A DNA stretch of 36,298 nucleotides from a virus: IMG/VR virus record IMGVR_UViG_3300030329_006107, positions 1 through 36,298 of that record, one strand, 5' to 3'. The notes beneath the pieces were generated by a model. That model had not been told where the DNA came from and made no database searches. It saw nothing but the letters and a program-made list of their open reading frames with translations. The position numbers and the translations under genes were made by a program. How positions within the stretch are numbered: the stretch's first letter is position 1; each line of letters begins with the position of its first letter. Shown one piece after another: positions 1-36,298 of the stretch.

Positions 1-2186
1 GGAGCGATTATTTTAAGTGCGCACGAGCAGAAGCACAAGGACACGGACCAATTGCATATGCTGTTGAAACAAGAGATCTGGAAGATATTGATATAACTGA
101 CGATGAAATATTTGAAGATCGTGATCGCGGCATCGATGGAATTGAACCCGTTGCCCGCGTCCGTTTAAGAAAATTTACAGAAAAAGAATCAGGCTTTGAT
201 TTTGCAGTACCAGAGCAAAGAACTTATGGTACAAGTATTCCCGGCTTTGTAAAAAAAGTAACAGACTGGGCCAGAGAATCACAAGAGCCTATTTGGGAAA
301 ACTTCATTGATGAGAATTCTGGAAAAATAGATCCAAAGTTCCATAGTATGTTTTACAGAACAGGTGGATCTTACACAGATACATCTTCTTCATCCTTATT
401 CAATAAAATGTTCGAAGATTATGGAGCAAATTTTACAGGAACAGCCCCACATCGAGGAAGCGAAGAAGAATTTGGCGATGAAGGTGACGAATATGAACAA
501 GACTACGAGCGATTCCACGCAGAACTTCGAGATATAAGCGATGCAATAGAAAATGCAGAATATGATGTATCTCGCTTTAGAGATGTTGGACCAACCGGGG
601 AATCAGGATTTTATTTTAGTGGAGAAATCCAAAACGATGAATATATGGATATAGGCGATGAACCAGATGCATATTATAGCGGCGGAATGAACTTTAGTTT
701 TATAGAAGGTGAAGAAAGTTTGCCATCTGACTGGAGAGAGAAAGGAGAAATTGCTCAAGAAATTCATGAAATATTAGAGGCCGAGATTGGTATAGGCATA
801 ATGGAAGTCGATATTGACGATGTTGGAAACACCATAGAAGTAAGAGTAGAATTTGAACCTTCCGGCATATATGGTAGTATAGCCGACCAAATTCGAGAAT
901 TTGTTGGAGATATGGAAACGGTTTCGGAAGATTATAATAATCTGAAAGCTTCAATATATAACTATCTTGCAGAAAGTGGTTATGTTAATCCAACTGCAGC
1001 AACAACATTAACTAATAAACTAGCCGCAGGCGAACTAGAATTCAAACATTTCGAAATAACTCACGACAATGAAGGACACTACATCAGCCTCAAAGTCGAT
1101 GATGAAGACAAGCCAACAGGAGTTGACTTTCCTGCAAGAGTCGACACCTACAGAGCCCCAAAAACAACTGTCGGCCCTATTAGGAACCGCTTGTTAGAAT
1201 TAATGAGAGAAGCATATGGCGGAAGAGGATTAATTGCTACATCCAATAATCGTTATGGATTAGTGCAATCGAAACTATTCACAAGACAAGTTATAGACTT
1301 GCTAACTCCGGAGATTAACGCAATAGTTAAAGCCAATGCAGATCAACAGAAATTAGATCTGCAAGAAAACAGCTCTATAACGCCTCAAGCAATAGAAGCC
1401 CACCTCTTGCATGGATTTGTCCTAAAACTGCGTGAAATACAGCGTAAAGCCCCGATGCAGGGACATGGACGAAGGAAAGATGAAGTTCCTGGCCAAACTC
1501 CAGTATATGTTGATGTAGAAGAAATGCATTATTCTTTGGATGATGAAGATGAATTTGAAATAGTCGAACCTATTATTGCTTTCTTTGTTCATTTAGATAA
1601 GAATATTGATAAGCTGTTTAAAGCCATTACCGATGTACTTCAAACATTGGATGTTCAATATGGTAATAAAACAAAAGAAGGACAAAATCAAATTAACCAA
1701 ATTGTACAAATGGCTGATAACATAGCTGAATTTGTGAAAGAGAAAACCGGAGGCGGAGCTACATATGATGATGGAGCTAGAACTTATCGTGAAAAATTAC
1801 TTCAGGCATTAAAAAGAGCAAATTACATTCTAGCTAAATTAACATCTCCAGGAGATCAATCATATATTTCAATGTTTACGGGTATTGAAACTCAATATCC
1901 TTTGAGAATAGGTGATGCAGAAAGATTCAAAAAGATTATTACCATGATGCAACGTGATCATGCGGAGATGAATGCATATTGGAAAAAGTTGACACCAGAA
2001 GATCTCGAAAAACCTTTAGAACAAGAAGTAGAGGCACATAAGCCAGCAGATGATAGAGACGATGGTTGGCAACCAGGAATGCCAGTAACAGAATCGTTGG
2101 CCAATAAATTAAGAAGTTATTTGAGCGAAGTTAAACCACTAACACTATCTGAAAAATTAACAAGGTATTTGAATGAAAATAAGTAA
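1..2186 (+). CDS. Large acidic phage protein, 3' part only
   Basis: The frame is already open at base 3, so the gene begins left of the window. About 728 residues are visible, ending at TAA 2184-2186. The ATG at 348 is internal and has no reason to be the true start. The protein is rich in Asp and Glu, especially residues encoded at 440-720. It shows no membrane segment, signal peptide or catalytic motif that I recognise. Its last 30 residues hold a short Leu/Lys/Ser helix pattern (ANKLRSYLSEVKPL). It overlaps the next gene by 14 bases, so the two are probably co-transcribed. Size and composition would suit a virion or head-associated protein, but that is a guess and the function is unknown. 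Confidence 0.8.
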   Translation, partial: SDYFKCARAEAQGHGPIAYAVETRDLEDIDITDDEIFEDRDRGIDGIEPVARVRLRKFTEKESGFDFAVPEQRTYGTSIPGFVKKVTDWARESQEPIWENFIDENSGKIDPKFHSMFYRTGGSYTDTSSSSLFNKMFEDYGANFTGTAPHRGSEEEFGDEGDEYEQDYERFHAELRDISDAIENAEYDVSRFRDVGPTGESGFYFSGEIQNDEYMDIGDEPDAYYSGGMNFSFIEGEESLPSDWREKGEIAQEIHEILEAEIGIGIMEVDIDDVGNTIEVRVEFEPSGIYGSIADQIREFVGDMETVSEDYNNLKASIYNYLAESGYVNPTAATTLTNKLAAGELEFKHFEITHDNEGHYISLKVDDEDKPTGVDFPARVDTYRAPKTTVGPIRNRLLELMREAYGGRGLIATSNNRYGLVQSKLFTRQVIDLLTPEINAIVKANADQQKLDLQENSSITPQAIEAHLLHGFVLKLREIQRKAPMQGHGRRKDEVPGQTPVYVDVEEMHYSLDDEDEFEIVEPIIAFFVHLDKNIDKLFKAITDVLQTLDVQYGNKTKEGQNQINQIVQMADNIAEFVKEKTGGGATYDDGARTYREKLLQALKRANYILAKLTSPGDQSYISMFTGIETQYPLRIGDAERFKKIITMMQRDHAEMNAYWKKLTPEDLEKPLEQEVEAHKPADDRDDGWQPGMPVTESLANKLRSYLSEVKPLTLSEKLTRYLNENK

Positions 2187-2664
2187 TCCTCGTTTAAAGA
2201 AAACTATTGCTTTTATAAAAGAATACCGTCATCTTATTTATATGTATATCATATATGCAGCAGTATTGACTTTTATCTTTTCACAAAATAGTTGCACTCC
2301 TGGTAAATTAAAATACAGATCATTAATAAAAGGCGGAAAAATTTACGTAACAATACGAGTCACACTTTATGCAACGCCTGAGTGTTATTATTGTGACGTG
2401 GCCAGAAATTTTCTTAAAAGAAACCAAATAAGATTCATTGAAAAAAACTTTGATAATCCTAAAGATCGTCAAGAATTATTTGATATTGCGGACAAAATAA
2501 AATTTGATAAGAAAAAATTAGATGGAGTTCCTACTTTTGTATTCGAAACAAAAGATAATACATCGATTATTGTAGGCTATAGCAACGCAGAATTATTGTG
2601 GATATTAAAGAAAGAAGCATCTATGAAAAAATGTTTTTTAAGAAAAAAAGCTTTTTTTGATTGA
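2173..2664 (+). CDS. Membrane-anchored glutaredoxin/thioredoxin-like protein
   Basis: A 163-residue protein with a basic N-terminus, one hydrophobic segment at about residues 20-40, then a glutaredoxin-like domain. The domain shows a CYYC redox motif (Cys71 and Cys74) at the start of its first helix and a GVPTF cis-proline motif further on, both typical of the thioredoxin fold. Glutaredoxins reduce disulfides with glutathione or deliver electrons to ribonucleotide reductase. Phage versions are usually soluble, so the N-terminal anchor is unusual. The start at 2173 follows an AAGG ribosome-binding site and overlaps the upstream gene by 14 bases. No cysteine with a good lipobox is present, so a transmembrane anchor is more likely than a lipid anchor. 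Which side of the membrane the domain faces cannot be told with certainty. Confidence 0.75.
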   Translation: MKISNPRLKKTIAFIKEYRHLIYMYIIYAAVLTFIFSQNSCTPGKLKYRSLIKGGKIYVTIRVTLYATPECYYCDVARNFLKRNQIRFIEKNFDNPKDRQELFDIADKIKFDKKKLDGVPTFVFETKDNTSIIVGYSNAELLWILKKEASMKKCFLRKKAFFD

Positions 2665-2688
2665 CTTTGCTAAAAAAGTATGTATACT
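2661..2688 (+). promoter_or_regulatory. Sigma70-type promoter, TTGACT-16-TATACT
   Basis: TTGACT at 2661-2666 and TATACT at 2683-2688 are separated by 16 bases. Each box differs from consensus at one position. A perfect A/T palindrome at 2643-2658 lies just upstream, where an UP element or curved tract would be expected. The -35 box overlaps the stop codon of the preceding gene. The predicted transcription start is near 2695, exactly the ATG of the next gene. This is the best host-type promoter I see in the window. Confidence 0.65.
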
Positions 2689-2694
2689 ACCTAC

Positions 2695-3210
2695 ATGAAT
2701 ATATTTGCAATAGAAGGTAATATTAATACTGGTGAAGTTGACTGGATTGCTTCTGCTAAATCTCAAGATAATTATCGTGTTGTTAAAATGATTTTAGAAA
2801 GCTGTCAAATCTTATCAACAGTTCTCAATGAGCAAGGAATAAACGCACCTTATCGCTCTTTTAATCCAAAACATCCATCGTGTCTGTGGGCCGCAGAAAG
2901 TTCTGATAACTTTGAAAATTTAGTCAAACATTGTGCATCGATGATCGATGAATATCATGAGCGCTTTGGTAAAATTCACAAATGTAAAGCAGTTCTCAAA
3001 AAAATTGTAGAATTATATGATGCCAGTCGATTTCCGACAGATAAACCAACACCAATAAGAATGGCAATGCCAGAGGTTTACAAGACTGATAATCCTGTGT
3101 TATCATATAGAAAATATTATGCTAGCAAACCTCGCATGCGATATCCAGAAGGTAAAGTTCCTTCGTGGTTCCGTGAGTTTAGAGGAAACAAGGATTTTCA
3201 AATCGTATGA
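2695..3210 (+). CDS. Conserved phage protein of unknown function (MNIF family)
   Basis: A 171-residue protein whose pattern recurs in many marine phages: an MNIF start, a Lys-Met-Ile-Leu-Glu helix followed by an LST segment, an HPSCLWA motif, an EYHERFGKIHK stretch, and a C-terminal YRKYY region followed by PSWF. I know of no established function for it. I place the start at 2695 because homologous proteins begin MNIF, and because the in-frame ATG at 2680 lies inside the -10 box of the promoter. With that start the mRNA would be nearly leaderless, and there is no Shine-Dalgarno sequence. The stop overlaps the next ATG (ATGA). Confidence 0.8.
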   Translation: MNIFAIEGNINTGEVDWIASAKSQDNYRVVKMILESCQILSTVLNEQGINAPYRSFNPKHPSCLWAAESSDNFENLVKHCASMIDEYHERFGKIHKCKAVLKKIVELYDASRFPTDKPTPIRMAMPEVYKTDNPVLSYRKYYASKPRMRYPEGKVPSWFREFRGNKDFQIV

Positions 3211-3386
3211 AATTAAGTTATAAAACAAGAGATACTTTATTAAAAATTGGTTTTATTTTATCATTAGTTATTTTCGTTTTAGGTATTGGATACTCATATG
3301 TTCAATGTCAAAATACATTTGTGGAAAATGTATTAAGTGAAACACCAGAAAGCCTAGAAGAATCAATTAAAGCAAAAACGAAATAA
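3207..3386 (+). CDS. Small single-pass membrane protein, 59 aa
   Basis: The ATG overlaps the upstream TGA, so translation is likely coupled. The product has a basic N-terminus, one strongly hydrophobic segment at about residues 13-31 (IGFILSLVIFVLGIGYSYV) and a short acidic or polar C-terminal tail. This predicts an N-in, C-out inner-membrane protein. Small proteins of this shape in phages can be spanins, holins or inhibitors, but no lysis gene is adjacent and no function can be assigned. Confidence 0.6.
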   Translation: MKLSYKTRDTLLKIGFILSLVIFVLGIGYSYVQCQNTFVENVLSETPESLEESIKAKTK

Positions 3387-3410
3387 ATCAATTCACTAAT
3401 TATAATTAAG

Positions 3411-3566
3411 ATGTATGATATAGTAGAAGAGCTGGCTTCAGAGAACGATCGTTTAAAAAAAGAAATTTTATATTTAAAAGATTTAATTAAATCACTTAAA
3501 CTACACCTTGCTGAAATTAAATCTGATTTAATAGTTGAAAAAGCATTCAAAAGAGGAAAACCATGA
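3411..3566 (+). CDS. Short coiled-coil protein, 51 aa
   Basis: A 51-residue frame whose stop overlaps the next ATG (ATGA at 3563). It is almost entirely a predicted coiled coil, with leucines and isoleucines at heptad spacing through residues 8-45 and charged residues between them. The ribosome-binding site is weak (TTAAG just before the ATG). Codon use and tight packing match the neighbours, which argues for a real gene. A small oligomerising or scaffold-like role is conceivable, but nothing shows it. Confidence 0.5.
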   Translation: MYDIVEELASENDRLKKEILYLKDLIKSLKLHLAEIKSDLIVEKAFKRGKP

Positions 3567-3838
3567 CAGAAAAAAAAGTTGTTGAAGGACACCCATGGAC
3601 AAATGCCGGGTTTTTTAACACATACGAATTAGCGAAAGAAAAAGTAATAAAAATTAAAGAAAATAATAATTTGCAAACAAAAATTCGTAGAAGATCAAAT
3701 GGAATGTTTCTTGTAAAATACCGTCAGGACCCAGCTCTTGTAAAGGAGAAGGAGATTAAAAATGTCAAAAAAAGTACAAAATCTCGTAAAAGAAATACAA
3801 ACAAACGAGAACCTAAATTCGATGCGTCAAGTATTTGA
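3563..3838 (+). CDS. Small basic hypothetical protein, 91 aa
   Basis: A 91-residue lysine-rich protein. Residues 8-57 look like a small folded domain, with a GHPWTNAGFF segment and an SNGMFLVKYR strand. After residue 65 the tail is nearly all Lys, Arg, Ser, Thr and Asn. It starts at an ATG overlapping the preceding TGA, behind an AAGAGG ribosome-binding site. Its last 77 bases overlap the next gene in another frame, which is long for this genome. A nucleic-acid-binding role would suit the basic tail but is not shown. Confidence 0.6.
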   Translation: MTEKKVVEGHPWTNAGFFNTYELAKEKVIKIKENNNLQTKIRRRSNGMFLVKYRQDPALVKEKEIKNVKKSTKSRKRNTNKREPKFDASSI

Positions 3839-3950
3839 GCGCTACCCTTATTTGGGGGAATTATATTATAAAGAGTTACAAGGTGAAGAAGTAGATCTCA
3901 CCGAATTTAACAAAAAACTAAAAGAAAAGAAAAATTTATTATTGGGGTAA
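3762..3950 (+). CDS. Small charged hypothetical protein, 62 aa
   Basis: A 62-residue, mostly helical, charged protein with a Tyr-rich middle (RYPYLGELYYKEL). The start is well supported by a strong purine-rich Shine-Dalgarno (AAGGAGAAGGAG) ending about 7 bases before the ATG. It overlaps the upstream gene by 77 bases in a different frame and ends 3 bases before the next start. Function unknown. Confidence 0.65.
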   Translation: MSKKVQNLVKEIQTNENLNSMRQVFERYPYLGELYYKELQGEEVDLTEFNKKLKEKKNLLLG

Positions 3951-3953
3951 AAT

Positions 3954-4202
3954 ATGAGCGCATTATCAATATTGAACGCAGTTAGACAACGTTTTAAAGC
4001 ACAAGAATCAACCGCAGTGGCCACTCTTGAACTATATGTTAACAAATCCGCTGCTATTGCTGATCATTCTGATATAATTGGTGAAGTTGAAAAGCAAGTA
4101 CGAATACTAACCGAAGCTAGAGATTGCTTGGCCGTGATAGAATCCGTAATGCCCGACACGGCGCAGCCAACAACTAATCAAGTCCAAGAAGGTGAAGTTT
4201 AG
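3954..4202 (+). CDS. Small helical phage protein, 82 aa
   Basis: An 82-residue protein, mainly alpha-helical through residues 3-65 with Ala/Leu/Ile spacing suggesting a helical hairpin, then a polar tail. It starts 3 bases after the previous stop, preceded by GGGG. Its last 29 bases overlap the 3' end of the convergent protease gene on the other strand. It is the last of the rightward run of small genes. No function recognised. Confidence 0.65.
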   Translation: MSALSILNAVRQRFKAQESTAVATLELYVNKSAAIADHSDIIGEVEKQVRILTEARDCLAVIESVMPDTAQPTTNQVQEGEV

Positions 4203-4923
4203 ATTCTTCTTTAATTTCTGTTAAGAATGTTTTTAGTTGTTCATGTGTGGCTGAAAAAGAAACGTGATGAAAATTTCTATGTACGGAATGAACCATGCCA
4301 ACCAACTCACCATCTGAATTAACTATAGGAGAGCCGGATGAGCCTGGATATACGGGAATTGTATAAAGAGCATACACTCCATAAAAAATGCCGGCATACA
4401 TCCCCTCAAACAGCGGCACAACTCCTGGGTTAAATACTCCTGCAGGGGCCGCAAAATTAAAATATTTTTTATTTTTTTCTGGCGGATCTTTGGCTAAAAC
4501 TAAAGTAGGGATGCTAAGTCTCTCCTTTTTGCCTTTTAATAGACATAAATCACCTTCTGTATTTTGTTTTACAATCTCTAAATCATATTGTTCACCTGAA
4601 TTATCGACAGCAGATATTTTAATGGTGGGGGTAAACCCAAGTTTTTCTGCGGGCCCGATAATATCAGAATAATCACAAACATGATTTGCTGTTAAAATAT
4701 GAGGTTGTCCTTTATAAATAACACCAGCACCAGATGCAACTGATCCAGCATTTAATTTTTGGTTATAACCATCAACAGTCTTAACCAAGGTTATCATTAC
4801 ATCCATTTTTACAAAAGTGTTCTTTACTTTAGATGGATTTGATAGTACACTATTGTGTGCACAAGAAACAGTAAAAAAAACTAAAATTGCTAGTAAGCTA
4901 GCTTTCAATGTTTTCAAATTCAT
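4174..4923 (-). CDS. Lipoprotein trypsin-like serine protease
   Basis: The only convincing minus-strand gene, 249 residues. The N-terminus is a bacterial lipoprotein signal: Lys at residues 4 and 7, a hydrophobic core at 9-18, and a lipobox-like TVSC with Cys21. The mature part has the chymotrypsin/trypsin (S1-like) triad in order: His81 in TANHVCD, Asp125 in EGDLCLL, and Ser196 in YPGSSGSP, the oxyanion-hole motif. It should be exported, lipid-anchored and active in the periplasm or at the outer membrane. It is transcribed against all its neighbours and overlaps 3954-4202 tail to tail, which marks it as an accessory (moron) gene. No Shine-Dalgarno or clear promoter is visible in the 52 bases before it. 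The substrate is unknown; host surface proteins or superinfecting phages are possible targets. Confidence 0.85.
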   Translation of the reverse strand: MNLKTLKASLLAILVFFTVSCAHNSVLSNPSKVKNTFVKMDVMITLVKTVDGYNQKLNAGSVASGAGVIYKGQPHILTANHVCDYSDIIGPAEKLGFTPTIKISAVDNSGEQYDLEIVKQNTEGDLCLLKGKKERLSIPTLVLAKDPPEKNKKYFNFAAPAGVFNPGVVPLFEGMYAGIFYGVYALYTIPVYPGSSGSPIVNSDGELVGMVHSVHRNFHHVSFSATHEQLKTFLTEIKEESKLHLLGLD

Positions 4924-4975
4924 ACTAGTAACTATGATGTAAAAGACTAATTACTGATATTAAGGCTAAATTTTT

Positions 4976-6283
4976 ATGAAAAGAATATATGTTCTCGATA
5001 CAAATGTTCTGTTAACAGACCATCAATCGATATACGGATATGGTAACAACGACATCATAATTCCTCTTAAAGTTCTCGAAGAAATTGACAAACACAAAAA
5101 ACGACATGACGGTGTTGGTTCTAATGCTAGAGGAATTATAAGAACTTTGGATGGACTCCGGGCAAGTGGTAATTTGCACAAAGGAGTCAGGTTGAGAAAA
5201 AAGCTTGGAATTGTCTCTGTAAAAGGTTTTGATTCTAAATATTTTCCACCAGATTTAGATAGAAACGATTCAGACAACCAAATTATATGTACTGCTTTAA
5301 CTGAAAAAGTTACGACCAAAAGAAAGGTTATTGTTGTTTCTAGAGATATCAATATGCGTGTCAAGTGTGATTCTTTAGGTGTATTATGTGAAGATTATGC
5401 CTCTGAAAGGGTTGTTCAAGACACTTCGAAGCTCTACACTGGGTTCAACCTTCATTTGGTCGACGATCAAGTTGTAGACCAATTTTATGCTGGTGAGGAC
5501 GTTTATATTGATGAAGAAGAAATCAAATTAGCACCACATCAGTTTGTAATGCTGGTTTCTAACCAAAATGAAAAGAAAACTGCTCTTGCTAAATTTACGG
5601 ATTATAATACTCCAGTTAGAAAAGTTAATGACTATCAGAAAAATGGTATATGGGGCTTGCGTCCTAGAAATAAAGAACAGCAGTTTGCTTTAGATTTGTT
5701 AATGGATGAGAACATTAATATTGTTACAATTATTGGCAAAGCCGGATCTGGTAAATCTTTGATGGCCATCGCGTCTGGTTTAGAGCAAGTAGTAGAAACT
5801 GGTCGTTATAAAAAAATGGTTGTCTCTCGTCCGGTTGAGCCCATGGGGAAAGATATTGGATTTTTGCCTGGTACAATGGAAGAAAAGATGAGACCATGGT
5901 TGATGCCTATACAAGATAATCTAGAATTCTTGATGAATGGACAACATGATAATATGGAACATCTTTTTGAGGATAAAACAATAGAAATCGAGGCTCTTAC
6001 TTATATTAGAGGTCGATCAATATCAAAGGCTTTTATTATTATCGACGAAGCTCAGAATTTAACAACTCACGAACTTAAGACTATTATTACAAGAGTTGGA
6101 GAAGGAAGCAAAGTTATCCTCACCGGTGATATTGAACAAATCGACAATGTCTATATTGATTCAACGTCAAATGGATTATCTTATGCAGTTGAAAAATTCA
6201 AGACATATGATATATCCGGACATGTAACACTACAAAAAGGTGAGCGATCTAAGATTGCTACATTAGCAGCTAAAATTTTGTGA
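4976..6283 (+). CDS. phoH: PIN-PhoH protein (PhoH2 type)
   Basis: A 435-residue protein with two domains. Residues 1-150 form a PIN ribonuclease-like domain with conserved acids: Asp8 in VLDTNVLL, an EEIDKH motif, DSDNQI and SRDIN. Residues 225-435 form a PhoH ATPase with Walker A GKAGSGKS at 254-261 and Walker B IIIDEAQN around Asp357-Glu358. This is the architecture of Bacillus YlaK and mycobacterial PhoH2, where ATP-dependent RNA unwinding and cleavage have been reported. phoH is one of the commonest auxiliary genes of marine phages, and its role during infection is still debated. The start is 52 bases from the divergent protease start. The ribosome-binding site is weak (AAGG about 12 bases upstream). 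Confidence 0.92.
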   Translation: MKRIYVLDTNVLLTDHQSIYGYGNNDIIIPLKVLEEIDKHKKRHDGVGSNARGIIRTLDGLRASGNLHKGVRLRKKLGIVSVKGFDSKYFPPDLDRNDSDNQIICTALTEKVTTKRKVIVVSRDINMRVKCDSLGVLCEDYASERVVQDTSKLYTGFNLHLVDDQVVDQFYAGEDVYIDEEEIKLAPHQFVMLVSNQNEKKTALAKFTDYNTPVRKVNDYQKNGIWGLRPRNKEQQFALDLLMDENINIVTIIGKAGSGKSLMAIASGLEQVVETGRYKKMVVSRPVEPMGKDIGFLPGTMEEKMRPWLMPIQDNLEFLMNGQHDNMEHLFEDKTIEIEALTYIRGRSISKAFIIIDEAQNLTTHELKTIITRVGEGSKVILTGDIEQIDNVYIDSTSNGLSYAVEKFKTYDISGHVTLQKGERSKIATLAAKIL

Positions 6284-6288
6284 TTAAC

Positions 6289-6316
6289 TTTACTTATTTT
6301 TTGTTGTTATTATATT
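6289..6316 (+). promoter_or_regulatory. Candidate sigma70-type promoter
   Basis: TTTACT at 6289-6294 and TATATT at 6311-6316 are separated by 16 bases, in one of the few real intergenic gaps (6284-6333). If used, the transcript would begin near 6323, just at the AAAAGGAG ribosome-binding site of the next gene. The match is moderate and A/T-rich sequence yields such matches by chance. Confidence 0.3.
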
Positions 6317-6333
6317 ATATAAAAGGAGAAATT

Positions 6334-6639
6334 ATGAGTGTGAAAGATGAAACTAACAACTCTTTGCTACAAGAAACCGTGGTAGAAGATGATGCAACTC
6401 CATTAAAGAAAATGATTGTCGAATATGTTGGCAATAAAGTTAAGCCGGAAAGTAATGAGGTTACACTAGAAATGGTTGTTAACGAACTAGCCAACGAATT
6501 TGAAGAATTAGTTTTGCCCCTGGCCGAAGAGAATTGGATTCGTGGTTATCATCAAGCTATGGAAGATATGACAGAAGGGGAAAAGTTATATCAAGAGCAA
6601 TTAGAAAAACATAATAACGATCAAAATGACGAGGAATAA
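6334..6639 (+). CDS. Small acidic hypothetical phage protein, 101 aa
   Basis: A 101-residue acidic protein. I chose the ATG at 6334 because it follows a strong AAAAGGAG site. The frame is open back to a GTG at 6280, but that extension is hydrophobic and has no ribosome-binding site. The central region (ELANEFEELVLPLAEENWI, then RGYHQAMED) is a helical pattern I associate with conserved marine phage proteins of unknown function. The C-terminus is polar and acidic. It overlaps the next gene by 14 bases. Confidence 0.75.
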   Translation: MSVKDETNNSLLQETVVEDDATPLKKMIVEYVGNKVKPESNEVTLEMVVNELANEFEELVLPLAEENWIRGYHQAMEDMTEGEKLYQEQLEKHNNDQNDEE

Positions 6640-7324
6640 CTTAACTAGGTTTATAAAAAACTCTCAAAGTGAAAGTGTGAATAAGATAGGCGAATATAGG
6701 TTAACAAGAAGTGTTAACATATTCGTTTTAGAAACACTACCAGAAAACATTAATATACAAAATGTAATATCTTATTTGAGAACAAACGTTCCGTCTTATT
6801 ATTTGAATCTAGTTGACGTTATATATGTTGGACATACTCCAGAATTTGAAGAAAGGAAAATCAATGCAATGGTAAAAGACGGAGCTTTATACATAACCAG
6901 CCAGCAAAGTAATGAATTAGATATGATCGATGATATTGTTCACGAAGTAGCTCATTTAGTAGAAGAAAGATTCAGGGAAGAAGTGTATGGCGATGATGAG
7001 ATTAAAGATGAATTTTTAAGAAAAAGAACTGTTCTTCGAAGGGTTTTAAAATATGAAAATTATGTTGTCGATGATCATGACTTCACAAAAATTGAATATG
7101 ATCAAGAATTTGATTTCTTCTTAAAAGATAAAGTAGGATATCAAAAATTAAGAATATTCGCCCAGAATATCTTTGCTTCGCCATATGCGGCCACCTCACT
7201 ACGTGAATACTTTGCAGATGGGTTTGAAGATTTTTATCTAGGCAGAAAACTAAATCTAAACAAGATTAGTCCAGTATTATATAATAAGTTGGAGGATTTA
7301 AACAATGAAATTCAAAATTACTGA
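6626..7324 (+). CDS. Zinc metallopeptidase, lethal-factor-like gluzincin
   Basis: A 232-residue protein with a HEVAH zinc motif (His106, Glu107, His110) and, 84 residues later, an REYFADGF motif whose Glu194 would be the third zinc ligand. A glutamate ligand followed by Phe-Ala-acid is characteristic of the anthrax lethal factor-like catalytic domain (M34/ATLF group). There is no signal peptide or membrane segment, so it should act in the cytoplasm or inside the virion. It overlaps the acidic gene before it and the basic-tailed gene after it, so the three may be co-expressed. Possible roles are cleavage of a host regulator or processing of a phage structural protein. The substrate cannot be read from the sequence. 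Confidence 0.8.
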   Translation: MTRNNLTRFIKNSQSESVNKIGEYRLTRSVNIFVLETLPENINIQNVISYLRTNVPSYYLNLVDVIYVGHTPEFEERKINAMVKDGALYITSQQSNELDMIDDIVHEVAHLVEERFREEVYGDDEIKDEFLRKRTVLRRVLKYENYVVDDHDFTKIEYDQEFDFFLKDKVGYQKLRIFAQNIFASPYAATSLREYFADGFEDFYLGRKLNLNKISPVLYNKLEDLNNEIQNY

Positions 7325-7682
7325 ACAAAACAATACAGTCACCTTGAACGTAAAATTAACCAAGAGTGAAATTAAAAGCGAATCGACCGTGAACTATGGT
7401 TGGCGATCAGCAAAAGAAAAACTAGAACAGGAAGGTTATAATTTAGGAAAGATGCTAGAATATACCACTTTAATGAATAAATTTTCTGTTTATGAAGGAG
7501 ATTTCATTTTTGCCCTGCGATCAGCTTCAAATGCAAATGTTTCACCCGCACCAAAAACTGCTCCTGCGCCAACATTAAAAGTTGACAAAAAAGAAACGGT
7601 TCCTACGTTAAAAGAGGAAGTTAAAAGTCCTCCTCGGCCAACGACAAAGAGCACAAGAAGGACTTCTAGAAAAAAGAAGTAA
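7305..7682 (+). CDS. Hypothetical protein with Pro/Lys-rich basic tail, 125 aa
   Basis: A 125-residue protein. Residues 1-75 look folded (beta-rich N-terminus, a helix, and an FSVYEGDFIFAL segment). From about residue 80 onward it is low-complexity Ala/Pro/Thr/Lys, ending in a strongly basic stretch of Lys, Arg, Thr and Ser. A GGAGG ribosome-binding site lies about 8 bases before the ATG, inside the metallopeptidase gene, and the frames overlap by 20 bases. The basic tail would suit DNA or RNA binding. Function unknown. Confidence 0.7.
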   Translation: MKFKITEQNNTVTLNVKLTKSEIKSESTVNYGWRSAKEKLEQEGYNLGKMLEYTTLMNKFSVYEGDFIFALRSASNANVSPAPKTAPAPTLKVDKKETVPTLKEEVKSPPRPTTKSTRRTSRKKK

Positions 7683-7685
7683 AAC

Positions 7686-8453
7686 ATGTCTCACATTTCA
7701 TTTTCGGAAATTAAAAACTGGAACCAATGCGCTTATTATCATAAGCTAACTTACATTGATAAACTCAAAGGGTTTGAAGGTAATTTATATACTGCTTTTG
7801 GTTCTGCTTTACACACTGTTTGTGAGAAGATTGTTATTAAAGATATTAAAGATAAGAAGTCTCTTTTTCAATTATCTTTTTCTAATGAAATCAACAACTT
7901 ACCAAAGACGATCCAAGAGAATATTGACACAAAAATGGTGTCTGATATGCGTCGACAAGGTGATATGTTAGTTGATTTAATCTTGCCTCAACTAAAGAAG
8001 AACTTCGAAAAGTTTGAAGTTATTTCTGTTGAAGAAAAGATTTACGAACCTATTGAAAATCATGACCGTAAATTTAAAGGATTTATCGACTTAGTTATTA
8101 AAACTGAAGACGGTAAATATCACGTAATCGATTGGAAATCGTGTTCTTGGGGTTGGGACATGAAAAGAAAGTCTGATCCAATGACTACATACCAGCTTAC
8201 ATTTTATAAGCATTATTTTGCTAAAAAGCATAATATCGACCCTAAAAATATTGAAACTTACTTTGCCTTACTTAAAAGAACTGCAAAGAAAGACAACGTT
8301 GAAGTATACCGCGTAACTAGCGGAAATCGTAAAACTGAAAATGCGCTTAACTTATTGGACAAAGTGTTGTATAATATAAAGCGCAAGAACTACTTCAAAA
8401 ACCGTCTTTCTTGCAAGAGGTGTGAATTCTATAAAACAGAATATTGCACTTAA
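7686..8453 (+). CDS. PD-(D/E)XK nuclease, Cas4/AddB-like with four cysteines
   Basis: A 255-residue RecB-family nuclease. Visible motifs are a FSEIKNWNQC start, GSALH with His43, GFID with Asp135, and IDWKS with Asp149 and Lys151, which together form the metal-binding active site. A later QLTFYKHYF helix matches the usual YxxQ-like motif. Cys15 near the N-terminus and a terminal CKRC plus C cluster (Cys243, Cys246, Cys254) reproduce the layout of the iron-sulfur staple in Cas4, AddB and Dna2. It would degrade or trim DNA ends, and in phages such genes usually serve recombination or host DNA breakdown. No cas1 or cas2 is nearby, so a CRISPR role is not suggested. Confidence 0.85.
   Translation: MSHISFSEIKNWNQCAYYHKLTYIDKLKGFEGNLYTAFGSALHTVCEKIVIKDIKDKKSLFQLSFSNEINNLPKTIQENIDTKMVSDMRRQGDMLVDLILPQLKKNFEKFEVISVEEKIYEPIENHDRKFKGFIDLVIKTEDGKYHVIDWKSCSWGWDMKRKSDPMTTYQLTFYKHYFAKKHNIDPKNIETYFALLKRTAKKDNVEVYRVTSGNRKTENALNLLDKVLYNIKRKNYFKNRLSCKRCEFYKTEYCT
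8347..8375 (+). promoter_or_regulatory. Candidate promoter in front of the glycan cassette
   Basis: TTAACT at 8347-8352 and a consensus TATAAT at 8370-8375 are separated by 17 bases, inside the 3' end of the nuclease gene. It would start transcription about 90 bases before the first glycosyltransferase. The position is sensible for an internal promoter of the cassette. Being inside coding DNA of an AT-rich genome, it could be chance. Confidence 0.35.
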
Positions 8454-8471
8454 TCTTTTAAGGAGAAAAAG

Positions 8472-9740
8472 TTGGATAAGAAAATTAAGGTATTGGTCTT
8501 GAGTGATCACCCGCTAAGTCCATCCGGAGTTGGTACTCAAACAAAATACATGATTGAAAGCCTGATAAAAACAGGCAAATTTAGTTTTTATTGTTTGGCC
8601 GGTGCGATGAAGCACCTTGATTATAATATAACAAAAGTTGAAGGTTTCGGAGATGATTGGGTAATCATGCCTGTTGATGGATACGGAACTCCAGAACATG
8701 TTCGAACTTTAATGAGGAATGAAAAACCAGACATTGTTTGGTTTATGACAGACCCAAGATTTTGGGGCTGGTTATGGGAAATGGAAGATGAAATCCGCCC
8801 AGTTGCTCCCATGGTATATTATCATGTTTGGGATAACTATCCTTATCCAACTTATAATAAAGCTGCCTACACATCAAATGATGTTATTGCATGTATATCA
8901 AAAGTAACTCATGATATTGTACAAAATGTCTCACCGGAAGTTGAGAGTTACTATATACCACATTCAGTTGACACTAATATTTTCGATAAAATTGATGAAA
9001 GCACTGTACAACAGTTCAGAGAAAGTCATTTTTCAAATAATGATGGTAAATTTTTAATTTTTTGGAATAATAGAAACGCCAGACGTAAGCAAAGTGGCTC
9101 TTTAATTTATTGGTTTAAGAAATTTTTAGATAAAGTGGGGCACGATAAAGCACAATTATTGATGCACACCGACGTTAAAGACCCTCATGGACAAGATTTA
9201 GAAGCAATCGTTCATAGTCTGGGATTGATTAACGGAGAGGTTATGTTCTCTCAGCAGAAGGTATCAGCATTTCACATGGCTATTTTATATAATATGGCAG
9301 ATTGTACCATTAATGTTTCTGACGCTGAAGGATTTGGTTTGTCGACTTTTGAATCTTTGGCATGTGAAACACCAATTATTGTTAATATGACAGGCGGACT
9401 TCAAGAACAAGTAACAGATGGTAAAAATTGGTTTGGAGTTGGAATTCAGCCAGCTTCTAAAGCAATTATTGGTTCACAAGAAATTCCATGGATTTATGAA
9501 GATCGAGTTTCTGAAGAAGATGTAGTTAATGCTTTGCTTAAACTTTATAATATGTCTAAAGAAGATCGTCAAGCCCTTGGAAAAGCCGGCCGCGAACACG
9601 TTATAAAAAATTATAATTTTGATCAATATACTAAAAGATGGGAAGAGCTACTATTAGATGTTCACGAGCGTCATGGATCGTGGGATACAAGAAAAGGCTA
9701 CAATTCCTGGGAATTAATTGAAATTGGAGCAGCAGCATAA
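8472..9740 (+). CDS. GT4-type glycosyltransferase
   Basis: A 422-residue GT-B glycosyltransferase. The N-terminal domain opens with a Rossmann strand and a Gly-rich turn (LSDHPLSPSGVGTQ). The C-terminal domain has the family's nucleotide-sugar motif DAEGFGLSTFESLAC (the E-x7-E pattern) followed by TPIIV. It should be a retaining transferase working on the cytoplasmic face of the membrane. The start codon is TTG, supported by AAGGAG at 8460-8465 six bases upstream and by the fit of the first strand. It is the first gene of the glycan cassette, and its TAA overlaps the next ATG (TAATG). Donor and acceptor sugars cannot be inferred. Confidence 0.9.
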   Translation: MDKKIKVLVLSDHPLSPSGVGTQTKYMIESLIKTGKFSFYCLAGAMKHLDYNITKVEGFGDDWVIMPVDGYGTPEHVRTLMRNEKPDIVWFMTDPRFWGWLWEMEDEIRPVAPMVYYHVWDNYPYPTYNKAAYTSNDVIACISKVTHDIVQNVSPEVESYYIPHSVDTNIFDKIDESTVQQFRESHFSNNDGKFLIFWNNRNARRKQSGSLIYWFKKFLDKVGHDKAQLLMHTDVKDPHGQDLEAIVHSLGLINGEVMFSQQKVSAFHMAILYNMADCTINVSDAEGFGLSTFESLACETPIIVNMTGGLQEQVTDGKNWFGVGIQPASKAIIGSQEIPWIYEDRVSEEDVVNALLKLYNMSKEDRQALGKAGREHVIKNYNFDQYTKRWEELLLDVHERHGSWDTRKGYNSWELIEIGAAA

Positions 9741-11836
9741 TGAAGAAAAAAATATTAATTAGAGGACCAGTTTTAACTCAATCCGGTTACGGAGAACATT
9801 GCAGATTTCTTTTAAGGTCTCTTAGGAAATATGAAGATATATTTGATTTGTATGTTATTGCCGTTAACTGGGGGAAAACAAATTGGCAGTTTGAACAAAC
9901 AGAGGAAAGAGAGTGGTTTGATTCTCTTATTAAGAAAACACATGAGCATATCCAAAAACAACGTGGACCAATGGATATTTCTATTCAAGTAACAATTCCA
10001 AATGAATGGGAAAAGTTGGCTCCAATTAACATTGGTGTGACTGCTGGAATTGAAACTGATAGAATTAGCAGGAAGTGGATCGAGAAATCACAAATAATGA
10101 ACAAAATTATTGTTGTATCAGAACATGCCAAAAAAGGATTTGATAAAACAAAATACGATGTGGTAGACACCAGGACAAACCGAGAAGTAAAAGATTGGAA
10201 ATGTCAAGTACCTGTAGAAGTGGTACACTACCCAGTTAAAAGTTTGGAAAAAACAAAACTAGATTTAAAATTAAAACATGATTTTAATTTTCTTGTAGTG
10301 GCTCAATGGGGTCCAAGAAAAAATCTTAAGAATACCATAAAGTGGTTTATGGATGAATTTAAGAATGATGAAGTTGGTTTAGTTGTAAAGACAAATTTAG
10401 CTAAGAATTGTATTGTCGACAGATGGAATATGGCTGACAGATTAAAAAACATCGTTAAGGGATTTCCAGATGCCAAGTGCACAGTTCACTTATTACATGG
10501 ATATATGACAGAAAAAGAGATGAATGGGTTGTATACTCATCCCAAAATCAAGGCGATAGCGTCCCTTACTCATGGAGAGGGTTTTGGCTTGCCTCTTTTC
10601 GAAGCTGCATATAATGGACTGCCAGTTATTGCAACTAATTGGAGTGGTCATTTAGATTTCTTGTATATGCCAGTGAAAGATAAAAAAGGCAAAACAAAAA
10701 ACAAACCAATGTTTTCAAGAGTGGCGTATGAGTTAAAAGAAGTTAAAAAACGTGCTGTTTGGCCAGGAGTTATTGATACTGACGCTCAGTGGGCTTTCGC
10801 GGAAAAAGGTTCGTATAAGATGAAGTTGCGCGATGCTTTTAAAGATATTGGAAGACACAAATCCGCAGCTAAAAAATTACAAAAACACATTTTAGAGAAC
10901 TTTACTGAAGAAAAACAGAATTTAGATTTTGCAACAAAGATCTTAGGAGATGGAGTTACGAAAGCAGAGAACGCCAAATATGTATTTGTAAGTGATTTCT
11001 TCGCAAACCAACTTCAGGGTGGAGCAGAATTGAGTCTGCAGACTTTAATTGACAAAGTATCCGAAGAAAGCATTCAAATTAATTCATCGGATTTAACAGT
11101 AGAATATGTTAAGAGAAATAAAGATAAGACATGGGTTTTCGGCAATTTTACGCAAGCTTCTAAAGATGCAATTGAAAAAGTAGTAGAAGAAAAAGTCAAT
11201 TATAATGTGATTGAATTTGATTATAAGTTTTGTAAATACAGAAACTTAGAGTTGCACGAGACCCTAGAAGGTGAGCCGTGTAATTGTGCAGGGGAAGATC
11301 ATGGACAAGAAGTGGGCAAGTTCCTGTCCGGAGCACAAAATGTGTTCTTCATGTCTTCAGTCCAAATGGATGTGCATTTAAAAAATATTAAATCTCTTAA
11401 AAAGTCTAAATGTGTTGTCTTATCGTCGATTTTCGATGATAAGTTCTTTGACACGATTAAACAATTGAGAGAAATATATAACAAAAAAGAAGATAAATGG
11501 GTTGTGTCATCATCACCATCATGGATTAAAGGCTCTAAAGAAGCTGAACAGTGGTGTGTTGAAAACAATAAAGAATATGATAAGATGCACGGACTATCTT
11601 ACAAAGACGCATTGGTAACTTTAGCCAAATCAAAGGGGTTGTGTTTCTTGCCAACTGGCGCCGACACATGCCCCAGATTGGTGATTGAAGCTAAATTACT
11701 AAACTGTGAACTTGAATTAAATGAAAATGTGCAACATGTTACAGAAGATTGGTTCAATACAGATGATTTACAAGTAACAGAGGATTATCTCAAGGGTCGA
11801 CCCGACGTATTTTGGAAAAAGGTGATCGGTGGTTGA
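9740..11836 (+). CDS. Bifunctional (tandem-domain) glycosyltransferase
   Basis: A 698-residue protein with two GT-B-like regions. Residues 1-400 form a GT4-type transferase with a QSGYGEH loop near the N-terminus and the donor-site motif THGEGFGLPLFEAA followed by GLPVIATNWSG. From about residue 413 a second unit begins (VFVSDFFANQLQGGAEL), rich in charged residues, with a Cys pair at CNCAG and a C-terminal LPTGADTCPRLVIEAKLL segment that resembles the donor site of GT-B enzymes. The two halves may add successive sugars. It is translationally coupled to both neighbours: TAATG at its start, and an 8-base overlap at its end. The first half is secure, and the second half is less so. Confidence 0.85.
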   Translation: MKKKILIRGPVLTQSGYGEHCRFLLRSLRKYEDIFDLYVIAVNWGKTNWQFEQTEEREWFDSLIKKTHEHIQKQRGPMDISIQVTIPNEWEKLAPINIGVTAGIETDRISRKWIEKSQIMNKIIVVSEHAKKGFDKTKYDVVDTRTNREVKDWKCQVPVEVVHYPVKSLEKTKLDLKLKHDFNFLVVAQWGPRKNLKNTIKWFMDEFKNDEVGLVVKTNLAKNCIVDRWNMADRLKNIVKGFPDAKCTVHLLHGYMTEKEMNGLYTHPKIKAIASLTHGEGFGLPLFEAAYNGLPVIATNWSGHLDFLYMPVKDKKGKTKNKPMFSRVAYELKEVKKRAVWPGVIDTDAQWAFAEKGSYKMKLRDAFKDIGRHKSAAKKLQKHILENFTEEKQNLDFATKILGDGVTKAENAKYVFVSDFFANQLQGGAELSLQTLIDKVSEESIQINSSDLTVEYVKRNKDKTWVFGNFTQASKDAIEKVVEEKVNYNVIEFDYKFCKYRNLELHETLEGEPCNCAGEDHGQEVGKFLSGAQNVFFMSSVQMDVHLKNIKSLKKSKCVVLSSIFDDKFFDTIKQLREIYNKKEDKWVVSSSPSWIKGSKEAEQWCVENNKEYDKMHGLSYKDALVTLAKSKGLCFLPTGADTCPRLVIEAKLLNCELELNENVQHVTEDWFNTDDLQVTEDYLKGRPDVFWKKVIGG

Positions 11837-12551
11837 TACAATCCAAACAATGTGGGTTGGTAATAAATTATCGACAATGGAAAAATTAAGCCTAAGTTCC
11901 TTTGTTAAGAACGGCCACGAAGTACATCTATATACATATTCTGATGTGGAAGGTATACCTGAAGGTGTAGAGGTCAAAGACGGCAACACAATTCTTCCGG
12001 AAGAGATGATTTTTATGTACAAGGACCATAAAAGCTACTCAGCCTTTTCAAATTACTTCAGGTATAAATTGTTATTTGAAAAGGGTGGGTATTGGGTTGA
12101 TACCGATGTCGTGTGTCTTAAAAAATTTGATTTTAAATCTCCATTTGTATTTTGTTCTGAGGAGGTGCTGCCACTTAATCAGGGGAATACACATGTTGGG
12201 TCGTGTATTATTAAAATGCCTGCCGGCAATCCGATTTCCTTGGATGCATTCGAAACATGTATGGAAAAAAAAAGAGAGATGCTCGTCTGGGGTGAAATTG
12301 GCCCGCGACTGGTTAAACAAATGGTTGAAAAATATAATATGTCTTTCTTCGTTAAACCACCAGAAACGTTTTGTCCAATTCCGGGATGCATGTGGAACTT
12401 AGTTTTAAATCCAGAACAAAATATTAAGTTTGATGAGAAAACTTATGCAATTCATCTCTGGAATGAAATGTGGAGACGGAACAATGCAGATAAAGATATA
12501 AAATATCCTGTTAATTCATATTATGAAAAACTTAAGGAAGAGTATCTATAA
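11829..12551 (+). CDS. GT32-type glycosyltransferase (DXD sugar-binding)
   Basis: A 240-residue GT-A transferase of the capsular-polysaccharide/Och1 (GT32) type. It begins with the IQTMWVG strand typical of the family. A YFRYKLLFEKGGYWVDTDV segment carries the DXD metal-nucleotide motif (Asp91, Asp93). Near the C-terminus an AIHLWNEMW motif matches the usual His-Trp close of the active site. The start is a GTG at 11829 behind AAGGTG. The gene overlaps its upstream neighbour by 8 bases and the next by one base. It likely adds a hexose to a growing glycan. Donor unknown. Confidence 0.88.
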   Translation: MVDTIQTMWVGNKLSTMEKLSLSSFVKNGHEVHLYTYSDVEGIPEGVEVKDGNTILPEEMIFMYKDHKSYSAFSNYFRYKLLFEKGGYWVDTDVVCLKKFDFKSPFVFCSEEVLPLNQGNTHVGSCIIKMPAGNPISLDAFETCMEKKREMLVWGEIGPRLVKQMVEKYNMSFFVKPPETFCPIPGCMWNLVLNPEQNIKFDEKTYAIHLWNEMWRRNNADKDIKYPVNSYYEKLKEEYL

Positions 12552-13540
12552 TGTTGAATATTTTATATCTATGCGACAAGGATATATACGACACAAAAAT
12601 GTCTAGAGTTCGATTTCATGGAATGAGAGCTATTGGAAAAAGAAAAGATGTTAATTTAGTATGGTCCGGCCCCAAGTGGAAAGATTATAATAAAAACAAG
12701 TCAGTCAGTGAAAATATTAAAAATATTTATAAAGGATCCAAGCCTGATATAGTTGTTGCATATAAGCCTTTAAATTTAGTTAAATTTCGAGATTTAAATA
12801 TTCCAAAGTGTCTTCGTTATAATGAAATGTATGATGTTGATTGGACAAACAAAGAAATATTTGATAGTCGATCAAATTTGATTATATGTCATCATGAAAA
12901 TGATATGAACGAATTCAAAAAGATGTATTCCATGAAGAGAATCGATCGAACTCTAAGGCTTTATAATATTCCACACGCAGCCGAAAAAGTGATTTATAGA
13001 GATTATGGCATGCCAAAAAAATATGATATTCTTTTAGCTGGAGCAATTTTTACAAAATCTCTTTTGGGCAATCATTATCCTTTGAGAATACGTTTAGCGA
13101 AAGATATTCTTCCTAAAATGAACAAGAAATATAAATGTAATATTCTAAGACACCCAGGTGGAAATTTATATAATGCTGCTTCCGATCAAAATAGTTTCTT
13201 TTATGCACAACAACTAAGTTCTGCTAGAATATGTGTAACATGTAGTGGGCAGCCAAGATCTAGGTTTGGGAAATATATTGAAATTCCAATGTGCGGAACT
13301 GCACTAGCTGCCGACATGCCGGGGGAACAACAAGATCAATTTAAAGAGTTTATGATTGAGATTGATATGTCGATGACAGACGATGAAATAATTAATAAAC
13401 TTTCTTATTATTTGGATAACGAAGAAGAACTGAAAAAAATTACAAATAAAGGTATGGAATATGCAGAAAATCATACACAAGAAAAATATGCAGAAAGTTT
13501 TGTTAATATAGTAAAAGAGTTCTTGGAGGAAACAGGATGA
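12551..13540 (+). CDS. GT-B family glycosyltransferase, CgeB/Glyco_trans_1_2-like
   Basis: A 329-residue protein with a GT-B fold pattern: an N-terminal ILYLCDKD strand, an IVVAYKPL strand in the first domain, a linker PKKYDILLAGA opening the second domain, and a donor-site region with FGKYIEIPMCGTALAADMPG. The end (GMEYAENHTQEKYAESF) is the usual C-terminal helix of GT-B enzymes with a spore-coat CgeB or Glyco_trans_1_2 character. It is coupled at both ends (TAATG and ATGA). The donor is unknown. Confidence 0.8.
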   Translation: MLNILYLCDKDIYDTKMSRVRFHGMRAIGKRKDVNLVWSGPKWKDYNKNKSVSENIKNIYKGSKPDIVVAYKPLNLVKFRDLNIPKCLRYNEMYDVDWTNKEIFDSRSNLIICHHENDMNEFKKMYSMKRIDRTLRLYNIPHAAEKVIYRDYGMPKKYDILLAGAIFTKSLLGNHYPLRIRLAKDILPKMNKKYKCNILRHPGGNLYNAASDQNSFFYAQQLSSARICVTCSGQPRSRFGKYIEIPMCGTALAADMPGEQQDQFKEFMIEIDMSMTDDEIINKLSYYLDNEEELKKITNKGMEYAENHTQEKYAESFVNIVKEFLEETG

Positions 13541-14238
13541 TTGTTATAAGCTCCACGGGAGGATCTGGCTCTAGTTATGTCGCAAACCAGTTCACAAATT
13601 CAAATTGGTCAGTGTGCCTTCGACCGGACGGCGGAAAACAAAAAGCAACTCATACACCATCTCAAATATTTCATGAGAGAATGGATCCTATAATCGGGCC
13701 CAACGCTATATACGAAAAATCAACTCAAAAAGAAATGTTTGATGTTGCATATAAAGGCTTAAAAAGCCTCGATCACTCAAAAATTATGCTTCTGTGTATG
13801 ACATGGGGCGGATTAGGATTTCTTAATGAAATTGAGGAAAAGACAATTTTCCTTATTAGAGATCCAATATTCGCTTTTAATTCATATTCAGGCGGTGGCT
13901 GGCGCCTCGAAGGCGGACAAAGAAGAATAAAATACGTCGACGCTAGCGGCCCAAATGATAAAAAATGGATTGATGCATGGATGGGAGATTTCTCACACTG
14001 GCTCGATGGCGCCAAATATGCTTTACAGGCACAAAAAGAGGGTAAAGGACATATTGTTAGATACCATAATTTTAGAGAAGATTGGGCTAAAATTCCAGAC
14101 GTCCCGCCAATTCATCTAAATTTTAATTCTAAAGATGTTTTTGCAAAAATTCAAGAGAAAGATTATTTACAAATTGAAACTATTGCCTATATTAAGAGTA
14201 AAACGAAAGATGTGTGGAATGAGATTAAAGCACTTTAA
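13537..14238 (+). CDS. Sulfotransferase-like protein 1
   Basis: A 233-residue P-loop protein that fits the PAPS-dependent sulfotransferase family. Residues 5-14 (SSTGGSGSSY) form the 5'-phosphosulfate-binding loop. FLIRDPIFAFNSY (Arg108, Ser116) is the 3'-phosphate-binding motif. The P-loop lacks the lysine of the usual KxGxxW/KSGTT form, as occurs in some carbohydrate sulfotransferases. It would move sulfate from PAPS onto a sugar or another acceptor. A GGAGG site precedes the ATG, which overlaps the previous TGA. The APS kinase gene about 5 kb downstream in the same cassette could supply its donor. A nucleotide kinase is the main alternative, but the RDP-x5-S-Y motif favours sulfotransferase. 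Confidence 0.75.
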   Translation: MIVISSTGGSGSSYVANQFTNSNWSVCLRPDGGKQKATHTPSQIFHERMDPIIGPNAIYEKSTQKEMFDVAYKGLKSLDHSKIMLLCMTWGGLGFLNEIEEKTIFLIRDPIFAFNSYSGGGWRLEGGQRRIKYVDASGPNDKKWIDAWMGDFSHWLDGAKYALQAQKEGKGHIVRYHNFREDWAKIPDVPPIHLNFNSKDVFAKIQEKDYLQIETIAYIKSKTKDVWNEIKAL

Positions 14239-14250
14239 AGGAAAACCCAA

Positions 14251-15897
14251 ATGCCTAAAAAAATTAATTTTCCAATCCATGGGGCCCCGAAACAAGTTCG
14301 GGGCCGAATTAATAAAACTTTAGGCAATAATGAACTTCGTGAGTATTTAGCATCTAAACGAGAGACTTCAAAATCTAAATTTTTAGAAAGTATAGCTGAG
14401 TATGTTGATTACAAGAAGATTGAGAATCCAAAAGTCCTCTTAATCGGTCCATGCATTACTATTCCAAAGTATATGCAAAAGAGATGTATTCCACCCCTGG
14501 GAATTAGCTATGTAGCGGCTTCTCTAGAGAAAGCGGGCATTGATGTGGAAATGCTCGATCTATGCGTTGAAGGGTGGTCTACGGAGCGATATAGCGGCAA
14601 TCTGGTTACATATGGCAAACCTCCGCAAGATATTGTTGATCAATTAAAAGAAAAACAGTACGATATTGTTGGTTTGTCTGTATTATTTTCGACGGATCTG
14701 CCAAATTTGTATGAAGCAACACAAGTTGTCAAGGAGACATTGCCAGATTCTTTGGTCGTCGTCGGAGGATTGCATCCTACAATATATCCAAGAGAGATAA
14801 TAGATTTAGATCTAGAGTTCAATAAGAAAAGAACAGTCGATTTTGTTGTACGAGGCGAAGGCGAATTTAGATTTGTTGATTTCATCGATAACTTAAAAGA
14901 AGGAAAAATAAATAAAAAAGCTGATGGTCTTGTTGGCTTCATAGGGGATGAATTGTTTATTAACCCACAAATAGACAACATTGAAGACATTGATAAAATT
15001 CCATTTCCGGCGTTTCATATGTTACCAATGGAAAAATACTTTGAGATTAATATTCCTTTTTCGCCAGTTCCACAAGGAGAAAGAGTTCTCCCAATGTTGA
15101 CGACAAGAGGATGTCCAGTCGGATGCTCTTTTTGTGCCAATACAAATACTTGGAAGAAGCATAGAAAACGATCAATTGAAAATATTATGGAAGAAGTTCG
15201 TTATTTAAAAGATAATTTTAATGTTGATGAGCTACAATTTGCAGATGATAATTTGACTTATGATATGGTGTATGCTTCTGAGAAATTTAAAGCATTAAAA
15301 GAAGAAAATTTGCTTTGGTGTACACCTAATGGTACAATGATAAACAAATTATCTGAAGAAATAATTGATCTAATGGCAGCTTCTGGTATGTATCAAATTA
15401 CTCTATCTTTAGATAGTGCCAACGCCAGAACTCTTAAAGAATTGCACCACAAGCCTGTAAATTTAAATTCTATACCGGGTTTGATTAAAAAATGCAGAGA
15501 ATTAAATGTTTTTACTCATGGTACTTTAGTTGTTGGAATGCCTGGAGAAACTTTGGAAGAAATCCTAGAAGGATTTGAATATATTAAAGAAGAATTGGAT
15601 TTTACTAGTATTTCTACTTTTATTGCAGCTGCGATTCCTGGATCTGAACTATATCATAATATGCTAGAACAAGGAAAGGTCACTAAAAAAACTGCTCGGG
15701 AAATAGACACAACAAAATCGAAGATTATGTTGGCCAATATCGATCCAAAAGAATTAGAAGAAGCCATAGAAAAATTCCAAACAGAATTTTTAAATATTGT
15801 TAAAAAAAGAGATCCGGAAGAGTATAATAGAAAATATAAAAAGTTAATTCAATCCGGACGTTGGGATGAAAATCAGTGCGGTGGTAAACTAACTTAA
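14251..15897 (+). CDS. B12-binding radical SAM enzyme
   Basis: A 548-residue protein with two recognised domains. Residues 65-215 form a cobalamin-binding-like domain (VLLIGPCITIP, then PPLGISYVAASLEKAG, then VVVGGLHPT). Residues 275-480 form a radical SAM barrel with CPVGCSFC (Cys288, Cys292, Cys295), the CxxxCxxC ligands of the 4Fe-4S cluster. A GMPGET motif follows. This is the class B layout of enzymes that methylate unactivated carbon or phosphorus, though others rearrange or cyclise their substrates. Its place among glycosyltransferases suggests a sugar or lipid substrate. The start at 14251 follows AAAGG. A strong hairpin (14283-14305) lies inside the first 20 codons. Confidence 0.9.
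   Translation: MPKKINFPIHGAPKQVRGRINKTLGNNELREYLASKRETSKSKFLESIAEYVDYKKIENPKVLLIGPCITIPKYMQKRCIPPLGISYVAASLEKAGIDVEMLDLCVEGWSTERYSGNLVTYGKPPQDIVDQLKEKQYDIVGLSVLFSTDLPNLYEATQVVKETLPDSLVVVGGLHPTIYPREIIDLDLEFNKKRTVDFVVRGEGEFRFVDFIDNLKEGKINKKADGLVGFIGDELFINPQIDNIEDIDKIPFPAFHMLPMEKYFEINIPFSPVPQGERVLPMLTTRGCPVGCSFCANTNTWKKHRKRSIENIMEEVRYLKDNFNVDELQFADDNLTYDMVYASEKFKALKEENLLWCTPNGTMINKLSEEIIDLMAASGMYQITLSLDSANARTLKELHHKPVNLNSIPGLIKKCRELNVFTHGTLVVGMPGETLEEILEGFEYIKEELDFTSISTFIAAAIPGSELYHNMLEQGKVTKKTAREIDTTKSKIMLANIDPKELEEAIEKFQTEFLNIVKKRDPEEYNRKYKKLIQSGRWDENQCGGKLT
14283..14305 (+). other. GC-rich 9-bp hairpin at the 5' end of the radical SAM gene
   Basis: The arms GGCCCCGAA (14283-14291) and TTCGGGGCC (14297-14305) are perfectly complementary around a 5-base loop ACAAG. 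The hairpin begins 32 bases after the ATG at 14251 and is much richer in G+C than its surroundings. No T-run follows, so a simple intrinsic terminator is unlikely. It could affect translation initiation, mRNA stability or RNase processing. Confidence 0.6.
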
Positions 15898-15906
15898 GCA
15901 ATTATA

Positions 15907-16023
15907 GTGACAAAAGATAGAATAGAAAAAATCAAAAAAGTGAATTTAGACATTGAAACAAGTGCGCATATCAAGAGAATTGTAAAAGAATTGTGCAGCA
16001 AAATAAGGAGATTAAATGTTTAG
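15907..16023 (+). CDS. Possible 38-aa ORF between radical SAM and licD genes
   Basis: The 118 bases between two cassette genes hold a 38-codon frame from GTG 15907 to TAG 16021-16023, overlapping the licD start by 8 bases. The predicted peptide is basic and helical (TKDRIEKIKKVNLD, then HIKRIVKEL). It is in the same frame as the radical SAM gene, directly after that gene's TAA. There is no Shine-Dalgarno sequence. It could be a remnant of a longer C-terminus, a small gene, or nothing. Confidence 0.3.
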   Translation: MTKDRIEKIKKVNLDIETSAHIKRIVKELCSKIRRLNV

Positions 16024-16675
16024 TAAAGAAGATAGATATCATATTAGCAATTGTTCAGAAAAAGAATGGCATAATTTAATAACTGAATTATTCGATGACA
16101 CGGGCCTCGATGAGCAGAATGCAACCGAAGCTTTGTTTAAAGTAGATGATTGCCTAAAGCAAAAAGGCTTAAAGTATTGGTTATGCTATGGAACTGCACT
16201 AGGTTTTTACAGAGACGGAAACTTTATTCCTTGGGATGATGACATCGATATTCATACAATCGCTAGCGATTATGAAGCTGTGTTCGACGAAATAAAAGAT
16301 CTTTTTATTGAAAATGGTTTTATCGTCCGCGCCGTAAAAAGAGATGTATCAAGCAAAATGTCTCTTTTTTATAAAAAAATTAAAATACAAATTCAAGGTA
16401 TTTATGAAACAGAAGACGAGCCAGGTATGATTCAAACAAAATTATTTAAATATCCAAAACAGTTTTATTATGATAAGGCAGAGAAGTATAATTATAAAGG
16501 CCGCGTCTTTTTATTACCAGGACCTGCTAGTGAATATTTAACATTTTGCTATGATAAAAATTGGAATATCCCACAAAATATACCAGACTGGAGGGATTAT
16601 ATGAATATAGAACAATTAAAAAATGCTCACTGGATAGCTGCACACATTCAACGTTCTGGCGGGAAGAAAAAATAA
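16016..16675 (+). CDS. licD: LicD-family phosphotransferase
   Basis: A 219-residue LicD/fukutin-type protein. The signature lies at residues 55-79: WLCYGTALGFYRDGNFI followed by PWDDDIDI, with Asp74-Asp76 and Asp78 as the metal-binding acids of the nucleotidyltransferase fold. LicD proteins transfer phosphocholine from CDP-choline to surface glycans, and relatives transfer ribitol phosphate or other phosphodiester groups. AAGGAG lies 5 bases before the ATG. The gene sits between the radical SAM enzyme and the second sulfotransferase. Zwitterionic or phosphodiester decoration of the glycan made here is the likely role. No CDP-choline synthesis gene is seen in the window. Confidence 0.88.
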   Translation: MFSKEDRYHISNCSEKEWHNLITELFDDTGLDEQNATEALFKVDDCLKQKGLKYWLCYGTALGFYRDGNFIPWDDDIDIHTIASDYEAVFDEIKDLFIENGFIVRAVKRDVSSKMSLFYKKIKIQIQGIYETEDEPGMIQTKLFKYPKQFYYDKAEKYNYKGRVFLLPGPASEYLTFCYDKNWNIPQNIPDWRDYMNIEQLKNAHWIAAHIQRSGGKKK

Positions 16676-16677
16676 AA

Positions 16678-17463
16678 ATGTCTGATTTTATCGAAAAAGA
16701 AATAGTAAGACTGCAAAATAAATATGGGCTGGTTTTTGTTAAGCCAAACACTATTTTAATATCATATCCAAAATCTGGAAGAACTTGGTTGAGAATGATG
16801 TTGGCCAAGTTAATGAATGAGACATATAATAAAGCAAATAATGAAAAATATGAAATATTTCCAGCCCTCCACGATTCTTATAAACAAATAAAGGAAAGAT
16901 TTAAAAAGGATTATAAAAATTTAAATATTGTTTTCCTCCACAGACATCCAGCTGATGTAGCCATATCACACTATAAAGAGCTAACAACTAGTGGCCTCTC
17001 CGGCCTTAACGATTACGACGGCACTATAAGTGATTTTATTAGAAGCAAGGTTTATGGAATAAATAAGATAATTGAATATAATAATAAGTGGGCTGAAAAG
17101 GGTGGTAATTTTAATCGCTTTTTAATAATGTCTTATTATATGTTGCACAATGATCCTGCCACATGCCTATCTGCCATCGCTCAAATAATTGAGATACCAG
17201 CAACCAAAGAATATATTGAAAGCTCTATTGAATATGGTTCTTTTGAAAATATGAAAAAAATCGAAAATGGTGTGGGTGAAAACTTGCTCAAGAATTACAA
17301 AGGTAATTTTGGACATGGACCTGGACGCGTCCGCGTCGGAAAATATAATAATTATCACAACGTTTTAAGTAAAGAAGACATAGAATATGTTGAAGAGTGT
17401 ATGAAAAATAGTTTAATTACATACATTTATGATGATGATAACAAGGAAAATGATGATTTATAG
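16678..17463 (+). CDS. Sulfotransferase 2 (Sulfotransfer_1 type)
   Basis: A 261-residue protein with all the marks of a PAPS-dependent sulfotransferase. SYPKSGRTWLR (residues 29-39) is the 5'-phosphosulfate-binding loop. FLHRHPADVAISHY (Arg89, Ser97) is the 3'-phosphate site. Near the C-terminus, RVRVGKYNNYHNVLS matches the family's RKG-like motif plus Gly and Trp/Tyr region. I chose ATG 16678, two bases after the licD stop. The frame is open back to a TTG at 16561, but that part overlaps licD and resembles no sulfotransferase N-terminus. The sequence is clearly different from sulfotransferase 1, so the two probably modify different positions. Confidence 0.9.
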   Translation: MSDFIEKEIVRLQNKYGLVFVKPNTILISYPKSGRTWLRMMLAKLMNETYNKANNEKYEIFPALHDSYKQIKERFKKDYKNLNIVFLHRHPADVAISHYKELTTSGLSGLNDYDGTISDFIRSKVYGINKIIEYNNKWAEKGGNFNRFLIMSYYMLHNDPATCLSAIAQIIEIPATKEYIESSIEYGSFENMKKIENGVGENLLKNYKGNFGHGPGRVRVGKYNNYHNVLSKEDIEYVEECMKNSLITYIYDDDNKENDDL

Positions 17464-18325
17464 AAAAGAGGTGGATGGTTTTGATTGGGTTTTAAATATT
17501 TCAGACGGCGGCATCGGCTCAACCTTATATAACGCTAATACTCCAGGTAAAGATTACAAATTCGCCCGAGAAAGCATGTTTATGCAGCTTTTAGATACTG
17601 TTATAGGGGAAGGTATGACCTGCATTGATTTAGGCGCTAATATAGGCTATGCGACGATGTTTATGTTAAGAAATTCGGGTGATTCTGGAACAGTTTATGC
17701 GATTGAGCCAGATCCTCATAACCTACGCCTACTTAAAATCAATTTGGCCGAAAACGGATATAGGAATAAATGTGAAAAAACACAGTGTCTTATAACTGAT
17801 AAAGATGGAAAGAGTGAATTTTGGATTGCGCGCCACCCAAATCTTAATAGTGTTAGAAAAACAAGGCATAGTGTCCGACGTGAAATTATTGATTGTTTCA
17901 CATTGAAAACATTTTGTTCCACAAGAAAATATCCTAACTTTATTAAAATGGATATTGAGGGACATGAAGTAAAGGTATTCGAAAGCGGTTATGAATACTT
18001 TAAAAATAATGAAGGAGAAACACATTTCCTTCTAGAAGTGCATCCACAGTATTATGATAGTAATAACAACTTCGCAAAAATTCTTAATAAATATTATGAT
18101 ATTGGTTTTAAAATAAAGTATTTGGTTGGGACTCCTTCTAAAACTCTGCCTCCTTTTAGGGATGCTGGTTATAAACCAATAAAACAAATTGAGTCTGATG
18201 GCTGGGTTCGGTCCCTGTACGAGAATATTCCTCAAAAAGACGCTATTAAGTTTGCATGCAATTTGTTTAATAATGTTCATGGGAAAAAAGCAGTTCGCAG
18301 CATTATGGTTTCAAGGGAGAAATAA
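17453..18325 (+). CDS. FkbM-family methyltransferase 1
   Basis: A 290-residue SAM-dependent methyltransferase of the FkbM type. Motif I is CIDLGANIGYA (residues 57-67), the acidic loop is YAIEPDP (82-88), and the later KMDIEGHE (Asp167) with an FLLEVHP strand is the FkbM signature. Members methylate hydroxyl groups of sugars or polyketides. Two in-frame ATGs (17450 and 17453) follow AAGG; 17453 has the better spacing. It overlaps the sulfotransferase gene by 11 bases. An O-methylated sugar in the final glycan is the likely product. Confidence 0.88.
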   Translation: MIYRKEVDGFDWVLNISDGGIGSTLYNANTPGKDYKFARESMFMQLLDTVIGEGMTCIDLGANIGYATMFMLRNSGDSGTVYAIEPDPHNLRLLKINLAENGYRNKCEKTQCLITDKDGKSEFWIARHPNLNSVRKTRHSVRREIIDCFTLKTFCSTRKYPNFIKMDIEGHEVKVFESGYEYFKNNEGETHFLLEVHPQYYDSNNNFAKILNKYYDIGFKIKYLVGTPSKTLPPFRDAGYKPIKQIESDGWVRSLYENIPQKDAIKFACNLFNNVHGKKAVRSIMVSREK

Positions 18326-18329
18326 TAAA

Positions 18330-18950
18330 ATGATAAAAGTTAATTTGTTTTACGGAGACGATTATAAAGGAGAACAAGTAGAATTTGAATTTAAAGACGG
18401 ATCTGTCGCTATCGACTGTGGCGCGAATATAGGAGAGGTGACACATTTTCTGTCAGAAGCAGGCTTTGAAAAAGTATATTCATTTGAGCCAAATCTTTAT
18501 GCATTCAACATTCTACAGAGAAGATTTGCAGATAATCCTAAAGTTGAATGTTTGCCAAAGGCGGTTACAAATTCTTCAAAATCAGGACCAGGAAAGCTAT
18601 ATTTTCACAAAAAAGCAAACCAGAATCAAATAAAATATTCTACAGGGTGTTCGACCGCACCAGATAAGCATAATGTTGATGAAAACAATTTTATGGTTGT
18701 AGAGATGGTGGGTATTAGTGATTTTATCAAAAGTTTAGATCGCCCTGTGGGGATGCTAAAAATTGATGTTGAAGGTACCGAAGCAGATATTTTAAACGAC
18801 TTATTTGAATCTGGACTCATTAATGAGATTGGTCAAATATTTGTTGAGACTCATGAAAGCAAGGTACCATCTTCACAAAATGATATGAAATTGATAAGAG
18901 AGAGGATAGAAAAAGAAGGAATTAAAAATATTCATCTAGAATGGGAATGA
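18330..18950 (+). CDS. FkbM-family methyltransferase 2
   Basis: A 206-residue FkbM methyltransferase, shorter than its neighbour and only distantly similar to it. AIDCGANIGEV (27-37), YSFEPN (50-55) and KIDVEGTEAD (Asp146) are all in place. The start at 18330 follows GGGAG and comes 4 bases after the previous stop. The frame extends upstream, but only by overlapping the previous gene. The short N-terminus before motif I suggests a minimal catalytic domain. Two tandem FkbM genes imply two methylation sites or two different sugars. Confidence 0.87.
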   Translation: MIKVNLFYGDDYKGEQVEFEFKDGSVAIDCGANIGEVTHFLSEAGFEKVYSFEPNLYAFNILQRRFADNPKVECLPKAVTNSSKSGPGKLYFHKKANQNQIKYSTGCSTAPDKHNVDENNFMVVEMVGISDFIKSLDRPVGMLKIDVEGTEADILNDLFESGLINEIGQIFVETHESKVPSSQNDMKLIRERIEKEGIKNIHLEWE

Positions 18951-18954
18951 AACA

Positions 18955-19686
18955 ATGATTAGCACAAGAAAAAGAAATATATTAAAAGCAGCAAGTTGGA
19001 AAACTTTAGGATTTATCACACTTTCAGCTTTGACATATGCGATAACTGGCTCTTTAAAACAAATGACATATATTGCAATTTTATATCATCTTTGCATGTT
19101 GATGGCTTACATGTTTCATGAGCGTCTTTGGGATAAAATTCGTTGGGGTAAAACCAAAGGTCTGGCCATACAAATGACCGGAATGTCAGGCTCAGGAAAG
19201 AGTACCTTGACAAAACTTGTTTCCCAGCGCTTGAAGAAAAGAGGATTATTAGTTGAGATAATTGACGGAGATGAATACAGGGCAAATCTATGCAGCGATT
19301 TGGGATTTTCAAAAGAAGATAGGAATACAAATATTCGTCGCCTTGGTTTTGTAAGCAAAGTATTATCTCGCAATAATGTAATCACAATTATAGCAGCAAT
19401 CAATCCTTATGATGAAATAAGAAAAGAGTTGGTAAATAAAAATAAAAATTTAAAAACTGTTTATGTTGAATGCAAGATGAACGTGTTAATTGAAAGAGAT
19501 GTTAAGGGATTGTATAAAAAAGCACTACTTCCTGATGGCCATCCAGATAAAATTTATAACTTTACTGGTATATCCGATCCTTTCGAGGCACCCACTAATC
19601 CAGATTTGGTTATAAATACTGCTAAACAACCAGTAGATAAGTCTGTTAAACTATTAGAACAATTTATATTAAGAGAGATATCATGA
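18955..19686 (+). CDS. cysC: DUF2061-APS kinase fusion
   Basis: A 243-residue fusion. Residues 8-65 are a DUF2061 membrane domain, with KAASWKTLGF at its start, hydrophobic helices, and the closing FHERLWDKIRWG. Residues 70-243 are a complete adenylylsulfate kinase: P-loop GMSGSGKS (76-83), DGDEYRANL, FSKEDRNTNIRR, INPYDEIR, ERDVKGLYKKAL, and FTGISDPFEAPTNPDLV. It phosphorylates APS to PAPS, the sulfate donor. DUF2061 should tether it to the inner membrane. No ATP sulfurylase is seen, so APS would come from the host. Its place in an operon with two sulfotransferases strongly suggests a dedicated sulfation supply rather than cysteine synthesis. Confidence 0.93.
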   Translation: MISTRKRNILKAASWKTLGFITLSALTYAITGSLKQMTYIAILYHLCMLMAYMFHERLWDKIRWGKTKGLAIQMTGMSGSGKSTLTKLVSQRLKKRGLLVEIIDGDEYRANLCSDLGFSKEDRNTNIRRLGFVSKVLSRNNVITIIAAINPYDEIRKELVNKNKNLKTVYVECKMNVLIERDVKGLYKKALLPDGHPDKIYNFTGISDPFEAPTNPDLVINTAKQPVDKSVKLLEQFILREIS

Positions 19687-20066
19687 AAGAAGTAGATAAT
19701 CACTATAAAGCAGCCACACTGGCTATAGATTTCGACGGTGTGGTGCACAAGTACTCGAAAGGCTTCCAAGGGCTTCAAAACGCCTACGACGGCCCGAATG
19801 AAGGTACTAGGGAGGCGCTAGAAACGCTCCTCGACCGCGGTTTTAGGTTGATTATTGTGTCTTCTAGACCTGTTGATGTCATTAATGAGTGGTTAAAAAA
19901 GTACGATATGGCTAAGTATTTCGAAGAAGTGACGAATATTAAACGTCCAGCGAGTTTTTATATCGATGATCACGCTCTATATTTTAATAAAAATCTTGAA
20001 AATCCTTGGCAAAAGGTATTAGATGTGGTGAAAACCCCCAAGAAAAAGGGAGAAAAAAATGGCTAA
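19683..20066 (+). CDS. Small HAD-superfamily phosphatase
   Basis: A 127-residue minimal HAD hydrolase. Motif I is AIDFDGVVH (Asp16, Asp18), motif II is IIVSSRP, and motif IV is YIDDHA. Phages carry many such 110-130-residue proteins of unknown substrate. In this operon a sugar-phosphate or nucleotide-sugar by-product, for example PAP from sulfation, would be a sensible substrate, but this is inference. The ATG overlaps the preceding TGA. Bases 19741-19860 are about 53% G+C (63 of 120 counted), well above neighbouring DNA. Confidence 0.8.
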   Translation: MKEVDNHYKAATLAIDFDGVVHKYSKGFQGLQNAYDGPNEGTREALETLLDRGFRLIIVSSRPVDVINEWLKKYDMAKYFEEVTNIKRPASFYIDDHALYFNKNLENPWQKVLDVVKTPKKKGEKNG

Positions 20067-20952
20067 ATGCTTAGTAACAGGACACAAGGGCTATATCGGC
20101 GCCCATTTGTTTAAAAAATTGCAAGATCTTGGACACGAGGTTCAAGGAATTGATCTACAAGAAGAATATGGTAAGGATATTAATACAATACAGGGATTAG
20201 CAGAAGATGCAGCCGGTAATTTTCATCCTCATTATTGGAATTTTAAACCAGAATATGTATTTCACCTGGCATGCTTTCCAAGAGTTGCTTACAGCGTCGA
20301 AAATCCAGTGTTAACAATGAAAAATAATATCATGGTTGGCTCTCATGTACTTAATTTTGCTAGAAAAGTCGGAGCAAAAAGGGTTATTTATTCTAGTTCA
20401 TCATCAATTGTCGGTAATGGTCACGGACCAGAAAGCCCGTATGCCCTTCAAAAAATGGTCACAGAGCTAGAATGTCGTCTTTATACTAAGCTTTATAAAC
20501 TAGATACAGTTTCATTACGATATTTTAATGTATATTCAGAAGATCAAGAAACTAACGGTTCATATGGAACGGCAATTGCAAACTGGATGCAAGCAATTAG
20601 AGATAAAACAGTGCCTTATATTACCGGCAACGGGAAGCAGAGAAGAGATATGCTACACGTAAGTGACGCTGTTGATGCTAACATATTTGCAATGAACTTT
20701 GATAGATATGATTTTTCTGGAGATGTTTATGATATCGGAACGGGAACAAATGTTTCTTTGAATGAAATTAAGGAAATTGTACAAAAATATTTTCCGAATG
20801 TTAATTTTGATTATGTTGAACCAAGACCTGGTGATGTTTCTACAACTTTGGCTGAAGTAAGAAAACTCGGCAATATTGGTTGGCAAGCCGGCGTCTCTAT
20901 TAAAGAGGGGATCAATAATTGCTTTAAGGAACTTAAAAATGAACTATCCTAG
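20059..20952 (+). CDS. NAD-dependent sugar epimerase/dehydratase
   Basis: A 297-residue extended short-chain dehydrogenase. The NAD-binding TGHKGYIG is at residues 7-14, VIYSSSSSIVG carries the catalytic Ser region, and PYALQK holds Tyr128 and Lys132 of the YxxxK pair. RRDMLHVSD, then DIGTG, is the sugar-nucleotide-binding end of the family. It acts on UDP-, GDP- or dTDP-sugars (GalE, Gmd or RmlB-like). The start follows GGGAG and overlaps the HAD gene by 8 bases. With the dehydrogenase next to it, production of a uronic acid or its epimer is plausible. Confidence 0.9.
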   Translation: MAKCLVTGHKGYIGAHLFKKLQDLGHEVQGIDLQEEYGKDINTIQGLAEDAAGNFHPHYWNFKPEYVFHLACFPRVAYSVENPVLTMKNNIMVGSHVLNFARKVGAKRVIYSSSSSIVGNGHGPESPYALQKMVTELECRLYTKLYKLDTVSLRYFNVYSEDQETNGSYGTAIANWMQAIRDKTVPYITGNGKQRRDMLHVSDAVDANIFAMNFDRYDFSGDVYDIGTGTNVSLNEIKEIVQKYFPNVNFDYVEPRPGDVSTTLAEVRKLGNIGWQAGVSIKEGINNCFKELKNELS

Positions 20953-21793
20953 TACAGATAGCATAGGAATTGTTGGCCAAGGCTTTGTCGGCACCGCTCT
21001 TCGCGAGGGATTAAAAAACACTTTTGAAGTTGAAACTTATGATAAATTTAAAACAGAGGGATCAACTTGTACTAGTTTAGAAGAGTTGTGTGAAAGGACT
21101 TTCATACTGTTTTTGTGTCTTCCAACACCTATGAGGAAAGATGGGTCCTGTGATTTGTCAATACTAGAAGATGTTATATCTGAGCTAGATATAGTTTCGA
21201 AAGGAGATCATATTGCTGTTATTAAGTCGACAGTTCCTCCTGGTACCACAAGAAGGTTTAATAAACAATACACAAATTTGAAAGTTGTATTCTCCCCAGA
21301 ATTTCTAACAGAAGCAAATAGTATTGATGATTTTAAAAACCAAACCAGGATTATTGTCGGAGGGGAACGGCCGGCCTCTACAATTATTAAAAATATGTTT
21401 AGGATTGCATTTCCAAAAATACCCATTGTTAAAACTGGGTCGAATACTGCTGAGATGGTTAAGTATTTTACAAATTGTATATTGGCAACAAAGGTCAGCT
21501 TTGCAAATGAAATGAAGCAGATTTGCGAAAAAGCAGATATTGATTACGATAAAGTTGTTGAGTATGCTCTTTATGATGAGAGAATTGGTAAAACCCATCT
21601 CTCCACACCAGGACCTGACGGACATTTAGGTTTCGGCGGGTCGTGCTTCCCCAAAGATATCAATGCTTTGATTCATTATGCGAATGAAGCTGACGTCAAT
21701 CCATTGGTGTTATCTGCCGTCTGGCAAAAGAATTTAGAGGTCCGTCCCGGAAAAGATTGGGAAAATCTTAAAGGCCGAGCCGTGAGTGAATAA
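20939..21793 (+). CDS. Short UDP-glucose/GDP-mannose dehydrogenase
   Basis: A 284-residue nucleotide-sugar dehydrogenase. NAD-binding GIVGQGFVG is at residues 10-18, STVPPGT and VFSPEFL are in the first domain, EMVKYFTNC is in the central helix, and GFGGSCFPKD carries catalytic Cys236. It would oxidise the sugar C6 alcohol to a uronic acid. Family members usually have about 390-450 residues; this one stops about 48 residues after the catalytic Cys and lacks the C-terminal sugar-nucleotide-binding domain. Downstream DNA does not encode it. I chose ATG 20939, behind AAGGA and overlapping the epimerase by 14 bases. It ends the glycan cassette. Confidence 0.87.
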   Translation: MNYPSTDSIGIVGQGFVGTALREGLKNTFEVETYDKFKTEGSTCTSLEELCERTFILFLCLPTPMRKDGSCDLSILEDVISELDIVSKGDHIAVIKSTVPPGTTRRFNKQYTNLKVVFSPEFLTEANSIDDFKNQTRIIVGGERPASTIIKNMFRIAFPKIPIVKTGSNTAEMVKYFTNCILATKVSFANEMKQICEKADIDYDKVVEYALYDERIGKTHLSTPGPDGHLGFGGSCFPKDINALIHYANEADVNPLVLSAVWQKNLEVRPGKDWENLKGRAVSE

Positions 21794-21802
21794 AAGGAGA
21801 TT

Positions 21803-22033
21803 ATGATGACTATAACAAACTTTCAAGAGATGAAATTATCTAACCACGCTGTGGGGACTTTAATGATGTGCTTGCAAAAATGTCTGCTAGAACAAAGCGA
21901 TATTACTGGTATTTTAGGTAATTTAGTTTTTTTAGAAAAAGACGGTGAGCTTTTTTGCAAAAATCCGCCTTTAGTCAAAGTCGATCAACAAGAAAAGAAT
22001 ATTGATGATTACGACGACGATGACGAGTTTTAA
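21803..22033 (+). CDS. Small conserved marine phage protein, 76 aa
   Basis: A 76-residue protein with LSNHAVGTLMMCLQKCLLEQ in its first half, a pattern I recognise from T4-like marine phages but without known function. The C-terminus is a run of Asp and Tyr. AAAAGGAG lies 5-6 bases before the first of two ATGs (21803 and 21806). It begins the late-gene block ahead of the sigma factor. It may be a virion or replication-associated protein. Confidence 0.75.
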   Translation: MMTITNFQEMKLSNHAVGTLMMCLQKCLLEQSDITGILGNLVFLEKDGELFCKNPPLVKVDQQEKNIDDYDDDDEF

Positions 22034-22036
22034 GAT

Positions 22037-22306
22037 ATGCCTCGCTATACCTACGAATGCGAAACATGTAAAGAGGTGTTTGATTTAGTACATTCTATGA
22101 GTCATAAACCTACGGAGCGTGACGAGTGCGAAAAAGAATGCGTATTAAATAAAATACCAGCTAAATTAACAATTTTAAATTCTAAATCTAGTGAGTCAGG
22201 GAAAAAAGTTGGAACTGTTGTTAAAAATTCTATTGAAGAATTCAAGAAGGATTTAAAACAAGAAAAGCGGCGCCTCCAACGCGTCGAATATAAGGAAGAT
22301 GATTAA
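22037..22306 (+). CDS. FmdB-like zinc ribbon protein
   Basis: An 89-residue protein. Its start, MPRYTYECETC, is the FmdB/CxxC regulatory-type zinc ribbon, with Cys8 and Cys11. The second knuckle is a CEKEC (Cys31, Cys35), one residue longer than the usual CxxC, so its metal binding may differ. The second half is a basic helix. Such proteins commonly sit beside the late sigma gene in T4-related marine phages. A role in transcription is possible but unproven. Confidence 0.75.
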   Translation: MPRYTYECETCKEVFDLVHSMSHKPTERDECEKECVLNKIPAKLTILNSKSSESGKKVGTVVKNSIEEFKKDLKQEKRRLQRVEYKEDD

Positions 22307-22706
22307 ATATTTATTAATAGCATCAGCACTTTTTAATTGTGTGCTGGTAATAACACTTACTGGTATTGTACCATTTTTACTATTTCTATCAATATGTCTT
22401 AATATTGTGTTTATATGGTATGTTAAAACTTTATTAAATCAAATAAATGACATTAATGATGATATTGAAGAAATGTTTGGCACATTTGATGATTTTACAA
22501 AACACATTGAGGGCATTTACCAATTAGAATTATTCTATGGTGATGAGACGCTGGAATCTGTAATCAATCATTCTAGAAATGTTTTAGATGAAATAAATGA
22601 GTATAGACAAAAATTTTATTTAGATGGCGAAATTGTAGATCCAGATTTGCTAGAAGATGAAAAGGAAGAAAATTTTGACACAAAAGAAAAAGAGGAAGAG
22701 CAATAG
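22299..22706 (+). CDS. Two-helix membrane protein
   Basis: A 135-residue protein with two adjacent transmembrane segments at residues 3-22 and 25-44, followed by a long acidic helical cytoplasmic or periplasmic domain (coiled-coil-like, residues 45-105) and a Glu-rich tail. AAGGA lies very close to the ATG. It overlaps the zinc ribbon gene by 8 bases and the sigma factor gene by up to 50. Proteins of this form occur next to gp55 in related phages; function unknown. Confidence 0.75.
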   Translation: MIKYLLIASALFNCVLVITLTGIVPFLLFLSICLNIVFIWYVKTLLNQINDINDDIEEMFGTFDDFTKHIEGIYQLELFYGDETLESVINHSRNVLDEINEYRQKFYLDGEIVDPDLLEDEKEENFDTKEKEEEQ

Positions 22707-23364
22707 GTATTTTACTCAAGAGCATGAAGATGCAATTGTAAATTACGCTTTAACTGATGATTTAAAAATAAGAACTGAACTATACGGAAGATGGATCGGC
22801 CCCGCGTTTGACCAAATGGTTGATAAAATTGTATATACCTATAAGTTTACAAATTTACCCAACATTGAATCACTCAAAGATGAGTGTAAAGTTTGGTTAA
22901 CAACAATATTAGATAAATTTGAACCATCGAAAGGATCAAAAGCGTTTTCATATTTCAGTGTGATAACTAAGAATTGGTTTATTCACAAGGTCAAGAAAAA
23001 CACAAAGATGCTCCAAAGAGAGGTGCAATATGATATTTTGCCCGTTGATGTAGAAAAGAAATATATGGTAACCTATAATCCATATGAAAAAGACCGTGAA
23101 GAATTTGAGTTTTGGTTCCTCTTAAATAAAGAAATTGGTAAATGGGAAAATCTCAAATTAAAAGAAAAGGAACAGAAAGTTTTAAACGCAATTAAGATAT
23201 TGATGGAAAGTGTTGACGAAATAGAAATTTTTAATAAAAAAGCTATTTATCTTTACATGAGAGAAATTACTGGTCTCAATACAAAACAGATCGTAAATAA
23301 TTTAAATAAAATAAGATCTAAGTATAGACAATTTAAAAAAGATTGGGAAAATGGAAAAATCTAA
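22657..23364 (+). CDS. 55: T4 gp55-like late sigma factor
   Basis: Up to 235 residues, resembling the T4 late-transcription sigma factor gp55. Visible marks are FTQEHEDAIVNYALT near the N-terminus, RTELYGRWIGPAF, and the core block KFEPSKGSKAFSYFSVITK then NWFIHKVKK (about residues 87-113), equivalent to sigma region 2. A basic C-terminal helix (RSKYRQFKKDW) follows. It replaces the host sigma for late promoters, usually TATAAATA. The ATG at 22657 gives a very basic leader. A TTG at 22675 has a better ribosome-binding site (GGAAG) and may be the real start. Confidence 0.85.
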   Translation: MKRKKILTQKKKRKSNRYFTQEHEDAIVNYALTDDLKIRTELYGRWIGPAFDQMVDKIVYTYKFTNLPNIESLKDECKVWLTTILDKFEPSKGSKAFSYFSVITKNWFIHKVKKNTKMLQREVQYDILPVDVEKKYMVTYNPYEKDREEFEFWFLLNKEIGKWENLKLKEKEQKVLNAIKILMESVDEIEIFNKKAIYLYMREITGLNTKQIVNNLNKIRSKYRQFKKDWENGKI

Positions 23365-23659
23365 AAAAGAAAAGATTGACGTCAACAACTGCATACAGGA
23401 TGCAATTGAAAATATTAATAATGATAGAGCAATTGCCATGACTCTTTTGCAAGACTTGATGCAGTATCTAAAAGGACAAGAAGAAAGACATCAGACTGTC
23501 GGCCACGTTGCAGCAAAGTATTTAGAAACACTTCAAAGGTCAAATGAACAGTTGGTCAAAATATCTTCTTTGGTCCATAAAAAAACAAATGATAATTTTA
23601 AATTAACTGGCGTAGATAAAGAAGAGATATATTCCTTAATCGGACAACAAGAGGAGTAG
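23351..23659 (+). CDS. Small helical phage protein next to the late sigma factor
   Basis: A 102-residue, all-helical protein (residues 12-75, ending in a VKISSLVHKKT segment) with no cofactor motif. It overlaps the sigma factor gene by 14 bases and ends 2 bases before the baseplate gene. Similar small proteins lie beside gp55 in marine T4-like phages. Whether it is a co-activator such as gp33 or a structural part cannot be judged here. Confidence 0.7.
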   Translation: MEKSKKEKIDVNNCIQDAIENINNDRAIAMTLLQDLMQYLKGQEERHQTVGHVAAKYLETLQRSNEQLVKISSLVHKKTNDNFKLTGVDKEEIYSLIGQQEE

Positions 23660-23661
23660 TC

Positions 23662-25938
23662 ATGGCCTCAGACGATGAGATGAGAAAAGACTTTGCTTCT
23701 CTTGTGAGAAGGCCAGGTTCCAATGTACGTACTGGCAACAACAATGACATGCCCCCTGCAGATATGGGCCCAGCTAGTGATCTTTTCCGTCGTGCCGAGC
23801 AAGTATCTCATGCCTTGCGTGAACCAACACACCTCACAAAAGGAAAAAAAGAATATGTCGCTTATGTTGCTAGAGTTATAACCAATAAGTCAAAAACACA
23901 ACAAAATTATTCCCCTGGAGGCAATAACCCTGAAAAAGGGAGAAAGAAAGATCTTTTTAATGTGGGTACGGAAATGCCAAATTACCACATTTCTGTGTTT
24001 ATTCCAGACATCCACTCAGCACTATATGGATACATTTTACCCTCCGCTGCAAATTTACTTGGACTTTATGAAGAGGCTTTAGTTCGCTGCATACCAGAAA
24101 ACAAAGAAGTGACAAAAACCTATGGAATTCCTAACGTTGGCGATGAAATAATCATCTACTATGATCCAATGGAAGAAAATTCTTTAGCCACATACAGAAG
24201 AAAAAAAGCTTCCGGCATTGATCTTAGACCAGCACTTGATCGTTATAAACATGACAGAATACCATTAACAGAAACCAATATGAGGGGAGCAAAATTCTTC
24301 TCGCCCCTGACTGTTGTTGAAGGATATACCCCTCCAGAATCAGGACAAGATCTTGTTATAGGTGATACGAAGTTTGTTAAAAAAGCGCCCTCTTCGTGGT
24401 TGCGATCTTGTGCACAGAAAAACAATTGGGCTGCTTACTTAATTAACGAGACTAGATATTCACCGAAACAGAAAGCAACTGTAGTTGAAGAAGGCGGGAC
24501 TAAAATTAGGCAGTTTTATGAACCCCGAGTTTTCACCCACCCGAAGGCCAAAGAGGCGAATGCATCATCAGAAAACAAATTATTCGGAATAGTTCTAAGT
24601 GACGGCGCGCCCAATTTAAGATTGATGTGGCAGCAGTTTGAGAAACAAGCTTGCTCAACACATTATGGCATCGATCATAACGGTAGAGTGCATGAATTTG
24701 TTGAGCCAACAATGGTTGCTTATCACTCCTCGGCGCCTAGTTGTCCGGGTAACAATCTTTTGACTATAGGAATAAGTACATGTCAGTTTGGTTTTAAATA
24801 TGAACATGCATTTAATGATAATAATATAAAAAATAAATTAAAACCGTCATTTTTAAATTTGATTAAGGGAAAGAATTTGTTTGTGGGGAACTCGGATTAT
24901 GTTGGTCTTCCACGAAATATATTGGCTAAAACTTCATTGGGAATAGCTAACGACACATATTTATTAAGCAGCAAAGAGGGTATGGAAAGTTGTTGGATGT
25001 TAACTAGATGCCTATCAGACAAATACGATATTCCTTTAGAATCTCCTGCTATTGTCAATTATATGAGATCAAATTCTAAGATACCTCAATTTAAAGATAC
25101 ATCAAAAACCCCTTATATTTATAATTTTAATGATATTTCAACAAGCATAAAAGGTAATATACTTTGTGGATATGATGGATTAATTAGTTATCCTGGGATT
25201 CGATCACGATCGTGGATCACCGCAGGCCGAGCACACGGCGCCGCAGCACTAGAATATTACATGTTTTGTAGAATGCTTAACTTTACCCCGGACGAAGCTT
25301 ATTACGCGACACTGGGAACACTAATACTACCAGGAACTGTTGCTGACTCAAAGATAACATCTTCTGTTTTTATTGATTTGCAAACATATATAAGTAAATA
25401 CGGTTCACTATTTGCAACAAGATCATATGTACCAAATCCATTAGATGGTAAACAAATGCTCATTTCTGCTGGTAAGAAAGTTTTTAATATTGCTGATTCT
25501 TTTAGAAAGCAACTTATATTGGAAAATACACATCCCGCGGGCACTTCTCCCGACGCCGATGTCATTAATTTCGGAGCCTTGGCTGGATATCAGATAAAAG
25601 ATGCATGGCAACAATTTTTAGAAGAAAAAGAGAATTACTTAGGAATATCACCAACTTTAGAACACTGCTTATATATTGTAGAGTCAGCGCGCAAAAAAGT
25701 TTTTGGGGAAATTCAACTATTAAATAAGTCAATATCAGAAAGCAAATATTCAGAATATTCCACACCTTTTGGAAAATATGTAACAAGCACTGCTGTAAAC
25801 ATGTTTCACACATCTGCTAAACATCTCGCCCCCGCGGGAACTGAGCCCGTAACAATAAAGTGTTCAAAAAATCCAGAATTTGAGAATAAATTTTTTGCAA
25901 AATATAAAATTAGTTTTAAACAAATACTAAATTTATAG
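23662..25938 (+). CDS. 5: Baseplate hub/spike protein, gp5-like, with amidase-like domain
   Basis: A 758-residue protein. Residues 60-180 look like a gp5/VgrG-type OB-fold (VAYVARVI, then PNVGDEIIIYYDP). Residues 305-470 resemble the N-acetylmuramoyl-L-alanine amidase/PGRP fold: HYGIDHNGRVHEFV, then AYHSSAP (His355), then LLTIGIST. The usual first zinc ligand, a His after strand 1, appears replaced in FGIVLSDGAP, and the late GH-D site reads CGYDG, so catalysis may be lost or changed. The C-terminal 280 residues I cannot assign. T4 gp5 carries a lysozyme in the equivalent position. The start follows GAGGAG. Its role is probably to pierce or bind the cell wall during injection. Confidence 0.75.
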   Translation: MASDDEMRKDFASLVRRPGSNVRTGNNNDMPPADMGPASDLFRRAEQVSHALREPTHLTKGKKEYVAYVARVITNKSKTQQNYSPGGNNPEKGRKKDLFNVGTEMPNYHISVFIPDIHSALYGYILPSAANLLGLYEEALVRCIPENKEVTKTYGIPNVGDEIIIYYDPMEENSLATYRRKKASGIDLRPALDRYKHDRIPLTETNMRGAKFFSPLTVVEGYTPPESGQDLVIGDTKFVKKAPSSWLRSCAQKNNWAAYLINETRYSPKQKATVVEEGGTKIRQFYEPRVFTHPKAKEANASSENKLFGIVLSDGAPNLRLMWQQFEKQACSTHYGIDHNGRVHEFVEPTMVAYHSSAPSCPGNNLLTIGISTCQFGFKYEHAFNDNNIKNKLKPSFLNLIKGKNLFVGNSDYVGLPRNILAKTSLGIANDTYLLSSKEGMESCWMLTRCLSDKYDIPLESPAIVNYMRSNSKIPQFKDTSKTPYIYNFNDISTSIKGNILCGYDGLISYPGIRSRSWITAGRAHGAAALEYYMFCRMLNFTPDEAYYATLGTLILPGTVADSKITSSVFIDLQTYISKYGSLFATRSYVPNPLDGKQMLISAGKKVFNIADSFRKQLILENTHPAGTSPDADVINFGALAGYQIKDAWQQFLEEKENYLGISPTLEHCLYIVESARKKVFGEIQLLNKSISESKYSEYSTPFGKYVTSTAVNMFHTSAKHLAPAGTEPVTIKCSKNPEFENKFFAKYKISFKQILNL

Positions 25939-25968
25939 AATAATTACAGTGCTATAGAGAAAATTATT

Positions 25969-26997
25969 ATGCCGGTTGGACAAAAAAAGAAAGATGTAAA
26001 TTTTAATTTATGTGAAGAAGACAAAAAGATTGTAGAAAAATATTCTACGAGCGACATGGCTAAATATCGTGGTTTTAAAAATGAACAATGCTACGAGGGC
26101 TATTGTGATTATTTGGCCGCTTCAAGTGAAAAAGTCTATAGTCATGATAATAATCAATTCATCATTTTAGGACGCGACCGCCACGGACCAAGAGACACTG
26201 GCTACGGCGGTAAAGGACACACACAATCTGGTAAGATTGATATTGTTGTAGGTCTTGGCGGCCCATATGCGGAAGATTATAACTGCGACGCTGCTGGAAA
26301 TCGATTAGAACTTGATCCTCTTTTCCACGATTCAGCGCAATCTACACCTGCGGGAAGGCAGGTGGTTTCAGATTCAGCGAGGATTTATTTAAGTCAGAAA
26401 ACAAATATAGATGAGGCATTTGGCTTGAAAGAAACTGGATTAAACGCCGGCGCACCCAGTCTGGATCCCAGATCTGGAATTGGCATTAAGGCAGATACAA
26501 TTCGGGTTATAGGAAAAGAAGGTGTTAGTATTCGAACTTCTCCTATGGGAATTTCTAATTCTCTTGGGGGTTTAATTGAGTCTGTAAAGGGCATTGACCT
26601 CGTAGCTGGGGACATAACTAAAGAATTAGAGCCGATGGTTAAGGGACACAAGCTTATTGAAGCGTTTGAAAAACTAACAGAAAATTTAGATACTTTAAGT
26701 GGAATTGTGGCAAAATTAGTATTAAGTCAAATAGAATTTAATGCTAAACTTATGTCACATCAACATGATATTCCTTTAAGTGTCGAAGCTGCAGCTACTT
26801 TGGGAATGGCAGGAGCAAAATTTATTACATTACCATCCCGCCCAGTCTTGCACGGAGGAATGTCTGCGCAGAAAAAATTAATGGGCTATGTCTCGGATTT
26901 AACAAAGTGGAAAATGAATATTAATGGGTGGTTAGCGAATTATACAAGTCGCGCCGAACCAGGCTACATTAACAGCAAATTTAACAACGTAAACTAA
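25969..26997 (+). CDS. Baseplate/spike-associated structural protein
   Basis: A 342-residue protein. Its middle holds KADTIRVIGKEGVSIRT, a short strand pattern typical of VgrG and gp5 C-terminal beta-prism regions and of some marine phage structural proteins. A Gly- and charge-rich region (DRHGPRDTGYGGKGHTQSG) precedes it, and a helical segment (residues 205-270) and an amphipathic C-terminus follow. Together with the preceding gene it may build the spike. It starts 30 bases after the hub gene. Its frame is the same as that of the giant gene, with one TAA and five codons between them. Confidence 0.65.
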   Translation: MPVGQKKKDVNFNLCEEDKKIVEKYSTSDMAKYRGFKNEQCYEGYCDYLAASSEKVYSHDNNQFIILGRDRHGPRDTGYGGKGHTQSGKIDIVVGLGGPYAEDYNCDAAGNRLELDPLFHDSAQSTPAGRQVVSDSARIYLSQKTNIDEAFGLKETGLNAGAPSLDPRSGIGIKADTIRVIGKEGVSIRTSPMGISNSLGGLIESVKGIDLVAGDITKELEPMVKGHKLIEAFEKLTENLDTLSGIVAKLVLSQIEFNAKLMSHQHDIPLSVEAAATLGMAGAKFITLPSRPVLHGGMSAQKKLMGYVSDLTKWKMNINGWLANYTSRAEPGYINSKFNNVN

Positions 26998-27012
26998 TTA
27001 AAATTATCTAAA

Positions 27013-30000
27013 ATGGCAAACCAAAAAAAATATCAAGTTAATACTTTATTTAGAGTCACAGAAGACACGGCTCAGGCAGCGATAAGTGATAATAGTAATT
27101 GGCCCGGAGTACCATTTCGTTTTTTTCAAACTATCATAGAAAAAAATACCCCAGTATACGACCCAGGGACATTTACTATATTAACAAATTTAGATAGCTC
27201 CATTAAAGACTATCTGATGCCCGGTTCTATCGTAAAATTGATATCAAATATTGCAGTCACCGGCCCCGATGGTAATAAAATAATCAATCAAGATTACATT
27301 CTTGTTAGGTTGGTATACGCACGTTCCGCTGAAGAATATGAAGTTCCAGAAACAGGAGAAATTGTTTATCCCGAGCTAGCAACTCAGCTGGCCGGCGGCA
27401 CCGGCGATATGTATTATATCAATGAATACGTTGGAATTATTAACAAAAAATATTTAGAAGGATTCGTGATGGATCCTTCAATTTATGAAGAGCTGCAAGC
27501 AAAAGATAAAAAAAGTGAAGTAATAAAACAGCTGGAAAAACAAATTAATAGTAAGCCAACGTACACACTTAAAAATCTTAAACAATTTTGGTGGCTCCCA
27601 ATAACAAAAGACCAAACTCATCGAAGTAAAAAAAGTTTCAATAGAGACACTTTGATCAAACAATATCCCGACGAGGGCATCGTATGGGACTCTAATAAAG
27701 AATATAAAGTTAAGATTATGGAGTACGCTACTTATAGTGATGAGACTGCTGCTTGTGGAGAAAAGCCGTCAACTCAATGTCCTCTAGCTCTGGTTGCTGT
27801 TATAGATGCAGAAAAACCTCATAATTTTGCGCATAATTGGTCCAATGTTGATGATCCATCGACTCACTTTCCCCAATCAGATAATCCTCAAGAAAAAATA
27901 ACCCCATATGCTCATTGGGGTTATATATCTTATTCTATTTTATTAGCCCAATTAGGCACCAATCCACCCGTTGTCCCTTCCATTCCTCCTACAACTTCAC
28001 CATCTACTCCTCCTCCCGATCCATCCACCCCGCCAACGAGATATAATTTAGAATCCGCGGAAGATTTTATAAAAGATGAGAAGAAGTGCAGATATTTTGT
28101 AAAAATAAAAGCAACCTACAAGGGCACAAACGAGCAGTTAAAAAATGATAACTTGTTTAATGCAGCAGTTAAACAAGAAGCTTTCTCTAAATTGCTACAA
28201 AATTATAATAAGATCGGTGCCTTTGAACCATTTATTTGGATGAATAAGGACTCTGGAAGTACCTTATATAAAGAAAAAGATAAGAAACTTCTAAATGAAG
28301 CCTTTTCAAAAATGGAAATTCAGGAAAAGAAAAAAGTCGACGGACCAAACAACAAAGTTATAGTGCTTTTATCCGTGTCCGCTTTATTATTTGATAAAAT
28401 ACCTGATGGGCCGTCACTTAAGCCATATACAAAAAGCAATGCTACTGATTTACAGTGCATCTTGTTTACTAAAAAAGTGGGACCATCGTTTGACGACATT
28501 GTTACAGGGGCTAAAGATCCAAAAAATTATATAACTACACGCTTTTCTTTAAGTGATATCGAAGAAATGGGGAATATATTTGTCAACGTATTTCATAGAA
28601 GATATTCATCAGAGTATATGAAATATGTAGATTTGATATATGTTGACTTTCAAATGGAATCCGACTATATATTAAAATTTACATCTGGATTAAAAAAATT
28701 AGCCAAAGATAATAATCTTGATATTATTTCATCTCCAGCAAAACACTCACATTTTAATATTATTTTTGATAAAAATTATCTTATTAAAGATATTATCTAT
28801 AATAAACAAACTCCAATTAATGGAACATATTATCAATTTAAAAATGGATTAGAGGAATTCAAATCTAAAAATAATAATAGATCAACAAATAAGTTAATTT
28901 ATGATCTCTGCAGAGCATCAGCAGTTAACGATCCTGCATGGCCAAGAAGCCAAGTTATCGAACCCGCCGCAGTAAAGTCACAGACCGCCGGCATAAATTT
29001 AAGGACTAGCTTTCTTAAGCATATGCAAACATTACACAAGACATGGTCAAGTCCTCCTTCGAGCGAGTGTTTGGCAAGATATACAGGTAAACAAACTTTT
29101 GATCCCGTCCCTATCATATTTAATAATAATGATTTCTTTAACCAACACTATCTTGAACCTCGTCCTAAAATAAAAATGAAATCAAAGCCTTCCGTACCTA
29201 GTACCGGAGAGGAATTTACAGAGATTGCGCGCTTCCGTTTGGGCCCAAAATCTCCGCTTGATAGAGCAAAAGAAGATAAAACAATTAATGCGCTAATCAA
29301 GCGAGAAGGAAAGAATTTAAGCAAAACTAAAGGTTCAATATTTTCTGCAGAAACCAATAAATTTGTTGGAGATATTGTTAAATCAAAAAGCATTTTCAAT
29401 ATGATTCTCAGATCAGAAACGTTTTTTGGACCAAAAGGATTATATCAACAACTTTTAAATAAAACAAATATAAGTGTTTGGCTTAAGAGCGTCTTCGAAT
29501 GTGCCGGCTATGACCTAAAAGGTGATGATTTATTTGAAGTACTTTGTAATATTGTTTTAAAAAATCTTCCGTGGGATAAGATTAGAGATGAAGTATTAAT
29601 GAATCTCAATGAAGCAACTGGAGAAGTAACAGAGTGGACAACAAAAGCTTTAGAGGATATTTATTCAGAGATTTCAACTAAAGATTTTGATTTAAATAAA
29701 GCTACAACTGGTCTGGGAGACGTCTTACGTTTTGCAGATCCAAAATGGTACCCTGGGTTTGATAAAACAACTCAACTCTATAATGCATTAAATATGGGAA
29801 GCACTCCTGTTGGAACGCCACAACCAGGTTCATCACTTGGTGGCAAGACACCATCTGTAAAATGCAGCGATATCGATGATGATCAAGTATTATCCATGAT
29901 CCCCGGCGCCCAAATAGATTCCACCACGCCAGAAGACGAAATACCATATTTGGCTACGCCAGAAGATAAAGGAACTAATAAAAATGTTTATTCTTCTGGT

Positions 30001-33000
30001 GATTCGGTTTATAAATGGAAAGTTTTTTTAAATTATAAACTCAGCACGGCGCCACCAGATAAGCTTCCGGGAGTAATACAATATGCTTTCACCGAGGAGG
30101 ACTTTAAAAAACACGGATCTTTATTTGATGCCAAAACGAAGTTGGCCACAGAAAAGTATAGTCAAATTTATCGATGGGGATTTCATTCCCTCTTAAAAGA
30201 CAAATTAGGAATTCAAGGAATTGTTTCGTTAGAAGCATTTCGTGATGCTGCAAAGTGGTGGGCGATCACTCCAAGACAAGAAAGAGATAAATATATCTCA
30301 ACTATTATTCCTGGTACCGTACAATCGACTAGTCGAATAACCTCTGACAATTTACAGAAATTGCTGGAAGAAATGCCAGGTAAGTTTGGTATCTCTCCTG
30401 CAACAGTAACACAACTTTTAAATAATCACTATCTTGCAATTAAAAAAGTGATTACACAAAGAAATATTTCCGGCACTCCAACTATAACCGCCATGGTGAC
30501 ACTAGCTTTGATTTCAAAATCAACCATGGTTCCAGCTGTAACATCACAAAATATTATTTTAGCTGAACTTATGATGTCTCCAGCTGCTAACTCAGAACAA
30601 GCCATTCATTCAAAGATTAAAAGTTTTATTGCGACCCTTAAACCAAATTTAGAAACTGCACTCAAAAATCTTGGAATTATTGATTATGTTATTGAGGAAC
30701 TACCAGAAGAAATAATCAAATCAACAAATTTCGATCAAATGGTATCAGACACTAATAGCGAAACGGGAGAGGTGGTTAAATACCAATCTTTTCTTTCTCA
30801 ACCTCAAGTCCCAGCTGATTTCCAATCATGGAAAAACCAATTAAATGGTTATATAGCCGCAGGCGCCTTCTCAAAAGAAGGACAAATAAGGCTTGTTACA
30901 CGACTCTGTGCAAATTATAATTTACAATTATCAACTCTAGTAACGTCTCATTGCAATCCAGAATTTTTATGCAAGCATTTAGAGAAATATATTTTAGATT
31001 TAATGTCTTTCTTTAAAACAGGAGACTTGTCAAAGATTGGATTAGGAAAGGTAACTAATTTTTTCAAAAATTTTAAAATTGATGATCCATTAGGCACACT
31101 GGGTAAATTATGGGTTGCCGCTATTTTAAAGCAAATAGATCAGTCTCTTTTACAAACGTTTAAGTGGCTAGCTAGATATATTCAATTAAATTGTGAGCTT
31201 ATGATGTCAGAAGCTGGAAAAGCTGTTATGACAGAGATAAATAAGTTAGACGACGGCGCCGCGAAAGATTTTGCAAAATTTGGTGTTGGATTATTTAATT
31301 TAGATACAGAGCCCGACCCGGAAGAAGCTGAAAACATTATAGAAATTGCATTTCCCTCTGTTGTTACTACAAGTCCTATTGAAAATCAAGATTTATATGA
31401 GTTTGAAGGAGTCGATAAATTCAGAATCGAAGACGACCAATATGACAAAATCGACGTTAATAAGACAAAGATCTTAAGAGAGGCAAGAAGATTTGTTGAA
31501 ATACTCAAGCCAAAAGATAAGGAAGTTGTAGAACTAGCATTAGGCGAACTTCAATCATTTTTATATAAAGTTCTTTTAAGCTATAGTTCAAAAAAATTAG
31601 TTGTGCTGTTCTCCGGAAATGCCACTACCGCCTTATTGGAAGAGATGTTAATCTTGATTGAAGAAAAATACCCTTCTTTGAATAAAGTTTTAGATTCAAC
31701 ACAATCAATTAATTCTTTCTTTAATTTTGTTGGCGCCTCTGTAGATTTGGAATTATTTATTAATTCAATTGTTTCTAGAAAAATTATTGAAGACTCATGC
31801 GACATTAAAGATATGTCTGAAGATTTACAAATTTTGTCTTCAAAAGCAATCTTGGCCCTAGAAGAACAGAACAGAATTAGGAATGAATATATTTCTAAAA
31901 TAGCAGACTTAGCCATTGACAATGGAGCGCTCTCCGGAGAACCAAACCCGCTTGGCATCGATCATGCACTGGTACCATATCCAGATAGTATACCATTCTT
32001 AGATAACGCCATGGCAACGGCCCGAGACAGTATTATGGATTCTGTAGAGATGTCATATCGTTATGACATAAAAAATATTAGATCTATATTTATGAAGTTT
32101 AATGTTACGCTACAGGATAAAGAAACTGGAAAAGTATATGATGGTTTCAGCGCCTTGGCCGGCAGTCTTGATCCGGGAGAAAAAGCATCTGACGCATTTG
32201 ATAATTATTTGAATGCTCTAGCAGATTATGTTAATAAGGGTTCGGCTGACATTGGATTCGGAGACGAGAACTACAAAGTAACAATGGATTTCGAAGATGA
32301 ATTATATCCAGAATTGCAAGCCGGCCTCCGCGGAGAGAAGGAGAACTCAATTGAAAGAGTATATAAAATCGCCGGAGTGAACAACCCAAGTTCTCCGAAA
32401 GAACAAAAATTGGATATATTTCCTTATCTAGATTTTTCTCCTTGGTCCTTTAACGCATTTTATCATACCTATATTGAACCGAAAAACGCCGACGGACCAC
32501 TAGAATCAAAACCTAATGCAAATTTTGCGTTCGTGATGGGTATCAATACTATAGAAGACCCAGTTGACGCCCCCGAAGATGAATATGGTTTATATACAAT
32601 GAATTACGCCACTTATGTTGTGCTAGATCCATTTAAAAATCATGCTACAATGACTTCCGTGATCACTGATGCCGTCGACGGCAAATACACAACCGCAGTA
32701 ATAAATAATGAAAATGTTATGTTTTCTTGGAAATCTGGATTGTACACCAACCCAGCTGAGATTTTTGGAACAGAAAAAGTGCAGACATTCTCTTATGGAG
32801 ATCCGTGTTCTTTAGAAGATCTTACAATACCGTATGATATATTTGAAGAAGTCAACTTCAAGGATCAGACAGATGATGCATTCCCGGAAATTAAAGATCC
32901 ATTATTAGGAAATATAGCAGAAAATCTTCCTTTGGATTTAAAAGATTTTGGCGCTTTTGCAAACACCTTACCTCAAGCAAGGATGTTTTCGAAATATGTT

Positions 33001-36000
33001 TTAAACATTTTTTACAAAAATATTTTTGAGCAAAGAAGAGGAATTTATACTTCACCACCTGATGATATAATAGAATCCATAGAAAAGGTCAAATCAATTT
33101 TAGAAACATATGTTTTTTCAAGGGTTACAAATAATTTAATTCGAGCTTTTGGTGAATATACTTCATATTCTAAATTTTTTGATACAAAAGAGGTTTATAA
33201 ATTAACAGAAACATTATGCGACCCTGCAAAAATTCCTTTTGATTTAATTGATTTAGAAAAAATCAAAGAAGACGTAGTAAAGAGATATGCTTATCACCGC
33301 AAGAAACTTTTAATAGAAGAACAAACCAACGAAGAAAGTGAATTAGAGCCTGCCTCATCTAACGGCGCCTTTGAGCTGGCCATGATGGAGGGAACTGTAA
33401 GATTAATTTTGCGTACTTATTTAGCAGAAATGCTTTTACGATCCGTCTTTTTGTTTGACAGATATGTTTTTGAAGAAATCATGGATAATGATATGTTCAA
33501 AGAACTCTTCGCAAGGCAATTCTTGATAGGCATACAAACATATGTAGGAGACCAAGATCCAGAAATTTTTAGAGCAATGTTTTTAACTGAGTGTCGTCAC
33601 TTAGCCAAATCAAGATGGTCTTCGCTTTCTCCAAATCAAAAAAAATATTCCAAAAATAAAGTTCTTAATGATGAAACAACGTTAATTAAACACTTGATTT
33701 CTTTAGAAATAAATGACATGGGCGCCAAAATAAATTCTTTGTTTAGTTTGGGCAATGAAAAAATTAAACCTCTTAAAGAAATCTTTTTTGATGATCTAAA
33801 ATTTGGGTTCTTGAGAAATTCTGGAATCAATTTCGGACAAGACACGACCCCAAGAAGTTATTTTATGCTTGATTACTTGGATGAAGAAGTAACATCTCCT
33901 CCTGTTTCTAGTATGGCTTCTAAATCAGAGTTTGAAATTGATCTTTATAAGGGCGCCGTAGGCGATCCCGCGCTGCGCAAAGTGATGTATTTTGACGCTA
34001 ATGGCAATGAAATTGACTTTGAAACATTCCCATATGATAATACCAAAGATTATAAATTAGGATTTGGTGAATTTGTCATAGAACCATATGTTAGGCTGGT
34101 TGATTGGGAAGTGGGCGAACAAGAAGGAAACCCAGCTCAAGAACCAAATGATAATTTCCCATTAACAATGTTTGATCAGGCTTTTGGCCCGGACGGGGTC
34201 TTGGAATCCGCATACGGCATCAAGGGGTATCTTAGAAGAGATACCCAGCGTGGTATTTTATCATTGAGGGGATTAAAAGATTTTGCAATTGATTTAATTG
34301 AACATTTACACGCGCAATCTGCAGAGGACATCGGCGCCGACGACGCAGAACTCGTCTTAAATGATTTTGGGAAACATATTTTGCCCTTAACTACTTTTTA
34401 TAAAGAAATGAAATGGGGAATCCGTCTCAATCTATTGATCCCTGCAGATCCATTTAGCGGCGAAGGAGACATCCCTTTTCAAAAATTAGAAGAGCATTTT
34501 AATAAATTTTTCGATGCAGCTGCCTTCGAAAATAAATGGACTCCAGCAGTTCACAAATCATATCGCATTTATCGTCAAGTAAAAGACGAAAAAGGAAAAG
34601 CAACTGGCAAAAAAGTACCTCATTTTGTAATACCTCTAACATATGAAGAAATTGAGGCCACATCCATCGGCGAAGGAACTGGATTAGTAGGTTTTGCAAC
34701 AGATTTGCATAACCAAAGTTTTAAAGATATAGCCGACGTCAAAGAAAAAATTTATAATTTGCAAATCGCGAGATATATTAAATATCCATCCGATGAAGAC
34801 GTATATAAGATTAAATTTAATATGGGCTATCGCGACCCCGCGTATAAACAATTTGAAGAAGGTACAACACCAGGATCAATATTGCCATTGGTTATACATA
34901 GTGAAGCTAGTTTAGATAACAACACAAAAGGTGATTTTGATGGTACGACGTCAGTTGAAGATGAATTAGTTACAGGATATTTTGGAGAAAAATACGGCCG
35001 CGCCGCTGAGTTTATTGCAAATTATGCTCATGACAAAGATAATGAAGGACTTACATCACTCATGCTTGGCAACAATTTATCGATGATGGCAAGTTACGCA
35101 AAACAAATCAATGACGCCGGCGCCGACGCCAATGATTGGTTGACGTCATTTGATCTCTACGCATCCGCCAAGGGTTCCTCCCGCACGGAAGCGATGAGTG
35201 ACGTATGGAATGCATACAATACATTATTGGGAACAAAATATGACAGAAATAAATTTGCTCAATGGATGGGTATCGGAGTTGAACTAGACGAAGAACCATA
35301 TGCTAGAACACAAACAAAAGTTAATAGCCTAAAAAGAGATACAAACAGGAAAGATTACAATCCAGAGAAAACACCAGGACTAATCGGAAAGCCAGACTAT
35401 AACGCAAAATTTATCATTGATTATGATTATGGTGACAAGGGATCTTATCCCCACGGCGCCACCGACGATCTTGGTTGTAAAAAATTTGGCACCAAGGCTT
35501 ATGAGCTTTTATTTAAAACCGCAGGAGCAACGGGATACTTAAAAGCCAGTCATATTCAAACGATGTATCAAGCAGCTGCTGCTGATGGCATCGGCGGAGG
35601 CTTTGACCAAATAGACTTCTATGATGAAGAAGGAAATTATGATTTCACACCTCTGTACGATACAAATTTTAAAAATATGTCGATGTATAAAATGACCAGG
35701 TGTAAAAAGTCGCCATCTTGGAAACAAACAGGCGCCACATATCCCGGTGGAGAGCAAATATCTGCGATAGAAGAGTGGAAACCGGGCGGGCAAAAACAAC
35801 CAGTTTCTCCAATAAAAGTGTCAATTAATGATGTGTATCCAATACAGCAATATCACTGGAGTCAGATTTCGACGGATAATCAAGAAGTGTTTTTGGAGAA
35901 AATATTAAAACTAGCTGGCGATTTTAGTTATACCAAATCCGCGCTTAATGAATGTATAGATATCCATCTTCCGGGGTGGGATCCAGAACAGGCTTTTGAT

Positions 36001-36298
36001 TCAAAAGAAAAATTTCAAGAATGGAAAGAAAATAATAAAGAAAATATTGAAGCGTTTTTTGAATGTACAAATGAGAAGCTATCAGTTACAAACACTCAGT
36101 TTGAAAACATATATAAAGAAGTTGATTATAAACATCCAGGAGGTATGCCTCTTCCAGTTAAAGTTCAAACGGGACTTCTTGCCCAAGAAGGTTACGACAC
36201 TCTACTAACTGACTTATCCCAACCAGGAACAAATAAAAGAAACAAGATTTGTTTGCATACTGGAATTTTTACAAACCAAGTTTTTAAAGATTACACAC
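27013..36298 (+). CDS. Giant virion-type protein, at least 3095 aa, open at the right edge
   Basis: One reading frame runs from ATG 27013 to the end of the window without a stop: 3095 codons and counting. It follows the baseplate genes by 15 bases, so a structural tail or baseplate role is likely. I recognise no enzyme motif, signal peptide or membrane segment. A proline-rich linker at about residues 316-343 separates an N-terminal domain (about 310 residues, beta-rich at the start) from a long mixed alpha/beta body with Asp- and Glu-rich stretches. It has few cysteines and no obvious long internal repeats. No Shine-Dalgarno is visible before the ATG. Gly-Ala pairs are often coded GGCGCC, unlike typical codon choice here. 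All frames on the other strand over this stretch are shadows. Confidence 0.85.
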   Translation, partial: MANQKKYQVNTLFRVTEDTAQAAISDNSNWPGVPFRFFQTIIEKNTPVYDPGTFTILTNLDSSIKDYLMPGSIVKLISNIAVTGPDGNKIINQDYILVRLVYARSAEEYEVPETGEIVYPELATQLAGGTGDMYYINEYVGIINKKYLEGFVMDPSIYEELQAKDKKSEVIKQLEKQINSKPTYTLKNLKQFWWLPITKDQTHRSKKSFNRDTLIKQYPDEGIVWDSNKEYKVKIMEYATYSDETAACGEKPSTQCPLALVAVIDAEKPHNFAHNWSNVDDPSTHFPQSDNPQEKITPYAHWGYISYSILLAQLGTNPPVVPSIPPTTSPSTPPPDPSTPPTRYNLESAEDFIKDEKKCRYFVKIKATYKGTNEQLKNDNLFNAAVKQEAFSKLLQNYNKIGAFEPFIWMNKDSGSTLYKEKDKKLLNEAFSKMEIQEKKKVDGPNNKVIVLLSVSALLFDKIPDGPSLKPYTKSNATDLQCILFTKKVGPSFDDIVTGAKDPKNYITTRFSLSDIEEMGNIFVNVFHRRYSSEYMKYVDLIYVDFQMESDYILKFTSGLKKLAKDNNLDIISSPAKHSHFNIIFDKNYLIKDIIYNKQTPINGTYYQFKNGLEEFKSKNNNRSTNKLIYDLCRASAVNDPAWPRSQVIEPAAVKSQTAGINLRTSFLKHMQTLHKTWSSPPSSECLARYTGKQTFDPVPIIFNNNDFFNQHYLEPRPKIKMKSKPSVPSTGEEFTEIARFRLGPKSPLDRAKEDKTINALIKREGKNLSKTKGSIFSAETNKFVGDIVKSKSIFNMILRSETFFGPKGLYQQLLNKTNISVWLKSVFECAGYDLKGDDLFEVLCNIVLKNLPWDKIRDEVLMNLNEATGEVTEWTTKALEDIYSEISTKDFDLNKATTGLGDVLRFADPKWYPGFDKTTQLYNALNMGSTPVGTPQPGSSLGGKTPSVKCSDIDDDQVLSMIPGAQIDSTTPEDEIPYLATPEDKGTNKNVYSSGDSVYKWKVFLNYKLSTAPPDKLPGVIQYAFTEEDFKKHGSLFDAKTKLATEKYSQIYRWGFHSLLKDKLGIQGIVSLEAFRDAAKWWAITPRQERDKYISTIIPGTVQSTSRITSDNLQKLLEEMPGKFGISPATVTQLLNNHYLAIKKVITQRNISGTPTITAMVTLALISKSTMVPAVTSQNIILAELMMSPAANSEQAIHSKIKSFIATLKPNLETALKNLGIIDYVIEELPEEIIKSTNFDQMVSDTNSETGEVVKYQSFLSQPQVPADFQSWKNQLNGYIAAGAFSKEGQIRLVTRLCANYNLQLSTLVTSHCNPEFLCKHLEKYILDLMSFFKTGDLSKIGLGKVTNFFKNFKIDDPLGTLGKLWVAAILKQIDQSLLQTFKWLARYIQLNCELMMSEAGKAVMTEINKLDDGAAKDFAKFGVGLFNLDTEPDPEEAENIIEIAFPSVVTTSPIENQDLYEFEGVDKFRIEDDQYDKIDVNKTKILREARRFVEILKPKDKEVVELALGELQSFLYKVLLSYSSKKLVVLFSGNATTALLEEMLILIEEKYPSLNKVLDSTQSINSFFNFVGASVDLELFINSIVSRKIIEDSCDIKDMSEDLQILSSKAILALEEQNRIRNEYISKIADLAIDNGALSGEPNPLGIDHALVPYPDSIPFLDNAMATARDSIMDSVEMSYRYDIKNIRSIFMKFNVTLQDKETGKVYDGFSALAGSLDPGEKASDAFDNYLNALADYVNKGSADIGFGDENYKVTMDFEDELYPELQAGLRGEKENSIERVYKIAGVNNPSSPKEQKLDIFPYLDFSPWSFNAFYHTYIEPKNADGPLESKPNANFAFVMGINTIEDPVDAPEDEYGLYTMNYATYVVLDPFKNHATMTSVITDAVDGKYTTAVINNENVMFSWKSGLYTNPAEIFGTEKVQTFSYGDPCSLEDLTIPYDIFEEVNFKDQTDDAFPEIKDPLLGNIAENLPLDLKDFGAFANTLPQARMFSKYVLNIFYKNIFEQRRGIYTSPPDDIIESIEKVKSILETYVFSRVTNNLIRAFGEYTSYSKFFDTKEVYKLTETLCDPAKIPFDLIDLEKIKEDVVKRYAYHRKKLLIEEQTNEESELEPASSNGAFELAMMEGTVRLILRTYLAEMLLRSVFLFDRYVFEEIMDNDMFKELFARQFLIGIQTYVGDQDPEIFRAMFLTECRHLAKSRWSSLSPNQKKYSKNKVLNDETTLIKHLISLEINDMGAKINSLFSLGNEKIKPLKEIFFDDLKFGFLRNSGINFGQDTTPRSYFMLDYLDEEVTSPPVSSMASKSEFEIDLYKGAVGDPALRKVMYFDANGNEIDFETFPYDNTKDYKLGFGEFVIEPYVRLVDWEVGEQEGNPAQEPNDNFPLTMFDQAFGPDGVLESAYGIKGYLRRDTQRGILSLRGLKDFAIDLIEHLHAQSAEDIGADDAELVLNDFGKHILPLTTFYKEMKWGIRLNLLIPADPFSGEGDIPFQKLEEHFNKFFDAAAFENKWTPAVHKSYRIYRQVKDEKGKATGKKVPHFVIPLTYEEIEATSIGEGTGLVGFATDLHNQSFKDIADVKEKIYNLQIARYIKYPSDEDVYKIKFNMGYRDPAYKQFEEGTTPGSILPLVIHSEASLDNNTKGDFDGTTSVEDELVTGYFGEKYGRAAEFIANYAHDKDNEGLTSLMLGNNLSMMASYAKQINDAGADANDWLTSFDLYASAKGSSRTEAMSDVWNAYNTLLGTKYDRNKFAQWMGIGVELDEEPYARTQTKVNSLKRDTNRKDYNPEKTPGLIGKPDYNAKFIIDYDYGDKGSYPHGATDDLGCKKFGTKAYELLFKTAGATGYLKASHIQTMYQAAAADGIGGGFDQIDFYDEEGNYDFTPLYDTNFKNMSMYKMTRCKKSPSWKQTGATYPGGEQISAIEEWKPGGQKQPVSPIKVSINDVYPIQQYHWSQISTDNQEVFLEKILKLAGDFSYTKSALNECIDIHLPGWDPEQAFDSKEKFQEWKENNKENIEAFFECTNEKLSVTNTQFENIYKEVDYKHPGGMPLPVKVQTGLLAQEGYDTLLTDLSQPGTNKRNKICLHTGIFTNQVFKDYT

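Follow-up and report, generated by a model that had tools for sequence, protein, structure and literature searches.

A run of 14 consecutive genes in a marine T4-like phage (positions 8472-21793) is probably a swappable cassette of this lineage for decorating glycans, in which an APS kinase (CysC) would feed sulfation and a second arm, based on phosphorus, may act beside it; its chemistry and its target are predicted from gene content. Within the phage clade, the link between cysC and sulfotransferase genes is well supported.

The analyzed stretch (36,298 nucleotides, hereafter the window) opens an 87.9 kb virus record, of which it covers the first 36.3 kb. A T4-type portal (phrog_213), a terminase (phrog_2) and a gp55-like late sigma factor (phrog_234) were identified in the record, which bears out the T4-like assignment made in the first-pass annotation. 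The portal is only ~38% identical at best to those of cultured phages, the nearest being Flavobacterium phage immuto and Microcystis phage Mel-JY01. Among cultured phages, the matches to APS kinases, PepM-family proteins and B12 radical SAM proteins are all distant, and the sulfotransferase has no match. The proposed cassette sits between a PhoH-like gene (4976-6283; phrog_2765, E = 3e-114) and a PD-(D/E)XK nuclease gene (7686-8453; PF12705) on the upstream side and the late sigma factor gene (22657-23364; phrog_234) on the downstream side, all on the plus strand. A PhoH homologue also lies upstream of the island in phage contigs L164 and L168, and the nuclease, a conserved island head, precedes the first glycosyltransferase gene in L152, L164 and L168. 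Over 500 viral loci conserve the sigma factor, which anchors the island downstream and served as an independent marker. The sole long minus-strand gene in the window encodes a trypsin-like peptidase (4174-4923; PF13365, 58 bits). A 758-residue protein (23662-25938) has a sub-cut-off Amidase_2 match and is possibly a tail-associated peptidoglycan hydrolase. Downstream of the island, a giant open reading frame (27013-36298; 3,095 residues or more), which the first-pass annotation put forward as a possible target of glycosylation, has no Pfam domain; it runs into ten undetermined bases just past the window end (record positions 36299-36308), so its true end is unsure. The T4 late promoter TATAAATA was found 5 times against 5.5 expected, and sigma-70 sites and terminators were not above chance.

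The 14 genes all lie on the plus strand; their junctions range from -35 to +12 bases, apart from a single one of 118 bases. The first-pass annotation had described them as coupled, and the open frames are indeed tightly packed, with an overlap or near-overlap between most neighbors. Its gene-family names were recovered with Pfam or NCBIfam for 13 of the 14; for the remaining gene (13537-14238), the name sulfotransferase has a basis in motifs only. Two GT4 glycosyltransferases form the conserved island core. The first (8472-9740; PF00534, 50 bits) is ~62% identical in L152, L164 and L168, and the second (698 aa, 9740-11836; PF00534, 41.5 bits) has homologues in L010, L014, L152, L164 and L168. 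These are followed by a GT32-like glycosyltransferase with a DXD motif (11829-12551; PF04488, PF04572), a further glycosyltransferase (12551-13540; PF13524, 27.8 bits, cut-off 25), a putative sulfotransferase-like P-loop protein (ST_A, 13537-14238), a B12-binding radical SAM methyltransferase of the Sden_1168 family (14251-15897), a LicD-family phosphotransferase (16016-16675; PF04991, 57.5 bits) and a predicted PAPS-dependent sulfotransferase (ST_B, 16678-17463). We start ST_B at the ATG directly after licD, in place of the TTG chosen previously. Two FkbM methyltransferase genes (17429-18325, PF05050, 61.6 bits; 18330-18950, PF05050, 47.4 bits, with its start set at an ATG of the reading frame) precede a DUF2061-CysC fusion, the predicted APS kinase (18955-19686). 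The last three genes encode a HAD-type phosphatase (19683-20066; PF13419, just over cut-off), an NAD-dependent sugar epimerase/dehydratase (20059-20952; PF01370, 147.7 bits) and a short UDP-glucose/GDP-mannose dehydrogenase (20939-21793; PF03721 and PF00984, TIGR03026 over cut-off). The dehydrogenase lacks the C-terminal domain, and similar short forms are found in L011 and L020.

The CysC fusion is over the curated APS-kinase cut-offs (PF01583, 156 bits, cut-off 21; TIGR00455, 176 bits, cut-off 139) and carries a DUF2061 domain at its N-terminus (PF09834, 42 bits). Alignment with solved APS kinases shows that the P-loop, DGD, RxTNIRR, INPY, KGLYKKA and FTG motifs are intact, and they are kept in the phage homologues. 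The best solved-structure match to the phage CysC is the APS kinase 5cb6. We found nothing on the DUF2061-CysC fusion in the literature searched. A similar fusion reads through on a plasmid of Gemmatirosa kalamazoonensis (L169:8001-8708), thus the arrangement is not confined to phages.

The earlier claim of two dissimilar PAPS-dependent sulfotransferases stands for ST_B, which scores 70 bits with PF00685 (cut-off 22) and matches cytosolic sulfotransferase structures. Its 5'-PSB (YPKSGRTW) and 3'-PB (FLHRHPADVAIS) motifs align with those of solved sulfotransferases. ST_A is a putative second one, for which no Pfam, PHROG or PDB match was found. The GGSGSS loop and IFLIRDP motif of ST_A are invariant in five homologues, and the protein aligns weakly to the phage sulfotransferase profile (hhalign probability 28% over 43 columns, against 0.2% for a CysC control). 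An AlphaFold model made with the five homologues (pLDDT 48) was of insufficient quality to search for similar folds, and further homologue searches returned the same four phages only.

The CysC fusion retrieved 22 viral loci, and a T4-type portal is visible in only six of these cysC-positive records, most of which are fragments. To avoid circularity, relatives for the association analysis were chosen through the late sigma factor (50 records, ~10 kb upstream of it), and the cysC-positive set was scored in the same way. The presence of cysC and of three sulfotransferase families was called with the Pfam cut-offs, and 64 records remained once duplicates had been merged. Five cysC-positive records were left out, four because they lack DUF2061 and have another context (G017, G018, G020 and G021) and one because its locus has no sigma marker (G009). 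Across the 64 records, many of them fragments, a sulfotransferase was found in 14 of 16 with cysC versus 6 of 48 without it (Fisher's test, P = 7.6e-8). When a borderline protein of L084 is added, P = 2.2e-7. The cysC state changes at least nine times on the sigma factor tree, and independent pairs on this tree favor joint change by 4.6 to 0.1, although with five pairs P cannot fall below 0.0625. The proposed tie between APS kinase and sulfotransferases is thus upheld in relatives identified by the sigma marker. The two cysC-positive records with no sulfotransferase over cut-off are G008 and G042. Thus cysC seldom occurs without a sulfotransferase; sulfotransferases at times occur without cysC, and PAPS made by the host would then suffice.

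The partners of the DUF2061-CysC fusion in relatives are sulfotransferases of Pfam families 1, 2, 3 and 4, and several of them directly adjoin cysC. In distant relatives the fusion is kept beside the Zn-ribbon/sigma-factor anchor, with other glycan genes around it. The phage CysC sequences mostly cluster together. The window CysC is nearest those of L007 and L008, two phages with distant sigma factors, a pattern indicative of exchange among phages. Four other loci (L021, L022, L024 and L025) encode an APS kinase without DUF2061, outside a glycan island and with no sulfotransferase found; its role may differ. A nucleotidyltransferase of ~133 residues with an HxGH motif is encoded beside or near cysC in L012, L013, L014, L016-L020, L024-L026 and L071 (for example, L016:11076-11486), and the window phage does not have it. 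Its nearest solved structures are NMN adenylyltransferases, its match to ATP sulfurylase is sub-cut-off, and it might be related to APS supply.

The first-pass annotation read the 14 genes as one integrated pathway, and this is not borne out by the comparison with relatives. The set recurs in just three close relatives: L005 and L006 have all 14 genes in order, and L023 has 13 of them, the HAD gene being absent. Elsewhere among the relatives, cysC, the sulfotransferases, LicD, the epimerase and the dehydrogenase are present in some and missing from others, and the radical SAM/LicD/FkbM block lies next to an apparent phosphonate pathway where no cysC is seen. The island is modular, and probably a swappable decoration cassette that relatives exchange for others. 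The FkbM genes (17429-18950) are 98-99% identical to those of L023 (L023:8487-9993), whereas most of their neighbors are 61-91% identical, a contrast that is suggestive of recombination within the cluster.

LicD and the B12 radical SAM enzyme would constitute the second, phosphorus-based arm, which is common to relatives with an apparent aminoethylphosphonate pathway. The window radical SAM enzyme is over the cut-off of the Sden_1168 "P-methyltransferase" family (NF038361, 584.5 bits, cut-off 575), and its homologue in L152 is just under it (570.5). Literature searches returned no paper on the substrate of this family of B12 enzymes. The window LicD is 43-47% identical to the LicD proteins of the PepM-carrying phages L164 and L152. 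In L152, which was found with the radical SAM query, a homologous block of four genes (the ST_A homologue, radical SAM, LicD and FkbM) directly follows genes for PEP-mutase-like, split phosphonopyruvate-decarboxylase-like, AEP-transaminase-like and cytidylyltransferase-like proteins (L152:6215-9302). The same five phosphonate-type genes are in the same island of the sigma-anchored phage contigs L164 (L164:10001-13091), L165 (L165:9998-13109) and L168 (L168:10001-13088), and L164 also has LicD and both FkbM genes. This phosphonate context is the most surprising by-product of the analysis.

The best families for the phosphonate-type genes are TIGR02320, TIGR03297 and TIGR03301, with all NCBIfam scores below the equivalog cut-offs; the PEP-mutase-like protein is below cut-off for TIGR02320 and over it for PF13714. 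The matches in the PDB are PEP mutase, a nucleotidyltransferase/class V aminotransferase fusion and ethanolamine-phosphate cytidylyltransferase. The signature of PEP mutases is EDKx5NS. All four phages have EDNx5CS at this site, so that a PEP-mutase reaction in these relatives is likely rather than certain. Searches with tblastn for PepM, Ppd, the transaminase and the cytidylyltransferase found none in the 87.9 kb window record or in a relative of 189.6 kb (G002). Given that the window phage is without the five genes, its LicD/radical SAM pair would use a phosphonate-type donor made by the host, or LicD would act on another substrate.

Based on sequence comparisons, the phage CysC most likely supplies PAPS to sulfation and not to sulfur assimilation. 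This reading is favored because cysC co-occurs with sulfotransferases, because CysH/CysD (PF01507) and the ATP sulfurylase Sat (PF01747) were not found over cut-off in 25 records, many of them fragments, and because cysC-sulfotransferase pairs exist in bacteria. In 28 of the 41 bacterial cysC loci nearest to the phage gene, a gene of the Sulfotransfer_3 type lies 20-105 bp downstream and neither CysD nor CysN was matched; six loci have CysD and/or CysN. These loci were chosen by similarity to the phage CysC, so the counts describe the partners of this CysC type and not a rate for bacteria. Such cysC-Sulfotransfer_3 loci without CysD/CysN are seen in Mucilaginibacter, Pedobacter and Chitinophaga (L033-L064, for example L035:10013-11430).

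Viral cysC could be an ordinary auxiliary metabolic gene of assimilatory sulfate reduction that lies near glycan genes by chance. Deep-sea virome cysC, reported together with cysH, has been read in this way (PMC9529941). The four records G017, G018, G020 and G021 also fit, as an APS kinase is present and no sulfotransferase was found. Given the lack of CysH/CysD and Sat matches, the strong association of cysC with sulfotransferases and its location within glycan islands, we consider this explanation unlikely. The CysC-like protein might also be a related small-molecule kinase that serves the phosphorus arm. The synthesis of the Campylobacter capsule phosphoramidate uses a CDP-amidate kinase, a relative of CysC, and the window cluster combines cysC with LicD and an enzyme of a P-methyltransferase family; in several relatives a cytidylyltransferase-like gene adjoins cysC. 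However, the protein passes the equivalog domain model for APS kinase (TIGR00455) and not that of the other subfamily (NF004041), its top solved match is an APS kinase, and no match to cysC was obtained in the examined loci of the four phages that carry phosphonate genes, which together make another kinase activity improbable. A more general objection is that the cluster is cargo drifting in a hypervariable region, without any joint function. Gene content does differ strongly among relatives, the degree of protein identity varies along the cluster, and stuffer DNA was raised, and left open, for the LPS clusters of T4-like cyanophages (PMC3037559). Overlapping open frames, a gene order maintained in three relatives and the non-random pairing of cysC with sulfotransferases are difficult to reconcile with cargo of this type, and we give the idea little credence.

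For the decoration cassette, we propose that the epimerase and the dehydrogenase feed the glycosyltransferases, which would build a short glycan. The host ATP sulfurylase would supply APS, which the DUF2061-CysC fusion would convert to PAPS, probably at the membrane. ST_B, and perhaps also ST_A, would then sulfate the glycan, and the FkbM enzymes may methylate it. No membrane-like segment was found in the 13 island proteins other than the CysC fusion, and the island encodes no system that would export a lipid-linked glycan. This mildly favors, as the acceptor, a virion protein that would be modified in the cytoplasm. Remodeling of the host surface is a close second. The same chemistry could place the glycan there as protection against superinfection or grazing, and we regard this as a serious possibility, though not the one we expect. 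Glycan genes of marine T4-like phages, including the glycosyltransferases of pelagimyophages, have been interpreted as changing the host surface (PMC7029224), surface phosphonoglycans were proposed as an anti-phage means of marine bacteria (PMC8931226), and CysC may be membrane-bound via DUF2061. On the other hand, neither a flippase nor a polymerase, ligase or membrane glycosyltransferase is among the island genes, so host machinery would need to be borrowed for a surface glycan. A still broader and rather doubtful extension is that a widespread marine T4-like lineage carries interchangeable decoration modules, one that makes PAPS for sulfation and one that makes CMP-aminoethylphosphonate, with P-methylation in some, and that these phages themselves produce both sulfated and phosphonylated glycans, with their virions as the most likely site.

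Glycan clusters of marine T4-like phages (PMC3037559, PMC7029224), viral cysC (PMC9529941) and single phage sulfotransferases (PMC10580990) are already known. The sulfotransferases of OM43 phages and of Synechococcus phage S-SRM01 were described as of unknown function (PMC10580990), and the tie to cysC gives such genes a testable one. Our literature search, which covered few subscription papers, returned no paper on a phage cysC-sulfotransferase link and no report of phage-encoded phosphonate biosynthesis, so novelty is not proven for either. With an apparent phosphonate pathway in the islands of relatives, phages are a possible source of sulfated and phosphonylated glycans in the ocean. Sulfate and phosphonate tags could alter the recognition between phages and bacteria at sea, and such glycans bear on defense and on marine organic sulfur and phosphorus.

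As in the cyanophages P-SSM2, S-SSM7 and S-SM2 (PMC3037559) and the pelagimyophages (PMC7029224), the window phage is a marine T4-like phage with a large and variable island of sugar genes, and in P-SSM2 the LPS/glycan cluster is likewise near phoH (PMC3037559). Unlike those islands, that of the window pairs an APS kinase with sulfotransferases and has a LicD/radical SAM arm; the word sulfotransferase is absent from both reports (PMC3037559, PMC7029224), as are adenylylsulfate and phosphonate from the latter. The deep-sea viral cysC (PMC9529941) also encodes a phage APS kinase, but that of the window is fused to DUF2061 and accompanied by sulfotransferases, without CysH over cut-off. No donor gene was stated for the phage sulfotransferases described previously (PMC10580990), whereas those of the window phage are linked to a kinase predicted to make the donor. 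The cysC-sulfotransferase pairs of the Mucilaginibacter type have a CysC that is ~50-57% identical and the sulfotransferase at the same 20-105 bp downstream, but they involve the Sulfotransfer_3 family only, lack DUF2061 and have no phage glycan island around them. Finally, the related phages carry, next to surface-polysaccharide genes, the enzyme classes with which marine phosphonate-producing bacteria synthesize aminoethylphosphonate and activate it by nucleotidyl transfer for surface glycans (PMC8931226). They differ from bacterial phosphonate producers in that the genes are phage-encoded, the signature is EDNx5CS and the decarboxylase is split in two, and the set is missing from the window phage.
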